Positions 1 through 64,000 of a stretch of DNA of 64,000 bases are shown here, piece by piece. The position numbers and the translations under genes were made by a program. The stretch is from Rosistilla carotiformis (GTDB lineage: Bacteria; Planctomycetota; Planctomycetia; Pirellulales; Pirellulaceae). Location: positions 2,356,001 through 2,420,000 of the forward strand of contig NZ_CP036348.1 in assembly GCF_007753095.1 (NCBI RefSeq). The letters run 5' to 3'. The notes below the pieces were generated by a model. That model searched no databases. It had not been told where the DNA came from and saw nothing but the letters and a program-made list of their open reading frames with translations. Each line of letters begins with the position of its first letter. The stretch's first letter is position 1.

Positions 1-1097
1 GAGGTGGCGCATCGGACTGCGAGTGCTGGTGTAAGAGATTTCGCCGCAAATCCGTTAGTTGCAAAACAGAGGTCATGTGTTAGAGGGATACCAGAGCGAC
101 GGACTGGTGATGCCCATAATCGAGCGTACGTTAACTGCAGCCGGAGTGGTCTTCCAAACCATTTCCCAAAGAAGCAGACTCGTAGAACCCTGACCTAACC
201 GTTGTACTCGATCGTGCAGCCCGAAAGCACATGTAAACCATGCTCTGGGGATCCCTGCAGAAATGGCCTAATGCCATGATCCCTAAGGATTCCAAATACA
301 GCCCGGGAATGCAACCGAATCGACCGTGGATGCGGATTCGAGTTGGGCAGCACACAAAGGTGACGCCATACCCAGGAACACGAAAATCAGGAGTTCTGTG
401 TTACCTAGAGGCGGACATATGGCAACCTACAATAGATCGCCCTGCCCTGTTAAGACCAATGTCTTATTCACTGCTTGAATGTTATCGCCACTTTTCGCGA
501 TGTCAAGTCCGCGGCACCAACACGGTGTGGTTTTTATGGGATTAACGCCAGTCGCGCAATCCAGAAGGGGACCTACCGGCATTTCTGAAGATCGGCATGT
601 TCCATCTTGGCTGCGTCCCAATGGCTCGAGAAGTGTCCCTCGCTGGGTGGGCATTGTTCCGTAAATGCAGGCAAATCCGCAGGCAGGGCGCTGCTCAGAA
701 TGATTGGCAACCCCGACGGCCCGGCGTGCGCCTTAATTGTCTGACCGTTGGCGAGCTCCACAATGAACGGATACGTTTCATCGGTTTTCGAAGTAGAAAG
801 CTTGTTTCGCATGAGTCCGCCACTTAAATGATCGAGAGGGATGAGGTGCCGTGTTGCAATGCGAACCGCCAGATTGTCGTCAGTACCTTTGCGTAGAACG
901 TCTAGGGACAAACACGGTGACGGCCGCTATAAGAGATCGGCTGTAATAAACCGCGTAAATTTTGGCGCGAAACCGTTCTATAATCGCAAAATTAGGGCCT
1001 CGTAATCCCAGGTACATCCGTTTGTACTTAACGGGTCCCCCTACCTGGCCTCAGGTGTTCTCTCTCGGGAGCTGTTGCCGACACCAGCAGCGAGTGG
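1..1097. other. Region without a confident gene
   Basis: This first kilobase has short reading frames on all six strands, but none has a recognisable domain, a good ribosome binding site or the codon pattern of the neighbouring genes. The best candidate is a minus-strand frame at 573-911 (112 codons) whose middle, around residues 34-75, reads like a folded protein fragment (PFIVELANG...). I do not recognise it and cannot separate it from chance. No tRNA, rRNA or repeat was seen. The stretch may be a degraded gene or a long intergenic region. Confidence 0.5.
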
Positions 1098-2264
1098 TCA
1101 TCCGAATCGTCGCATCTGTTCATAGGCGTCGGCCAGCATGGTAATCGCCCGATCGATCTCGTCGACTGTGTTGAAACGACCGATTCCGATGCGCAGGCTG
1201 GACCGCGCCTGCGGCTCGCTCCGCCCAATCCCCAGTAAAACATGGCTCGCCACGGCGTCGAGGCTGTTGCACGCCGAGCCACTTGATACGGCGAGCTGCG
1301 GAGAGGCGAGCATCAACGCTTCCCCTTCCACCCCAGGGAACATCACGTTTAGATTCCCCGCCACACGCGATTGTGAATCCAACGCAGGGCCGTTGATTTC
1401 CAGGCCGGGAATCCTTTGAACGAGACCCTCCCATAGGCGTTGGCGTAGCGTCGCGATGCGTTGGTTTTCGGCGGACAGTCCTTCGGTGCACAAATGTAAA
1501 GCGGTTGCCATGCCGGCAATCGCTGCCGGGTTCATCGTCCCGGGACGTACGCGGCGCTGCTGACCTCCGCCGAACAATCGAGGCTGGATCCGCGTCAACC
1601 GACCCTGGCGGCGGCAGTACAGCAAACCGACTCCCTTGGGACCGTAGAACTTGTGAGCCGAACAGCTCAGAAGATCAACCTTCAAGTCGGCAACGTCGAT
1701 GGCGACCCGTCCAACCGCTTGTGTGGCGTCGGTATGGACGGGGATGTCGCGCTGGTGCGCGATTTCGATTAGGGGCTTCAACGGATGCAGGCTGCCGATT
1801 TCGTTGTTGGCAAGCATTAACGAGACGATCCCCGTGTCGTCGGTCAACGTGTCGGCAAATTGTCCCTCGTCGATCTGCCCGTTGGCGTCGACCCCCAAGA
1901 CCGTCACCCGAAACCCTTCGCGGCGCAGCATTTCGATCGGATCGAGAACGGCCGGGTGTTCGGTAACCGCGGTCACAATGTGGCGTTTTCGATTTCGTGG
2001 ATGCAGGCAATGCCCCAGCAACGCCAAATTCGTGCTTTCGGTCGCCCCGCTGGTGATGATCCATTCCTCCTTGGCTCCTCCCAGATGTTCCGCAATCTGT
2101 CGCAACGCCTCGTCGATCGCTGCGGCCGCGGCATGTCCGGCAGCATGCGTGCTGCTGTGCGGATTCCCGTACGAATCCAGCAGGAATGGCAGCATCGCGT
2201 CAGCAACTCGCGGATCGCATCGAGTCGTCGAATGATTGTCGAGGTAAATGAGTTCGTCGGGCAT
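1098..2264 (-). CDS. Cysteine desulfurase, IscS/NifS family
   Basis: A PLP-dependent enzyme that removes sulfur from L-cysteine, leaving alanine and an enzyme persulfide used for Fe-S clusters or tRNA thiolation; cytosolic. The 388-residue protein opens with the family's YLDNHSTT motif, has the PLP lysine in SAHKFYGPKG (Lys205), ATESTN for cofactor binding, and the catalytic cysteine in SSGSACNS (Cys332), the short group-I form. Its length is close to IscS (about 400). The frame continues 44 codons upstream of the chosen ATG at 2264, but family members begin immediately before YLDN, so the extension is probably untranslated. No iscU, sufE or thiI homologue lies beside it, so the sulfur acceptor is unknown; it appears monocistronic. 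Confidence 0.93.
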   Translation of the reverse strand: MPDELIYLDNHSTTRCDPRVADAMLPFLLDSYGNPHSSTHAAGHAAAAAIDEALRQIAEHLGGAKEEWIITSGATESTNLALLGHCLHPRNRKRHIVTAVTEHPAVLDPIEMLRREGFRVTVLGVDANGQIDEGQFADTLTDDTGIVSLMLANNEIGSLHPLKPLIEIAHQRDIPVHTDATQAVGRVAIDVADLKVDLLSCSAHKFYGPKGVGLLYCRRQGRLTRIQPRLFGGGQQRRVRPGTMNPAAIAGMATALHLCTEGLSAENQRIATLRQRLWEGLVQRIPGLEINGPALDSQSRVAGNLNVMFPGVEGEALMLASPQLAVSSGSACNSLDAVASHVLLGIGRSEPQARSSLRIGIGRFNTVDEIDRAITMLADAYEQMRRFG

Positions 2265-2663
2265 GTGGATTGCGTGCTGGACAACGTGGTGGTGAGGGCC
2301 GGCGGTCACACCGAACACCCCGGCGGGTAACTGAAGCCCAAGGGCAGGCTCATGCGTGTAATAATTTCGTGCCTTTGTAAAAACTGCAACAGCCAATCAT
2401 CTTAAATTGTTAGGGCACACTGGCCCGCAGCGACCGCCAATTTCAGCAGGTTTGCCTTCTTAATTACATCGCAGCCACGTCGGATCAAGGCTTTGGCACG
2501 ATTTGTGCCCTCTTGTCGGCTCCAGCTCATGAGAAGGGCGGGCACTCTTTCGGCTTGGATCACGCGATCGAATCGATCCGGTAGATCTTAAGCAATCCCA
2601 ATGCTTCAGGATTCGAAGCATCGACAGATGCCATTTTTTGCATGCGATGCAAGGAGCGCAACC
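2265..2663. other. Divergent intergenic region
   Basis: About 400 bases separate the divergent cysteine desulfurase and ompH-like genes. The region holds one notable site, a GGCAC/GTGCC inverted repeat that also fits a sigma-54 promoter (2495-2510, listed separately). Nothing else coding or structural was recognised. Confidence 0.5.
2495..2510 (+). promoter_or_regulatory. Sigma-54-like promoter or GGCAC/GTGCC palindrome
   Basis: The sequence TGGCACGATTTGTGC (2495-2509) matches the sigma-54 consensus TGGCACG-N4-TTGC at all positions except one T, with the GG and GC dinucleotides exactly ten bases apart. The same bases form a perfect 5-bp inverted repeat, GGCAC-GATTT-GTGCC (2496-2510), so a repressor operator is an alternative. 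It lies about 150 bases upstream of the GTG start of the OmpH-like gene. Confidence 0.35.
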
Positions 2664-3281
2664 GTGCGGACACCACTATTTATTACTTCGATGGTCTTTG
2701 GGGTGCTCTCGTTGGGCACTTCAGCAATGCACCACTGCACTGCCCAAGATTCCCCACCACCCGGAAAGTTCGCGATCATCGACGTCGCCTATATCTTCAA
2801 AAACGCTGAATGCATCAAAGCTGAAGTTGCGGCGATCGAACAGCAAATGGCGGAACTTCAGAACTTCGGAAAAGCAAAGCAGCAGGAACTGCTCAATGAA
2901 GCCAAGGCGATCAAAGCCTTCAAGCCGGGGTCGCTCGAGTATGCAAGGCAAGAAGAAAAGCTAGCGGAACTTGAATCGCAGTTGAAGCTTGAGGTGTTCC
3001 GTCGTCGTAAGAGTCTCGCCGACGCCGAAGCGGGATTGTATTTCGATGGCTACCAAAAGATGCACCGAATCATTTCACAGGTCGCACAATACAACAACAT
3101 CGACCTGGTGCTGCGATATGACAGCGAAGCGATGGATCTCGAAAAGCCCGACACCGTCTTGCGAAGCGTGATGAAAAACGTCGTCTATCGCGCCGACACG
3201 ATCGATCTGACCCAGATCGTGTTGGCGGCGCTAGACAAAACCGAGATCGCGGCCGCTCCTGTCGCCAGCACCCTACGCTAA
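2664..3281 (+). CDS. OmpH/Skp-like periplasmic chaperone
   Basis: Skp-family proteins hold unfolded outer-membrane proteins in the periplasm. After the GTG start the 205-residue product has a signal peptide (RTPLFITSMVFGVLSLGTSA, cleavage near Ala-Gln-Asp), then FAIIDVAYIF as the first strand, a long charged helical hairpin (about residues 45-125), and a final strand/helix segment with DLVLRYDSEAMD, the normal OmpH arrangement. The frame is open from an ATG at 2601, but AAGGAG seven bases before GTG at 2664, and the signal peptide that follows it, favour the GTG. Other planctomycete OmpH proteins are likewise not next to bamA or lpxD; none lies here. Confidence 0.85.
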   Translation: MRTPLFITSMVFGVLSLGTSAMHHCTAQDSPPPGKFAIIDVAYIFKNAECIKAEVAAIEQQMAELQNFGKAKQQELLNEAKAIKAFKPGSLEYARQEEKLAELESQLKLEVFRRRKSLADAEAGLYFDGYQKMHRIISQVAQYNNIDLVLRYDSEAMDLEKPDTVLRSVMKNVVYRADTIDLTQIVLAALDKTEIAAAPVASTLR

Positions 3282-3307
3282 TCCCGCCGTCTCGCGTGAG
3301 GACGGAC

Positions 3308-4330
3308 TCAGTAGCCCCGTTGCAGGCCGGGGTGGATGTCGACGTCGAGGCTGTCGTATCCGTGGCGCTCGATCTGTTCCAGCGCCACCGCTCCCATCAC
3401 CGCGTTGTCGGTGCACAGGTCCGGCGGGGCAATCACCAGCCCAAATCCGTCTCGATCAGCCGCTTCGGCCAGGGCGGCGCGAAGTCGCCCGTTGGCCGCG
3501 ACGCCGCCACCAACACACAGCTTGGAAAAACCGGTTTGCCGAATCGCTTGGCGACTCTTGGCGACCAAACAGTCGACGACAGCCTGTTCAAAACTGGCGC
3601 ACAGATCGGCCAATTGCTGCTCGGACAGGTCCAGCTGCGAAAAATCCTGCTTCCCCGGACCGACTAAACAGTAGCGAACGGCGGTCTTCAAACCGCTGAA
3701 ACTGAAATTCAGATGATCCTCGCCAACCAGAGAGCGAGGGAAATCGTGCGCCTTCGGATTTCCAGCCGCTGCCGCGCGGGAGACCGATGGCCCGCCGGGG
3801 AAGGGCAATCCGAGCATCGCCCCGACTTTGTCGAACGCTTCGCCCGCGGCGTCGTCGATCGTTCCCCCCAGATAGTCCAGTTCGGTCGCGCTGTGGCAAG
3901 CGTACAGGCTGGTATGCCCGCCGCTGACGATCAGTCCCACACAGGGATAGATCTCGCCGGGATCGGACATTTGGCAGGCGTAGATATGGGCCTGCAGATG
4001 GTTCACCGCCACCAGCGGCTTGTTCCAAGCAACGGCCAAGGTTTTGGCGGCGGTCAGCCCCACCATCAACGAACCCGCCAAACCGGGGGTGTTTGCGACG
4101 GCGATCGCGTCGAGATCGGCCGGATCGATGTCGGCTTGTCGGATCGCTTCGTCGATCACCGGCAGGATGCGTTGGACGTGAGCGCGAGCGGCGACCTCGG
4201 GGACAACGCCTTGGAACCGGGCGTGTAATTCGGTCTGAGTGGCGACGGCGGCCCCCAAAACCTGGGGGCCCGAAGCGATCACGGCAGCGGCAGTCTCATC
4301 GCACGTTGATTCGATTGTCAATATAATCAT
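3308..4330 (-). CDS. tsaD: tRNA N6-adenosine threonylcarbamoyltransferase TsaD
   Basis: TsaD transfers the threonylcarbamoyl group from TC-AMP to A37 of ANN-decoding tRNAs (t6A synthesis), working with TsaB, TsaC and TsaE in the cytosol. The 340-residue protein begins ILTIESTCDETAAAV, has the metal-binding histidines in NHLQAHIYA, the phosphate loop VSGGHTSLY, the conserved AGEAFDKVGAMLGLPFPGGP block, GGVAANGRLR and a late DNAVM motif. Length is typical. The start follows no strong Shine-Dalgarno sequence, but the N-terminus aligns with the family. It is convergent with the OmpH-like gene (26-base gap). Partner tsa genes are not in the window. Confidence 0.97.
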   Translation of the reverse strand: MIILTIESTCDETAAAVIASGPQVLGAAVATQTELHARFQGVVPEVAARAHVQRILPVIDEAIRQADIDPADLDAIAVANTPGLAGSLMVGLTAAKTLAVAWNKPLVAVNHLQAHIYACQMSDPGEIYPCVGLIVSGGHTSLYACHSATELDYLGGTIDDAAGEAFDKVGAMLGLPFPGGPSVSRAAAAGNPKAHDFPRSLVGEDHLNFSFSGLKTAVRYCLVGPGKQDFSQLDLSEQQLADLCASFEQAVVDCLVAKSRQAIRQTGFSKLCVGGGVAANGRLRAALAEAADRDGFGLVIAPPDLCTDNAVMGAVALEQIERHGYDSLDVDIHPGLQRGY

Positions 4331-4560
4331 TGCAGCTTAAGGCCCGAGCGACTTTCATTACGATATCGGCGACTCAAAGACCGATGGAAACCAAGGTGCT
4401 TGAGAACCGTTGCCGCGGCGTGTGAAGGCCGCCACGGTGCAGCCCAACGATCGCAGCTCCTGCCGCGAACGATCCGCGAACAAGGCGATCGACCAGCTTA
4501 CCCGACGCGCGATCTGGTTTACAGAAGACCAACCAAAAGACAACAAGACAAAGAGATTGA

Positions 4561-5220
4561 ATGACCGTTGAACCCGAATTCCTGCAGGCACTCGCTCAAG
4601 AAAAGATCAGCCTGCCCGACGATCAACTCGAGGGATTGCAAGACTATGCCCGTTTGATGTGGGAATGGAACGAGAAGGTCAATCTGACGCGGCACACGAC
4701 GTGGCAGCTGTTTGGGACGCGCGACATGCTCGACGTCACCCAACTGGCCAACATCATCCCCGACGACCACGAAGTCCTCGACCTCGGTTCGGGCGGTGGC
4801 GTCCCCGGGATTCCGCTGTCGATCGTCCGCCCCGACCTGCAGGTCTCGCTGGCCGAATCGGTCGGCAAGAAAGCCCAAGTCCTCAACGACATCGTTTCCG
4901 AACTGAACCTGCCGATCACCGTTTACGCGGCCCGCGCCGAGGATCTGTTGCACGATCTGCGATTCGACACGATCGTCGTCCGCGCCGTCGGCTCGCTTCG
5001 TAAACTGTGCACATGGTTGGAGCCGCATTGGGCTTCGATCGGCCAAGTGCTTGCGGTCAAAGGTCCCAAGTGGGTCGAAGAGCGGAACGAAGCACGTCAT
5101 CACGGCGTGATGAAAGGCTTGCAATTGCGAAAGGTCGCCAGCTATCAAATGCCGGAGACCGAAAACGAAGGGGTGATCCTGCAGATTTGGAAGCACGGCG
5201 TCCCCGTGGTTCGCAAGTAA
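4561..5220 (+). CDS. rsmG: 16S rRNA (guanine527-N7)-methyltransferase RsmG
   Basis: RsmG methylates N7 of G527 in 16S rRNA using S-adenosylmethionine. The 219-residue protein has the N-terminal helical part with LMWEWNEKVNLTR, then the SAM-binding loop LDLGSGGGVPGIPLSIVRPD, LAESVGKKAQVL, and RAVGSLRKLCTWLEPH near the active site, followed by a C-terminal segment typical of the family. In many bacteria it follows mnmG; here it stands alone between tsaD (divergent) and cysD. The ATG at 4561 comes after an AAAGAGATTG sequence that is only a weak binding site. Confidence 0.95.
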   Translation: MTVEPEFLQALAQEKISLPDDQLEGLQDYARLMWEWNEKVNLTRHTTWQLFGTRDMLDVTQLANIIPDDHEVLDLGSGGGVPGIPLSIVRPDLQVSLAESVGKKAQVLNDIVSELNLPITVYAARAEDLLHDLRFDTIVVRAVGSLRKLCTWLEPHWASIGQVLAVKGPKWVEERNEARHHGVMKGLQLRKVASYQMPETENEGVILQIWKHGVPVVRK

Positions 5221-5415
5221 TTTCCCACGCTCCAGCCCGGCGACGCCTGGGCTAAACGTGTACGACGAAGTCGTTTATACTTCGTCTGGCCAACGCGGAA
5301 ACGCTCGCGTCGGCCATCCATCGGTCCCCGTTTTTGCCCCGGGGCTCGATCTACTCGGGCGAACCAACGCCCTCAACTTCTGTTCCCGGTGCCGGACAAA
5401 AGCTAACAAAAATCC

Positions 5416-6327
5416 ATGACTGATTACAACTTAACGCATCTAAAACAGCTCGAAGCCGAGAGTATCCACATCATCCGCGAAGTGGTTTCGGAGTTTCAGA
5501 ACCCCGTGATGCTCTATTCGATCGGCAAAGATTCGGCGGTCATGGTGCAGTTGGCACTGAAGGCGTTTTATCCCGCCAAGCCGCCGTTCCCGCTGATGCA
5601 TGTCGATACGACGTGGAAATTCCGCGAGATGATCGAATTCCGCGACACCTACGTTCGCGATGAACTGGGGCTGGAATTGATCGTCCATATCAATGAAGAG
5701 GGACGTGAGCTGGGCATCCATCCGTTGGATGACAGCGAAAAGCACACCGAAGTGATGAAGACCGACGGCCTCAAGCAGGCGTTGGACAAACACGGTTTCG
5801 ACGCCGCGTTTGGTGGAGCGCGTCGCGACGAAGAGAAGAGCCGAGCGAAAGAGCGAGTCTTTTCGTTCCGCGATCGCCGGCATCGCTGGGACCCGAAAAA
5901 CCAGCGTCCCGAGCTGTGGAACCTCTACAACACCAAGGTCAACAAAGGGGAGAGCATCCGCGTCTTCCCGTTGAGCAATTGGACCGAGCTGGATGTTTGG
6001 CAATACATCCACCTGGAAAACATCCCGATCGTTCCGCTGTACAAATCGGCGGTCCGCCAGGTGGTCGAGCGCGATGGCGTGCTGGTCATGTTGGACGACG
6101 AACGAGTCCAACTGCGTCCGGGCGAAAAGCCGATGGAGAAGATGGTCCGCTTCCGCACCTTGGGCTGTTACCCGTTGACCGGCGCTGTCGAATCCGAAGC
6201 GACGACGCTGCCCGAGATCATCCAAGAAATGTTGCTAACTCGCACCAGCGAACGCCAAGGCCGCCTGATCGATAAGGATGAGGGGGGGGCAGGCATGCAG
6301 AAGAAAAAGGAACGCGGATACTTCTAA
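5416..6327 (+). CDS. cysD: Sulfate adenylyltransferase subunit 2 CysD
   Basis: The catalytic subunit of ATP sulfurylase, which forms adenosine 5'-phosphosulfate (APS) from ATP and sulfate with the CysN GTPase. The 303-residue protein has the PP-loop SIGKDSAVM (about residues 36-44), the HVDTTWKF block, the [22 protein letters not shown] signature region of the PAPS reductase/CysD fold, and the CysD-specific C-terminus ending KKKERGYF. It is followed after about 140 bases by cysNC on the same strand, so the two are probably cotranscribed. A run of G bases near 6282-6288 (GGGGGGG) encodes part of DEGGAG and would be a frameshift-prone spot in sequencing. Confidence 0.96.
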
Positions 6328-6468
6328 TCGTTTCGGCGGTCGCCACAACGCAGGGCGTCCGCCGTGATTCGAACTCTGTATCCGTTGTTTAATCATTGAG
6401 ACTTCATTCCGTCGTCCATTTCGCCATCGATCGATCCTGACGGCGCACCAAGCCCTTAAAAAACTGAC

Positions 6469-8418
6469 ATGTCGCACCAATCAGACCTCATTTCGACAGA
6501 CATCAACGCCTACTTGAAGCAGCACGAGCAGAAGCAACTGCTCCGTTTCATCACCTGCGGTAGCGTCGACGATGGCAAAAGCACGCTGATCGGGCGGCTG
6601 TTGTTCGATTCGAAGATGCTCTACGAAGACGAATTGGCCAAGATGGAAGCCGATTCGAAAACCCAAGGTGCTGCCGGCGGAGAGTTTGATCCGGCCCTGG
6701 CGACCGACGGTTTGAAGGAGGAGCGGGAGCAGGGGATCACGATCGACGTCGCCTACCGCTACTTCAGCACCGCGCGGCGGAAGTTCATCATCGCCGACAC
6801 TCCCGGCCACGAACAATACACTCGGAACATGGCGACCGGTGCCAGTTCGGCCGACCTGGCGGTGATCCTGATCGACGCCCGCCACGGCGTGATGACGCAG
6901 ACCAAACGGCACAGCTTTATCGTTTCGCTGCTGGGAATCCGGCACGTTGTCGTCGCGATCAACAAGATGGATCTGGTCGATTTCAGCGAAGAGAAATACA
7001 ACGAGATCTGCGCCGATTACAAATCGTTTGCCGTCCGCTTGGACCTGCCCGATCTGCACTTCATCCCGCTGTCGGCTCTCAACGGCGACAACGTCGTCGA
7101 ACCGAGCCCGAACACGCCGTGGTATCGCGGCAGCACGCTGATGAATTTCCTGGAGTCGGTCTACATCGGATCGGACCGCAACCTGCAGGATTTCCGCTTC
7201 CCCGTGCAATGGGTCAATCGCCCCAACCTCGACTTCCGCGGCTTCTGCGGCACGATCGCGTCGGGCATCATCCGCCAAGGGGATGAGGTCATGATCATGC
7301 CAAGTCGCAAGACGACGAAGGTCAAGGAGATTGTGACCCATGACGGCAACTTGGAAGAGGCGTTTGCATCGCAATCGGTCACACTGACCTTGGCCGACGA
7401 AGTCGATTGCAGCCGCGGCGACATGATCGTCCGTCCGGGGAACGTGCCGCAATCCGCCGACGCGATCGAAGCGATTCTGGTTTGGATGAGCGCCAGCCCG
7501 ATGGTCCCCGGCAAGACGTACGTCGTTAAACACGCGACGCAATCGGTCACCGGAGCGATCGAAACGCTGCGTTATCAAATCGATGTGAACACCGTCCACC
7601 GAACGCTTTCGCCGCAGTTGAACCTGAACGAAATCGGCCGCTGCCGATTGTCGCTGAACGAATCGATCTGCTTCGACGCCTATCGCAACAACCGAGCGAC
7701 CGGTGCCTTGATCCTGATCGATCGCTTGACCAACGAAACCGTTGCCGCGGGCATGATCCTCGACCGCAGCTCCAGCGGTAAGAGCCAAGCGATCTGGGAA
7801 GAAGACCTCGCTGAATCGACGGGCGAAGAGGATAGCAGCGGCCAGTTGAGCCAAGTCAGCTCCGAGGAACGCGAAGCCCGTTACGGCCAAAAGCCGGCGA
7901 CGGTCTTGCTGACCGGCCTGACATGCAGCGGCAAAACGACGATCGCTCGCGCCGTCGAACGTCGACTGTTCGATTCGGGCCGTTCGGTCTCGGTCCTCGA
8001 TGGCCAACAGGTTCGTCGCGGATTGAGCAAAGACCTCGGATACAGCTTCGAAGATCGCAGCGAAAACCTTCGCCGCGCCGCCTACTCGGCTCACCTTGTG
8101 AACGATTCGGGGCTGATCTGCATCGCATCGTTTGTCGCCCCCAACGCTTCGGTCCGCGACAAGGTGGCCAGCGTGATCGGCAAGGAACGCTTCTTGACGA
8201 TCCACGTTGACGCACCGATCGACGTCTGTCGTTCGCGCGACACCACCGGACAATACGCCGACGCCGATGCGGGCAAGCTGCAGGATTTCCCAGGCGTCAG
8301 CGCTCCTTATGAAGCTCCCGAAGCTGCCGACCTGACGCTGAACACCGATACGCAAAGTATCGATGCCTGCGTCGACGCGGTGATCGATCTGCTGAAGCAA
8401 CGCGGCTTCATCCGCTAA
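6469..8418 (+). CDS. cysN: CysN/CysC fusion: ATP sulfurylase GTPase plus APS kinase
   Basis: A bifunctional 649-residue enzyme. The N-terminal part (about 20-450) is the EF-Tu-like CysN GTPase: GSVDDGKST (G1), [17 protein letters not shown] (G3) and NKMD (G4); it drives APS formation by CysD. The C-terminal part (about 470-645) is the CysC kinase that phosphorylates APS to PAPS, with P-loop GLTCSGKTT, the [20 protein letters not shown] block, and [11 protein letters not shown]. In the FISP segment of classical CysC, where serine becomes phosphorylated, this protein has FVAP (Ala557). In E. coli that serine is known to be phosphorylated; whether the change matters here is unknown. It forms a sulfate-activation unit with upstream cysD. 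Confidence 0.95.
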
Positions 8419-8722
8419 CACTCCTGCGGTATCCGAACATCTGATGCAAAGGCCTCGATCATCGAGGCCCTCGGGGCTGGCTGTTACAATTTCAGCCTCT
8501 CTTCAAATGCTGGCATCTGCTGCCACGCGATGGTTGAATCCGCGGCCGATCGATCGGCCGCGCAGTATACGAGCCAAAATTCCCGAAAAGTCCTACATAA
8601 ACAGGCCGCTAGCAGGCTGGATGTGTATTGACCCCTGGGTTCGAAATATCGGATGATCCCGTCGCTTCCAGGAAACTTGAGCAATTCGCTCGATTTTCTT
8701 CGGAATCGTTGGGAGTCATCCG
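8419..8722. other. Intergenic region between cysNC and the BBP7 gene
   Basis: About 300 bases. It contains a palindromic hairpin just after cysNC (8451-8469) and otherwise nothing recognised. A GGTTCGAAA string near 8638 looks like a tRNA T-loop in isolation, but no acceptor or anticodon stems can be drawn around it. Confidence 0.5.
8451..8469 (+). terminator. Hairpin after cysNC
   Basis: GGCCTCGAT-C-ATCGAGGCC is a perfect palindrome 33 bases after the cysNC stop codon. It could end the cysD-cysNC transcript, but it is not followed by a T tract, so it may instead be a protein-binding site. Confidence 0.4.
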
Positions 8723-10291
8723 TTGTTCGCTCGCGTTGTTATTCTGATCGCTTTATGCTGCGTCCCCGCTGCGTCGCTTGTCGTTGGACAAGAGACAGCC
8801 GGTCCGTCGTGGCGTTTTCGCTTTCCCGAATCCAACGGTGCCGAGACGTCGAGCCAATCGCAAACCGATCGCGTCGATGTCGCTTCGCTCCCACCGAAGC
8901 CCGCGTACAAAAAGCCGTCGCGGATCCAAGTCCCCTCGCTGGCCGATTCTCAGATCGTGATCCCCAGTGAAGCGTCGAGTCCATCGGACAATCGAGATTT
9001 GGCGGACCGAAATTTCGAAGACGAACTGCAAGAGAACGAAGCGGCGGAGCGGATTGCCGATGCGCGATTGGCGGCCAATGGCGACCAGGATCCGTATGCC
9101 ATCCTGCCGACGGCGTTTCGAAATCAGATCACCAACTTTGGCGGAACGTTTAGCACCTGGTTACCCTTCCGCCGCACCGGCCGCTTTTGGGTCAACCCCG
9201 ACTATTTATATTGGTCCGCCGAAGGGATGCGCACTCCCGCCCTGGTCACCTCCAGCCCTTCGGGGACGCCGCAAAACGAAGCCGCCTTTTTGGGCGGCAC
9301 CGGAACGACGGTGCTGTTTGGCCAGCAAGAACTCAACGACGGTTGGCAGAGTGGTTATCGAATCACCGCCGGCTTTGCCTTGGATCCCAACTTGCGATGG
9401 CAACTGGAAGGGGATTACTTAAAGATCTTCGACCGCAACGAATCCTTTTCGGCCGCATCGGACGATCAAGTCGCGCCGACCAACATCATCGGCCGGCCGT
9501 TCTTCGATCTAATCAACGGTCGCGAAACCGCTCAATTGATCTCCTACGAAAACCTCGTCTCCGGCCGGATCAGCGTCGATGCGGAATCGAAGCTGAGCTC
9601 GTTTGGACTCTACGGTCGCGGGGCGACTTGCCCAACGCCGGGGCCCTGCGACGTGATCGCGATCAACAGTCCGCTGAGCATGCAGATCGGTCGGTTCGAC
9701 GTCTTGTTTGGATATCGATATGCCAACCTGCGAGACAGCCTCTCGTTTTCTGAAGACCTGCGCAGTCTGGACGTTGCCAATCCGGGATCGTTCCAGATTC
9801 GGGAGAGCTTCCAAACGAAAAACGAATTCAACGGCATCGAGCTGGGCATGGCTTATCACGGCCGCTGGAATCGATTTACGACCGAACTGGTCGCCAAAGT
9901 CGCCGCGGGTAACAACAAACAAACCGTCCAGATCGATGGCTACAGCGACATCGTCGAGGCCGGTTTTCTGGAACGCTTCCCCGGCGGCGTGTTGGCCCAG
10001 CGGACGAACATCGGCGAACATAAACGGAACGAATTGGCCGTCCTGCCTCAGCTGACCTTCAATCTCGGCGCTCGCGTGACTCCCTACGTCACCCTTCGCG
10101 TCGGATATTCGTTGTTCTATCTGAGCAACGTTGTGCGGGCCGGAGACCAGATCGATACCGATCTGAACCCGAACCTGTTCCCGCCAGAACAAATGCCGCT
10201 GGTCACATCGGTCCTGCGTCCGGAATTTGAATTCCGCGAGACCGATTTCTGGGCCCACGGTGCCAATTTTGGTGCCGACTTCCGGTTCTAG
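8723..10291 (+). CDS. BBP7-family outer-membrane beta-barrel protein
   Basis: A planctomycete-enriched outer-membrane protein family of unknown cargo. The TTG start at 8723 is supported by GGGAG seven bases upstream and gives a signal peptide (FARVVILIALCCVPAASLVVGQ). Residues 20-140 are low-complexity and polar. From about 145 the family signature appears: FWVNPDYLYWSAEGMRTPALVTSSP, GYRITAGFALDP, then alternating amphipathic strands to a terminal FGADFRF with the C-terminal aromatic residue typical of barrels inserted by BAM. The 522-residue length fits the family. It appears monocistronic. Function (porin, receptor or structural) cannot be told from sequence. Confidence 0.82.
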   Translation: MFARVVILIALCCVPAASLVVGQETAGPSWRFRFPESNGAETSSQSQTDRVDVASLPPKPAYKKPSRIQVPSLADSQIVIPSEASSPSDNRDLADRNFEDELQENEAAERIADARLAANGDQDPYAILPTAFRNQITNFGGTFSTWLPFRRTGRFWVNPDYLYWSAEGMRTPALVTSSPSGTPQNEAAFLGGTGTTVLFGQQELNDGWQSGYRITAGFALDPNLRWQLEGDYLKIFDRNESFSAASDDQVAPTNIIGRPFFDLINGRETAQLISYENLVSGRISVDAESKLSSFGLYGRGATCPTPGPCDVIAINSPLSMQIGRFDVLFGYRYANLRDSLSFSEDLRSLDVANPGSFQIRESFQTKNEFNGIELGMAYHGRWNRFTTELVAKVAAGNNKQTVQIDGYSDIVEAGFLERFPGGVLAQRTNIGEHKRNELAVLPQLTFNLGARVTPYVTLRVGYSLFYLSNVVRAGDQIDTDLNPNLFPPEQMPLVTSVLRPEFEFRETDFWAHGANFGADFRF

Positions 10292-10441
10292 TTGCCATTA
10301 GGGGAACTCTATCCTTCGCGCAATTGCTGATGGCGCCAACGTGAAATGCTCGCAGGATCGAAATCACAATCCGAAATCGCTTCGATCGCAGGATAGTTCA
10401 ATCTTACCGCCTTCTGTATGGAATACCGCGCACCACGGCTT

Positions 10442-10828
10442 TTACGCGAAACTCTTCAGCGTCAAGGGTTGCAAGATGAAGGGTTGCAAGATGAGTGAAA
10501 CCAAGCGGGCTACGAATGGTTGAACGGCTTCCGTGATTCTTCGACAGATGGCTTTCGATAGGTGCCACTTGAACAGATCGTCCGATGCCGTGCAATCGAC
10601 GATCTCGACGGTGCCGATGGCAAGTCCTTTATCGAGTTCGCTCCACGGCTTACCGATCAGTTTCTCAATTTCCGCGTCGGTTGCATCCAGTCTCCCTTTG
10701 GCGGCGTAGGTATAGATGCTCCCGCGTATCTTGGTTGGATTGGACCGATACCCCTCTGGCTTATCGTCTCGGAAAATCGTCTTCGTCCACGGTTGCCGGA
10801 GGCTCAGCGCTTTCAGTTTTCTATGCAT
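10442..10828 (-). CDS. Small ASCH-domain protein with altered C-terminus
   Basis: The first roughly 80 residues fit the ASCH fold (RNA-binding, PUA-like): KALSLRQPWTKTIF, EGYRSNPTKIRGSIYTYA and GLAIGTVEIVDC. ASCH proteins of this type usually continue with a WHL...P-rich tail; here the tail becomes SLILQPFILQPLTLKSFA, produced by a 15-base tandem repeat at 10464-10493, so the end may be frameshifted or degraded. The ATG at 10828 was chosen because the preceding frame to 10984 has no family similarity. The gene stands alone between the BBP7 gene and the FHA-ABC exporter. It could be a pseudogene of an integrated ASCH protein; biological role unknown. Confidence 0.55.
   Translation of the reverse strand: MHRKLKALSLRQPWTKTIFRDDKPEGYRSNPTKIRGSIYTYAAKGRLDATDAEIEKLIGKPWSELDKGLAIGTVEIVDCTASDDLFKWHLSKAICRRITEAVQPFVARLVSLILQPFILQPLTLKSFA
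10464..10493. repeat. 15-bp tandem repeat, two copies
   Basis: AAGGGTTGCAAGATG occurs twice without a gap (10464-10478 and 10479-10493). It falls in the 3' end of the ASCH gene and writes the repetitive QPF/QPL residues of its tail. Confidence 0.9.
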
Positions 10829-11044
10829 GCATACATGCACTCGTGATTTCGCTTGCGGATCCACAATACCAATACGCCGAATCCAGGCCGCTACCCTGAA
10901 GGGGCGGGGTAGATCAGACGACGTCCATTGAAGGTCGTGGAGATGGGATTGCTCAGTTCCCGCTATCGGGCAAAGCCTAAGCACCCACAGGTATGCTCCG
11001 TCCCGTCTTCACTTGGCGACGGACGGTCGACCAACGCTACGGAA

Positions 11045-13351
11045 TCAGCCGGTTGTTGCGCGACGCGTTCCGATCCATGCGATGGTCAGAAAGACCATCG
11101 CATGCACAAAAATTACGACATACGTCGTGAATTGAGCGGGTTCGAAATCCGAAGCAATCCTTTCCGACGTTTGAAGACAGCCCTCGACAGCCTTCTGTCC
11201 CCAGAACACCGTTGTCGTCGCCTTGGCGATCCAGAGTGGCAACACGGAAAGTGAGGCCACAACGCCACCCAAGATAATTTGTGGAATCACAACGACGGGC
11301 ACGATCGCAATTGCGGTCTCTTCGGATTTAGCGGATGCCGAGATCGCCTGCCCCAATAAGGATCCGGTAACCGATAGCAAGCAAAGGGTGCCGAGCATCG
11401 CGAGATTGTCGCCGGGGGGATCAAACCAAGCGAGTGTGATTGCGCCCAGTAAAACAGATTGGGCAAATGACAGCCCCGCAAAGAACAAGACCTTCGCCCC
11501 CAGGTACGCTTCGAGATTCAGATTGAAATTGCGTTCGCGATGATAGATCATCCGCTCCTGGACTAATTCCTTGACACTCGAATTACATCCTAGCCAAAAG
11601 CAACTCACGCTAAGCAGAAACAGCAGGTTGCGCGTAGTTGCCAACCGCTCGGGGACCAGTTTTTCGCTTAGATCCGCAAACTGACCAAAGACTAAACACA
11701 GCAGCAGGCCGACCAATAACGGCTGTCCGATCAACGTCGCAACCGCGGGAAGGTCCGCGCGCCAAATTGCAGCGGTGCGTCGAAAGATGGTCGCAAACTG
11801 ACGCAACCCAATCGATACCGATGCGCGGTAGGTATATTGTCCGGTGCGTAATTCGGAGTCTCGTTTTTGTAATGCCGGTTTGCGGTCAACGACATAGCGA
11901 CGAAAATATTGGCTGGTCAAGAACCGCGATTCCCACGCTTCGGCTTTTCGTTTCCCGAGCGCCGGATAGATGTCCGCCAACCGGCTCACCTTGAAATACT
12001 CGATCGCTTCGGCCGGAGAACCAAAAAACGCCAAGTGCCCACCTACTGTCAGAACAAGAATCAAATCGCAGTGATCGCTGACATGCGCCAGGTTGTGTGT
12101 GACACAGACCAGCGTCTTCCCGCTGGCCGCGAGGCGCTCGAACAACTGCATCATCTCCTGGTCGGCCTGTTCGTCCAATCCCGATGTCACTTCATCGAGA
12201 AACAGCAAGCTGGGGTCAGAAATGAGTTCGGTGCCGAGTCCGACGCGTTTGAGTTGCCCGCCGCTGAGTTGCGATATCCGAACATCGCGACGTGTCTCTA
12301 AGCCTACGGTTTGCAGGATTGCATTGACCGCTTGTTTTAGCTCGCTCTGCTGCAGGTCCGGTGGCAACCGCAACGCTGCTGTAAATAGTAGTGTCTGTTC
12401 GACGGTCAGTGTTTCATGCAGTGTTAACGCCTGGGGGATCACACAGAGATCCGTTTTGATCGCTCCAAAATTTTGGTGCAGATCGCGTCCGTTTACATAC
12501 GTACGGCCTGCGGTCGGTTCGCCACGACCGCTCAACAGACGCAATAGCGTCGATTTTCCCGACCCGCTGGGGCCCACGATACATGCGAATTCGCCTGGAT
12601 TGAGTACCAAGTCGATGTTGTTCAGTAAGCGTAAGGGTTCGCTGCGACCGCCTCCACGAATCTCAAGCCCCACTCGCTCGGCCACCAATTGAACATTGTT
12701 TTTACGAGAGCGACTGACGAACCGCTGGGCACGTAGTTCCAGCGAAAACGGGCCAATGTCGATCACGTCGCCATCGTTCAACAGGCATCTCGACGCGATC
12801 TGTTTCCCATTCACGAAGGTCCCGTTGGCACTTCCAACATCTTCGATCCAAATCTGTTGCCCTGAACGAGCCAATTGCGCATGAGCCCGCGACACGTGAG
12901 GGTGGTCGAGGCAGAAAACTGCCACTTCGGGATTGCGCCCGATTAGCCCTCCCTCAGCAGCGTCGAAGGTCTCCAACGGGTGAAGCTGTTGAAGAATTTT
13001 GGGGACTTGTGCAGCTAAAAGCGTTCCGGCTGGCGTCGAGTCGGATTCCGAAAAGCTGACGACTTGAATCATCGGTCCGGTGTAGCCCAATCGAATCGTA
13101 TCGCCACTCTTTACCCGCTGCATCGATTCGACCGGCGCTCCGTTGATCAGTGTCTGGTTCGATCGACTGTGATGAATCAATCGCCAGCCATCGTCATCGA
13201 ACTTCAGTTCTGCGTGGATCGACGAGACCTTGGGGTAACGTGCGCTGTCGAACTGCACTTCGCACTCTTTAGCTCTCCCTAAACAAACGTTCTGCTCTCG
13301 AAAATCGAAGACTTGCACCGATCCATCTTCGTGTTGGATATGCAACCTCAT
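11045..13351 (-). CDS. FHA-FHA-ABC transporter, ATPase fused to permease
   Basis: A half-transporter of the ABCG-like type preceded by two phosphothreonine-binding FHA domains; 768 residues. FHA1 is about 1-95 (LGRAKECEVQF...VSSIHAEL), FHA2 about 125-215 (IGRNPE, VSRAHAQL, SANGTFVNG). The ATPase (about 240-455) has Walker A GPSGSGKST, signature LSGGQLKRVGLG and Walker B LLFLDEVTSGLD. From about 530 there are six membrane segments of the ABC-2 type. The ATG overlaps the stop of the upstream double-FHA gene (ATGA at 13348-13351), indicating translational coupling. It is the last gene of the kinase/lectin operon. FHA domains suggest control by Thr phosphorylation, plausibly by the operon's kinases. 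Exported substrate unknown; such proteins must dimerise. Confidence 0.9.
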   Translation of the reverse strand: MRLHIQHEDGSVQVFDFREQNVCLGRAKECEVQFDSARYPKVSSIHAELKFDDDGWRLIHHSRSNQTLINGAPVESMQRVKSGDTIRLGYTGPMIQVVSFSESDSTPAGTLLAAQVPKILQQLHPLETFDAAEGGLIGRNPEVAVFCLDHPHVSRAHAQLARSGQQIWIEDVGSANGTFVNGKQIASRCLLNDGDVIDIGPFSLELRAQRFVSRSRKNNVQLVAERVGLEIRGGGRSEPLRLLNNIDLVLNPGEFACIVGPSGSGKSTLLRLLSGRGEPTAGRTYVNGRDLHQNFGAIKTDLCVIPQALTLHETLTVEQTLLFTAALRLPPDLQQSELKQAVNAILQTVGLETRRDVRISQLSGGQLKRVGLGTELISDPSLLFLDEVTSGLDEQADQEMMQLFERLAASGKTLVCVTHNLAHVSDHCDLILVLTVGGHLAFFGSPAEAIEYFKVSRLADIYPALGKRKAEAWESRFLTSQYFRRYVVDRKPALQKRDSELRTGQYTYRASVSIGLRQFATIFRRTAAIWRADLPAVATLIGQPLLVGLLLCLVFGQFADLSEKLVPERLATTRNLLFLLSVSCFWLGCNSSVKELVQERMIYHRERNFNLNLEAYLGAKVLFFAGLSFAQSVLLGAITLAWFDPPGDNLAMLGTLCLLSVTGSLLGQAISASAKSEETAIAIVPVVVIPQIILGGVVASLSVLPLWIAKATTTVFWGQKAVEGCLQTSERIASDFEPAQFTTYVVIFVHAMVFLTIAWIGTRRATTG

Positions 13352-14181
13352 GATCGACTTCCGAATTTCAAGCGGAAGCGTTGCTCGCCGATACGAAACT
13401 CGCAAGACTTGCCGACGTTCACGACGATTTGAGGCACGCGAAGCCAAATTCCGTTAATCGTGTTTGCGCCTTCGATCACCCAGGTGCCACGCTCGCTGCG
13501 CGACAACACGGCATGCACGGTGCGGGTGTAGGGATCGCGGGGACGCTGGATTTCACAATGTTCGCCGCGACCGATCACATACCGCGACCGATCAAGCATC
13601 GTCCGCGTCTCGGCACGGCCGGCAATGATCTCCGAAAGGATCACGGCTCCCGGTACATGTTGCCCCTCCAACGCCTTGGTCGATGCCGGCAATAATTCCT
13701 CGGGCCCCGCCAAGGCCACCGTTTCCGGCACATCGTCCCGCACGATGTCCATTTTATAGTGGCCACCGCCAATCAGCACTTCCGCTTGGTGCATCAATGG
13801 TGCTTTGGTGACGCGAACAAACAATCCATTGCGACTTTGTAGATCGGTCGCGCACAAGCGAACCTGGCCTGCGACCGATTGACGGTGCAGCGCCACGTGC
13901 CGCGACGAAATCATTTCGTCATGCGATATCTGCAAATCCCCTTCGGTGCGACCGATCGTGAATCGGTCGCTGCGAATCCGAATCAATTCGCCCGAATCCT
14001 TGCCATCATCACAAACGACCAACATCACAACAGGCGGACGCGCCGTGGGACGGAACAATTTTTCGTCGTCGGAACTGCGTTTCTTGCCAGATCCTTGAGC
14101 CTGGTGACGAAGTTCGGCCTGCACACGCTGCACTTCTTCGTCAGACTCAAGTTGCGTTGGGGGTGGGACGTCGTCGTTCAT
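13348..14181 (-). CDS. Double FHA-domain protein
   Basis: A 277-residue soluble protein with two forkhead-associated modules, which bind phosphothreonine peptides. The first (about 75-145) has FTIGRTEGDLQI, ISSRHVAL and LQSRNGLFVRV; the second (about 200-265) has YVIGRGEHCEI, TVHAVL and TINGIWLRV. The first 50 residues are charged and probably disordered, with a QGSGKKRSSDDEK segment. The frame is open to 14400, but the ATG at 14181 has AGG just upstream and avoids a long overlap with the kinase gene. It ends in a 4-base overlap with the FHA-ABC exporter. An adaptor between phosphorylated kinases and the transporter is a reasonable inference. No enzymatic domain is present. Confidence 0.85.
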   Translation of the reverse strand: MNDDVPPPTQLESDEEVQRVQAELRHQAQGSGKKRSSDDEKLFRPTARPPVVMLVVCDDGKDSGELIRIRSDRFTIGRTEGDLQISHDEMISSRHVALHRQSVAGQVRLCATDLQSRNGLFVRVTKAPLMHQAEVLIGGGHYKMDIVRDDVPETVALAGPEELLPASTKALEGQHVPGAVILSEIIAGRAETRTMLDRSRYVIGRGEHCEIQRPRDPYTRTVHAVLSRSERGTWVIEGANTINGIWLRVPQIVVNVGKSCEFRIGEQRFRLKFGSRS

Positions 14182-14207
14182 GCTGCCTATCGACTGTTGG
14201 ATCTTGA

Positions 14208-17200
14208 CTAATTCAAAAGCGGGAGCTGTTTGATACGGATCGCCCGGAAAGCGATTTCGCCACCGCGTGCTTGCAGTAGAATGTGTCCGCGCTTTAGGAA
14301 TTTGATCTCCATCTGCCCTTGGACGTTGGAATCCGAAAGCAATCTCTGCCACTCTGAAGTCGAGGTATCGTACTCGAGCAATTTTTTTCCGTCGAGCCAA
14401 TGCTCCGCCTTCGGCCCGCTACAAACTATCCGAGTGCTATGCCACACCCCGAGTGAGGTGTTATGGGGCGACTCCGGCGCCGCCACACGCCGAATTGCCC
14501 CTGTCGTTAATTCGGGCTTCATGGCATCTGCGAATCCCGACTCATCAATAATTTGATATTCAGTCCCCGCAGACGTCCGCGTGCTTATTTCCCGATAGTA
14601 GATTCCGCTGTTTGCGCCCGGGCCAATTTTCCATTCGGCAATCAGTTCAAAGTTTTCATATTCATCCTTCGAAATCGCAAATCCCTTTTCATCATTTGCC
14701 ACCAAAGTTCCCTCGCGAACTTTGAAGGGGCCGAGCGATTGCCAAGCACTCGTATCGGTACCATCAAACAGCGATACAAATCCGTCTGGCTTGGGCTGAA
14801 TCGGGGCAACGTCGGCATGTTTTGTTACTGCATCCGTCTTGAATCCGGCAGCGTTCACCTCTTGAGGTTGGCTGCCAAACCATTGGCATATGTAGCCCGG
14901 ATTTTGTTTTTGCAAAGACTCATTTGGCTGATCGACCCAACGACTTTCCAAACTTGGCCCCGACGGGTAGTTAACAATTAGGAGCATGAAGTCTTCACCT
15001 GATCCTAAGTTGTTGGGCTGGTGGGTTCCCCAATTTCGATAACGCAACGAATCGCCGGTGATCCAATTCCAGTCGCCTTCTTTGTGCTCATCGCTTGCGC
15101 CTAGCCAAACAGAGTCTAGTCCTGCCGTTCTCGCCATACCGAAGATGAAGTCATTTTCTGCCCGTGAACTTATAACGGCAAGGTTGCCTCCCATCAGCGA
15201 ACAACGGTTTCTTGCGTCATGCCAACTCAACTTTTCCGGGAATAGCTTGTATCGAGAGCCGTGAAACAAAATTGCATCACTTGGTGGCACTAACTGAGTG
15301 TCTGGCCTAAGGGTGAAGGTTCCTGACGCAGCACCGGGTCCGGACCAACGAAAATCAATTCTTGGACCAGCACCATCCTGTGATATTGTCCCCGTATTAT
15401 CTCCGCCCGCCTTACCAACGATCACGTGAACGTCTTTTGCAAGCCAACTAATTTCGTTGCCTGCAATCTTTCCATGGACTTCACGCCGCAAACCCTGGCC
15501 AGCCGAAACCAAAGCTCGGAACGATTCGCCATTCCGAGACAGGATCGTCAACGATGTGGTCAACGACTCATCGACATTTATCCAAGAGCCCCCTGGACTA
15601 AAAAGATCATCGAACTTGGCTAATACCGTCCCTGAGGATGTGCCTGGGACTTGAGAGTCAGCATTCGATTTCGTCGCCGGAGCTTCCTTGGCCGCTATGT
15701 GTACTGCGGGTGCAACCGAAACAGAGATCATTATCTTGTCGCCTCGGTCGATCGTAACGGTTTCACCAGCAATGCGTGCTCCTCCGGAACGCACTTCGAC
15801 ATGGCGGGTGCCCGGTTTCACGCGGACTGTGGCGGTTTCTTTGCCTTCGTTCCAGCGGAGCCGAATCGATTCTTGATCGACGAAGACTTCTGCATCTGCG
15901 GGCAGGTTTTCGATCACAAGCGTGCCTTCGCCAGTCCGAAGCATGAGTACTCCGGCGAGCAAGATCGCTAGAAAGCTGCCTCCGATCGCGATTGCTAATC
16001 TGGGCGGCAGCTTGAAACGCCCTGCAGCGTTTCGAGGTCGGTTGGCTGCCAGAATCGACTTGGTGAAGCGGCGATCTTCAACTTTTAGGTCTGCGATACT
16101 GGCGGCCACACTTCGCTGTGGAGTTCCCGCCGGAGCGAGCACTGGTGCTATAGTAGGTGATGGTTGTTCGATCGACGTTTCGCGACTGGGCAAGGCAAGA
16201 TCAAAGTGGGTGTCGATCTTGGCGGGATCCAATTGAATATGGGATTTGACGCTGGCTTTGCCGGCGAACGGCTTCAGTGCTTCGGCAACTTGCTTTGGCG
16301 TCGCATAGCGTTCCGACGGATTCTTGGCCATCATCTTGGCGATGATCTCGGAGAGCTCGACAGGAACGTCAAGCCTTGAGAAGCTGATGTAGTCGGCTTC
16401 CTGCTGGGCATGCGCCATCAGAATGCTCTGAAACGTCCCGGCGAAAGGAGGCTTGCCCATCAGCAAGTGATACAGCGTGCATCCAAGACTGTAGATGTCC
16501 GCGCGGATGTCCGCCTTGGCCGCATTCAACGCTTGCTCGGGGGCCATGTATTCGGGCGTTCCTAACATCGTGCCGTCGACGGTCAACCCTTCGGAATCGC
16601 GTTCGCTGCTCGCTTTGGCAAGACCGAAGTCGAGGATCTTGATGCGTAGGTTTCCGTCTTCCTTAAACACCATCACGTTCGAAGGCTTGATGTCGCGGTG
16701 AACTGTCTGTTTCGAATTCGCATGTTGCAAAGCTCCAGCAATCTGAAAGGCTAGCGCACAGGCGACAGGAATCGGAACGGGATGGTACTTGCGAATGAAC
16801 CGATGCAGATCGATTCCTGGAACATACTCCATCGAAAAGACGAGCTGCGTTGGCAGAGGAACCTGCTGGTACGCGGTTGCAATCGCCGGATGATTCAGTT
16901 TTCCGATGGCACGCATTTCGTTACGAAAGCGTTGTTTAGCGGAACCCTTCTTGACCAATTGCTCGCTGAGAACCTTCAGTACTTCAACCCGATCCATCGG
17001 CACATACTTGGCAAGGTAAACAACCCCCATCCCGCCGCGACCAAGTTCCTTTAGCACCTGGTAATCCCGCGAATCAAGCAGTTCTTGAGGAATCCCATCA
17101 GGCTGCACCGCCTCGATCGACTCCGCGGTCTTCTGATCGAAACTTGCATCCGAGCCTGCTGCGCGGCTGGCAACCGCTGCCTGCTTTACCTTTTCTAGAA

Positions 17201-17354
17201 ATCGGTTACTCGAAATCGCCGCAACGCGAGCTTGAAGTTCTAGCGACTTTTCAATCGCCAGCGCCAGCCAGCTTTCTATTTCCGAATCAAGCCGCCCTTC
17301 GGCAAACTGTTTCAGCAGTGCGTCGTCGATTCGCGGTAGCTTCGGAGAGACCAT
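14208..17354 (-). CDS. Membrane Ser/Thr kinase with PEGA, C-type lectin and DUF1080 domains
   Basis: About 1,048 residues. The cytoplasmic part holds a Hanks-type kinase (about 98-370): [16 protein letters not shown] lysine, [24 protein letters not shown], so it should be active and of the RD class. One membrane helix follows (about 490-510, [20 protein letters not shown]), then a PEGA domain ([19 protein letters not shown]). The extracytoplasmic part has a C-type lectin-like domain (about 750-880: [41 protein letters not shown]) and a C-terminal DUF1080 domain ([17 protein letters not shown]...NSGIYYRE), a concanavalin-like fold seen in sugar-acting proteins. Start: ATG 17354 was preferred to upstream codons by comparison with the paralogue at 19120-22866. 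Ligand unknown, likely a glycan. Confidence 0.88.
16576..16730. repeat. 155-bp DNA identical to 22058-22212
   Basis: By base-by-base comparison, this stretch, which encodes the [20 protein letters not shown] core of the kinase, is identical to 22058-22212 in the paralogous kinase gene, and similarity stays high for several hundred bases around it. The outer parts of the two genes differ far more. Confidence 0.9.
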
Positions 17355-17461
17355 CAGTTCGTTCCAGAGTAATATAAAATTCCGATCCGATGGAAAGGTG
17401 GCGTGCATGACAACGCTGTTGCGAAATCCGCAAACTTCCGTCTTTGAACGGCCGGTTGCAG

Positions 17462-19027
17462 CTATTTCGCATACAATCGCGGGTAGCACCAGAAACTTTG
17501 GTCGTCTTTGGAGTTACCCATGTCGTTAACCTTTAATTCGATGGATTTTGTGCCAGATGGCAGTTGCACGTCGATTGGAACAACGCCCGCTTGCGGAGTC
17601 TGGAGCAGTGGTTTTCCATCGGCCCACACTTCATAACGCACGGAACAACTGACGACGTTGTATCCGACAGCCGTGAACCGCGTCATGCCGTCGGGGACCG
17701 CATAGGTCACCGTGGAGGGCGCATGAGCAAACAAATACTCGTCGCAAATTGGCGCGTCGCGATAGTGAATTGGGGGCGCCCAGATGGACTTGTTGTAGGT
17801 GATCCTGTTCGCCCCAACTTCCGCAGAGAAGATATTCAATTTTCTTGAAGGCGAATCGAGCTTGTCCTCCGTGATGCGATCCGCTGAGAAACGATGGAAG
17901 CGAGGGTAGCACCAATAGGTGTGGTCGTAAATGTGATCGCCAAGCGGATCGACTGCAAGTTCAAGAATCTTTGAATTTGCGGGAAGATCCAATTTGATGA
18001 TGTCTAAACCCGTCATGCCGGAATCGTAGAGCGCGACACCATCAACAACGACGGAAAATTTGGAGGATCGCAAGCCTTGGTTCACCCCAATGACAGAGAA
18101 ACTCTTCATCGACCTCGGAATTGCACACTTCACTCGCGAGGGAGCATGAACGGTGTAGTAGTCATCGCAAAAGCGAAACTTTTCTGCGACACGAGGCACA
18201 CGACGTTCTGCAACATGCCCACCCACTTTGAACGCTTGGTTGACAAAAAAATTTCCCCAACCAACCTTCGGTAGTCCGGCGGTTTCGCCGACTAAGCGAA
18301 CGAAACCCGAGTGGAGGTCTTGGTTCTTGTCAGCGACCGTGATGAAGTCGGGTGTCACGATGCCTGTCTTCATTTTGATGCGAACCTTGTGAAATACCGT
18401 ACGACTGTCCCAAGCTCCAATCCAGGGATGACGCATCATGTCGAACCGACCTTCCAGTGAATTGAGCTTCCCCCGCCACTGGATGTAATTTTCCTCGCCG
18501 TTGTGGTCGATGCGAAACGTCGCCTCATCGGCTTTGGTCGCGACATTGATGGTGGTGCGATTGCGGTAACCATTGCGTACTGCAGACGGGGATTTTCTCG
18601 TTGCGTTCTCCGTATATCCCTTGCCATCAATGCTTGCCACTCCTCCATACCGTCCGGTGAAAGCACTGAAAACCAGATCCATGGTGTGCGAACCGACTGG
18701 AAAGCCTATGTGGACTGATTCGGTTCCAGTTTCGCGCGTCCATTCGACTTCCATCTCATAATCGCCGTCGACAATTGCCGGCAGCGGATAGTAATTCCAC
18801 TGTACCGGCCTTATCGTTACGCCGTTACGCGAAGGCTGGCTTTCGAGTCGTTCGTTGTAATTGCGACCTCGCGACGCCCAGTCGGCGTTCTCGGACCATT
18901 CCAGCAGATTTACCCACTGTTGGGGAGGTTGAGCTTTCCCTTCTCCAACGCAAACGCTCACAATGAAACATAGTGCGAGATGTTGTGCATGCCACTTCGC
19001 TGCAGTTCGTGAATTGATGGGACCCAA
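17462..19027 (-). CDS. Secreted protein with two NPCBM carbohydrate-binding modules
   Basis: Roughly 520 residues. A likely signal peptide (HAQHLALCFIVSVCVGEGKAQ) is followed by a beta-sandwich-like N-terminal region (about 35-210; WNYYPLP...DYEMEVEWTRETGTESVHIGFP) resembling a LamG/concanavalin fold, and by two NPCBM domains (about 225-370 and 385-515). The NPCBM repeats share F(C/V)..YLF/YYTVHAPS.V.YA(V/I)P, a galactose-mutarotase-like binding module in glycoside hydrolases; no catalytic domain is present. The TTG at 19027 has AGGAG nine bases upstream and starts just ahead of the signal peptide; an upstream TTG at 19066 is the alternative. It sits between the two kinase genes and may present or compete for the same glycan. 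Confidence 0.75.
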   Translation of the reverse strand: MGPINSRTAAKWHAQHLALCFIVSVCVGEGKAQPPQQWVNLLEWSENADWASRGRNYNERLESQPSRNGVTIRPVQWNYYPLPAIVDGDYEMEVEWTRETGTESVHIGFPVGSHTMDLVFSAFTGRYGGVASIDGKGYTENATRKSPSAVRNGYRNRTTINVATKADEATFRIDHNGEENYIQWRGKLNSLEGRFDMMRHPWIGAWDSRTVFHKVRIKMKTGIVTPDFITVADKNQDLHSGFVRLVGETAGLPKVGWGNFFVNQAFKVGGHVAERRVPRVAEKFRFCDDYYTVHAPSRVKCAIPRSMKSFSVIGVNQGLRSSKFSVVVDGVALYDSGMTGLDIIKLDLPANSKILELAVDPLGDHIYDHTYWCYPRFHRFSADRITEDKLDSPSRKLNIFSAEVGANRITYNKSIWAPPIHYRDAPICDEYLFAHAPSTVTYAVPDGMTRFTAVGYNVVSCSVRYEVWADGKPLLQTPQAGVVPIDVQLPSGTKSIELKVNDMGNSKDDQSFWCYPRLYAK

Positions 19028-19119
19028 AATACGATGCTCCTGTCGATTTTTTTCCAAAGCGATCAAACTTCATCTCGTCGACCGGCGGTCTTGCGATGCG
19101 TGTGGATATAAACATTCAA

Positions 19120-22100
19120 CTAAGGCCATGCAATCTTGCCGACCCCTTGTGTTCCAGGCCTGCCACTGAAGTTCCCAGTAAAAGCAAACGTAATGACACC
19201 GTCGATGAAAACGCCACTAGCCTCATATACGGTTGTTCCGTTCGTCTCCGTCCATTGAATCGTATTCCCTTCAATCAGTCCTTCGACGGTTGCCATGTTG
19301 GTTCTTTCACGCTGATCGTATTTGTACCCTTCGAACGTTTTGCCCGAACGTTTGTTGATGTGAAGGCTATAGGAAACCGTTTTGCCCTCCCAGAAGCCTT
19401 CAATATAAGATCTAGTTCCGTGCAATATGGAGCCTTCCTCCAGGTCGATGAGTTCAGCGGGCTCATGTTTTAATTCCCGGATCCTTACGTCGCGGAATGC
19501 AATCTCACCTGAATTGGATTGCAACAAAATATGACCTTGGTTGCGGATTCCGATCTGTTGCTTCTGCGCTTCGGATAATCTGTTGGATTCCAGTAGCTTT
19601 AACCACTGTTCGCCTTCCGTCGAATAGAAGGCGGTTGGCCTGCCGTTGAGCCAATGCTGCACCTCCGACCGTCGGCAAACGATGCGAGAAGTGTTCCATT
19701 GGCCCACGCGTGTTTTAAGGTCGGTCGATGCTGGTACGACACCGTACAGGCTTCCAGTTTTCTTGTCCTCGGGAACTTCCATGCCATCGAAGATGTCGTC
19801 ACTAATAGCATACTCGTTTCCAAATTTAACTAGACGCGTTGCGGGCTCTCGATAATAGATGCCACTGTTCGCTCCAGTTCCGATTTTCCAATCCGCGACT
19901 AGTTCAAAGTCTCCATATTCCTTTCTTGAAATGGCGTTTCCGCGTTTTCCATTTCCAATAAGCAATCCGTCTCTAAATTCGAACGGTCCAAGTTCCTGCC
20001 ACGCGTCGGTGTCGGAACCGTCAAACAGTGAAACAAAACCGTCTGGTTTGGTTTGCAAGATGATGTCCTTAAACCTAACCTCCATTGGTACCCATCCATG
20101 CAACTGAAGGCCTATCGATCCCTTGGAGCGGAAGTTCGTCAAGTCCTCATCGGTCACTTGACTCATTAGCCATCCATTAATCCAGTGCGTCATCGTACGG
20201 CCCTTAGCGACGACTCGATAGTGATTCCAAGCGTCCGGTTTAACAACCTGTGAAAGGGCCTCAGCATCCTGTCGCGTTTTCTCAATCCGTGCGTTGCCGT
20301 CAGGATTGATTACGACCTTGTTTGCAACGCTGGCAAGGATCCCACGTCCTTCGGCTTCATAGTTGCTTCCGGATGCTTTTCGCTGGAGGTTGACATCGAT
20401 TTGGTAACCGAGCGCTATCGGATTCTGGTCCGTTTGTATTGCTCGGTAGATTACGCCAGAGTTCCCGCCGCTTGAAACCTTGCAGTCGAAGGCTAGTTCA
20501 AAATCTCCACTAGTTTGAACGTCGGAGAACAAATAGATTCTGTTTTGTGTGAGGGTGTCAGCACTGCATCTTCCAACGATGCAGCCTGATTCCACCGACC
20601 AGAATCTCTCGTCTCCTTTCCAGCCTGTTAAATCGACGCCGTTAAACAACGCTGAACCTGTAGCAGCGGCATCCTGACGTGCCGCTTTCAACTGGATGTC
20701 AGGGATGATCTTGATCCAGCAAATCCCTATGAAACCATAGATAGCATTGCTTTTGTCAACGATTTCAAGCGTCACGTTCTCACCGCGTAGCGAGGACAGG
20801 TCCCACTCAACATCGAACCCCTGGGTTGAGTTTTTTCCGGTAACGCGATTCACGGAAACTTGGTTGTGTAAAAGAGCGATCCAAAGGGTGTCCTGGTTTC
20901 TTCCGCCATGGACGTTAAATGATAACGCCTCGGCATACATCGGAACACGGAAGGTCTGGAACATTCGGCCTTTGTTGTGGTCCTTTTGGGTTCCAAATGT
21001 CGTTAGTCCTGGCTGCCCATCGTGAGTGAAATTGCGGAACCCAGTCGCGCCCCCTTCAAGGGTCCAGCCGTTCAAGCCATCGGAAAAGTCACCGTTGATG
21101 ATCCCTTCTACGGAGGGGCTACTATCGATGGGGACCGGAGCTGGTGAAGGCGTCGTTTTCAAGGAGGCGTGGGATTCGGGCTCGATGTCATTCGTCAATG
21201 ATACAACAATTAGTTTGTTTTCATTACTCTCAATGGAAACCGTTTCGCCCGCGATACGGTTTCCGCCAGAACGCACTTCGACATGACGGGTGCCTGGTTT
21301 CACGCGGACGGTGGCAACGTCTTTGCCTTTGTTCCAACTGAGCCGTATCGATTCTTGATCGACTAATACCTCTGAATCTTCGGGCGCGTTTTCTATTACG
21401 ATTGTGCCTTCGCCAGTTCGAAACATAAACACAGTCGCGAGCAATGCCGCTAGAAAGCTTCCACCGATCGCGATTCCTAATTTGGGTGGCGGCTTGAATC
21501 TCCCTGCCGCGCTTCGATGGCGTTTGGCTGACGGAATCGACTTGGTGAAGCGTCGATCTACAACCTTTAGATCGGAAATGCTGGCGGCCACACTTCGCTG
21601 TGAATTTCCCGCCGTTGCGAGTACGGGGTCTATCGTGGAGGCTGGTTGTTCGGTCGACGTATCGCGACTGGGCGAGGCAAAATCAAAGTGGGTGTCAATC
21701 TTCGCGGGCTCTAACCGCGTCTGGGATTTGATGCTGGCTTTGCCAGCGAACGGCTTCAGTGCTTCGGCAACTTGGTTTGGCGTTGCGTATCGTTTCGACG
21801 GATTCTTGGCCATCATCGTGGCGATGATTTCGGAGAGCTCTACAGGTACATCAAGTCGAGTAAAGCTGATGTACTCAGCCTCCTGCTGGGCGTGCGACAT
21901 CAGGATGCTCTGGAAGTTTCCTACGAAAGGAGGTTTGCCCATCAGCAAGTGATACAGCGTGCAGCCAAGACTGTAGATGTCCGCGCGGATGTCCGCGCCG
22001 GCGGCATTCAACGCTTGCTCGGGGGCCATGTATTCGGGCGTTCCCAACATCGTGCCATCGACGGTCAACCCTTCGGAATCGCGTTCGCTGCTCGCTTTGG

Positions 22101-22866
22101 CAAGACCGAAGTCGAGGATCTTGATGCGTAGGTTTCCGTCTTCCTTAAACACCATCACGTTCGAAGGCTTGATGTCGCGGTGAACTGTCTGTTTCGAATT
22201 CGCATGTTGCAATGCTTCAGCGATCTGAAAGGCTAATGCACACGCGACAGGGATCGGGACGGGATGGTACTTGCGAATGAACCGATGCAGATCGATGCCC
22301 GGAACATATTCCATCGAAAAGACGAGCTGCGTTGGCAGAGGAACCTGCTGGTACGCGGTTGCAATCGCCGGATGATTCAGTTTTCCGATGGCACGCATTT
22401 CGTTGCGAAAACGCTGTTTGGCGACGTCCTTCTTGACCAATTGTTCGCTGAGAACTTTTAATACTTCAACCCGATCCATCGGCACATATTTGGCCAGATA
22501 AACAACCCCCATACCGCCACGACCAAGTTCCTTGAAAATCTGGTAGTCTGTGCACTGAGCTAGTTCGATTGGCAGGCCGGCTGGTGGGGCGTTTGAATAC
22601 GATTTGGACACGCGTTTTTCGCCAACGCAGGGATCACCTTGAGTTGCGCAGGGGGCTGCAGTCTTGGCGGCTTCTACACGCTTTAGAAATCCAGCTCCGG
22701 CTATCGTTACAATATGAGCCTGGAGTGCTGGATTGCACTCAATCATCGCAGCAACGCGCAGCTCCGTCGCCGAATCAAGCCGCCCATTGACGAACTCGTT
22801 CAGCAACGCTTCGTTGACGATTGCTGCTTGGGAACGAGAACGTTGGCTTGGAGAGTTACCCGACAT
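19120..22866 (-). CDS. Membrane Ser/Thr kinase with PEGA and tandem DUF1080 domains
   Basis: A 1,248-residue paralogue of the kinase at 14208-17354 and the first gene of the operon. Kinase about 108-375 ([37 protein letters not shown]), membrane helix about 480-500, PEGA domain about 505-575. Outside: a jelly-roll-like module (about 590-700, [16 protein letters not shown]), two DUF1080 domains (about 745-945 [15 protein letters not shown]...NSGVIYRA and 955-1135 [17 protein letters not shown]...NSGIYYRE) and a C-terminal 95-residue beta-rich domain ([17 protein letters not shown]). The ATG at 22866 has a strong AGGAGGG four bases upstream. Lacks the C-type lectin domain of its paralogue, so the two kinases probably read different extracellular ligands through similar catalytic cores. 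Confidence 0.9.
22058..22212. repeat. 155-bp DNA identical to 16576-16730
   Basis: Second copy of the identical kinase-core segment, in the same orientation and reading frame as the first. The offset between copies is 5,482 bases throughout, with no insertion or deletion inside the identical run. Confidence 0.9.
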
Positions 22867-23346
22867 TGGCCCTCCTGTGGTTGATTTGTGTTATCCCATG
22901 TTAGCGTAAGCGTGGGCGGCGAACCATAGGTGACTGCTAAATCTGGAAGACAATTGATTCGTGTCTCGGGTCATGGAAAAATGGTGTGTTTGCGGTCAAT
23001 TCTTGGCGTTTCTCGAGATTCTCTCGCCGTCGACGAAGTGACCGGCTCTAAGGGGCGCCAGCTGTAGTGAGCTGCGCTACACGCACCTTGGGATCTCTGG
23101 TTTTCGCGTCACACGGCGTCTCGCTATTCACTGCAGGGGCACTAGCGTTTGGCGAAAACCTGCGTGAGCTAAAGTTGGTGCATGTCGAACGCAACGTAGG
23201 ATTACATCAAAAAGTTAGCCAGAACTCGTGTCCGGCGATTACGACTCGCTTGGCTTTGAGTTCAGGTCACCCCGCATCCAAGTTGAGATCACGTTACGTG
23301 GCTTCGCGGACGGAATTGTTTTGCACTTATCCGGCTGTTCGGCAGA
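22867..23346. other. Region upstream of the kinase operon
   Basis: About 480 bases separate the operon's first start codon from the stop of the next minus-strand gene. It should contain the operon promoter, but I could not identify one with confidence, nor any gene or clear repeat. Confidence 0.5.
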
Positions 23347-24639
23347 TCAGGTTTCCTGGGCGAAGAAGAGCAGTGGATAGACGTGCGATTGACCGTCGGT
23401 CTTGGCGACTGCCGGCTGGTCTTTATCGCGCGGCGCGGGCAAAACCGCGGCTTCGATCCAGCGGCGGTCTTTGTTGAGGATTTGGTTCCGCAAGACTCGG
23501 GCAAATTCGGGACTGATCCCCGTCTCTGGTGTCCCAAAGATCTCGTCGCCGATCTCGCGGACCAACGGTTCCAGCCGTTCGTTGGCCAATTGCATCGCCG
23601 CTTGCGCTCGATCGGTGCTCCAGTTTCGAGACCAGACCTGCCGTAACGCTTGATTCTCCACGATTGCGTCGCGAACGATCGAACCGGCCAATGCCTGCAA
23701 TTGCGCGTCGCTGGCGACCTCTTGCAAAACCAGGGTGACCTCTTTGCGAACCGCTTCGTTTTTAACGACGTCTCGCAAAATGTCCTTCACGGCAGTGACA
23801 ATGGCGTCGACGTGCGATTCAAAGACTGGAATCGCCTCCTGTTCCATAAAACGCTCCCATTCGCGTTGGCTGAGGTCGCGTTGCGGGAGCGGCGATTTGT
23901 CGTACATGATCCGCCAACCAAACCGAAACAGCGACGCACGGTCCCAGATCTCTTGGCCGATCTCGGTGGCCACCGGTTCGCCATGGGCTCGGACGATTGG
24001 TAGCAATTCACTGCGGACCAGCGGTACAACGCGGTCGTTGATCAATTCCGCTTCGAAACGTTTGCCGATCGCATCGATCTCCGCTTGGTGGGCGCGAACC
24101 GCTTGAACAAGCGCTTGTTCGATCACGGGGACGCTTTCCCGCAGCGTCTGTTCGATCACCGGTTTGAACGCTTCGGTCAGTTCGGGGCCGTGCAGCCGTT
24201 GCGCTGCGGCGATCCTATTTAAAATGGCCGTTCGGCGATCGGACGGCAGCAAGATCTCCACCGCTTCGGCTAGGGTGCCGCGATTGCGACAATAGATGAA
24301 TTCGTAATGCGATGCCGGCTGCGGGCCGTACCACTGGATGACCGCCGTCGGCTGGGGGTCTGATTCGGCGCTGGAGGTTGCATGGCCGACCTGACTCCAC
24401 TGGCCACTCGCGTCGACAGCAAATACGGCGTCGCCATGCCGCAGCGGTCCGTTGGGCAATTGAATCGGAAAGGATTCACTGCGACGAAAGAGGTGCGTCG
24501 CGATTTCGGTTACGCGGGACGCTTCGGCGGCGCGACTTCGCGCGGCGATCGCGATCGCCACCAGGCATCCGATCCAAAATAGGACTCCCAACAGCGTCGT
24601 CAGTTTCCAGCGGAGCTGCGGCCAATCGGAAGAGGACAT
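23347..24639 (-). CDS. Membrane-anchored protein of unknown function
   Basis: 430 residues with a single N-terminal membrane helix (LTTLLGVLFWIGCLVAIAIA) and a large extracytoplasmic part. Residues about 60-130 form a beta-rich module (RHGDAVFAVDASGQWSQVGHA); the rest is strongly helical with repeating EQ/EIG..I patterns (EAFKPVIEQTLRESVPVIEQALVQAVRAH), like proteins that span the periplasm as a coiled rod. Such proteins are typical hypothetical planctomycete genes; I recognise no catalytic domain. The ATG at 24639 is chosen because the upstream 33 codons are not conserved-looking and the membrane helix follows directly. Divergent from tolC-like 25014. MCE or AprE-like adaptor functions were considered but lack their signature sequences. 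Confidence 0.7.
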   Translation of the reverse strand: MSSSDWPQLRWKLTTLLGVLFWIGCLVAIAIAARSRAAEASRVTEIATHLFRRSESFPIQLPNGPLRHGDAVFAVDASGQWSQVGHATSSAESDPQPTAVIQWYGPQPASHYEFIYCRNRGTLAEAVEILLPSDRRTAILNRIAAAQRLHGPELTEAFKPVIEQTLRESVPVIEQALVQAVRAHQAEIDAIGKRFEAELINDRVVPLVRSELLPIVRAHGEPVATEIGQEIWDRASLFRFGWRIMYDKSPLPQRDLSQREWERFMEQEAIPVFESHVDAIVTAVKDILRDVVKNEAVRKEVTLVLQEVASDAQLQALAGSIVRDAIVENQALRQVWSRNWSTDRAQAAMQLANERLEPLVREIGDEIFGTPETGISPEFARVLRNQILNKDRRWIEAAVLPAPRDKDQPAVAKTDGQSHVYPLLFFAQET

Positions 24640-25013
24640 CGATAAAGTCTGCCTGCGGTTGTGACAAGGGAACGAACCAGGGGCGTGCGGACGCCGGTCG
24701 CCGCCATTCAGCATGACAACCGATCGACCGAGCGCCAATTGCCCCGCGTGGCCCCCGTGAATGGGGGAGGATTGCCAAGGAGAGACGGATGCTGGGGATT
24801 GCTAGCGGATGCGATTGGATTCAAGAAACGAGCGTTTTGCCTGGCATGAGTCGAATTGAAAAGAAAATCTTCGATTCTGGCGTGAAGTGTCAAAGTTTAA
24901 CGGTTGGGCTGACGATAAGGATTGTAGCGACACGAGTACGCCCAGCTTTGGGGTCGGGGTGTCGAGGGGGGTTTCCAGGGATTGTTGCGTCAACCAGTTA
25001 GTGGAGCTGGGGC
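24640..25013. other. Divergent promoter region before the tolC-like gene
   Basis: About 370 bases between two divergent starts. No clear -35/-10 pair, no operator palindrome and no coding sequence were identified. Confidence 0.45.
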
Positions 25014-27314
25014 GTGACCCATCAGAGGAAACCGAGACGGATGTATCGCAAATTTTATCAATACGCAGTCTATCTGCAGATCGCGCTGATCGTCATGGCA
25101 ACGGGTTGTCGTACTCCGACACAACCGTTCTACCTGCACGAGGACGGCGATCTTTCGCACTACTTGGACACCGCCACCGCGATCGAGTATCCGGATGTCG
25201 AACTGCCCAGCTTAGAGGACGTCTTGCAAGCCAAGGCCCCGCTGACGGTCGACAATCACGAATACGAGTTCTGGGATGTGACGTTGGAAGAGTGCGTTTC
25301 GATCGCACTGAACAACAGCAAGATCCTTCGCACGGTATCGGGTACCGCGCAACAACGTCAGAACACGGCGGCTCAGATTCTGAGCGGTTCGCCTGACGGG
25401 TTGGGCTCGTCCTTCGATCCTGCGATTCAATCATCGACCACCCAGTCGCTGCCTTTGACCGTTGATAGCAACGGCAACCGCACGCTGCCTCGTGGTGCGA
25501 TCCGATCGACACAGGTTGGCGGCGTGGAAGACGCGTTGGCTGAATTTGACGCTCAAATGAGCGGCTTCTTGAGCTACGACACGACCGATCGGCCTCGAAA
25601 CGTCGGAGCCAACAACGTCTTTAATCCTCAGCAGTTCCGCGGTTGGGACAGCACGCAACAGTTGGCATTGTCCAAGCGGACAGCCACCGGTGGCGTCGCG
25701 ACCCTTCGCGAACAGATCATCTATTCACGCAATAACATTCCAGCCGGAATCACTGGCAACCTTGGCCGTCTGGTTCCCAGCGACTACACCGTCGTACTGG
25801 AAGCCCAGGTCCAACATCCTTTGATGCGAAACCGAGGCACGATGGTTAACCGGATCCCCGTGGTCCTGGCCAGTTTAAATGAAGACAGTTCGTTGACCGA
25901 ATTTGAATCGCTGGTCCGCAACTTGGTTGCTGACGTCGAGAACGCTTACTGGGAACTTTATTGTGCCTATCGCAATGTCGAAACAACACAGATCGCCCGC
26001 GATAGTGCTCAAGCGACCGCTCGCTTCGCACAATTGAACTTGGAAAGTGGTTCGGGAACGGCTCAAGACGTCGCTCAAGCCGAAGAACAGTTCTTCGCCT
26101 TCAGCGCTCAATTGACGATCGCCTTGGCGGGAACCAACCTTCCCGGTAACGACCCGTTTGGTGTCTACGGCCGCGAACGCGAACTCCGCAACTTGATGGG
26201 GATCGCCTCGACCGATGGACGCCTGGCACGCCCGATCGACGAACCGTCGCTGGCTGCCGTCAAGTTCGACTGGCATGAATTGACTGCCGAAGCCCTCTAC
26301 CGCAGTCCTGAATTGCGTGCACAGAAGATCCGCATCAAACAACGTGAACTCGAATGCTTGATCGCCAAGAACCAGATGCTTCCCGACCTGAACGTTTCGT
26401 TCTCGGCCCGTTGGGTCGGCGTCGGCGACACCCTGGGGCCATCGAGCCGCGACGGTGGAAACATTCCAGGCAACGATTTTCCGAACTCTGCCCTGGCTGA
26501 TTTTACCGAAGGCGATCACACCGAGATCGGAGCACGATTGGAGTTCACACCACCAGCGATTGGATCGCGTCGCGAGAAGGCTCGTGTCCGCAATGCCCAA
26601 CTGCAACTGCGACGCGACGAAGCGTTCTTGCAGGAGAAGGAATTGGCGATGGTGCATCAATTGAGCGACGCGGTTGGAAAGCTGCGAGTTCACTACGACC
26701 TGATCCACAACAGCTTCCAACGCTGGGCTGCCGCAGAACGCGAAGTTCGCGCTCGGTTGGCGGAATACGAAGGTGGCAAATCGCAGGTCAACGTCGTCCT
26801 GCAAAGTCAACAACGTCGGGCCTTGGCTCAAATCGAATACTACCGCTCACTGTGCGAATACAACAAATCGATCGCTTACGTCCATTACCTCAAGGGCACC
26901 CTGCTGGATTACAACAACATCTGCCTCAACGAAGGGCCATGGAACGACAAGGCGTATTGGGATGCGTTGGAACGTGCTCGTGAACGCGACGCTAGCTACT
27001 TCCTGAACTACGGCTACACACGTCCAGGCGTTGTCCGCCAAGGCCCTGTGAAGAAGAACGTCAGCAACGTGATGATGGATCACGAGACGGTCATGGGGAA
27101 CGAAGGTGGCGAGATTTATTACGAGGAATCGATGCCGATGGAAGTGCTGCCGGGTGAAGCCGAATTCGACAGCATCAACCCACCGTTGAGTAACAACGCG
27201 GCACCGAGCCCACGTCCCACGACGTCGGCGATGGATTCCAAACCACGATCGTCAATCGCACCGGCTAGCTACCAGACAACCGGTGGCACCACGTCGAATC
27301 CTTATCGATCTTGA
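25014..27314 (+). CDS. TolC-family outer-membrane efflux lipoprotein
   Basis: A 766-residue protein with OEP (outer-membrane efflux) repeats in the TolC/OprM family, which form trimeric exit channels for type I and RND exporters. A lipobox (VMATG-Cys32) after RKFYQYAVYLQIALI suggests lipid anchoring, as in OprM. The first OEP-like repeat is about 80-330 (LEECVSIALNNSKILR) and the second about 380-620 (LTAEALYRSPELRAQKIRIKQRELECLIAKNQMLPDLNVSFS, VHYDLIHNSF...QVNVVLQSQQRRALAQIEYYRSLCEYNKSI). The C-terminal 130 residues are low complexity (PSPRPTTSAMDSKPR). GTG 25014 follows GGAG by seven bases; ATG 25041 is the alternative. No pump gene is adjacent, so its partner is unknown. The transcript ends in two strong hairpins (27341-27370 and 27436-27464). 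Confidence 0.88.
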   Translation: MTHQRKPRRMYRKFYQYAVYLQIALIVMATGCRTPTQPFYLHEDGDLSHYLDTATAIEYPDVELPSLEDVLQAKAPLTVDNHEYEFWDVTLEECVSIALNNSKILRTVSGTAQQRQNTAAQILSGSPDGLGSSFDPAIQSSTTQSLPLTVDSNGNRTLPRGAIRSTQVGGVEDALAEFDAQMSGFLSYDTTDRPRNVGANNVFNPQQFRGWDSTQQLALSKRTATGGVATLREQIIYSRNNIPAGITGNLGRLVPSDYTVVLEAQVQHPLMRNRGTMVNRIPVVLASLNEDSSLTEFESLVRNLVADVENAYWELYCAYRNVETTQIARDSAQATARFAQLNLESGSGTAQDVAQAEEQFFAFSAQLTIALAGTNLPGNDPFGVYGRERELRNLMGIASTDGRLARPIDEPSLAAVKFDWHELTAEALYRSPELRAQKIRIKQRELECLIAKNQMLPDLNVSFSARWVGVGDTLGPSSRDGGNIPGNDFPNSALADFTEGDHTEIGARLEFTPPAIGSRREKARVRNAQLQLRRDEAFLQEKELAMVHQLSDAVGKLRVHYDLIHNSFQRWAAAEREVRARLAEYEGGKSQVNVVLQSQQRRALAQIEYYRSLCEYNKSIAYVHYLKGTLLDYNNICLNEGPWNDKAYWDALERARERDASYFLNYGYTRPGVVRQGPVKKNVSNVMMDHETVMGNEGGEIYYEESMPMEVLPGEAEFDSINPPLSNNAAPSPRPTTSAMDSKPRSSIAPASYQTTGGTTSNPYRS

Positions 27315-27340
27315 TCGAACGAGTCGTCCAGGCTGGTACC

Positions 27341-27370
27341 GGCCCGCGAGAACATCCTCACTCGCGGGCC
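27341..27370 (+). terminator. Strong hairpin after the tolC-like gene
   Basis: GGCCCGCGAG and CTCGCGGGCC are perfect 10-base complementary arms separated by ten bases, 26 bases after the stop. Only TTC follows, so it may act with the next hairpin. Confidence 0.6.
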
Positions 27371-27435
27371 TTCAAAAACCACTGGCGACATCACAATTTC
27401 CATGGGGGTGGAGACCACAGGTCTTGGATCTGTGG

Positions 27436-27464
27436 AGCCCGGCGCAATCGCGCCGGGCTTTTTT
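27436..27464 (+). terminator. Intrinsic terminator, 10-bp stem and T6
   Basis: AGCCCGGCGC-AATC-GCGCCGGGCT is a perfect stem-loop with a 4-base loop, immediately followed by a run of T on the plus strand. It lies between the convergent tolC-like gene and the symporter and ends transcription of the former. Confidence 0.9.
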
Positions 27465-27482
27465 CGTTTCCACGGCGGGTGC

Positions 27483-29456
27483 TTAGCCCGCGTCGACTCC
27501 ATCGGCGGCAATCGCGGTCGGCTGCTTGGCACCAAAGAAAGCCTGAACGATGCTTCGCGGCGGCGGAGGAGTTATCAGGCACCCGACGACGGCGCCGATC
27601 ACCGATCCCAACACGCCGACGATCATCGGATCAAACGACAGTGGTTCGAACGCGCGAAGACTTCCATACATCAGGTACCCGATGCCATACATCGACATGA
27701 ACGTGAAGAAGCCGGACAGCATCCCGCAAACTGCGCCAAACGAATTGAAGCGTGGCCAATAGACGCCCAGGAAGACGGGGATCAAAAACGAAGAGGAGAG
27801 TCCACCGGAGGTGAAGACGACAAGGTCCTGGAGGAACTTGGGAGGGCTGATCGCAACCAACATCACGATCGTGCCGACCGAAAAGGTGCAACCGTAGCTG
27901 AGCATCTTGACGGTCCGATCCGAAACATCCCCCTTGACCATCGGTTGATAAATATCGCGGACCAACGATGACGAGATCATTAGCATGAAGCTATCGACGG
28001 TCGACATCGCGGCAGCAAACGGAGCGGCGATCAGCAGGCCCGCCAGCCAGGGCACATCGGCCGCCGAAGCCGCTGTCAGCGAGAGCGCGGCCATGATCCG
28101 ATCGGGATCTTGGTCCAAGCCCGGTACCAAGACGCGGCCACAGACAAAGATCAAGACCAGGGGGAAATAGATCGCGCCGAAGTAGAAGGTCAAGAAAATC
28201 ATCGATCGCTTCAACGTCCGCACGCGATCAAAACTCATCTGTCGAACCATATTGCTCGGCTGTCCTGATCCACCGATCGACCAAAACAGGAAGAACGAAA
28301 AGGCTAGCGACAGAGGCATGAAACCCGCGCTCGATCGCGCGCTCGGCCCCGGTGCTGTGGTATAAACGCCCGGCTTTCCCGCGCCATACGCATAGGGGTG
28401 GAAGTCGTCCAATTCGACGGTTAGTCCCGCGGGTAGCGGCGGCACCGATCCCTTCAGCAGGTCCTGGCGGATCCGCTGTTTTTCGTCGACCCCCACGATT
28501 TCGACGGTCTTGATCGCCGCGGAACGCCCCGTTTCGGAATCGATGTAGGCTGCTGCGTTGGTGCGAAACAGGCGGTCGGGTGCGACTTCGAACCAGGTAT
28601 CCATCGGCACCCGCGTCGCGGAATCGCTCGCAGACGACGCGGTAAATTGAACCATCCCCAGGTGCGGTGGCTCCATCTTTGACAACGTTTGGGTTGCTTT
28701 CGTCAGCCCTCCCACCTGTGAGAGGACCAGAATCAACAAGCCCAACACGCCAAACAGCATCACGATGCCTTGCAGCACATCGGTCCAAACGACCGCCCGA
28801 AATCCACCGAGCGACGTGTAGACAATTACCATCGACGAGAAGACAAACAATCCCAACAGGTAACCCGGGTCATCGGCTTGCAGGATTGGGATGTCGCTGG
28901 TGAGTTGCTGGACATATCCGGCGGCGGTTTGCCAGAAGACAAAATCATGCAGCAGCGACTGCAGGATCACGCCCGCCATTTTGAACTGAGGGACGAGATA
29001 GATACTCATCAACACCACGATCATCGCCGTCGCCAGACCGCGAACCGCATAACCGGGAAAACGGAGCCCAATCATTTCGGGCATCGTGATCGATCCCGTT
29101 TCTTTGGAGATCCGGTTCAGTCGTTTTCCCAACAGGCCTAGCGAGACCAAGGGGACCGCCATGTAGCCAGCGATCCACAACCCCAACACCCAACCGTGGT
29201 TGTAAATTTTCGCTGGGAAGCCACCAAACGAACCGGCCGATGCGCTGGTGGCGGCAAACGTCAACGTAAAGGCGATCCAGCCAAGATTGCGGCTGCCCAG
29301 GAAATATTCCTGCAAGAACGCTCGTTTCTGCAGAACGACCTGGCTGGCAACGGCCAACAGAACGACCGCTACCGAATAGAGGATGAATGTCACCAGGGCG
29401 GCAATCGGTGTGCCGGTTTCGGTGACCGCGAAGACTTGCAATGCGGAAAGGTTCAC
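27483..29456 (-). CDS. Sodium/solute symporter, PanF-like
   Basis: A 657-residue member of the SSS family with about thirteen membrane helices. Conserved blocks include FLGSRNLGWIAFTLTFAATSASAGSFGGFPAKIY (start of the LeuT-like fold) and GLLIAAPFAAAMSTVDSFMLMISSSLVRDIY with the Na-site serines/threonines. Classical PanF has about 483 residues; here a roughly 110-residue soluble segment is inserted at about 268-378 between two helices, next to the periplasmic loop of the fold. The GTG start overlaps the stop of the upstream DUF997 gene (GTGA at 29453-29456). In E. coli the DUF997 protein YhdT lies next to panF, the Na/pantothenate symporter, so pantothenate is the most likely substrate, but the insertion makes this uncertain. 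Confidence 0.85.
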   Translation of the reverse strand: MNLSALQVFAVTETGTPIAALVTFILYSVAVVLLAVASQVVLQKRAFLQEYFLGSRNLGWIAFTLTFAATSASAGSFGGFPAKIYNHGWVLGLWIAGYMAVPLVSLGLLGKRLNRISKETGSITMPEMIGLRFPGYAVRGLATAMIVVLMSIYLVPQFKMAGVILQSLLHDFVFWQTAAGYVQQLTSDIPILQADDPGYLLGLFVFSSMVIVYTSLGGFRAVVWTDVLQGIVMLFGVLGLLILVLSQVGGLTKATQTLSKMEPPHLGMVQFTASSASDSATRVPMDTWFEVAPDRLFRTNAAAYIDSETGRSAAIKTVEIVGVDEKQRIRQDLLKGSVPPLPAGLTVELDDFHPYAYGAGKPGVYTTAPGPSARSSAGFMPLSLAFSFFLFWSIGGSGQPSNMVRQMSFDRVRTLKRSMIFLTFYFGAIYFPLVLIFVCGRVLVPGLDQDPDRIMAALSLTAASAADVPWLAGLLIAAPFAAAMSTVDSFMLMISSSLVRDIYQPMVKGDVSDRTVKMLSYGCTFSVGTIVMLVAISPPKFLQDLVVFTSGGLSSSFLIPVFLGVYWPRFNSFGAVCGMLSGFFTFMSMYGIGYLMYGSLRAFEPLSFDPMIVGVLGSVIGAVVGCLITPPPPRSIVQAFFGAKQPTAIAADGVDAG

Positions 29457-29797
29457 GACGCATCCTCCGAGCTGTTGGTTTGCATTTGCGGTTCCTGCTC
29501 CAGCAAGTCGTCGTCATCTTCACGCAGGACGAACAGCGCGAAGAACAACGTCGCCAACGAGGTGGCGCACCAGGGAATCGTGATCCCCCAAAAAATCCAA
29601 GAGGGCATTCCCAGGGTGACTGCCACCGTCTCGGAGTCGCCGGAATAACCTTTCCATCCGCTGTAGATCAGCGTCCAAGCCAAAGCGGTCAGGCCGATGC
29701 AGCCGACAAACTTCAATTCTCGCAACGAGTTCAGATACGACGTGTCGTATTGAACCGGACTGTCCTGGAGATCCGTAGATCGCTCACTGGAATTCAC
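29453..29797 (-). CDS. DUF997/YhdT-family small membrane protein
   Basis: 114 residues with two membrane helices (FVGCIGLTALAWTLIYSGW and IFWGITIPWCATSLATLFFALFVL) joined by a short loop, then an acidic tail (EDDDDLLEQEP). DUF997 proteins are paired with SSS transporters and thought to be accessory subunits. Start: GTG 29797 has GAGG five bases upstream and begins just before the soluble N-terminus; the frame is open to 30022 but that part has no family similarity. It overlaps the symporter start by four bases, so the two are translationally coupled. Confidence 0.8.
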   Translation of the reverse strand: MNSSERSTDLQDSPVQYDTSYLNSLRELKFVGCIGLTALAWTLIYSGWKGYSGDSETVAVTLGMPSWIFWGITIPWCATSLATLFFALFVLREDDDDLLEQEPQMQTNSSEDAS

Positions 29798-30244
29798 GTT
29801 CACCTCAATTGCGGTCGAAGGATGGGTGAGCGTGTCGCCGGGAAGGAAGGGCGGAGGCGACAACGCAAGGTGGGCTGACCAAAGCCGATCGATCGACTGC
29901 AGGGCCTCTAACAGAAAAGCTTGGGCGGCAAAGCCAGCCTTTGGGTTAAACCACGTGCGTTGCGACGAGCGTCGTTCGATCAGATCGGGGGCAGGATGCG
30001 GTGCAGAACAATACCGAGGCATCGGTTGCTAGCACCCTTGCACCATTCAACCTCTCGGGGGGCGCTTTGGCAATAAGTTAAACCCGAAGTTCGCGCAGAG
30101 GAGCAGATTTTTTCGCTTCCGCCGAAGCGTCGTTCACTGCGCCGCCGTGGCAGTGAACGAACGTTGCAAGATTGCAGCGGGAAAGAAGTGCGGAAGAATC
30201 AACCGCTAAGGCAAAGTGGAGGGGGGAGCGTTGCCCGACAGCAA
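29798..30244. other. Intergenic region before the DUF997 gene
   Basis: About 450 bases without a recognisable gene. Its left end must contain the promoter of the DUF997-symporter pair, and its right end follows the stop of the minus-strand unknown gene at 30245. No hairpin with a T tract was seen. Confidence 0.5.
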
Positions 30245-30865
30245 CTATTCGTTCAACGCCAGCTTGGTGGGCGTCGCTAGCACTTGGGCACTCGCGACCG
30301 GAGTTGCCAACACTTGCTCGTTTGGAAGTTCTTGAGGTGGGGTTGGTTCGCGCGGTTCTTCCATGCCCGGTTCTGGATACACATAGTCTGGATCGGATTC
30401 GATCCTTCGGCGGTGTTCGGCAACCGCTTTGGCATAGCGTTCCGCTTGGGCATACACCTCTTCATAGACTTCGGCATGCGCGTCGTAATTGAACTTGGAG
30501 GTTCGCGACATCAGCGTCCCCAACGGAGTGCGTCGGTAGGCGACATAGAGCTTGTGAGTCTTAAAGAACAGACCGCCGCGCCAGCTGTAAACCTCCACCA
30601 AGTCGTTCATGTCGTCGAACGTTTTTGACGGATTCTTGCCAAGGGTTTGGGCAACCAATTCGGGGGTGACTTTGTTGTCAGGGTCGGCGTTGACGTCAAT
30701 ATTCAGGACGACCAAATCGTTGTAGGCCTTCTCGACGCCCACCCGTGCCACTTTGTAGTCATAAGCAATCGCAACGATCAGCACTCCCAATACACCGTAA
30801 AGAATGTAGCTGCGAGTTCGCGATGCTTTCTTCGGTTCCATGCTGTTGGATGTCTCAACGCTCAT
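30245..30865 (-). CDS. Membrane-anchored protein of unknown function
   Basis: 206 residues: a charged N-terminus, one membrane helix (YILYGVLGVLIVAIAYDY, about 20-37), a soluble part with SKTFDDMNDLVEVYSWRGGLFFKTHKLYVAYR, and a helix-rich acidic region (EVYEEVYAQAERYAKAVAEHRRRIE) before a Pro/Thr-rich tail containing two copies of QVLATP. The ATG follows AAGGGGGG by about seven bases, which is a strong site. Orthologues are probably common in Planctomycetes but I know no function. It is a single gene between the DUF997 operon and the TadE pair. Confidence 0.7.
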   Translation of the reverse strand: MSVETSNSMEPKKASRTRSYILYGVLGVLIVAIAYDYKVARVGVEKAYNDLVVLNIDVNADPDNKVTPELVAQTLGKNPSKTFDDMNDLVEVYSWRGGLFFKTHKLYVAYRRTPLGTLMSRTSKFNYDAHAEVYEEVYAQAERYAKAVAEHRRRIESDPDYVYPEPGMEEPREPTPPQELPNEQVLATPVASAQVLATPTKLALNE

Positions 30866-31145
30866 AATCTGTCCCCCCTTGAAGTGTACGGTGCCATTAT
30901 CGCGTGATTATGGGGGCTCCTGGCACCTCAATGCAATTGGTGAGTTTGTAAAACCGAGAAAAAACATCCAAATATATTGTGGCGATCTTTCCACCCGTAG
31001 TGAGGGCTCGCTTTGCTTTGCCTGTGAGGGCGTTCTTCGCGTTTGATTCGAAGAACCGTCTCAATCGGAACCGACCTCCGTTGTGGCGGCCCGATCTTGC
31101 AGTGAAATCGACGTTCGCGATTCGAATTGAAAACTAAGGTTCGCA

Positions 31146-31646
31146 ATGAGGGAGTTGTATTTTCCGTCAGCGCTCCCGATGGATTTATTTGGACCTCCAG
31201 CCGTGACAACCAAACTGAGAAAATCGAACCGACAAGGCGCCGCGGTCGTGGAGATGGCGATCTGCCTTCCCGTGCTGATCACGTTGACCGTCGCCACAAT
31301 CGACGTTTGCTCGGTGATGTTCTTAAAAGAATCGCTGTCAATCGCGGCTTATGAAGGGGCACGCGTTGGAATCGCCCGTGGTGGAACCAATGAGTTGGCG
31401 ACCGCTCGGGTGAAAGAAATTTTGAATGAACGCGGGATTCAATACAGCAATTCCGACGTCGTGCAGATCCAAAGGACCAACAGCCCCACCAGTGGTGGAT
31501 TTAATTCCGCGGAGACCTTGGAGCATTGCCGGGTCCGGGTTCGCGTCCCGGCCAGCGGGAACGTTCTATCGCCGGCAAAGTTGTTTACCAGTGGGAATAT
31601 CGAGTCGTTTGTTTGGATGCGGAAAGAGTACGCCAACCTCGATTGA
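31146..31646 (+). CDS. TadE-family pseudopilin-like protein 1
   Basis: TadE proteins are minor pseudopilins of the tight-adherence pilus machine. After a basic N-terminus (KLRKSNRQG) comes the diagnostic AAVVEMAICLPVLITLTVATIDVCSVMFLKESLSIAAYEGARVGIARG: a Glu at the fifth position of the hydrophobic segment and the YEGAR motif. The rest is a small beta-rich domain. Total 166 residues if the ATG at 31146 (AAGG six bases upstream) is used; starts at 31179 or 31203 are also possible. A second TadE gene follows at 31703, suggesting one transcript. No Flp pilin, TadV prepilin peptidase or TadA ATPase is in the window. Confidence 0.85.
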   Translation: MRELYFPSALPMDLFGPPAVTTKLRKSNRQGAAVVEMAICLPVLITLTVATIDVCSVMFLKESLSIAAYEGARVGIARGGTNELATARVKEILNERGIQYSNSDVVQIQRTNSPTSGGFNSAETLEHCRVRVRVPASGNVLSPAKLFTSGNIESFVWMRKEYANLD

Positions 31647-31702
31647 CGCGGAGACGCGCGAGTCGTTCGTTCGCCATTTATAAATAGACGGGCTTTGCTT
31701 TC

Positions 31703-32173
31703 ATGAATCGATCACATCCAACCATTCCGACCGACCGCCGCAGACGCCGCTTTGGCAATCGTCGTTGGCAGGATCGTCGTGGAGCGGCGATGGTCGAATT
31801 CGCAGTCGTCGCGAACACGCTGTTCTTGGTGCTTTTCACCTGCATCGAATTCTCTCGGCTGAATCTGATTCGCAATACCGCCCAGAATAGTGCCTACTAT
31901 GGGGCACGTGCCGCGATGGTTTCGGGGGCAACGGCTCAAGATGCTATCGACACGGCCAAGGGCTTGTTGGACGCGATCGGTGCCAAGGGAGTCACCGTGA
32001 CGGTGAACGATGGCCAGGCGCTGTCGTCGGCGACCGAGAAGATCGCCGTCAAGGTCGAGGTGCAGTACAACAAGAATGCGTTTTTCGCACCGCTGTTTAT
32101 TGCCAACCACAAATGCGTGGCCACTTCCAACGTCAAAGCCGAACGTTACGACTTCTTCTTTGACGGCACCTAA
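31703..32173 (+). CDS. TadE-family pseudopilin-like protein 2
   Basis: 156 residues with a basic N-terminus (RRRRFGNRRWQDRR), then GAAMVEFAVVANTLFLVLFTCIEFSRLNLIRNTAQNSAYYGARAAMVSG, the TadE pattern with the helix Glu and the YGAR motif. The soluble part has SATEKIAVKVEVQYNKNAFFAP. It follows the first TadE gene by 56 bases on the same strand. The pair is a common planctomycete arrangement; both would be processed at the prepilin-like site and join a Tad-like secretion or pilus apparatus encoded elsewhere. Confidence 0.87.
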   Translation: MNRSHPTIPTDRRRRRFGNRRWQDRRGAAMVEFAVVANTLFLVLFTCIEFSRLNLIRNTAQNSAYYGARAAMVSGATAQDAIDTAKGLLDAIGAKGVTVTVNDGQALSSATEKIAVKVEVQYNKNAFFAPLFIANHKCVATSNVKAERYDFFFDGT

Positions 32174-32307
32174 TCGTAGCGCAAGGCAGTGGCGGCAGCG
32201 AATTTATTCCGCTGACGCAATCTCATGCGTCGAAGTCCGCGTGACGGTATCGAATGTCAACGAACGCCTTCGATATTGGCGTTCGCTGTCGATCCGTCCT
32301 TCCGGGA

Positions 32308-32544
32308 CTATTGGCCGCGAAGCTTCTCTTCGGCTCGAGCTGCTCGCAATGCCGCCGCTTCACGCGGTAGCTTAAATTCCGGACCCGATGGGAAGTATTG
32401 CACATCGTCGTCCAGGTAGTAGGCACTTGGCAGGGTTTGCCCGGCGACACTAACTTGGCAGCCAGTCGAACCGACCAAGATCATGGCCGCCAGCGACAGG
32501 CAACCAACCAGTTCGAGCAAGTGGGATGGGTTCTTTCGAGGCAT
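32308..32544 (-). CDS. Small lipoprotein of unknown function
   Basis: 78 residues. The N-terminus is a lipoprotein signal (LVGCLSLAAMILVGSTG-Cys) followed by QVSVAGQTLPSAYYLDDDVQYFPSGPEFKLPREAAALRAARAEEK. This short sequence (YYLDDDVQYFPSGPEFKLPREAAA) is a recognisable planctomycete small-lipoprotein type. ATG 32544 is preferred to an upstream frame extension because it gives the lipobox at the usual distance and AAGAG lies eight bases before it. It stands alone on the minus strand, between the TadE genes and the DUF1015 gene. Function unknown. Confidence 0.75.
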   Translation of the reverse strand: MPRKNPSHLLELVGCLSLAAMILVGSTGCQVSVAGQTLPSAYYLDDDVQYFPSGPEFKLPREAAALRAARAEEKLRGQ

Positions 32545-32896
32545 CGTTGAATCTCTTGGAAGTTTCGGCGGTAGACACCAACGGGGTTCCGCCAAAGTCT
32601 TGGCTCGCACAAATTACGCGTTAGAATCGTTATCGGTCCGACAACCCGCACAACTTGACCATTTCCCGATCCTTTCTGCACAGCGGTTTGCTATCGCCGG
32701 GGCTTTGTTCGCCGCGGAAAGTCGGCTAGGCTTCGCCTTTTCCGAGCGTCCGACAAACGCCGGGCAATTCCGCGATGCCCCCCTTCTGCGCATTCGGATT
32801 GCCTCCTGGCCGGCTCGTGTCCAACAGCCGCCGCAGCATCGGACCAGGAATCCGCCCCTCACCGACTGAATCTTCCTTTTAAAGAAGTCCAACACG
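32545..32896. other. Divergent intergenic region
   Basis: About 350 bases between the lipoprotein gene (minus) and the DUF1015 gene (plus). It presumably carries both promoters. Nothing specific was recognised. Confidence 0.45.
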
Positions 32897-34126
32897 ATGC
32901 CACGAATTAAAGCCTTCCGCGCGTTGCGTCCCCAAGCCGACAACGCAGCTAAAGTCGCCTCGGTCCCCTACGACGTGTGCGACCGCGACGAAGCGGTTGA
33001 ATTGGCCGCTGGAAATCCCGATTCGTTCCTGCACATCGTTCGTCCCGACATCGATCTGCCGGCCGATACGAATCCCTACGACGACGCGATCTACGCCAAA
33101 GCATCCGACAACCTGCAGCGTTTTCTCCGCGATAACGTCCTGCAACAGGACGAAGGGGACGCGATCTTCCTGTACCGCCAGGTCATGAATGGCAACAGCC
33201 AAGTCGGCGTCGTCTGCTGCTGCCACGTCGAAGATTACGAAAATAACCTAATCTTAAAGCACGAAAAAACACGCAAAGCAAAAGAGGACGACCGCACGCG
33301 TCACGTCCTCACCTTGGGCGCTCACACCGGTCCGGTCTTCTTGACCTACCGCGACGACAGCAAGACCAACGCGATGGTCGAAACCGCGATCACCGACGCG
33401 CCGCTGTATGACTTCACCGCGGCCGATGGCGTTCAACACACCGTCTGGAAGATCGACAATGCGGCCGATTACGTTTCCGCATTGTCCGCCGTTCCTAAGT
33501 TCTATGTCGCCGACGGACATCACCGCGCCGCCAGTGCTTGGCGAGCCGGAGCCGAACGCCGCGACAACAACCCCAACCACACCGGCGACGAAGAATACAA
33601 TTGGTTCCTGACGGTTCTGTTCCCCGCCAGCCAATTGAACATCTTGTCGTACAACCGCGTCCTCAAAGACCTCAACGGCCAATCGGTCGAACAGGTCCGC
33701 GAGAAACTGGGGCAGTTGGGCACGTTTGAACCGATCACCGATCCCGTGCCGCCTACCGCCGGTTCGTTCTGCTTCTACCTGGGCGGATCGTGGTACCGAT
33801 TGACACTGCCCGCCGATTCGATCGATCACAACCATCCGATCGATTCGCTCGACGTGGCGCTGCTGGAACAACGCGTCCTGCAACCGATCTTCGGTATCGA
33901 AGACGTCCGCACCGATCCGCGAATCGATTTTGTCGGCGGCATCCGCGGCACCAAGGCTTTGGAAACTCGCGTCGATTCGGGCGCGTGGGCCTGTGCGATC
34001 TCGATGTACCCGACGTCGATCGAGCAGTTGATGGGCGTTTCGGACGCCGATGAGATCATGCCTCCGAAGAGCACTTGGTTCGAACCGAAGCTTCGCAGCG
34101 GACTGTTGGTTCACTTGTTGGACTGA
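32897..34126 (+). CDS. DUF1015 family protein
   Basis: 409 residues, close to the usual DUF1015 size. Conserved blocks: PRIKAFRALRP at the start, YDVCDRDEAVELAAGNPDSFLHIVRPDIDLP, LYRQVMNG, RHVLTLGAHTGPVFLTY, KFYVADGHHRAASAW and RTDPRIDFVGGIRGTKALE. DUF1015 proteins occur in bacteria that use SerB-independent serine metabolism or have free-serine kinase activity: the family includes SbnI-like and serine kinase folds, but that is established only for some members. Its C-terminus overlaps the convergent gene at 34111 by 16 bases. It appears to be monocistronic. An enzymatic role (ADP-dependent serine kinase type) is a guess from the conserved DGHHR motif. Confidence 0.85.
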   Translation: MPRIKAFRALRPQADNAAKVASVPYDVCDRDEAVELAAGNPDSFLHIVRPDIDLPADTNPYDDAIYAKASDNLQRFLRDNVLQQDEGDAIFLYRQVMNGNSQVGVVCCCHVEDYENNLILKHEKTRKAKEDDRTRHVLTLGAHTGPVFLTYRDDSKTNAMVETAITDAPLYDFTAADGVQHTVWKIDNAADYVSALSAVPKFYVADGHHRAASAWRAGAERRDNNPNHTGDEEYNWFLTVLFPASQLNILSYNRVLKDLNGQSVEQVREKLGQLGTFEPITDPVPPTAGSFCFYLGGSWYRLTLPADSIDHNHPIDSLDVALLEQRVLQPIFGIEDVRTDPRIDFVGGIRGTKALETRVDSGAWACAISMYPTSIEQLMGVSDADEIMPPKSTWFEPKLRSGLLVHLLD

Positions 34127-35127
34127 TCCGCCGCGGCCTGTTCGGCCATCGTTTCCATCAGCTGCCGCGCCTTGGCAGCTGCTTCGTAGGCAAGATCGCC
34201 GGGCTGTTTCCCCAGCTCGGCGACGCTCAGCCACCACGCGAGTGCTTCCTCTCCGCGACCGCTCGCTTGCAATCGATCGGCGATCGCGGTCATCGGTCCC
34301 GCTTGCACCCCGATCGGCAACTGGTCGACCTTTCGCTCCCAAGTCGCAAGCGACGCAGCGACCTCCGGCCCGGCGGCGGTTCGCCAGCGGATCGCATCGG
34401 CCAGTCGCGCCAACAGCGGATCGGTGGGATCATTGCTGGCCCGCGCCAAGACAGCATCGGCTCGCTGCCGATTCGTTCCCGTCAGCAGCCAACTGGCCGC
34501 GATCACGCGAACCGCGGGGTCGGCGTGCTGAAGCCCCGCCACCGCCGCTTGGTCGCGGGCAGCGTTGATCGGCGGACGAGACCACGCGATCGGCAGCAGA
34601 CTGTACAAACACGATGGTGGCGCCGCGGCGTGGAATCCTGCGGCGATCGCCAATGCCGCCGAATGCTTATCGACAGCCGCGGCGGCATGCATCAGGTAAC
34701 CGTAAGCGATCAATTGACGCCATCGCGGCTTGGCTCGTTTGACATATTCACCCATCGGTTTCAAACAGGCTGCGAACTGCCGGTTGTTGAAGTCTTCAAA
34801 GGCCTGCTGGACCTCGGCTCCCTCCCCCGACCAATCGACCTGAATCCAAACGATCCGGTCGTCGTCCAACTCCCGCCGGGCGAGCCCTTCGGCCGACGAG
34901 CGATCGGCGACGACGATCTGCAATTTGCCCTGTTGGAACGACTCGATCGTGCCGCTCAATTTTCGCAGCGGCTGGGGCAACCAACCGGTCTGGCCGACCG
35001 AACTGGCCGCCGGCGGAAGGTACCAGATCGCATCGGCCGCGGACGCCCAATGGCCGGGGGAAAACAACGCGATGGCGGCGACAAACGCCAGGGAACAGCA
35101 GAAACGTGCGGAGCGTGGAGCAGCCAA
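34111..35127 (-). CDS. Secreted protein of unknown function, alpha-helical repeat
   Basis: 338 residues. TTG 35127 is preceded by AGGGAG at six bases and begins a signal peptide (AAPRSARFCCSLAFVAAIALFSPGHWASAADA); the frame is open further upstream but has no similar sequence. Residues about 30-100 form a small beta-rich module (GTIESFQQGKLQIVVADRSS), and the rest is Ala-rich helices like TPR/HEAT repeats (LIAYGYLMHAAAAVDKHSAALAIAAGFH, DPAVRVIAASWLLTGTNRQRADAVL, GEEALAWWLSVAELGKQPGDLAYEAAAKARQL). I do not recognise a family. It is convergent with DUF1015 and divergent from der. Confidence 0.7.
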   Translation of the reverse strand: MAAPRSARFCCSLAFVAAIALFSPGHWASAADAIWYLPPAASSVGQTGWLPQPLRKLSGTIESFQQGKLQIVVADRSSAEGLARRELDDDRIVWIQVDWSGEGAEVQQAFEDFNNRQFAACLKPMGEYVKRAKPRWRQLIAYGYLMHAAAAVDKHSAALAIAAGFHAAAPPSCLYSLLPIAWSRPPINAARDQAAVAGLQHADPAVRVIAASWLLTGTNRQRADAVLARASNDPTDPLLARLADAIRWRTAAGPEVAASLATWERKVDQLPIGVQAGPMTAIADRLQASGRGEEALAWWLSVAELGKQPGDLAYEAAAKARQLMETMAEQAAADQSNK

Positions 35128-35327
35128 AAAAAACTCCCTTTTGGGGGCTGATGACCGAGTGATCGAGGATGAGAACGGGCAGGACGTCAAATATAGCCGA
35201 ACCAGGGGCCAATTTTCACGCATTCGCCCACCGCCAACGCGATTTGGGATTGATTGATCGACATCGGCAGCGGATTCTAAAAGGTTGTATCGTTTTTTCT
35301 TGCGTCTCCCCTCGTTAGCTATCACCC

Positions 35328-36689
35328 ATGTCGATGCCCAAAGTCGCGATTGTCGGACGTCCCAACGTCGGCAAGAGCAGTATTTTCAACTGGCTAGCCG
35401 GCCGCCGTATCGCCATCGTCGACGATTACGAAGGGGTGACGCGGGATCGCATGACGACGCTGATCGAACACGAAGGAAACTTCTTCGAATTGATCGATAC
35501 CGGCGGGATGGGAGTCGTCGATTCGGACGACCTGACGGCCGATGTCGAAGCTCAGATCGAAGTCGCGATCGCCATGGCCGACGTGATTCTGTTTGTCGTC
35601 GATATCCGCACCGGGCTGATGCCGCTGGACTCTCTGGTCGCCGAACGGCTCCGTAGCGTCGACCGCCCGATCGTCCTGTTGGCCAACAAAGCTGACCACG
35701 ACAATTTGGACATCTCGGCCGAGGAGTTCCACAAGCTGGGGCGAGGGCATTTGATTTGTGTCAGCGCCGAACAGAAGCGGCACCGCGACGAACTGATGCA
35801 ATTGATCGTCGATCGCTTGCCGCCAAGCAGCGATCGGGCTGTCGACGCGCACATGAAATTTGCGATCGTCGGCCGCCGTAACGTCGGCAAAAGCACGTTC
35901 GTCAATTCGCTGGCGCAAGCCAAACGAATGATCGTCAGCGAGGTTGCCGGCACGACCCGCGACAGCGTCGACGTCAACTTCGAACTCGATGGCCATCAAT
36001 TCACCGCGATCGATACTCCCGGTCTGCGCCGCCGCCGCAGCGTCCGGACCGACCTCGATTATTACGGCATGCACCGGGCTCAACGCAGCATCCGCCGGGC
36101 CGATGTGACGTTGATGTTCTTCGACGCCAGCGAAAAGATCAGCAAGGTCGACAAGCAATTGGTCGGCTACATCGCCGACGAATACAAACCGTGCGTCTTT
36201 GTCGTCAACAAGTGGGACCTCTACCACGACGAGATGCCAACCGAACGCTGGGTCAAATACCTGCGGTCGCAATTCCCCACGATGCAATACGCACCGATCG
36301 CGTTTATCACCGGGCAGACCGGCAAAAACATCAAGGCCCTGCTGAACCATTCGCAAATGCTATTCAAACAGGCTCGCGAGCGGACCAGCACCGGAAGGCT
36401 GAACCGAATCGTGCAAGCGGCGATCGAGCACCAAGAACCGCCGATGTTCCAAAACCGTCGACCGAAGATCTATTACGCGACCCAGGTCTCGACCGAACCG
36501 CCGACGATCGTGCTGATGTGCAACGACCCCAAGGGCTTTGCTCCCGACTACCGCCGTTTCCTGCTGAGCGTCTTGCGCGACAACCTGCCGTTTTCGGAAG
36601 TCCCAATCAAGATGTACCTGCAAAAACGCGAACAACGCGACCCAATCGGCCCGCCTGAGGTCGACCAGGAAAACGAAAGCGTCTCTTAG
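35328..36689 (+). CDS. der: Ribosome biogenesis GTPase Der (EngA)
   Basis: Der matures the 50S subunit and has two tandem GTPase domains followed by a KH-like domain. First G domain: GRPNVGKSSIFNWLAG, DTGGMG, NKAD; second: GRRNVGKSTFVNSLA, DTPGLRRR, NKWD (both with complete G1-G4). The C-terminal domain has FQNRRPKIYYATQVSTEPPTIVLMCNDPKGF and ends KREQRDP. Length 453 fits. It is preceded by a 200-base region with weak promoters and followed by the intergenic repeat patch. The gene is normally essential. Confidence 0.97.
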   Translation: MSMPKVAIVGRPNVGKSSIFNWLAGRRIAIVDDYEGVTRDRMTTLIEHEGNFFELIDTGGMGVVDSDDLTADVEAQIEVAIAMADVILFVVDIRTGLMPLDSLVAERLRSVDRPIVLLANKADHDNLDISAEEFHKLGRGHLICVSAEQKRHRDELMQLIVDRLPPSSDRAVDAHMKFAIVGRRNVGKSTFVNSLAQAKRMIVSEVAGTTRDSVDVNFELDGHQFTAIDTPGLRRRRSVRTDLDYYGMHRAQRSIRRADVTLMFFDASEKISKVDKQLVGYIADEYKPCVFVVNKWDLYHDEMPTERWVKYLRSQFPTMQYAPIAFITGQTGKNIKALLNHSQMLFKQARERTSTGRLNRIVQAAIEHQEPPMFQNRRPKIYYATQVSTEPPTIVLMCNDPKGFAPDYRRFLLSVLRDNLPFSEVPIKMYLQKREQRDPIGPPEVDQENESVS

Positions 36690-37292
36690 CGTTTTCCTCG
36701 AAGTCCGCCACGGAACAAGGCGAGGCAGTCTTAGAAGAAGCCCCAAGTTGCACGAGTCGCAAAGCGACGGCATGCAAAAGCCTGGGACGGGAGTCCTGTC
36801 ACTTATACGCAAGTCGCCGACAACGGCGAAAGGGACAGGAACATTCCTCACAGGCCTGGCGTGGGCCGAAGGTCCAGCAATTTGCATAGCCCAGCCTGCA
36901 GGGCTGGGTATCAACCGACGGCGCCCGGTTTCATTTCACAACGGGCGAAGGGGCAACGCCCCGGGGTAGGTGGTGACAATCGACGGGGCCTACAGCCCAA
37001 CCATGTCAATCATCGCCACTAGAACCCAGGCCGATGGCCTGGGCTATGCAAATGGCCGAGCCTGCGGCCCGGACTCGGATGAATGCGATGTGGAACGGCC
37101 TGCGACGAACGAAAGACTTCTCGCTGGCCTGGCAAGCGTTCGGTCGCGACAACTCACAATGACTTACGTATAACTGCCAGGACGGGAGTCCCAGGAATCT
37201 TCGCGCCCGCAATCTCGCGAGTCGCAACGCGACGACACGAGAGACGCTTCATCGGGACAGGCTTCTCGCATTCGCGAACGCAACCAGTTCGA
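36690..37292. repeat. Intergenic repeat patch with inverted and direct repeats
   Basis: About 600 bases without a gene, built from related short units. ATTTGCATAGCCCAG (36880-36894) and its exact reverse complement CTGGGCTATGCAAAT (37039-37053) form a 15-bp inverted pair. Each is next to a hairpin: CCCAGCC/GGCTGGG (36890-36908) and CCCAGGCC/GGCCTGGG (37025-37043). The outer edges share GGACGGGAGTCC (near 36788 and 37183) and a CGAGTCGCAA-GCGACG element (near 36754 and 37215). This resembles intergenic repeat families of Pirellulaceae rather than an insertion sequence; no transposase is present. Confidence 0.75.
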
Positions 37293-38120
37293 TCAGCTCT
37301 CCGCCGGACGCGCGAGGTTCGACCAGTGGCCCGACGGATCGGTTCCGCGGACTTGGACTCCCTTTTGGTTCCAGTCGAGAGCTGCATGAACGTCGGCGCT
37401 GCAGTAGCGGAGTGTCAGGGCGCAGCGGCGGCGATCCGAATCGTTCGCCTTGGAACCGTGCAGCAGCAGATCGCTGTGGATCGATGCGCTACCAGCCGGC
37501 AGCGGATTGTAGACGACCGAACCGTATTGCTCCGGGTTGTCGATCGTCTGATTCAGCACGTTGTGCTCCGCCGAATCGCTGGGGCGATAAGTCAGGTGGC
37601 CGACGTGGTGCGAACCGGCGATAAACCGCATGCAGGCATTCTCTTCGTCCGCGTCGTCGATCGCCAACCAAACGGTGACCGCTTTCGATGGAGACAGCGG
37701 CCAGTAACTGGCGTCTTGATGCCAGGCGACCGATTTGCCGTCGTGTGGCATCTTGCAGAAGAAGTGTGATCCCCAACCGATCACGTTTTCGCCCAACAGA
37801 TCGCTGACACAATCGACGATCCGCGGATCCTTCAGGATGTCGTAGACCGGACCGTATTTCAGGTGGGCCGAACTGATCGAATAACTGTTGCCCCCCGCCG
37901 CGGTGACGCGAGCCAACAGGTCGTCGAAGTAGCTGCGAATGCCGGAGATCTCCGAATCGCTATAGATCGGCAGCGGCGCGACGTAGCCATCGCGATTAAA
38001 GCGGTCGATCTGGTCGCCGGTTAAAACCGTCGGGGCGTCGTTGTTGACGCGGTAGAAACGCAAGTCGCGTGGTACCGAAGCGAGTTCGTCGTCGGTCGGT
38101 ACGATACTGAAGTTCTTCAC
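37293..38120 (-). CDS. Phytanoyl-CoA dioxygenase (PhyH) family protein
   Basis: A non-haem Fe(II)/2-oxoglutarate oxygenase of 275 residues. The facial triad is visible as WHQDASYW (His and Asp) and the distal His in SIHSDLLLHGS; RCALTLRYCSADV supplies the 2-oxoglutarate-binding Arg. N-terminal FNRDGYVAPLPIYSDSEI and LLGENVIGWGSHFFCKMP are family-typical. The closest types hydroxylate small lipids or natural products (ectoine hydroxylase-like, PhyH-like); substrate unknown. The ATG has no strong upstream site. It is flanked by the repeat patch and by the GATase-like gene on the same strand, 290 bases away, with an 8-bp hairpin (CCGGATAA-TCC-TTATCCGG, 38343-38361) between them, so cotranscription is uncertain. 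Confidence 0.85.
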   Translation of the reverse strand: MKNFSIVPTDDELASVPRDLRFYRVNNDAPTVLTGDQIDRFNRDGYVAPLPIYSDSEISGIRSYFDDLLARVTAAGGNSYSISSAHLKYGPVYDILKDPRIVDCVSDLLGENVIGWGSHFFCKMPHDGKSVAWHQDASYWPLSPSKAVTVWLAIDDADEENACMRFIAGSHHVGHLTYRPSDSAEHNVLNQTIDNPEQYGSVVYNPLPAGSASIHSDLLLHGSKANDSDRRRCALTLRYCSADVHAALDWNQKGVQVRGTDPSGHWSNLARPAES

Positions 38121-38410
38121 GTGGAGAGGCCCTTCAACAGAAAAGGATCGAGCGGTCGTCTAGTCCATCATCGTACCGCGTTCGATCCGCTGCGTGTCAA
38201 TCGGACAAACGGCAACCCAGCAAAGCATCCATGCCCCTGAGGTCAGCCGATGTCTAAATCAATCTCTTCGCAGTCGCCCGGTCCACCATGACGCAGCATC
38301 CTTGCCGCGTGGCACGCCAAGCGCGCCAACCATGGTGACCAGCCGGATAATCCTTATCCGGTGGGCAAATTCTGTTATCGGGTGAAAAATCTCCCGACGT
38401 CCTTACCTTA

Positions 38411-39163
38411 TTAAGCAACCAATCGCAGGTCGCCCGTCTGACGTTCTTTCACGCCATCGACAAACTCTTCAAAAATTCGAATGTCCAGTGCCGATGCGGC
38501 TTCGCATTCGGGATGGAATTGGGTGCCGATGGCGAACCAATCCATCATCTCGCTCTCGATCGCTTCGATCACGCCATCGGGGCAGCGAGCGGTCACGCGG
38601 AAGCCAGGGGCAACTTCGTCGATCGCCATGTGATGGCGGCTGGCAACACGGATCTCACCGTCGCCATAAACGCGGCCAACCAACGAATCCGATTCGACGA
38701 CCAAGCTGTGGCGGTGCAGTGGGTCTTGGTGATCGCGGTGGGGAACCGCGTTCGGTAGGTCTTCAGCGATGTCGTAGAACAAGTTGCCACCTTGAACAAT
38801 GTTCAACAACTGCATCCCCGCTCCGATTCCCAACACAGGCATCCGGCGTTCGGTGATTTCGTTGACGACGATCCGATCGAAGGTCTCGCGATTCGAATGC
38901 ATCAGTTTCATGCTGTGGTGCAACATATAGCCGTCGTTGCGTGGGTCCAAATCTTGACCACCGATCAAGACAAATCCATCCAGGCGATCCATCGCAGCAT
39001 GAATGGCATCGACGTCGTCGCTAGGTGGCAGGATAACCGGAATGCCGCCAGCGGCTTGAATGTTTTCGTAGTAACCAGCAGCCAAGTAGATGTAGGCTGG
39101 AGTGCGTTGTTGTGCGGGGCGGAAGTCGGTGTTGATGCCGATAAGTGGTCGAGTAGACGTCAT
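38411..39163 (-). CDS. Class I glutamine amidotransferase-like protein (C26 type) without the catalytic cysteine
   Basis: 250 residues in the gamma-glutamyl-GABA hydrolase (PuuD) family. The fold markers are present: PLIGINTDFRP, GGIPVILPP, FVLIGGQDLDPRNDG and TQFHPECEAA, which carries the His and Glu of the triad. The nucleophile position normally reads LGICRGMQ; here it reads VLGIGAGMQ, with Gly114 (codon at 38822-38824) in place of cysteine, so hydrolysis by the normal mechanism is not possible. The ATG at 39163 has GAGAGG eight bases upstream, giving a clear start; an open extension to 39331 has no family similarity. The protein may bind a gamma-glutamyl compound without cleaving it. The gene is monocistronic by position. 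Confidence 0.85.
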   Translation of the reverse strand: MTSTRPLIGINTDFRPAQQRTPAYIYLAAGYYENIQAAGGIPVILPPSDDVDAIHAAMDRLDGFVLIGGQDLDPRNDGYMLHHSMKLMHSNRETFDRIVVNEITERRMPVLGIGAGMQLLNIVQGGNLFYDIAEDLPNAVPHRDHQDPLHRHSLVVESDSLVGRVYGDGEIRVASRHHMAIDEVAPGFRVTARCPDGVIEAIESEMMDWFAIGTQFHPECEAASALDIRIFEEFVDGVKERQTGDLRLVA

Positions 39164-39485
39164 CTGAAAATCCTCTCCAGAGTGAACGTTAATGAATTTC
39201 TTCGCGTCTTCCAAAACGTTTTTCGCAATTGCTTGCAGCTTGCTCTTGCAGCGACGGTGATGATTTAAATAGTCTGGGTCTTCAGCAGCATTTGCCGCTA
39301 GCGTCGGTCGATCGGCGTCGGGCAGCGACATTCGGCGTCATCCGAATATTTTCGCTACCCTCTTTCCAATCGATCGTCTGATCATCACATCGACGGTTGT
39401 GGGTCCAACCGTGTCGCCGCGTTTGCGGCCGGTGTCTCAATCGCGAATCGAAAGTTCCATCTCTGGATAGGGCGAAGGGTCTTGC

Positions 39486-39507
39486 GACGTGTCACGGGCG
39501 ACACGTC
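39486..39507. promoter_or_regulatory. Inverted repeat GACGTGTC-N6-GACACGTC
   Basis: A perfect 8-bp inverted repeat with a 6-base spacer (ACGGGC). Its position between two divergent genes, and the even arms, suit an operator better than a terminator. Confidence 0.35.
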
Positions 39508-39598
39508 ATCTGACGGGAGGAACTGTATCGGGCATTTTCGCAATGGCAAGCAGTTTCTACATTTGACGCCCGGTCCCATTTGCTGCTACTACCCGTTG

Positions 39599-39620
39599 TG
39601 CTAGCAAACCCTTGCTAGCA
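39599..39620. promoter_or_regulatory. Inverted repeat TGCTAGCAA-N4-TTGCTAGCA
   Basis: A perfect 9-bp inverted repeat with a 4-base spacer, about 250 bases upstream of the KAS III gene. No T tract follows on either strand. Confidence 0.35.
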
Positions 39621-39868
39621 TTGTTTACCTGGTCCGCAGAGCCGTTCGGGCGTTTTGTCGCCCCCTGGCTCCTGACCGTTTCGCAGCTTTACCAACGCCT
39701 GCCATATGCGGTATCTTAGATTCCTTCACGGACGGATCTGTCGCCGTGCGCTTCGTTTGAGCGTCCCAAAGACACGTCCATTTCAGCGTGAGACCAGCTT
39801 TTTCCGGGACCGATTCCGTTCGCCCCGGGCCTGAATCCGCCGCAACCACCCGCACGACGAGGCTTCCA

Positions 39869-40990
39869 TTGCAATTTGAAAACGTCTGCATCGAATCGCT
39901 GGGAGTCCATTTGCCCGAAGAAGTTTGGACTAGCGACGAGATCGAACGCCGCTTGGAACCGCTCTACAGCCGGCTGCGTCTGCCCGAAGGCCGCCTGGAA
40001 TTGATGAGTTCGATCGCCCAGCGCCGCGTTTGGCCCGCCGGCACGTTGCCCAGCGGTCCGAGTATCGAGAGCTGCAAGTCGGCGATCTCCGCCGCCGGAA
40101 TCGATCCCGCCCGCGTCGGATGCCTGATCCACGCCAGCGTCTGCCGCGACTTTCTAGAACCCGCCACGGCGTCGCGCGTCCATCACGGCGCTGGCCTTTC
40201 GCCAAATTGCTGGGTCTATGACGTCTCCAACGCCTGCCTCGGTCTGCTCAACGGGATCGTGCAAATCGCGACCCTGATCGAACAGGGAGCGATCGAAGCC
40301 GGAATCGTCGTCGGGACCGAGAACAGCCGTCCGCTGTTGGAAGCGACGATCAACAATCTGAACACCGATGAATCGATCACGCGCAAGACGGTCAAACCGG
40401 CTTTCGCTTCGCTGACGATCGGTTCGGGCAGCTGTGCCGTGCTGCTGACCCACCGCCGGATTAGCCAAGGGGGCTCGCGGCTGGAACACGCCGTTTCGCA
40501 CGCCGCCACCGACGGACATAACCTCTGCCGCAGCGACACCGATTCAGCTGGCGCGAACATGGCGCCGTTGATGGATACCGATTCCGAACGCCTTTTGGCC
40601 GCCGGAGTTGCCGCCGGAGCCGCCGGGTTCGAGAAACTGCTTGCCGATGCCAAATGGGATCGCGCCGACATCGATCGTACGATCTGCCATCAAGTGGGCG
40701 GACGCCATCGCGCGCTGATGTTGGAAACGCTGAGTCTGCCCCCGGAAAATGACACCGCCGTCTTCCCATGGTTGGGCAACACCGGTTCGGTCGCGTTGCC
40801 GCTGGCGCTGGCCGCGGCGGGCCAATACCAACATGTTCAACCCGACCAACGAATCGGGCTGCTCGGCATTGGTTCGGGAATCAATTGTGTGATGCTGGGG
40901 TGCAAGTGGCAGGAGACGCGGGTCGCTGGCAATTTGCCAGCGGTTGAACCCGTGATGGGGCAAGAATCGTTGACTGCTGTCGAAGCTTGA
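39869..40990 (+). CDS. 3-oxoacyl-ACP synthase III-like thiolase-fold enzyme
   Basis: KAS III enzymes condense acyl-CoA with malonyl-ACP. The 373-residue protein begins with the family's IESLGVHLPEEVWTSDEIE; the triad is present: Cys123 in VSNACLGLLNG, His in TICHQVGGRHR and Asn in WLGNTGSVALP. The ending GIGSGINCVMLGCKW resembles the glycine-rich end of thiolase-fold enzymes. Start: TTG 39869 has AGG six bases upstream and begins close to the conserved sequence; a GTG at 39788 without a binding site is the alternative. It is not clustered with other fab genes, so it could serve a specialised lipid or natural product. It is divergent from the GATase-like gene. Confidence 0.85.
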   Translation: MQFENVCIESLGVHLPEEVWTSDEIERRLEPLYSRLRLPEGRLELMSSIAQRRVWPAGTLPSGPSIESCKSAISAAGIDPARVGCLIHASVCRDFLEPATASRVHHGAGLSPNCWVYDVSNACLGLLNGIVQIATLIEQGAIEAGIVVGTENSRPLLEATINNLNTDESITRKTVKPAFASLTIGSGSCAVLLTHRRISQGGSRLEHAVSHAATDGHNLCRSDTDSAGANMAPLMDTDSERLLAAGVAAGAAGFEKLLADAKWDRADIDRTICHQVGGRHRALMLETLSLPPENDTAVFPWLGNTGSVALPLALAAAGQYQHVQPDQRIGLLGIGSGINCVMLGCKWQETRVAGNLPAVEPVMGQESLTAVEA

Positions 40991-41046
40991 TTTCCCACCG
41001 CCAGCGAACGCCCGCGTCGCTGGTTCTCCCTACCGACTTGCTGTAG

Positions 41047-42504
41047 ATGGTGATCCCCACGCCCGCCGACCTGCACCCCGCCACGCCCGACTTCACGTCG
41101 GCGGGGGATTGCCCGTTGATCGCACCACTGCCGCCGCAAACCGATCTCCGCGAGGTCTTCCTGCGGCTGTGCCATCTGCCCCATTGCCTCTGGTTGGACA
41201 GCGCCAAACCGATGCCCGATCTGGGCCGGTATTCGTTCCTCACCGCCGATCCGATCGAAATCGTATCGGCCACCGACGACGACGACGATCCGCTGGCCAA
41301 GCTGCAAAAATTCATCCCCTTGCTCAGCCAATCTGCCGCGCCGGGACTGCCTCCCTTCCAAGGAGGCCTCGCCGGCGTCCTGGGCTACGAACTGGGCCGC
41401 TTGCTCGAACCGATCCCCGCACCGCGGTTCAACGACCTTCCGACACCACCGCTCTGCCTGGGCCTTTACGATTGGACGATCGCGGTCGATCACCAACAGA
41501 ACTGCGGCTGGATCATCAGCCAAGGTTGGCCCGAGACCGATCCCGATCGGCGACGCATCGCCGCCGCGCGACGGATGCAACAGATCCAATGGTGGCTGGG
41601 ATGCACGCCGACGGCGATGCCGCGACCGCCCCGATCCGCTCCGCGGGCGCACGACGCGCTCGCGCCGCAGTTCCGCACGCCGATCGACCCTTCGCTGACC
41701 AGCAACTTCGCCCCCGGTGAATTTCGCACCGCAGTCGGCGACGTGATCGACTACATCCGCCGCGGCGATGCCTTTCAAGTCAACCTCGCCCAGCGATTGT
41801 TGTACCCCGACCAGCACGGAGCGGTTGCCGCTTACCTGCGGATGCGATCGCGAAACGCCGCTCCATTTGCCGGCTATTTTGACGGCGGTGATTGGCAAGT
41901 TGTCAGCGCTTCGCCGGAGCGGTTCCTGCAAATCGACGACCGCTTCGTCGAGACTCGACCGATCAAGGGAACCTGCCCGCGGACCGGCGACGCCGCGGTC
42001 GATCAACAACTTGGTGCGCAACTGCTGTCCAGTCTCAAGGATCGCGCCGAAAACGTGATGATCGTCGATCTGATGCGAAACGATCTGTCGCGGGTCTGCA
42101 ACGACGATTCGATCGACGTCGCGGGGCTCTGCGAACTGGAACAATATGAATGCGTCCAGCACTTGGTCTCGCGCGTCCACGGCAGGCTGCGAGACGATGT
42201 CGACGTGGTCGATCTGTTGAGAGCCAGCTTTCCCGGCGGATCGATCACCGGAGCTCCGAAGGTCCGCGCGATGCAGATCATCGCCGAACTGGAACCGACA
42301 GCCCGCGGTCCCTATTGCGGATCGCTCGGCTACCTTTCGACCGGCGGCCGCGGCGACTTGAACATCTTGATCCGCACCGTCACCTGCCGCGACGGCTGGC
42401 TGCAGATGCCCGTCGGCGGCGGGATCACATCGCGCAGCAAACCGGAGCAAGAGGAACAGGAGACGTGGGACAAGGCCGAAGGCATGTTGCGAGCGGTCCT
42501 TTAA
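41047..42504 (+). CDS. pabB: Aminodeoxychorismate synthase component I (PabB)
   Basis: PabB converts chorismate and ammonia to aminodeoxychorismate for folate synthesis. The 485-residue protein has an N-terminal TrpE-like domain (LWLDSAKPMPDLGRYSFLTADP) and the chorismate-binding domain from about 215 (YIRRGDAFQVNLAQRL, FVETRPIKGTCPRTG, LMRNDLSRVC, GSITGAPKVRAMQII and GGGITSRSKPEQEEQETWDKA). The PIKGT lysine is that of PabB rather than TrpE. The amidotransferase subunit PabA is not in the window. The TAA stop shares its last base with the ATG of ccoI (TAATG), so the two are translationally linked although their functions are not obviously related. Confidence 0.93.
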   Translation: MVIPTPADLHPATPDFTSAGDCPLIAPLPPQTDLREVFLRLCHLPHCLWLDSAKPMPDLGRYSFLTADPIEIVSATDDDDDPLAKLQKFIPLLSQSAAPGLPPFQGGLAGVLGYELGRLLEPIPAPRFNDLPTPPLCLGLYDWTIAVDHQQNCGWIISQGWPETDPDRRRIAAARRMQQIQWWLGCTPTAMPRPPRSAPRAHDALAPQFRTPIDPSLTSNFAPGEFRTAVGDVIDYIRRGDAFQVNLAQRLLYPDQHGAVAAYLRMRSRNAAPFAGYFDGGDWQVVSASPERFLQIDDRFVETRPIKGTCPRTGDAAVDQQLGAQLLSSLKDRAENVMIVDLMRNDLSRVCNDDSIDVAGLCELEQYECVQHLVSRVHGRLRDDVDVVDLLRASFPGGSITGAPKVRAMQIIAELEPTARGPYCGSLGYLSTGGRGDLNILIRTVTCRDGWLQMPVGGGITSRSKPEQEEQETWDKAEGMLRAVL

Positions 42505-45176
42505 TGAACGGTGAAATAAGAAGCGACCGGGAAGAGGATAAGGAAAAGGCGTTGAATACCAAAGCGTTCTCTGATTCCAGCGCAGCTGAATCGCCAGCCG
42601 ATTCGGCCGCCAGCGCCGACGAAGCCGCGTGTCCGGCGATCGTCGAACTTCCCTGCGTCCATTGTGGACTGCCGACGCGAGTCCGCGCCGATGCCGATCC
42701 GCAGCGGATCTTCTGCTGCAACGGTTGCCACGGCGCGTACGACCTGATCAACGGTTGGGGCCTCTCCGATTTCTACGCCCTCCGCGATCAGATGACCTCC
42801 GCCGCGGCTCAAGGCGTCCCCGGCCAACGGTCGCGATACGACGTCTTCGACCAGCCGGAATTCTTAGGCGATTCGGCACCGAAGTCGCAATCGGGCGGTC
42901 TGCTTTCGACCGATCTAGCGCTCCACGGACTGCACTGCGGCGCATGTGCTTGGTTGATCGAAAACGCGGCGGCGCGGATCGACGGCTGGCAATTGGCCCG
43001 CGTCAAAATGAGCGATCATACGATCCGCATCGTCTTCGATCCGCAGCGGGTTCCGTTGAGTGAGATCGCTCGCACGATGGACCGCTTGGGCTACCAAGTC
43101 GCTCCGCTCACCAAACAGCTCGACGATCACTTCGCTCGCGAAAACCGGCGACTGCTGATCCAGATCGCGATCGCCGGCTTCTGTGCCGCCAACGCGATGT
43201 GGATTGCAATCGGTCTGTACGCCGGGGAAGCCTCGGGCGTCGCCGCCGATCACCGCATGTTTTTGAGAACGATCGGAACGGGATTGGGCCTGCTGGCGGT
43301 CGCGGTGCCTGGCCGAACCTTCTTCCGCGGCGCGCTCGCGTCGCTGCGAACCCGCACACCACACATGGATCTACCGGTCGCGTTAGGCCTCTCGGTCGGT
43401 TCGGTCGCCGGGCTGATCAACGCGATCACCGGCCGCGGCGACGTCTACTTCGACTCGCTGGCCGTGCTGGTCTTCTTTTTGTTGATCGGCCGTTGGATTC
43501 AGTTCCGCCAGCAGCATCGCGCCGCGCGCTCGGTCGATCTACTGCTGCGGATCACGCCGCGCCACGCCAGCCGGATCCTGGACGATGGCCAGACGCAGGC
43601 GGTGCTGGCCGACAACTTGCAAGCGGGCGACCGGATTCGCGTCGCCGCGGGCGAAAGCTTTCCAGCCGACGGAGAGATCATCGCCGGAGAGACGACGATC
43701 GACAGGTCGTTGCTGACGGGGGAGAGCCAGCCGATTCGCGCCGCGGTGGGGGAGACGGTCCTTGCCGGCACGGTGAACGTCACGCGGTCGATCGATGTCT
43801 GCGTCGAGGCGAGCGGCGATGCGAGCCGGATCGGGCGGGTGATGCAAGCTGTCGAAGCCGCCGCAGCCCGCAAGACGCCGATCGTTCAATTGGCCGATCG
43901 GATCGGCGGGATCTTTGTGATCGTCGTCACCACGTTGGCGCTCGTCGCGTTTGCGCTCAGTGCTCGCGACAACTGGCAACAGGGAGCGGCCAATGCCACG
44001 GCGCTGTTGATCGTCGCCTGTCCCTGCGCCTTGGCGCTGGCAACGCCGCTGGCGATCGCGGTCTCGCTGGGCCGAGCCGCTCGCCGGAAGATATTGATCC
44101 GCGACGGCAGCTCGCTGCAACAGCTGGCCGGAACCGGGACGATCTGGTTCGACAAAACGGGAACGCTGACCGAGGGGCGATCGCGCGTCGTCGAAGTCAT
44201 CGGTGATCGCGACGGCTTGGCGAGCGCCGCGGCGATCGAACGCGATGTCTGCCATCCGATCGCCGATGCGATCCTGGCCGCCGCCGATCTTCCCGACGAC
44301 TTCGAAGGGGTGGCGGCAACTGGCGAAGACAACTCGACCGACGAAGTCGATGCGTCAAGTGAAGCAACCGCGCGAACGCAGATTGCGATCGGCGGCGTCT
44401 TGGGGGAACATCGCGGTACCGCGATCGCGGCCGGAAGTCTGAAATTCATTCAGTCCCAGGGGATCGAAATCCCGGCTAAATTGTCGCAGGCAGCCGAGCG
44501 GTTGACCGCTCAAGGGACCACGGCGATCGTGGTCGCTCGCGACGCGATCGCGATCACCGTGCTGGGGACCGACGATCCGTTGAGAGCTGGTGCCGACGTG
44601 GCGATTGCGGAACTGAAGCGGGCCGGATGGCGAGTCGGCATCCTTTCGGGAGACCATCCCGGCGTCGTCCGCAGCGTTGCCGATCGCGTGGGCGTGCCGC
44701 AATCGCTGGCGATCGGCGGGCTTTCTCCCGAAAACAAACTGGACATTGTGTCGCATCACAGCCCGGCCGAACCTGGCTCGGCGGAACGTCATCTCCCCGA
44801 ACCAGCCCCGGGATTGCAGGTGATGATCGGCGATGGAGCCAACGACGCGGCAGCTTTGGCCGCGGCGGATGTCGGGATTGCGGTCCGCGGCGGAGCGGAA
44901 GTTAGTTTGCAAGCGGCGCCAATTTTCATCGCATCGGGTAGACTGGGAAGCGTTGTCGAACTGGTCCGCGGCGCCCGCCGAACCGCTCGGCTGATTCACA
45001 TCACCTTCGCCGTTTCGCTAGGATACAACGTGATCGCTGTCGGCCTGGCGATGGCCGGCCGGATCAGCCCGCTGGTCGCTGCGGTGTTGATGCCGTTGAG
45101 CAGTGTGAGCGTGTTGTCGTTGACGCTCGCTTCGCGCAGTTTCCGCGAACGAGATGAACCCGAGAGGACAAAATGA
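42504..45176 (+). CDS. ccoI: Copper-transporting P-type ATPase CcoI/FixI
   Basis: CcoI exports Cu to assemble the cbb3-type cytochrome oxidase. The 890-residue protein has the N-terminal Cys-rich metal-binding domain typical of this subfamily (CVHCGLPTRVR...FCCNGCHGAYDLIN), then a heavy-metal domain with LHCGACAW, eight expected membrane helices, the CPC motif (VACPCALALATP), the phosphorylation site DKTGTLTEG and the hinge GDGANDAAAL. It directly precedes ccoS with a 4-base overlap, which supports the cbb3 assignment over a detoxifying CopA. The frame is open up to 42150 inside pabB, but the ATG at 42504 is the first outside that gene. Confidence 0.95.
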   Translation: MNGEIRSDREEDKEKALNTKAFSDSSAAESPADSAASADEAACPAIVELPCVHCGLPTRVRADADPQRIFCCNGCHGAYDLINGWGLSDFYALRDQMTSAAAQGVPGQRSRYDVFDQPEFLGDSAPKSQSGGLLSTDLALHGLHCGACAWLIENAAARIDGWQLARVKMSDHTIRIVFDPQRVPLSEIARTMDRLGYQVAPLTKQLDDHFARENRRLLIQIAIAGFCAANAMWIAIGLYAGEASGVAADHRMFLRTIGTGLGLLAVAVPGRTFFRGALASLRTRTPHMDLPVALGLSVGSVAGLINAITGRGDVYFDSLAVLVFFLLIGRWIQFRQQHRAARSVDLLLRITPRHASRILDDGQTQAVLADNLQAGDRIRVAAGESFPADGEIIAGETTIDRSLLTGESQPIRAAVGETVLAGTVNVTRSIDVCVEASGDASRIGRVMQAVEAAAARKTPIVQLADRIGGIFVIVVTTLALVAFALSARDNWQQGAANATALLIVACPCALALATPLAIAVSLGRAARRKILIRDGSSLQQLAGTGTIWFDKTGTLTEGRSRVVEVIGDRDGLASAAAIERDVCHPIADAILAAADLPDDFEGVAATGEDNSTDEVDASSEATARTQIAIGGVLGEHRGTAIAAGSLKFIQSQGIEIPAKLSQAAERLTAQGTTAIVVARDAIAITVLGTDDPLRAGADVAIAELKRAGWRVGILSGDHPGVVRSVADRVGVPQSLAIGGLSPENKLDIVSHHSPAEPGSAERHLPEPAPGLQVMIGDGANDAAALAAADVGIAVRGGAEVSLQAAPIFIASGRLGSVVELVRGARRTARLIHITFAVSLGYNVIAVGLAMAGRISPLVAAVLMPLSSVSVLSLTLASRSFRERDEPERTK

Positions 45177-45373
45177 GCGTGTTGTTTGTCGCCTTGCCGC
45201 TGGCGCTGGCCCTGGGAGCGGCTGGGATGATCGCCTGCGTGTACTGCATCCGCGGCGGACAATACGACGACTTGGAAACCCCGGCGGTAAGGATCTTGAT
45301 CGACGACCGCGACACGCGATCCAAGCCTGCGATGGATGCCGATTCCGATCGTCGTTCGAATCCCGATGCCTGA
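45173..45373 (+). CDS. ccoS: Cytochrome oxidase maturation protein CcoS
   Basis: A 66-residue membrane protein with one N-terminal helix (LFVALPLALALGAAGMIACVYCI) and the family's RGGQYDDLETPAVRIL motif. CcoS is needed for cofactor insertion into cbb3 oxidase. The C-terminal 25 residues are charged. Its ATG overlaps the ccoI stop (ATGA), the usual arrangement of ccoI-ccoS. Confidence 0.95.
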   Translation: MSVLFVALPLALALGAAGMIACVYCIRGGQYDDLETPAVRILIDDRDTRSKPAMDADSDRRSNPDA

Positions 45374-45537
45374 ACGCGGCGAGCGCGTGAGGATTTGTTT
45401 TTCAAAATCGCCGATCCGCTAAAATCGGAGCGGCCCCGCGTGAACTGCGAGGCTGCGAGTTGCGGCATGGCGAGAGGCGTGGGAAGATGGCAACCGCCGC
45501 CAACCCGCACGTAACGTCCCACCGCCGAGAGCTTGCC

Positions 45538-46569
45538 ATGCGCGACACCCGAGTTCGATATGCCCCTTGGTTCCTGTTGCTGTTAGTCGCCGCGTGGCCG
45601 TTGTCGGCAGATGAACCGGCGGCGTCGAAGCCATTTCAGCTGGAACGGTGCGAGCTGATACCGTTGCCCGATCATCAGGTCGACTTTCAAATCGATGGCG
45701 TGCAACGCACGCGCTGGCACTACGACGCCAAATATCCGCGTCCGTTCTTCTATCCGTTATTGGGTCCATCGGGAACGTCGTTGACGCGGATGGGGCATCC
45801 GGGAGCCGCGAACCACGATCACCACCGGAGCGTTTGGTTTGCCTTCAACGATGTCGACGGCTTCACGTTCTGGGCCGATGGCAAGGGAACGTCGATCCGT
45901 CAAAAAGATTGGTACGCTTACGAAGATGGCGACGACCACGCGATCATGTCGTCGACCTGCGGTTGGTTGGATCCTGAAGGGAACGAATTAATGCAGCACG
46001 ATTTGGTCGCTGCGCTGATCCCGGGGACGGCGGGACAGTACGCGTTGGAACTGCAAGCGGAATTCCGGCCAGGCGAAGATCGCGACGCGGTCCAACTGGG
46101 GAAGACCAATTTTGGATTCCTCGCCGTCCGTGTCGCCAAGACACTTTCGACCCATTTCGGCGGCGGACAATTGTCCAGCAGCGAAGGAGGCGTGGGGGAG
46201 CCCGAGATTTTCGGCAAACCGGCGCGGTGGGTCGATTACAGTGGACCGGTGGCCGTCGGCAGCGGTTCGCAACGGACGACACAAATCGAAGGGATCACCT
46301 ACTTCGACCATCCCGATAATCCACGCTACCCAACGCATTGGCATGTCCGTGCCGACGGTTGGATGGGGGCTTCGTTTGGGATGCACGAAGCGTTGGAGAT
46401 CACGACAGCGAAGCCGCTTCGCCTGCGGTATCTGTTGTTTATCCACTCGGGCCCTTACGATCAACAAGCTTCCCAGAAGGTCCACACCGAATTCGCGGCG
46501 AGTCAAGGGTTTGAGATCATCAAGGGCCAGCGAAATCATCGGCAATTCGAGACCCGTCGCATCCCTTGA
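45538..46569 (+). CDS. Secreted PmoA-like protein (DUF6807)
   Basis: A 343-residue protein with a signal peptide (RDTRVRYAPWFLLLLVAAWPLSADEP). The conserved DUF6807/PmoA-like blocks are YPRPFFYPLLGPSGTSLTRMGHP, NHDHHRSVWFAFNDVDGFTFWADG and HWHVRADGWMGASFGMHEALEI. The family name comes from distant similarity to a methane monooxygenase subunit, but the members are periplasmic, abundant in planctomycetes and thought to act in sugar catabolism gene clusters, without experimental proof known to me. ATG 45538 has GAGAG six bases upstream; the open frame reaches back to 45460. It follows ccoS by 165 bases. Confidence 0.85.
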   Translation: MRDTRVRYAPWFLLLLVAAWPLSADEPAASKPFQLERCELIPLPDHQVDFQIDGVQRTRWHYDAKYPRPFFYPLLGPSGTSLTRMGHPGAANHDHHRSVWFAFNDVDGFTFWADGKGTSIRQKDWYAYEDGDDHAIMSSTCGWLDPEGNELMQHDLVAALIPGTAGQYALELQAEFRPGEDRDAVQLGKTNFGFLAVRVAKTLSTHFGGGQLSSSEGGVGEPEIFGKPARWVDYSGPVAVGSGSQRTTQIEGITYFDHPDNPRYPTHWHVRADGWMGASFGMHEALEITTAKPLRLRYLLFIHSGPYDQQASQKVHTEFAASQGFEIIKGQRNHRQFETRRIP

Positions 46570-46741
46570 TGATTGAGAATCGGCGGATGGATCGGAATGA
46601 TGAAGAACCTGTGCATTGCCGGTTGGTCGGCTTGCACAGACCGCTGCGGCGGCATAAAAGGAGGTCGTGCCTCACGGCTTGTAACGCCGTTGGGTTGCAA
46701 CCGATGAACGCGACGGACGATTCAACCACAGTGGAGCTTCA

Positions 46742-47053
46742 GTGAGACGATCGGCAAAACTTCGCGGCAACCTGGGCACGTGCGGTTTCGCTCTTGCCAG
46801 TGCTGTCTTTGGTTGCCTGTTGCTGATCCTGAACGGCGGCGTTGTGGCAGCGGTTTATTTCGCGATCGCCGAAGATGGTCCTGAATGGATGCGTAACCGC
46901 AGCCTGTCACAATTCGCGTTGTTCGTGGGCCCCGTGCTGCTGTTGATCCTGCAGTGGACTTTGATCGATCTGGTTGGCCGTGATCGCCGCGGCGAGTCTT
47001 CCCATTCCCCAACACCGATCGATTCGCATCGCGTCGATTCGACGAAAGCCTGA
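46742..47053 (+). CDS. Small membrane protein of unknown function
   Basis: 103 residues with two membrane helices (TCGFALASAVFGCLLLILNGGVVAAVYFAIA and FALFVGPVLLLILQWTLIDLV) and a short Ser/His-rich tail. The GTG start has GGAG five bases upstream. It ends three bases before the histidine phosphatase gene and is probably cotranscribed with it. No family was recognised. Confidence 0.65.
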   Translation: MRRSAKLRGNLGTCGFALASAVFGCLLLILNGGVVAAVYFAIAEDGPEWMRNRSLSQFALFVGPVLLLILQWTLIDLVGRDRRGESSHSPTPIDSHRVDSTKA

Positions 47054-47056
47054 TTC

Positions 47057-47713
47057 ATGCAGCTCTATCTGATTCGCCATGCCCAAAGCGCGAATAACAG
47101 CAAACCCGAAGCGGAGCGTGTCGAGGATCCCGAAATCACCGAACTGGGACACCAGCAAGCCGCGGCGCTGGCGCGATCGTTGACCACTCAGAAGGTCGAC
47201 TACTTAGTCACCAGCGGATTCCTGCGGACACTTCAGACAACGCGTTATTTGGCCGAAGCGTTGCAGGCGCCGGTGAATGTGTGGCGCGATTTGCACGAGG
47301 TCGGAGGCTGTTATCGTGGCCACATCCCGGGCCAGGAACAGGGAGCGCCGGGGATGAATCGGGATGCGATACTGGCTGAATTCCCTGGAGTCACGATCGA
47401 GGATTCCATTGGGGCCGAAGGTTGGTGGGGCTGCCGTCCATATGAAACCGACGACCAAGCGATGCAGCGTGGCCAACAGATGTTGGCTCAAATCGTTGAA
47501 CAGTTTGCTGCCACGCAGAAGGTGGTCGTCGCAGTGATCCATGCCGATTTCAAGGTTTGTTTGCTACGACATATTCTGGGGCAGGAGTTTACCCAACGGC
47601 ACATCGGCCCGATGTTGAACACGGGCTTAACGAAGTTCACGTTTTCCGAAGCTGGATGGCGATTGGATATCCTGAATTCGATCACGCACCTAACCAACGA
47701 TCAGATGAGTTGA
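47057..47713 (+). CDS. Histidine phosphatase family protein
   Basis: 218 residues of the phosphoglycerate-mutase-like superfamily. The phosphate pocket is LIRHAQSANNS (catalytic His), ELGHQQAAALARSL, VTSGFLRTLQTTRYLAEAL (Arg), with a VVAVIHADFKVCLLRHILG segment holding the second catalytic His. Length matches small-molecule phosphatases of the family. It is followed six bases later by the TIGR03364 oxidoreductase gene. Substrate unknown; being next to the oxidoreductase and MfnB suggests work in that pathway, but this is inferred only from neighbours. Confidence 0.85.
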   Translation: MQLYLIRHAQSANNSKPEAERVEDPEITELGHQQAAALARSLTTQKVDYLVTSGFLRTLQTTRYLAEALQAPVNVWRDLHEVGGCYRGHIPGQEQGAPGMNRDAILAEFPGVTIEDSIGAEGWWGCRPYETDDQAMQRGQQMLAQIVEQFAATQKVVVAVIHADFKVCLLRHILGQEFTQRHIGPMLNTGLTKFTFSEAGWRLDILNSITHLTNDQMS

Positions 47714-47719
47714 CCGCCG

Positions 47720-48883
47720 ATGGCCAAAACATATGATGTCGCCATCGTTGGGGCGGGGATCGTGGGGCTTGCGCACGCCTGGATGGCAGCCTCGCGTGGC
47801 ATGAAAGTGTTGCTTGTCGAACGCTCTCCAGTCGCTACGGGGGCATCGATCCGCAACTTCGGAATGGTTTGGCCGATTGGGCAGCCAGCGGGGGAATTGC
47901 ACCGCGTCGCCATGCGTTCGCGAGAACTTTGGTTGGAACTTGCCAAGCAGTCGAGGATTTGGGCCAGCACGTGCGGATCGCTCCATTTGGCGCACCGCGC
48001 CGATGAATTGGCGGTCCTCGAAGAGTTTGTCGAACAGCATCGCGATGGCGAGATCAATGTTCGGATGCTGAGCGCACGTGAAACCTTGCAGCGGACGCCG
48101 GCGGCGAATCCCGATGGTTTGTTGGGATCGATGCACAGCGAATCCGAGTTGTGCGTCAACCCGCCGGCCGCGATTGCCGCGATTCCCCAATGGCTGCACC
48201 AGCGTTACGGCGTCGATTGTGAATTCGAGACGACGATTTGCGAGCTGCCTGATGGAACGCTACGTGCCAGTGACGGCAGGCATTGGCAATCGGAGCGCGT
48301 GGTGGTCTGCAGCGGGGTCGATTTCCAAACCTTGCTGCCCGAGGTCTTCGCCGGGACGCCGTTAAAGATTTGCAAGTTGCAGATGATGCGAACGGTGCCT
48401 CAGGCCAATGGCTGGCGAATCGGACCGCATCTGGCCAGTGGACTCACGCTGCGTCACTACCGTTCCTTTGAAGGCTGCCCATCGCTCGCGGCATTGCGGC
48501 AGCGCGTTCGCGACGAGACACCGGAACTGGATCGCTTCGGCATCCATGTGATGGCATCGCAAAACGAATTGGGGCAGGTGGTCCTGGGGGATTCCCACGA
48601 ATATGACACCGAAATAAGCGTCTTTGATCGGGCCGAAATCGACGAATGGATCCTCCGCGAACTGCGACGGCAGTTTGTCTTGCCTGACTGGACGATCGAG
48701 CGACGATGGCATGGCTTTTATGCCAAACACCCGCAGCACGCGATGTTCGAAGTCGAAGCCAGGGAACGCGTTCATGTCTGTGTTGCTCCTGGCGGAGCCG
48801 GCATGACGATGTCGTTTGGAATCGCCGACCGCTTCTGGCAATCGATCGCTGGAGACCGCCTCATCGGTAGCAATGAAAACTGA
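47720..48883 (+). CDS. TIGR03364-type FAD-dependent oxidoreductase
   Basis: A 387-residue DAO-fold flavoenzyme. The N-terminal dinucleotide-binding loop is VAIVGAGIVGLAHAWMAASRGMKVLLVERS, then ASIRNFGMVWPIGQPAGE, characteristic of TIGR03364. It has a C-terminal GGAGMTMSFGIADRFWQSIAGD segment near the flavin. The family often lies in 2-aminoethylphosphonate catabolic operons with a phosphonatase-like hydrolase; none is seen here. It begins six bases after the phosphatase and may form a three-gene unit with it and the preceding small membrane protein. The oxidised amine is unknown. Confidence 0.85.
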   Translation: MAKTYDVAIVGAGIVGLAHAWMAASRGMKVLLVERSPVATGASIRNFGMVWPIGQPAGELHRVAMRSRELWLELAKQSRIWASTCGSLHLAHRADELAVLEEFVEQHRDGEINVRMLSARETLQRTPAANPDGLLGSMHSESELCVNPPAAIAAIPQWLHQRYGVDCEFETTICELPDGTLRASDGRHWQSERVVVCSGVDFQTLLPEVFAGTPLKICKLQMMRTVPQANGWRIGPHLASGLTLRHYRSFEGCPSLAALRQRVRDETPELDRFGIHVMASQNELGQVVLGDSHEYDTEISVFDRAEIDEWILRELRRQFVLPDWTIERRWHGFYAKHPQHAMFEVEARERVHVCVAPGGAGMTMSFGIADRFWQSIAGDRLIGSNEN

Positions 48884-48985
48884 GCCTGTCACCCCGGGGT
48901 GGCCTTGTCGGGCTGGAGTCACCTCGATTCACGAAATGAGTTTCGATTGTTTGCCGACACAAACGAGCCCCTTGGGGGGCAGGAT

Positions 48986-49723
48986 ATGATCGCTAGCGAT
49001 TCGCCCGACGATGCCGACACGGTACCGCTGCTGATCAGTGTCCGTTCGATCGCCGAAGCGCGGCTGGCGTGCCGATTCCCGTTGGCGATCATCGATTTCA
49101 AGAACCCCAGCGCGGGAGCATTGGGGCGGTGCGACGACGGGGTGCTCGAACAGGTTTCGCAACTGAAGACTCGCGGACTGGGATTCAGTGCCGCTTGTGG
49201 CGAATTAAAAGAATTGCGGTGGGATGATTTTCAATTACCCGCCGGATTTCAGTTTGCTAAAGCAGGTCCCGCCGGAATTTCCAGTGTGTCGACGATGCGG
49301 GACGCTATGCAGCAGTTTCGATCAGCGTTGCCCGACGCGGTGACAAGTGTCGCAGTTGCGTACGCCGATCATGTCGAAGCGCAGTGCTTGCCCGCGGAGA
49401 CGATTGCCGACCTGGCGATCGAATCCCGGACTCCGTGGCTGCTGATCGACACGGCAAGCAAGGATGGCCGGCGGTTGTTGGATTGGATATCGGCCGCGCG
49501 TTTAAAAGATCTAATCGGGCGCTGTCGCGTCCACGGAGTCCGCACGGTGTTGGCTGGTTCGCTAGCGCTGGGGGATGTCGCGCCGCTGCGCGCGTTGCAA
49601 CCCGATCTGTTCGGTATTCGCGGAGCTGTCTGCGAAGCGGGACGCCGGACCGCGATCGATCCTGAAAAGATCGATTTTTGGTGTCGAGCGTTTCCGTCGG
49701 CAGCGGGCTTGTTCGATCAGTAA
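48986..49723 (+). CDS. (5-formylfuran-3-yl)methyl phosphate synthase (MfnB homologue)
   Basis: MfnB joins two glyceraldehyde-3-phosphate molecules in the first committed step of methanofuran synthesis. The 245-residue protein has LLISVRSIAEARLACRF..IIDFKNPSAGALG (Asp and Lys), FQFAKAGPAG (the Schiff-base Lys) and WLLIDTASKDGRRLLDW (third Lys), all three active-site lysines being present. Planctomycetes carry tetrahydromethanopterin/methanofuran-linked C1 enzymes, which explains the gene in a bacterium. The ATG at 48986 fits the usual family start; the open frame extends to a GTG at 48899. Its stop overlaps the convergent membrane-protein gene by seven bases. Confidence 0.85.
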   Translation: MIASDSPDDADTVPLLISVRSIAEARLACRFPLAIIDFKNPSAGALGRCDDGVLEQVSQLKTRGLGFSAACGELKELRWDDFQLPAGFQFAKAGPAGISSVSTMRDAMQQFRSALPDAVTSVAVAYADHVEAQCLPAETIADLAIESRTPWLLIDTASKDGRRLLDWISAARLKDLIGRCRVHGVRTVLAGSLALGDVAPLRALQPDLFGIRGAVCEAGRRTAIDPEKIDFWCRAFPSAAGLFDQ

Positions 49724-50223
49724 TCGATGTCTTCGGGTGGGTCGAGCGTTAGGTAGGAGCCACTCTCAGCGATCGCTTCGCGACGATCGTTCTTCGCTGC
49801 ACTGCGCGCCGAAATCGGCCACTTGGAACTCGAACGTGGCTTGCCGCTGCCGACCGCGGGGCTTGCCGTCGCTTGTGGAATCTTCAGCGTCTGTACAAAC
49901 AGCCCGATGCTAATCACCAGATAAGCCGGAAGGCTGGCTAACAGTCCAAAGAGGGTGGGCACACAGCAGAGCGCTAACAGCAGCACGAGGTTCATGTCGT
50001 TGGAACCTGACTCCAAGCATAGGCTCAGTTCGCGGACAAAACTGACCGCTGTTTGAAATAGTCCAAGCACGGCGGGAGCTGCCGCGACGGGAACGAAGGC
50101 TGCCATCGCGGGCAAGCGACGAACTTTCACGATCAAATAGATCGCACTCGCCAAGGTGATCGACCCCAGCAGGCACGTGATCCCAATCGTAGAGACGCCG
50201 ACAATTTCTGTGATTGCTTTCAT
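49717..50223 (-). CDS. Membrane protein of unknown function
   Basis: 168 residues with four predicted membrane segments (GVSTIGITCLLGSITLASAIYLIV, AMAAFVPVAAAPAVLGLFQTAVSFV, MNLVLLLALCCVPTLFGLLASLPAYLVISIGLFVQ) and a polar C-terminal tail. Layout is a little like ExbB/TolQ or MotA channels, but no signature is present. ATG 50223 was chosen over 50265. Divergent from btaA-like 50454, with about 230 bases of shared control region. Confidence 0.65.
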   Translation of the reverse strand: MKAITEIVGVSTIGITCLLGSITLASAIYLIVKVRRLPAMAAFVPVAAAPAVLGLFQTAVSFVRELSLCLESGSNDMNLVLLLALCCVPTLFGLLASLPAYLVISIGLFVQTLKIPQATASPAVGSGKPRSSSKWPISARSAAKNDRREAIAESGSYLTLDPPEDIDY

Positions 50224-50453
50224 GTCGATGATTGTGCCAAGTCTCGGGCGACCGTCCATCGGCATTCACGAAATCTTCACCTGTGAAAATGAATGACAAT
50301 GCGTGTCCGACGGGGCAAACATTGAGTTGCCGAGAGCGTTCGTTTAATTTTCCGCGAAGCGGGTGTTTAACGGTTTGCAGCGGTCGATCGATCGCGCACG
50401 ATGCCGATCTACGTCACTAGCATTTCCTACATTGAGAGTTAAGGAACGTGATC

Positions 50454-51641
50454 ATGATCGGACGCTGGATTAGCGAGCAGATGTTCAATTTGGTGCATCG
50501 AAACCAGCTTATCTACAACACCTGCTGGGAGGATCCTCGATTGGATCGCGAGGCGTTGGATCTTGGCCCAAGCGATGATGTCGTGATGATCACGTCCGCC
50601 GGATGTAATGCACTCGATTACGCGTTGTGCGACGTCCGGTCGGTCCACGCTGTCGATATGAACCCACGGCAAAACGCTTTGTTAGAGCTGAAGCTGGCAG
50701 CGATTCGCCGGTTGCCCAACGACGAAGTCTTTTCGATGTTCGGTCGGGGGTACCTGCCAACGGTGGTCGATGCCTATCAAGACGCTCTGCGGGCCGACCT
50801 CTCCGGCTTCGCCAGAGGCTACTGGGATCGATACATCAACTTCTTTGCGAATCCCAATCGTTCGTTCTACTTTCGCGGCTCCTCCGGCGCGTTTGCTTGG
50901 ATGATCAATAAGTATATCGATCGCGTCGCCAAGGCGCGGGCGGGTGTCGATCGCATGCTAAACGCGGAGACTTTGGAGCAACAGCGCGAAGAATATCATT
51001 CTCATGTCTTTCCACAAATTTGGAAGCGGCCGGTGCGGATGGCGATGGGACGGGATTCAACGCTTTCGATGTTGGGCGTGCCGCGCGCTCAACGCCGACA
51101 GGTCGAACGCGACTTTGGGGGTGGGATCGCTGGATTCATCGAACATTCGCTGAACCACGTGTTTGCTCGGTTGCCCTTATCCGACAACTATTTCTGGCGC
51201 GTCTATCTGTCGGGGCAATATCGTCCCAACTGTTGCCCCGAATATTTGAAGCCAGAAAATCTGGACCGCTTGCGTGGCGGTTTGGTCGATCGTGTGAACG
51301 TGCATACGACAACCTTGACCGATTTCTTGAGCAACACCTCGGTGCGCCCCAGTCGCTTCATCTTGTTAGACCATATGGATTGGATGAGTGAACATCGCCA
51401 AGCGGCATTGGTTGACGAGTGGCAACATATCGCCGACAAGGCTTGTCCCGAAGCGCGTTTGATTTGGCGTAGCGGCGGATTGCGAACCGATTATCTCAAC
51501 GACATCCAAGTGAATCATCGCGGCTCGAAGGTGCGAGTTCCCGAACTGATGTCGATGCAATCCGATTTGGCGGCGCGGCTGCATCAACAAGATCGGGTTG
51601 GAACCTACGGTTCGTTTTTTATCGGCCATCTGGCTGGCTAA
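50454..51641 (+). CDS. BtaA-like 3-amino-3-carboxypropyl transferase (DUF3419)
   Basis: BtaA moves the aminocarboxypropyl group of S-adenosylmethionine onto diacylglycerol, the first step of betaine lipid (DGTS) synthesis. The 395-residue protein starts with FNLVHRNQLIYNTCWEDPRLDREAL (the NTCWEDP motif of this family), has the SAM-binding MITSAGCNALDYAL...VHAVDMNPRQNALLELK, HSLNHVFARLPLSDNYFWRVYLSGQY and RFILLDHMDWM. ATG 50454 has AAGGA eight bases upstream, better placed than the GTG at 50448. It is followed 30 bases later by a methyltransferase and then by a PlcP-like phosphoesterase, which support a lipid-remodelling function over other DUF3419 roles. Confidence 0.85.
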   Translation: MIGRWISEQMFNLVHRNQLIYNTCWEDPRLDREALDLGPSDDVVMITSAGCNALDYALCDVRSVHAVDMNPRQNALLELKLAAIRRLPNDEVFSMFGRGYLPTVVDAYQDALRADLSGFARGYWDRYINFFANPNRSFYFRGSSGAFAWMINKYIDRVAKARAGVDRMLNAETLEQQREEYHSHVFPQIWKRPVRMAMGRDSTLSMLGVPRAQRRQVERDFGGGIAGFIEHSLNHVFARLPLSDNYFWRVYLSGQYRPNCCPEYLKPENLDRLRGGLVDRVNVHTTTLTDFLSNTSVRPSRFILLDHMDWMSEHRQAALVDEWQHIADKACPEARLIWRSGGLRTDYLNDIQVNHRGSKVRVPELMSMQSDLAARLHQQDRVGTYGSFFIGHLAG

Positions 51642-51671
51642 GGTTTCGGCAACGAATTTCGGAGTCCACGC

Positions 51672-52505
51672 GTGACATTTTTCAGAGACCTAAAGACGTT
51701 GTTGCAATTGGCGTTGCCCATTCGTGGTAACACGCATCAGCAACGGCTTGAGAACTTCTATGGCAAACAAGCAGACAATTACGACGTATTTCGTAGGCGT
51801 TTGCTGCATGGACGCGAACCGTTGTGGCAATCGATCGAAATTCCTGAGGGAGGGCGATGGGTCGATTTTGGTGGCGGCACGGGCGCCAATGTCGAAAACA
51901 TCGCCGACAAATTGAACCGCCTAGAACGCTTGGAGATCGTCGACCTGTCGGCTTCGCTGTTGCAGGTTGCCGATCGACGGATCGCCGATCGTGGTTGGCG
52001 GAATGTCGTCACCCATTGTCGTGACGTGACCACATTCACGCCCGACGCACCGGTCGACATCGTCACGTTCAGTTATTCATTGACGATGATTCCCGACTGG
52101 TTTGCTGCCGTTGAAAACGCGCTGCGGATTTTAAAACCTGGGGGAACGATAGGCGTTGTCGACTTCTACGTCTCTCGGAAATATCCGGCAGAATCCCACC
52201 GACGCCACGGTCCCCTAACACGTTCGTTTTGGCCGACTTGGTTCGCGAAGGACAATGTCTTTCTGTCACCCGATCATCTGCCCTACCTGGAATCAAAATG
52301 CGAATCCTCCGAACTGCACGAGGATCGCGGCGGGCTCCCCTTTGTCCCCTTGCTGACGGTTCCGTATTACCGGTTTGTCGGTAAGAAACCGCTCCCCGTG
52401 AAAACTCAGTTCACGGAGGGGGGTTCATCACAGACAAGGCAGCAAAACGCCCTCAAGGGGGCGGTCTGTGAGACCAACCATTGTTCGGCTGAACTGTGTC
52501 CCTAA
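51672..52505 (+). CDS. BtaB-like SAM-dependent N-methyltransferase
   Basis: A 277-residue class I methyltransferase. FYGKQADNYDVFRRRLLHGRE at the start and WVDFGGGTGANVENIADKL (SAM loop) resemble the methyltransferase half of eukaryotic BTA1 and bacterial BtaB, which trimethylates diacylglycerylhomoserine to DGTS. Other blocks: IVDLSASLLQVADRRI, IVTFSYSLTMIPDWFAAVENALRILKPGGTIGVVDFYVS, SPDHLPYLESKC and VPYYRFVGKKP. The GTG start has GGAG seven bases upstream. It lies 30 bases after the btaA-like gene and ends 13 bases before the plcP-like gene. The last 35 residues are low complexity and probably poorly conserved. Confidence 0.8.
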   Translation: MTFFRDLKTLLQLALPIRGNTHQQRLENFYGKQADNYDVFRRRLLHGREPLWQSIEIPEGGRWVDFGGGTGANVENIADKLNRLERLEIVDLSASLLQVADRRIADRGWRNVVTHCRDVTTFTPDAPVDIVTFSYSLTMIPDWFAAVENALRILKPGGTIGVVDFYVSRKYPAESHRRHGPLTRSFWPTWFAKDNVFLSPDHLPYLESKCESSELHEDRGGLPFVPLLTVPYYRFVGKKPLPVKTQFTEGGSSQTRQQNALKGAVCETNHCSAELCP

Positions 52506-52518
52506 AAAGGAGTTGACG

Positions 52519-53433
52519 ATGATCGACGAAAATGCCGCACTGAACGCTACCGATAGCGATGCGGGCCCATGGGATCTATCGGATGTGCGGACGCTGTTTA
52601 TCTCCGACGTTCATTTGGGGAGTCGATTTAGTCAAGTCGGCCCGCTGTTGGACCTGTTGGATCGCTGTCTTCCTCAGCACATCTATCTCGTTGGCGATCT
52701 GTTCGATGACCGCCGCCTCAGTCGCCGTTTTCGTTGGACGGCAGACTATACACGCTTGCTTGCACGTTTGTTCGACTTCGGCGTCTCGGGAACTTCGATC
52801 CACTACACTCCGGGAAATCACGATACGTTTCTACGTGGTTTCGCCGAGGATTATCGATTGCTCGAGATCCGTGATTCGTTTGTTCACCAGTGCGCCGATG
52901 GGCGTCGGTTGGCCGTATTGCATGGCGACCAATTTGATGTGGTCGAAAAGAAGTTCCGGTGGCTTTCGGAATTGGGCTCAACCGCCTATGAAATCCTGTT
53001 GGCGACCGATCGTGGGCTCAATTGGATCTTGCGTTTACTGGGCGCTCGTCCCGTTCCTTTGAGTCGACGTTTGAAAGTGGGCGTCAAAAAAATCGTCCAA
53101 CGCAAAAGTGGCTTTCATGACAAAGTGCGTGATTACGCGCGGCGAAACGCGTGTGACGGCGTTGTCTGCGGTCACATACACAACCCGGAGATGCGATCGA
53201 TCGATGGCATCCTGTATTGCAACACTGGCGATTGGATCGAACATTGCACCGCGATGGTCGAGTGGCCCGATGGTCGATTGCAGGTGATTCGCGCCAACGA
53301 ACTTTCGGGGCAGCGCCGACGCCGCCCGATCTTCCACCGCTTAAAGCGTCGGTTGGGAGAATCGATCCGACCGAATGTTCCTAGCAGGGTGGACGACACT
53401 CAACCAACAGAAAGCTCTCCCCGTAAGGGATAG
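52519..53433 (+). CDS. PlcP/LpxH-type metallophosphoesterase
   Basis: 304 residues of the calcineurin-like phosphoesterase superfamily, next to LpxH and the intracellular phospholipase C PlcP. Metal motifs in order: ISDVHLGSRF, VGDLFDDRRLS, YTPGNHDTF, VLHGDQFDVV and CGHIHNPEMR, with YCNTGDWIEHCTAMV near the end. PlcP of rhizobia cleaves phosphatidylcholine and phosphatidylethanolamine during phosphate starvation, giving diacylglycerol for BtaA. The position directly behind BtaA/BtaB favours PlcP over the LpxH step of lipid A synthesis. ATG 52519 has AAGGAG six bases upstream; an earlier frame start at 52468 would overlap btaB. Confidence 0.82.
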   Translation: MIDENAALNATDSDAGPWDLSDVRTLFISDVHLGSRFSQVGPLLDLLDRCLPQHIYLVGDLFDDRRLSRRFRWTADYTRLLARLFDFGVSGTSIHYTPGNHDTFLRGFAEDYRLLEIRDSFVHQCADGRRLAVLHGDQFDVVEKKFRWLSELGSTAYEILLATDRGLNWILRLLGARPVPLSRRLKVGVKKIVQRKSGFHDKVRDYARRNACDGVVCGHIHNPEMRSIDGILYCNTGDWIEHCTAMVEWPDGRLQVIRANELSGQRRRRPIFHRLKRRLGESIRPNVPSRVDDTQPTESSPRKG

Positions 53434-53827
53434 CGATCGCGCGAAGCTACGGATCGGAAGCAAGATCCGGATCGGGCTTCGCTGGAAATCACAAAGCGGG
53501 TAACCCGTGTTGCCCAGTGGAATGCGATGGTGAGCGGCGAAGCTCTCTGTTCATTTGAACACTTCGATTGTCCGTTCCACATGTGGTGCTGTCTGCGTCT
53601 TCGATCGTTCCTCGCACTCCGCCTTTCTATTAAATGCCAAGCTTTGCTCTGTGTGTGAAAATTCGTGCTAAAGTTTAACTACAGTTCATATGGGGCATAT
53701 TGAATACCTGATTGACGACGGAGACGCATCTCTGCCGGCGTTGGGATTCGCGCGGCTATTGACGTCACTTCGTTGACTTCACCACACCACGATTGCCCTC
53801 GGGAGTGTTAACCACTGGGGCAACCGA
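53434..53827. other. Intergenic region with an AT-rich inverted repeat
   Basis: About 390 bases before the peroxidase operon. It contains an imperfect inverted repeat TTCATATG-GGG-CATATTGAA (53685-53704, one bulged base) about 120 bases upstream of the peroxidase start, a possible operator. No gene was recognised. Confidence 0.45.
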
Positions 53828-54961
53828 ATGAATCCGAACACCACGTCGAGAGTCGCGAATCGGCGTCTATCTCAGCCGACTCCCGTCGCGATGGACGCGT
53901 CGGTGCGCGCGCACTTTGCGACGCCGGGCGTTCGGGGGCATGGGGACCTTCCCATCGCTTATTGCAGTCGGTGGATTGTCGTTCTCTGTACGCTGGGCGG
54001 CTGTAATTCGCAAGAAACCGCCCGGCTAATGAACACGGTTCCGTTGCCGGTTCGCGCGGTCATGTCGTCGATTTCTACCGAGCCGATAACGCCACTGCTT
54101 GAAAATCGAAACCTCCCCGCGGGGAAGGTGGAACTGGGGCGACGTCTGTTCCATGACAAGCGATTGTCGGCCGACAATTCGATTTCCTGCGCGTCGTGCC
54201 ACGACTTCGCCCAAGGAGGAAGCGACGGATTAGAGACTGCGATTGGCTACAAGAACCAGCGGGGGCCTTTGAACACACCAACGGTTTTCAATTGCAGTTT
54301 GTCGCTGGCCCAGTTTTGGGATGGCCGCGTTGCAAGTTTGGAACAACAGGTGTCCGGACCGGTCCACAATCCAATCGAAATGGCGACGAATTGGCCTGAT
54401 GTGATTACCAAGTTGAAACGAGACAAAGCGTTTCAACGTGCGTTTGTGAAAAAATATCCTCGCGGTTTTACGGAAGCGACGATCGTTGATGCGATCGCGA
54501 CCTTTGAAAAATCGTTGCTCACGCTGCATTCCCCGTTTGACCGGTATCTTCTGGGAGACCCTTCGGCGATCAGCGACGACGCGGCCGACGGCTATCAGTT
54601 GTTTAAGAACCTCGGCTGCATCTCCTGCCATCAAGGCAGCGCCGTCGGAGGAAACATGTTCCAAAAGTTTGGGGTGATGGAAGACTATTTTTGTGGTGAA
54701 GAAGCCAACGCGCTCACGAACAAAGGACGTTTCAACGTTACCAAGCGGAAATCGGATCTCCACCGATTCAAAGTGCCGACGCTGCGGAACATCGCATTGA
54801 CCGCACCGTACTTCCACCACGGCAAAACAAAGACACTTCGTGAGGCGATCGCCATCATGGCGGAACATCAACTGGGAACCGATTTGGACGAAACCGAAAT
54901 CGCTCTTATCGAAGCGTTTCTGATAAGCCTCACCGGCCAAATCAAGAAGGAATGGGAATGA
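53828..54961 (+). CDS. Di-haem cytochrome c peroxidase/MauG-family lipoprotein
   Basis: A 377-residue extracytoplasmic enzyme of the bacterial CCP/MauG family, which reduces peroxide or makes oxidative modifications using two c-type haems. Haem sites: CASCH (Cys121-His125) and CISCH (Cys264-His268). A lipobox (LGG-Cys59) follows a hydrophobic stretch (WIVVLCTLGG), so the protein is probably lipid-anchored with a long cytoplasmic or misannotated N-terminus; a GTG start at 53900-53910 could shorten it. VPTLRNIALTAPYFHHGKTKTLREAI is conserved in CCPs. Its stop overlaps the start of the downstream sensor kinase (ATGA at 54958-54961), so peroxidase and kinase are coupled. Confidence 0.88.
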   Translation: MNPNTTSRVANRRLSQPTPVAMDASVRAHFATPGVRGHGDLPIAYCSRWIVVLCTLGGCNSQETARLMNTVPLPVRAVMSSISTEPITPLLENRNLPAGKVELGRRLFHDKRLSADNSISCASCHDFAQGGSDGLETAIGYKNQRGPLNTPTVFNCSLSLAQFWDGRVASLEQQVSGPVHNPIEMATNWPDVITKLKRDKAFQRAFVKKYPRGFTEATIVDAIATFEKSLLTLHSPFDRYLLGDPSAISDDAADGYQLFKNLGCISCHQGSAVGGNMFQKFGVMEDYFCGEEANALTNKGRFNVTKRKSDLHRFKVPTLRNIALTAPYFHHGKTKTLREAIAIMAEHQLGTDLDETEIALIEAFLISLTGQIKKEWE

Positions 54962-57900
54962 ATCGACGACTCTCCCACTTGTTATTCCTCACCTTGACGC
55001 TTCTTGCGATCATGGGACTCTACCTCCGTTCGATCGACCGGGTCAGCGGAGACTATGCGAGGCTGGCAACCGCGACGCGGGTTACGATGCAACACAACGT
55101 CGATCTCGATTCGGCGGTGCTCTCGCTGCGGTTGGGGATCCGTCAAGACTATGATCAACTGACGTATTATGAACAGTCGCTCCATAGCACCGTTTCCAAT
55201 GGGCTCGGCAAGCTCGCAGCCCCGCGGTTGTTGACGCCTGAATTGCACCGACGGATCGACAATGTGGAGTCGTTGGTTCAAGACAAGTTGGTGCTGTCAC
55301 ATGAATTCAAAGCGACCCACGCGATTGTCCGCAATTCGATTGCCGCGTTGCTGCGAAATGTCGAATTGGCCAAACAAAGCCCGACGCTACCGGCGAACCT
55401 CAAGCTTGTACTCGCCGACTTAGAGTCTTCGGGATACCGATTCAGCGTGTCGGGGAAATCGACCGATCGCAAAGTGTTTAGCGACACCCTTGCGAAGCTC
55501 AAAAGCGAATGGATGGCTACGAATGGGGACGCGCCCTATCCGAAGATCGACTGGACCATCCGCCATGGTACGAAACTTATCGAGCTTCGGCACGCGTTGG
55601 ACGAGACCGTTTCGCGGCTGGTGGCCATTCCGGTTCGTCCGGCAACGCTGGCGGTGATGGACGATGCGATCAAGATCTATCAGCGGCAATGGAGTACGCA
55701 GAATCGCTACCACGCCGGGATGATCGTTGCGATCATGGTGTTGCTGGGCTACTGCGCTACCCAAGCGATGGCTCTGTGGAAGAACGCCCACGAGCTGAAT
55801 GTCATCAATAAGGCATTGGAACAACGAGGCGACGACCAAACCGCGGACTTGCAACGATCGAAGGATTTCTTCCAAGGAGTTCTCGATGCGATCGATGCGC
55901 CGATCTGCGTCCTGGATTCGACCGGCCGGATCGTCGAGACCAATGCCTCTTGGGGAGAATTTTCACAGAACCAGAACTCGCATCGACTGGGGATCGGCAG
56001 CAATTATCTGCAGGAGTGTCGCCGTCGAGTGCAGGACGGGCAGGATGACGGCGCGAAACAGTTTGCCGACGCGATCGAAGCGGTCATCGCAGGACACGAT
56101 GGCCAGCATGTCTCGGAATACGAATGCGAATCCCCAACCGACAAATTCTGGTACCAAGTGAACGTCACCCCGCTTCGCGACCATCAAGCAGGGGTCGCAG
56201 TGGTGACACATTTGGATATCACCGACCGTGTTGCAGCGCAGCGCAAACTTTTGGAAACGTCCGAACATCTGGAACTCCTTTCATTAGTCGCCAAATATAC
56301 CGACAACTCGGTGGTGATCACGGACGCCCACGGATGTATCGAATGGGTCAACGATGGATTCAGACGAGTCTCCGGGTATTCGTTTGAGGACGTCAAAGGC
56401 AAAGTTCCCGGAAACATCCTTTACGGTGAGAAGACCGATCCTTCGGCGATCGCGCAGATCCAGGAACGAATCTTAAAAAAGCAAGGCTTCGACGCAGAGA
56501 TCCTTCATTATCGTAAATCGGGCGAACCCTATTGGGTGGCGATCGGGGCCCGTCCGATTCACAACGAGAATGGCGCACTTGTTCGCTACGTCGCCGTCGA
56601 TAGCGAGATCACCGACCGCAAGGAGTCCGAGGCCCGACTCACCGCCGTGACTCAAACTTTACAAACACAAAAACAGACGCTCGACGCGGTTCTCGAGAGC
56701 GTTGCCGCGGGGATTGTGTCGGTCAATCATCAAGGGGATATCGTCAGCTTTAATCCGGCGGCCGAGGAAATCTTTGGAGAACATTGGCTCAAGTCCGAGT
56801 CACTGTTGGAACAATTGGAGGCGGTCGAGATCGTCGACCCGATCACCTACGATCCTATCCCCTTGATTCAATTGCCGATGATACGAGCATTGCAAGGGGA
56901 ACAGGTTCGCAATGAAGAACTGTTGGTCCGGCGAAAGGACAAAGATGTGCTGGTCTCGATCAATGCCATACCGTTGGCGTCGGACGGACAACAGGGGGCG
57001 GTGATTACCGTTCTCGATATCACCCAACAATGGAAGCGAGACCTCAACCAACGGATGCTCCGCGAGGGGCTCGATTTTGCGCAGGATGCGATGTTTGTAT
57101 GCGAGAGCGTCGGACGGATCATCGACGCCAATGAAGTTAGCTGCAAACGACTGGGGTACGCTCGCGAAGATTTGTTGAAGCTCGTCGTCTCCGATATCGA
57201 CCCTGGGGTTCCAGCGGAAAAATGGCCCGACTTCTGGAGCCAACTGAAACAACGTAAAGCGATGGTGTTGGAAAGCAAACACCGCAAAATCGATGGCAGC
57301 ACTTTCCCCGTGGAAGTCACGATCAACTACAGCGACTTTGGCGGAATCCAATACGCTTGCTGTTTTGCGCGGGATATCACCGCACGCAAACTGGCCGAAC
57401 GGGAACGCGACCAATTGGCAGGCGAACTGCAAAACGCTGCCCGGCAGGCGGGGATGGCGGAGGTTGCAACCGGCGTGTTGCACAACGTCGGAAACGTTCT
57501 CAATAGCGTTAACGTCTCAACGAATTTGATCCGCGATCGAATTCAGGCCAGCCCGGTGGAGCATCTGTCCAAAGCCGCCAATGTGATCGCGGAAAATGAA
57601 GCGGACCTCGGAAACTTTCTGACCAATGACAAGCGTGGCAAACACTTCCCCGCACTCTTGAAACAATTGGCGACGAGCTTTCAGAACGAACGCGACGCCC
57701 AAAACGAAGAGATCCAAGCGTTGGCCAAAAGCGTGGAACACATCAAGGAGATCGTGTCGATGCAGCAATCGTTCGCCCGAAAGAGTGGCATGACCGAATC
57801 GGTCGACCCCATCGAAATGTTCGAAGACGCCATCAAAATCAATGACGCCAGCTTGGTCCGCCATGGTGTCGACCTGGTCCGTGAATTCGATGCCGTACCC

Positions 57901-58356
57901 AATATCCAAGTCCGTAGACACGAAGTTCTGCAGATCTTGATCAACCTGATCAAAAACGCAAAACAAGCTGTCGACAAAGCGGATGCCAGCGAGAAGGTCA
58001 TTCGCTTGACCGCCCGGACCGAAGGCGAACATGTGCGTCTGGAAGTGCAGGACAACGGCATCGGGATCTCGGCCGAAAATCTAAAAAATATCTTCCAACA
58101 CGGTTTCACAACCAAGACGACCGGACACGGATTTGGACTCCATTCATGCGCCAATTCGGCGCGTGAAATGGGAGGTTGCATGTCGGTCCATAGCGACGGT
58201 GAAGGTCGAGGCGCGACGTTTACTCTAAAGCTGCCACTTCAAGATCGGAAGGAGACTTCCGGCGTTGGGTACTTCGAATCGACGTTTGCTCGAACGCCCG
58301 TTTCAATTTTGCAAACCTCCGAAATTACTGCCTTGCCGCTACCGGGCATCCCGTAA
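54958..58356 (+). CDS. Membrane sensor histidine kinase with DAHL-like and four PAS domains
   Basis: About 1,132 residues. Two membrane helices (about 7-25 and 260-280) enclose a helical extracytoplasmic domain of about 230 residues (SGDYARLATATRVTMQHNVDLDSAVLSLRLGIRQDYDQL) that resembles the DAHL sensor domain. Four PAS domains follow (about 305-430, 440-560, 575-700 and 700-815). The transmitter (about 820-1105) has His842 in ATGVLHNVGNVLNSVNVSTN, the N-box INLIKNAKQAV, and GIGISAENLKNIFQHGFTTK with GHGFGLHS. The ATG at 54958 (AAGGA six bases upstream) overlaps the peroxidase stop. It is followed by a receiver-kinase hybrid. The sensed signal is unknown; peroxide or haem status is a guess from the neighbour. 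Confidence 0.88.
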   Translation: MNRRLSHLLFLTLTLLAIMGLYLRSIDRVSGDYARLATATRVTMQHNVDLDSAVLSLRLGIRQDYDQLTYYEQSLHSTVSNGLGKLAAPRLLTPELHRRIDNVESLVQDKLVLSHEFKATHAIVRNSIAALLRNVELAKQSPTLPANLKLVLADLESSGYRFSVSGKSTDRKVFSDTLAKLKSEWMATNGDAPYPKIDWTIRHGTKLIELRHALDETVSRLVAIPVRPATLAVMDDAIKIYQRQWSTQNRYHAGMIVAIMVLLGYCATQAMALWKNAHELNVINKALEQRGDDQTADLQRSKDFFQGVLDAIDAPICVLDSTGRIVETNASWGEFSQNQNSHRLGIGSNYLQECRRRVQDGQDDGAKQFADAIEAVIAGHDGQHVSEYECESPTDKFWYQVNVTPLRDHQAGVAVVTHLDITDRVAAQRKLLETSEHLELLSLVAKYTDNSVVITDAHGCIEWVNDGFRRVSGYSFEDVKGKVPGNILYGEKTDPSAIAQIQERILKKQGFDAEILHYRKSGEPYWVAIGARPIHNENGALVRYVAVDSEITDRKESEARLTAVTQTLQTQKQTLDAVLESVAAGIVSVNHQGDIVSFNPAAEEIFGEHWLKSESLLEQLEAVEIVDPITYDPIPLIQLPMIRALQGEQVRNEELLVRRKDKDVLVSINAIPLASDGQQGAVITVLDITQQWKRDLNQRMLREGLDFAQDAMFVCESVGRIIDANEVSCKRLGYAREDLLKLVVSDIDPGVPAEKWPDFWSQLKQRKAMVLESKHRKIDGSTFPVEVTINYSDFGGIQYACCFARDITARKLAERERDQLAGELQNAARQAGMAEVATGVLHNVGNVLNSVNVSTNLIRDRIQASPVEHLSKAANVIAENEADLGNFLTNDKRGKHFPALLKQLATSFQNERDAQNEEIQALAKSVEHIKEIVSMQQSFARKSGMTESVDPIEMFEDAIKINDASLVRHGVDLVREFDAVPNIQVRRHEVLQILINLIKNAKQAVDKADASEKVIRLTARTEGEHVRLEVQDNGIGISAENLKNIFQHGFTTKTTGHGFGLHSCANSAREMGGCMSVHSDGEGRGATFTLKLPLQDRKETSGVGYFESTFARTPVSILQTSEITALPLPGIP

Positions 58357-58448
58357 CCGCGAAGCGGCGCAGCCCCATTGGGTCGAGAAGCCGCAGCCAA
58401 CAGCATCCATGTAGCATTTCGTCCGCAGATCCCATTCCAGGAATTCCC

Positions 58449-60263
58449 ATGAACACCAGCGTCCAATCCAAACCACGAATCCTTGTCATCGACGACAACC
58501 CCGCGATCCACGACGACTTTCACAAAATTCTCATCTCCGCAGGTGACAAACGCGACCTGTTGGATGCCGCCTCCGCTTTTTTTGGCGAGGAAGAGCCGAC
58601 ACCGCAGGTCTCCGACAAGCTCGACGTGCAACTGGATTCCGCCCATCAAGGCGAAGAAGGCTATCGCAAGGTGCGCGACGCCCACGCCGCGGGACGTCCC
58701 TACACCTTGGCGTTTTGCGATATGCGGATGCCGCCCGGTTGGGACGGATTGACGACGATCGAAAATCTGTGGAAGGCCGATCCCAATTTGCAGGTTGTCA
58801 TTTGCAGTGCCTATTCCGATAACACCTGGTCGGATATCTCCAAACGGCTGGGACTTTCGGATCGTTTGCTGATCTTAAAAAAGCCGTTCGACAATGCCGA
58901 AGTCCTACAGATCGTTGTGGCGCTGATCGAAAAACGGCGACTGATCGATGCCGCGTCGACGAAACGCGAATCGTTGGAACGCACCGTAACCGAACGGACA
59001 CGCCATCTGCGCGAAGCGCGAAAGGAATCGGAACAATTGTTGGCGGCGATTGATTCGATGATGGTGGGGACCGACGTTCACGGAATCGTTCAGCGTTGGA
59101 ATGAAAACGCGGTCGCGATTTTTGGAATTCGCGCGGAGGACGCGATGGGAACACCGCTCGAAGCGCTACCGATCCAATGGGAGACACCCGGTTTGGTGGA
59201 CCATTTGCTTCACAATCAAAATCACGAGACGTCGATGCAGCTTGAAACCAGCTTTCCCGATCCTCACGGCGTGCTGCGCGTGATTTCGTTTTCCAGCTAT
59301 CCGGTCGTGGAGGCGGGGATTCGATATGGCACATTGATTCTCGGCACCGATGTGACCGAACATCGTGTCTTGGAACAGCAGTTGCAAAACGCGCAACGGC
59401 TCGAATCGGTGGGCCAGTTGGCGGCTGGGGTTGCGCACGAGATCAACACGCCGATGCAGTATTTGGGAGACAACCTGGCCTATCTGAATAGCAAGTTCGA
59501 CAAATTGATCGGATATTTGCAGTCGTCGTGTGATCTGTTGGAGCAAGCGGACCATTCAAGTGTCGACTGCAATCTCGTCGCCGAGTTGCGGGAGCAAGCA
59601 AACACGTTGAGCTTAAAAAAACTCTACACGCAAATCCCTCAAGCCCTTGCCGATTCGATCGACGGTGTCGAACACGTTTCCCGAATCATCCGTGCGATGA
59701 AGGAATTGTCGCATCCCGGAGGTGAAGAAGCCTCGGCGGTCGATATCAATCGGGCGTTGGAAACCACGATAGCCGTTTCGACTAACGAATGGAAATACGT
59801 CGCAAAAATCGAGACGGATCTCGATCCCAGTATCGAACCGGTGCTGGGCTATCCTGGCGAATTGAATCAGGTCTTCCTTAATTTGATCGTCAACGCGGCC
59901 CATGCGATTTCCGACGTCACCGCAGGGGGCAGCAACGGACTTGGCAATATCCACATCCGATCGTCGCAGCATCAAGGATTTGTCAAAGTCGAGATTTCCG
60001 ACAACGGAGGGGGCATCCCGGAAAGTATTCGAGGACGTGTGTTTGATCCGTTTTTCACCACCAAGGAAGTGGGCAAGGGAACCGGTCAAGGACTTGCGAT
60101 CGCGCATACCGTGGTCGTCCAACGGCATGCCGGCAAGCTCTCGTTTGATGTCGAGGAAGGTGTCGGCACGACATTTGTTGTCGACCTGCCCACCTCCGCG
60201 ATGGCGAATTCCCATGAATCCGTCATCTCCGAGGCACTCGTTGCGGGTGCTGGCGTTTCGTGA
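58449..60263 (+). CDS. Response receiver-PAS-histidine kinase hybrid
   Basis: 604 residues. An N-terminal receiver (about 1-170, [15 protein letters not shown]) has its phospho-acceptor at Asp91 ([12 protein letters not shown]), displaced by a roughly 40-residue insertion. A coiled coil ([23 protein letters not shown]) leads to a PAS domain (about 195-310), then HisKA with His330 in [18 protein letters not shown] and a complete HATPase ([46 protein letters not shown]). It starts 92 bases after the membrane kinase gene and is likely cotranscribed. The kinase upstream could phosphorylate Asp91, forming a relay. No DNA-binding output domain is encoded nearby, so the final target is unknown. Confidence 0.9.
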
Positions 60264-60318
60264 GTTCCGCCTCGCACGACGCGGGTTGCTTGTCCAACGC
60301 GGTCGGCTGCCACGCGGA

Positions 60319-61125
60319 TCAATTTCCTGCAGGCTGATTTGAGATCGGTTGGCGAACTTGAGTGAACATCCAATCGATGGCACCCGCCGCGTCGGAATAG
60401 GCGTGCGTCCAGCTGTTGTGTCCGACGCCTGGCAATTCGAAATATTCGATCTGGGAGCCCCCCGCGTCCTGAATGGCTTGGACCATCGAACGCGAACGCT
60501 CGGTCGGAACGACGGTATCGGCGCCCCCGTGGAATACCCGAATCGGAAGCCCTGTCAGCCGCGCGGCCTGTTGTTCGTCGCCACCACCGCAAACGATGAT
60601 CGCCGCGGCGAACCATTCGGGATAACGCGACGCCAGGTCCCATGATCCGTATCGGCCCATCGAGAGCCCCGTCAGATAAACGCGTGATCGGTCGACCGGT
60701 TGTTCGTCGAGTGTCTGCCGCAACATGGAAATCACCCCCTGCATCGGCTCCGACGGCTCAGCCGGCAACCGCGACGAAACGCGGTCGCCCCAGGGAACGT
60801 TCACCCATTGCTTTCCGGCTGGACACTGGGCGGCAAGCACAAAGCAGGGATATTTTTCGCGTTGGGCGTCCTTCGCCATCTGTTCGGGGAAGTACTTTAA
60901 TTGCCGGGCATTGTCCTCGCCACGCTCCCCTGCGCCGTGCAAGAACAGCACCAGCGGATACTTCGTGCCGGGTTCGATCTTTGCCGGTGAAACCAAGCGA
61001 TACGCAAGCGGTTGTTGTTTGTCATCCCCCGCGGAGCGCGGAATGCTACGAATTTCGAAGGGTTCATCCGCCATGATAGGAGTGCAAGTGAGCAGGAGAA
61101 GAAGGAAAAAAGCGAGATGTGGCAT
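60319..61125 (-). CDS. Secreted alpha/beta-hydrolase, esterase/peptidase type
   Basis: 268 residues with a signal peptide (HLAFFLLLLLTCTPIMA). Nucleophile elbow GLSMG in VYLTGLSMGRYGSWDLA, oxyanion region FLHGAGERG, and the final His in ELPGVGHNSW; the fold is that of the phospholipase/carboxylesterase and prolyl-oligopeptidase-like hydrolases. It is typical of planctomycete secreted esterases, possibly acting on acetylated polysaccharides; substrate unknown. The gene is convergent with the receiver-kinase operon (55-base gap). Confidence 0.87.
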   Translation of the reverse strand: MPHLAFFLLLLLTCTPIMADEPFEIRSIPRSAGDDKQQPLAYRLVSPAKIEPGTKYPLVLFLHGAGERGEDNARQLKYFPEQMAKDAQREKYPCFVLAAQCPAGKQWVNVPWGDRVSSRLPAEPSEPMQGVISMLRQTLDEQPVDRSRVYLTGLSMGRYGSWDLASRYPEWFAAAIIVCGGGDEQQAARLTGLPIRVFHGGADTVVPTERSRSMVQAIQDAGGSQIEYFELPGVGHNSWTHAYSDAAGAIDWMFTQVRQPISNQPAGN

Positions 61126-61487
61126 GGGGGTTCCTTGGTCGTGTCTTTACGTCGCCAGGGACGTTGGCAAATTCGATTGGTTGCATTTTCGTTGCCCCGG
61201 TGGGTGACGTCAATCTTGTCCGGCGAACGTTCGTCGGCGCCGTCGCAACAGGCGTGTCGGCTGATCATCGGCCATTGCCTTGCGATCGACGGGGATTGCA
61301 ACCACCCTCTCGGTCGGCGATCTGTCCGGCCTCGCAACGTCAACAGAGGAGGGGAACGCGAAGAATTGCCCCGAAACCTAGCTGCGGATAAATCCGACCG
61401 TTGCAGAGGAATCGGGTTTCGCTCACACTGAAGCCCCCGCCCTAATCCCACCCTTCTATTCCCACCTCCATTCGAAAAGAGCTGCCG
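61126..61487. other. Divergent intergenic region
   Basis: About 360 bases between the esterase and the Nramp-family gene. No clear promoter, riboswitch or repeat was seen; short plus-strand frames here are likely non-coding. Confidence 0.45.
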
Positions 61488-62777
61488 ATGAACAATCCGC
61501 CCTCAAATCTGCCTTGGTACCGTCGCATTGGCCCCGGATTGATCACCGCCTGCGTTGTCATTGGACCGGGCAGTTTGGTGACCAGTTCGAAGGTTGGCGC
61601 GTCCGAGCAATATGGAATGTTGTGGGTCGTGGTGGTATCGGTTGCCTTCATGATGCTGTACATGACGCTTGGGGCAAAATTGGGGGCTGTCGGATCGGCT
61701 GCACCGTGCGATTTGATCGCCGCCAAAGCGGGACGCTGGTTGTCGGTTCTGGTTGGCCTCAGCGTGTTCTTCATCGCCACGGCGTTTCAATCGGGAAACA
61801 ACATTGGTGTTGCGGCGACGTTCGAAGCGTTCATCGATTCCAAAGAACTAGTGGCCGTGATGGTGGTCGTCTTCAATCTACTGGCGATCGCGTTTCTGTT
61901 TGTCTTCAAAGACATGTACAAAATGCTGGAACGCGTGATGATGGCGTTCGTGGGCCTGATGCTGATCTCGTTTGCAATCAATCTGATCAGTCTGCGGCCC
62001 GATCTGGTTGCAATGGGCAAGGGCTTGGTCACACCTTCGCTTGGCAAGTCGGGGGATCTGTTGCCCGTCTTAGGCTTGATCGGTACCACTTTCATCAGCG
62101 CCGCCGCTTTCTACCAAGCCTATCTCGTCAGGCAGAAAGGCTGGGGGATCGATGAAGTGAAGAGCGGGATGGTCGACGCCCGAATTGGATCGATCATCAT
62201 GTTTCTGATCACCGTGATGTTGATGTCGACCGCTGCGGCAGGGTTGTCAGGACGCGAAGACATCACCCTGAACAGTCCTGTCGATGTCGCGGTCGCACTG
62301 GAGGCGACGTTTGGGCCGGCCGCCAAAGTCATCTTCTGCTTTGGGCTCTTCTCCGCGGCCTATTCCTCGTTTTTGGTGAACGCCATGATCGGCGGTTTTA
62401 TGGCGGCCGACGGACTGAACCTCGGCAGCCGGCCTACCGATCTTGTGCCTCGGCTGCTGACAGCGGCGTCGTTGCTGTTGGGCATGGCGGTGGGGGTGGC
62501 AGTGCTAATCTTCGATTTTGATCGCACCCCGACGATCATTGCCGCGCAAGCGGTGACCGTGGTCGCTGCCCCGTTGATCGCGGGTGTTTTGCTGTGGTTG
62601 ACCAGTTCGCGCGATGTGATGGGCGACCACGTGAATCGACCCGTTACGATCGTTTTTGGCCTCATCGGCTTGGGGCTATTGCTTGCAATGGCCGGCAAGA
62701 CTGCCTTCTCGGATCTCCCCAAAAAGCTGGAGAGCTATGCTCCGGCAGCTGCCACGGCGGATGCAGAAGATCAATAG
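61488..62777 (+). CDS. Nramp-family transporter with altered metal-site motifs
   Basis: 429 residues and about eleven membrane helices in the Nramp (MntH) superfamily; the first helix begins RRIGPGLITACVVIGPGSLVTSSKVGA, as in the family. Normal Nramp proteins have DPGN in helix 1 and a conserved Met with PH in helix 6 for Mn/Fe binding. Here helix 1 has GPGS (residues 26-29) and helix 6 has GTTFISAAAFYQAYLV (about 199-214), so both motifs are replaced. Such divergence is known in Nramp-related proteins that move Mg or other cargo. Cargo cannot be told. The ATG has AGAG seven bases upstream. Single gene; a CCGCC-GCAGG/CCTGC-GGCGG hairpin (62874-62897) may end its transcript. Confidence 0.85.
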   Translation: MNNPPSNLPWYRRIGPGLITACVVIGPGSLVTSSKVGASEQYGMLWVVVVSVAFMMLYMTLGAKLGAVGSAAPCDLIAAKAGRWLSVLVGLSVFFIATAFQSGNNIGVAATFEAFIDSKELVAVMVVVFNLLAIAFLFVFKDMYKMLERVMMAFVGLMLISFAINLISLRPDLVAMGKGLVTPSLGKSGDLLPVLGLIGTTFISAAAFYQAYLVRQKGWGIDEVKSGMVDARIGSIIMFLITVMLMSTAAAGLSGREDITLNSPVDVAVALEATFGPAAKVIFCFGLFSAAYSSFLVNAMIGGFMAADGLNLGSRPTDLVPRLLTAASLLLGMAVGVAVLIFDFDRTPTIIAAQAVTVVAAPLIAGVLLWLTSSRDVMGDHVNRPVTIVFGLIGLGLLLAMAGKTAFSDLPKKLESYAPAAATADAEDQ

Positions 62778-62873
62778 CTTGTGCTTCTGGAATCGCCCTG
62801 GCTAGGCATTTGCTTGCATGCCATCGGGGATCGCCGCAGATCGAACGAGCGTGTACAGGTTCGTATCCACCGC

Positions 62874-62897
62874 CCGCCTGCAGGATCCCTGCGGCGG
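62874..62897 (+). terminator. Possible hairpin after the Nramp-family gene
   Basis: CCGCCTGCAGG-ATC-CCTGCGGCGG forms a 10-bp stem with one bulged base. It lacks a T tract, so its role as a terminator is uncertain. Confidence 0.3.
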
Positions 62898-63047
62898 TGA
62901 ATCTTGGCCCGTTGCGCTGACGCGGATTGGGGGTTATTTAAAGAATTTCCGGCTGTTTCCGAGAATGCTCTTTGTTCCGGTTAACTCGGTTTGTTATAGC
63001 CTCCGAACATAGATCACAGGTGAACAAATCTTCCGGAGTTCAGAGAG

Positions 63048-64000
63048 ATGTCTTCTCCCATGCTAATTCGAATTATTCTCATCGCGCTGATTCTGCTGAC
63101 GACCGGGTTCAGCCGTTCATTCGCGCAAACATCGATCCAGTCGTTGCCGGGAACCGGTTACCAACCGGGAGCGTACGGCAGCAGCACGCCAACCTATCTT
63201 CCCCCCGTCGGTGGGCAAAGTGTTTCGTATCCTTCGCTCGAGCAAACCGCTCCTGCGGGCGGTTCATACTCGATGCCAGCGACCGTCAATCCGTCGTACG
63301 ACCCGCAGGTTCAATCGTCGTATTACCAAACGGCCAACGAAAACGCGACGTACGCCCAGAATCAGTACCTGACCGCACCAGCTCAGAATTACGTGCCGCC
63401 GGTACCGATGAGTGATCCGGCAAGCTATCAAGACGGTGGCGTGGTGGGTTCGGGAGCAAGCCAAGAATCGCTGCCGGTTCCCGACCCCGACACAACAAGT
63501 TCTGCCACGGACATGTCGATGTTGACACCGCTACCCGACCAGATGGACGCGATGGAGAAGGAATACAGCTGGTATCACTATCCGTGGGTCTGGATTCCTC
63601 GCGATGGCTGGGATAGCAGCGTTGAATTTGGTTTGAACGGGTCCGAGGGAAATACCAACTCGCTCAGCTACGCCGCCGGTGCCAATTTGGCCCGCAAAAG
63701 CGATCTCTACAATCTGGGCGTGAATTTGAACTACCGCAAAACCAGCAGCGGCGGCGTGGACACGCAGAACAACGCCCGAGCGAATTTCGACTTGGATCGC
63801 GCGATCGCCAGTTCCGACTTTTCGACGTTCCTCAAGAGTGGCCTGGAATACGACGAGTTCAAGGCGTTTGATGCGCGGGTGAACGTCAACGCGGGTCTCT
63901 CGTACTTCCTGGCAAAATCCGACGACGTCACTTTTGTCACCCGGGTCGGTGCTGGTGCGTCGCAGGAGATCGGATCGGTCGATCCCGATTGGAAACCGGA
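63048..64000 (+). CDS. DUF481 outer-membrane protein, 3' end cut by window edge
   Basis: The frame from ATG 63048 runs to the right edge without a stop (318 codons visible). A signal peptide (LIRIILIALILLTTGFSRSFAQ) is followed by a Gln/Tyr/Ser/Pro-rich low-complexity region to about residue 160, then WYHYPWVWIPRDGWDSSVEFGLNGSEGNTNSLSYAAGANLARKSDLYNLG, the beginning of a DUF481 (YdiY-like) barrel with alternating strands (NLNYRKTSSGGVDTQNNARANFDLDRAI). DUF481 proteins are outer-membrane barrels of unclear function. The start has GGAG nine bases upstream. The C-terminus is outside the window. Confidence 0.8.
   Translation, partial: MSSPMLIRIILIALILLTTGFSRSFAQTSIQSLPGTGYQPGAYGSSTPTYLPPVGGQSVSYPSLEQTAPAGGSYSMPATVNPSYDPQVQSSYYQTANENATYAQNQYLTAPAQNYVPPVPMSDPASYQDGGVVGSGASQESLPVPDPDTTSSATDMSMLTPLPDQMDAMEKEYSWYHYPWVWIPRDGWDSSVEFGLNGSEGNTNSLSYAAGANLARKSDLYNLGVNLNYRKTSSGGVDTQNNARANFDLDRAIASSDFSTFLKSGLEYDEFKAFDARVNVNAGLSYFLAKSDDVTFVTRVGAGASQEIGSVDPDWKP

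Follow-up and report, generated by a model that had tools for sequence, protein, structure and literature searches.

Genes at the locus

Within the window (the whole analysed stretch of 64,000 nucleotides of Rosistilla carotiformis), five genes follow each other on the minus strand between positions 11045 and 22866. An earlier note had described them as two membrane kinases, an NPCBM protein, a double-FHA protein and an ABC half-transporter; all five frames are open over this span, and the claimed domain content was borne out by Pfam in each of them. We found Pkinase and two 3-keto-disaccharide-hydrolase (former DUF1080) stretches in frame 22866-19120, two NPCBM stretches in 19066-17462, Pkinase with a C-type lectin and a DUF1080 domain in 17489-14208, two FHA stretches in 14400-13348, and two FHA stretches with ABC_tran and ABC2_membrane in 13447-11045. 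For three genes the longest frame is too long, and better starts are the ATG codons at 17354 (kinase2), 14181 (double-FHA gene) and 13351 (ABC gene). The locus thus contains the following features, the last of which is described in the next section.

19120..22866, minus strand: kinase1, 1248 aa; the N-terminal region is followed by a Ser/Thr kinase, a single membrane span (by eye), two 3-keto-disaccharide-hydrolase (DUF1080) domains and further ectodomain
21943..22422, minus strand: kinase1 residues 149-308, near-identical to kinase2
17462..19066, minus strand: NPCBM protein of 534 aa with a pair of NPCBM stretches; start codon uncertain (TTG)
14208..17354, minus strand: kinase2, 1048 aa; a Ser/Thr kinase followed, after a single membrane span (by eye), by a C-type lectin and a DUF1080 domain
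16461..16940, minus strand: kinase2 counterpart of the homogenised stretch, offset 5482 bases
13348..14181, minus strand: double-FHA adaptor, 277 aa
14107..14181, minus strand: first 25 residues of the adaptor, which include the conserved Thr9 peptide T-Q-L-E-S-D-E-E; Thr9 codon 14157-14155
11045..13351, minus strand: FHA-FHA-ABC exporter, a half-transporter of 768 aa; ABC domain before the membrane domain, 4-base overlap with the adaptor gene
10292..23282: segment of 12,991 bases absent from the sister species G001, whose matching site has 92 bases instead

With these starts, the intergenic gaps from kinase1 to the exporter are 53, 107, 26 and -4 bases. The last is the overlap of the FHA and ABC genes that had been claimed before; it is real (ATGA), with the ATG of the ABC gene at 13351 and the last base of the FHA gene at 13348. 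The start of the NPCBM gene is uncertain because its frame opens at 19066 with TTG and contains no Met before residue 105; judged by eye from a hydrophobic N-terminus, the protein is probably exported. A simple promoter scan gave two promoter-like sites, both on the opposite strand, compared to 7.9 expected, and a simple terminator scan gave 16 terminator-like sites compared to 16.1 expected. As nothing exceeded chance level in either scan, the case for an operon is drawn from spacing and conservation.

Kinase1 has the full set of kinase motifs in the alignment. The exporter carries two FHA domains, the ABC domain and the membrane domain, in this order, on a single protein, with the ABC and membrane domains in an ABCG-like arrangement; the motifs that we take to be Walker A, signature and Walker B are intact, the membrane domain is of the ABC2 type, and the alignment shows conserved columns. 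When the exporter was compared to solved structures, the best 60 of 582 matches all aligned best over the ABC region. BBP7, DUF1559 and DUF1080 kinases, gene families typical of planctomycetes, were found. To call the lectin, DUF1080 and NPCBM parts glycan-binding is a guess from their families.

Conservation of the gene row

The conserved core of the row consists of three genes: kinase2, the double-FHA adaptor and the FHA-FHA-ABC exporter. This triad occurs in three genomes from two genera, namely the window, G001 and the second-genus genome G110, and the 4-base overlap of adaptor and exporter is kept in all three. Kinase1 and the NPCBM gene adjoin the core in neither G001 nor G110. Thus, of the linkage proposed for five gene families, the part that stands is the kinase with the double-FHA and FHA-FHA-ABC genes, whereas the five-gene order was found in the source genome only, among the FHA-ABC loci examined. 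Since kinase1 and the NPCBM gene are missing beside the sister core, gene order, whose poor conservation the earlier note had named as counter-evidence, is poorly conserved for the five-gene set but not for the three-gene core. Of three species sampled in the source genus, one yielded no match to either exporter or adaptor. In a related kinase (L138), two DUF1080 modules, NPCBM and a C-type lectin are joined in one ectodomain, whereas the window spreads them over three genes.

The triad of G001 lies elsewhere in its genome, so that the window and G001 triads occupy non-matching sites, yet each is kept together. The two ends of the 13-kb block are linked by no convincing repeat within the best 20 of 36 direct and the best 25 of 43 inverted repeats. 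Of the two window kinases, it is kinase2 that the sister genome conserves. In the near-identical stretch of kinase1, third codon positions are 82-100% identical to kinase2, compared to 52-72% when either is aligned to the sister's kinase.

Kinase genes beside FHA-ABC genes

To compare FHA-ABC genes to ABC genes without FHA, we entered 39 FHA-ABC loci, leaving out one weak match (L049); 37 cases were counted because L046 and L094 yielded no frame with FHA and ABC. The control comprised 20 loci hand-picked from ABC matches, mostly in other genomes, which gave 22 ABC genes. A kinase gene lies within two genes in 16/37 FHA-ABC cases and in 0/22 controls (one-sided Fisher 0.0001), and within one gene in 13/37 and 0/22 (0.0009); genes were called as longest frames, so some neighbours may be mis-called. 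Counted by genus, 10/25 genera have a kinase neighbour within one gene and 12/25 within two. At 16/37 FHA-ABC loci there is no kinase gene within three genes (some contigs end nearby). These genomes encode dozens of kinases (at least 12 to 55 matches per genome), and thus another kinase could act on the adaptor or exporter.

The double-FHA adaptor family and its tail motif

The double-FHA protein is a widespread adaptor, with profile matches at 75 places in 64 of 396 genomes. From 45 of these loci, hand-picked for score and spread, we obtained 43 adaptors (none in L171 and L173). A kinase gene lies within one gene of 22 of these 43, an FHA protein follows directly downstream on the same strand in 20, and both a kinase directly upstream and an FHA protein directly downstream are present in 11. 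Among adaptors that were not reached via FHA-ABC genes, 20/38 have a kinase within one gene, compared to two kinases in the 277 genes that the control loci contain. The 20 downstream FHA proteins include 11 with a trypsin-like part, by a model derived from three of the outputs and broadened a single time on the loci surveyed here, and three ABC exporters. The exporter version is rare, with these three co-directional cases and two more (L084 and L085) where adaptor and exporter are divergent.

In the first FHA domain, the phosphothreonine-binding residues are kept almost throughout (G, R and H in 43/43, S in 41/43, N in 40/43). In the second, Arg is present in 19/43 and Ser in 20/43, and the window adaptor lacks the Ser. 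The window adaptor belongs to the family by its profile match (E <= 1e-25, the profile being partly built from this protein), its intact first FHA domain and its T-x-hydrophobic-E/D tail. A search of solved structures with the adaptor gave no match at E 0.01. By eye, a kinase N-terminal module seemed to have moved onto the G110 adaptor; this was dropped, as BLAST gave no alignment and Pfam no family. The source genome has a second adaptor, which follows an ECF sigma gene.

The motif T-x-[LIVMAFTC]-[ED] occurs in 29/43 tails, compared to a mean of 6.9 and a maximum of 15 in 2000 shuffles, where the motif was set after the tails had been seen and the rows share descent. If the hydrophobic position is dropped, the excess shrinks (31/43; shuffled mean 16.1, maximum 26). 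The motif is present in 21/22 adaptors beside an FHA effector, a class assigned by hand that includes the divergent exporters L084 and L085, and in 8/21 others. A later set of 12 loci was reduced to eight (no adaptor frame came from L180, with too short a stretch, or from L181, and L183 and L185 lacked a usable tail), and here the motif was found in 3/5 effector-linked adaptors (4/5 by eye as the loose T-x-x-[E/D]) and in 1/3 unlinked ones. It is plausible that the tail T-x-[hydrophobic]-[E/D], once phosphorylated, is an FHA ligand. The Thr9 peptide of the window adaptor is a candidate phosphothreonine docking site.

Proposed mechanism and alternatives

We consider it fairly probable that the row is a membrane phospho-signalling cassette, in which a sensor kinase and a phosphorylatable adaptor act on an FHA-tagged output, here an exporter. 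Ligands from the envelope, or carbohydrates, would be sensed by the periplasmic modules of both kinases, and the NPCBM protein may be a co-sensor. As the catalytic cores of kinase1 and kinase2 are almost alike, both may feed the same path. An active kinase would phosphorylate the adaptor, most likely at Thr9 in the N-terminal T-Q-L-E peptide, and an FHA domain would then read the phosphopeptide: either that of the exporter, which would change transport, or the adaptor's own, which would act as a toggle as in GarA/OdhI.

A kinase could instead phosphorylate the exporter itself, as in PknF-Rv1747, with the double-FHA protein as a side partner or dimerisation scaffold. PknF does phosphorylate Rv1747 in vitro (in the sections consulted of PMC3908365), the majority of FHA-ABC loci examined have no adjoining adaptor gene, and in L086 a kinase gene lies immediately before an FHA-FHA-ABC gene with no adaptor beside it. 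In the triads, however, the adaptor gene overlaps the exporter gene, and tail peptide and first-FHA residues are kept while the adaptors share 53-85% identity; furthermore, the adaptor accompanies kinases also at loci without an adjoining exporter. We thus regard such direct control as rather unlikely.

If the adaptor in fact served an ECF sigma factor, or some other machine of the envelope, the exporter would be controlled through shared transcription only. ECF sigma genes adjoin the adaptor in L083, L134 and L137 and are found close to it in L138 and L149; such a gene also precedes the second adaptor of the source genome, and control of ECF sigma factors by neighbouring kinases is known (PMC8103513, in part). 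Neither the five window genes nor the G001 triad include a sigma factor, though, and the presence of FHA domains on the adaptor as well as on the output is better matched by protein-protein contact than by shared transcription on its own, which makes this explanation highly improbable. Least probable is that a transposed block joined unrelated kinase and FHA genes by chance. The matching site of G001 lacks the block, and kinase1 and the NPCBM gene are not beside the G001 core; but the triad has persisted at different positions and also in another genus, and the linkage of adaptors and kinases at large far exceeds the control. Chance is thereby largely excluded for the three-gene core, a result that does not extend to the NPCBM gene.

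Returning to the phospho-signalling cassette, we tentatively suggest, with somewhat less than even confidence, a wider form with exchangeable ends that is common to the group. Sensor kinases with swapped periplasmic modules would phosphorylate a dedicated double-FHA adaptor at an N-terminal T-x-hydrophobic-E/D, and the adaptor would engage an FHA-tagged membrane output, which would often be an FHA-membrane-trypsin-like protein and would have been replaced in this lineage by an ABC exporter; the operon would move as a unit from site to site, with its two kinase cores kept alike via gene conversion. To our knowledge, the targets of such sensor kinases are mostly unknown. If true, a pairing rule of kinase, adaptor, specific Thr and output would give testable kinase-substrate pairs in many species, bacteria would rewire Ser/Thr signalling by exchanging the sensors and outputs that surround a constant adaptor, and transporter control via phospho-reading would have a case outside mycobacteria.

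Comparison with known systems

GarA and OdhI have one FHA domain. With two FHA domains and T-Q-L-E, the window adaptor differs from the single FHA domain and N-terminal ETTS that define this type, and it may nevertheless work like their switch. As described in parts of PMC8546545, GarA and OdhI, with PknG, are small FHA regulators with a phosphorylatable Thr in the N-terminal tail, as is predicted for Thr9 of the window adaptor; they have a conserved ETTS motif and metabolic enzymes as targets, whereas the adaptor family has T-x-hydrophobic-E/D and membrane outputs. In PpkA-Fha-TssL, a kinase and an FHA protein are likewise combined with the phosphothreonine-dependent activation of an export machine, according to excerpts of PMC3953482; there it serves type VI secretion and includes no ABC exporter, and for the window the relay is proposed.

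Planctomycete sensor kinases with DUF1080 outside the membrane, as in kinase1 and kinase2, have been described (PMC11032199). The available passages of that paper on DUF1080 kinases name no downstream FHA adaptors or exporters, and its available text lacks the terms 'ABC transporter' and 'operon'. FHA is named as a sporadic effector part in the available portion of PMC7159879, which covers FHA, planctomycete, kinase and trypsin. Judging by title or abstract in mostly open-access literature, we found no description of a double-FHA adaptor cassette in planctomycetes.

The closest precedent, which was absent from the earlier note, is PknF-Rv1747 of Mycobacterium tuberculosis, here taken from parts of PMC3908365 and PMC5549992. 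As in the window, the exporter has a pair of FHA domains fused to an ABC and a membrane domain (PMC3908365, PMC5549992), and a membrane Ser/Thr kinase gene stands in a closely spaced row, directly before Rv1747 in the case of PknF and with one gene between in the window. Phosphorylated Rv2623 binds FHA I of Rv1747 (PMC5549992). PknF-Rv1747 is a two-gene operon (PMC3908365) with no double-FHA adaptor, whereas the window has two kinases, and lectin, DUF1080 and NPCBM parts lie near; the likeness to Rv1747 is one of gene and domain arrangement. Given this precedent, control of an exporter by a kinase is not new, whereas an adaptor cassette whose outputs can be exchanged may be new.

Gene content of the cluster

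The earlier note described five minus-strand genes that encode two membrane kinases, an NPCBM protein, a double-FHA protein (here the adaptor) and an FHA-FHA-ABC half-transporter (here the exporter). All five frames are found on the minus strand, and the Pfam domains of the longest frames agree with the description:

22866-19120, minus strand: Pkinase and two DUF1080 (now '3-keto-disaccharide hydrolase') stretches, kinase 1
19066-17462, minus strand: two NPCBM stretches
17489-14208, minus strand: Pkinase, C-type lectin and DUF1080, kinase 2
14400-13348, minus strand: two FHA stretches, adaptor
13447-11045, minus strand: two FHA stretches, ABC_tran and ABC2_membrane, exporter

By reading the sequence, we revised three starts to ATG 17354, ATG 14181 and ATG 13351. 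With the starts moved, the adaptor and exporter genes share four bases, ATGA, which bears out the overlap proposed for them. The kinase translations contain the VLK, HRD and DFG motifs and the activation-loop Thr, and the exporter contains Walker A, LSGGQ and Walker B.

Conservation and movement of a three-gene core

When related genomes were compared, the linkage of all five genes was not conserved, whereas a three-gene core of kinase 2, adaptor and exporter was. This follows from the gene content of three genomes. In the sister species (G001), kinase, adaptor and exporter occur in the same order as in the window, with the four-base overlap kept (80% identity for the exporter, 85% for the adaptor), and the genes for kinase 1 and the NPCBM protein were not found beside this triad. 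The third sampled species of the genus (G002) gave no exporter or adaptor match at the cut-offs used. In another genus of the family (G110, locus L083), the row consists of kinase, ECF sigma factor, adaptor (53%) and exporter (49%), with the overlap again present.

We surveyed the exporter in 60 relatives and, separately, in 319 genomes of the order that are at least 90% complete. Its distribution is patchy: the FHA-ABC profile was matched (E <= 1e-60) in 48 of the 319 genomes and 29 of 132 genera, some matches covering the ABC part only. One FHA-ABC relative (L047 15301-17364, genome G003) lacks the usual GxxGxGK(S/T) in its Walker A region, and its ATPase may be dead.

Window 6001-10291 and 23283-24613 adjoin in G001, separated by 92 bases and with unchanged relative orientation, and G001 lacks, at that site, the intervening 12,991 bases of the window. 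The G001 triad is located elsewhere, between flanks that are not neighbours in the window's genome (G000) or in G002; the window's two flanks are also apart from each other in G002. Furthermore, DNA identity to G001 is 73-78% for the operon compared to 79-96% for the compared flanks. The non-matching sites together with the greater divergence indicate that the triad moved or was acquired as one unit. Beyond the exporter, the inserted block contains a putative gene (10442-10984, minus strand, 180 aa) with no Pfam match. The 306 bases at the end of a BBP7 gene (window 9985-10290) are found a second time in G002, about 10 kb downstream (L110 8573-19042), and the two copies flank ECF sigma, weakly FecR-like and DUF1559 genes. 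As the window's 13-kb insertion starts at this same gene end, the BBP7 end may be an insertion hotspot.

Kinases and proposed exchangeable outputs beside the adaptor

A profile built from four adaptors matched 64 of 396 genomes of the order and, in a thinner draw from the phylum, 8 of 392 (four outside the order but inside the class). The adaptor thus represents a protein family. We compared the neighbourhoods of 43 adaptors, part of which stem from genomes closely related to each other. A kinase lies within one gene of 22 and within two genes of 26, and in 15 cases its gene immediately precedes the adaptor gene in the same orientation; among adaptors found independently of FHA-ABC genes, 20/38 have a kinase within one gene. 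For 20 adaptors the next gene downstream, in the same orientation, encodes an FHA protein, and 11 have both this protein and the immediately preceding kinase. Five adaptors added later, from four genomes of one family outside the order, all have the downstream FHA protein, and four have the kinase directly upstream.

Of the 20 downstream FHA proteins, three are ABC exporters and 11 fit a trypsin-like model for which three of these 11 served as the basis; the exporter of the window triad occupies a slot often held by a trypsin-like protein. Pfam gives modest support to the trypsin-like assignment: among 10 downstream FHA proteins scanned, Trypsin_2 was matched in four at E <= 0.001 and in one at 0.0025, with two matches over the curated cut-off. 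In those inspected, the position of the catalytic His of trypsins is mostly occupied by Val or another residue, and thus these proteins may be inactive. Several FHA-membrane-trypsin-like proteins seemingly without this His (L144 9323-10987, L145 9525-11318, L146 6836-8581 and others) are possible pseudoproteases serving as signalling outputs. At L142 10068-13832 (G448), the adaptor is followed by two FHA proteins, one matching FlhB-family and CsgG, possibly another output type.

Kinases are also found near the exporters. At 37 of 39 FHA-ABC loci, FHA and ABC domains were found in one frame, and a kinase gene lies within one, two and three genes in 13, 16 and 21 of these, compared by Fisher test to 0, 0 and 1 of 22 ABC genes without FHA (20 control loci, hand-picked, mostly from other genomes). 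Per genus, the counts are 10/25 within one gene and 12/25 within two. The kinase may be upstream, downstream or divergent; 16/37 have none within three genes, several of them close to contig ends.

The window's genome (7.44 Mb, one contig) has 29 FHA matches and at least 52 kinase matches among those listed (51 of 75 candidates scored). A second set at 212.8-216.3 kb comprises ECF sigma, adaptor and an FHA-FHA protein that shows a weak trypsin-like match. It is preceded, in an FHA-rich region (L172 2533-12411 and L186 779-4340; G000:C1 about 197.5-216.3 kb), by kinase-FHA, Hsp70, double-FHA, T2SSE with FHA and two T2SSF proteins, presumably tad-like.

Two kinases with one catalytic core

Over aa 149-308 of kinase 1, 82-100% of third codon positions are the same as in kinase 2, whereas either kinase agrees with the G001 kinase at 52-72%. 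The similarity drops off on both sides; the N-terminus of kinase 1 is closer to the G001 kinase, whose ectodomain is that of kinase 2. Such a near-identical core is the pattern that gene conversion or recombination between the copies would leave, although a recent partial duplication may instead be the source of the shared stretch. The two kinases would be two sensors feeding one catalytic specificity. The strongest support for placing the NPCBM gene on the sensor side comes from a kinase at L138, in a genome of another bacterial family: its ectodomain alone carries a pair of DUF1080 domains together with single NPCBM and C-lectin domains, the modules split in the window among kinase 1, the NPCBM protein and kinase 2. 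Other cassette kinases have WD40-like or different ectodomains.

A candidate phosphorylation site in the adaptor tail

Many adaptors carry a short peptide N-terminal to the first FHA: TQLES in the window and G001, TELES in G110, and TLLES, TRLET, TRLES, TVAEP, TVLEP or similar elsewhere. The strict pattern T-x-[LIVMAFTC]-[ED], defined after the tails had been inspected, occurs in 29/43 tails (shuffled mean 6.9, maximum 15; 2000 shuffles per tail) and the loose T-x-x-[ED] in 31/43 (mean 16.1, maximum 26). Adaptors beside an FHA effector have the strict pattern in 21 of 22 cases compared to 8 of 21 others (p 6e-5, uncorrected for kinship). Among the adaptors added later it occurs in 3/5 effector-linked tails and 1/3 others, and the loose pattern, by eye, in 4/5 effector-linked tails. 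The pThr-binding residues are present in FHA1 of the adaptor in nearly all rows and in FHA2 in fewer than half. FHA domains bind pThr with a preference at +3. The pT+3 residue is likewise mentioned in a passage of the Rv2623-Rv1747 paper (PMC5549992).

Proposed relay and known systems

The likely path runs from the kinase to Thr9 of the adaptor, whose phosphorylated form would dock to an FHA domain carried by the exporter or by the adaptor itself; the kinase-adaptor-exporter relay is one that we infer throughout. In the open-licence literature, covered mostly at listing level, we found no description of a double-FHA adaptor cassette with exchangeable outputs. The nearest known case is PknF-Rv1747, in which, according to parts of the published accounts, the kinase and an FHA-FHA-ABC exporter form a two-gene operon, PknF phosphorylates Rv1747 in vitro (PMC3908365) and FHA I of Rv1747 docks a phosphorylated partner (PMC5549992). 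For a tail Thr as the phosphorylated residue, as we propose for the adaptor, a precedent is found in GarA/OdhI (PMC8546545).
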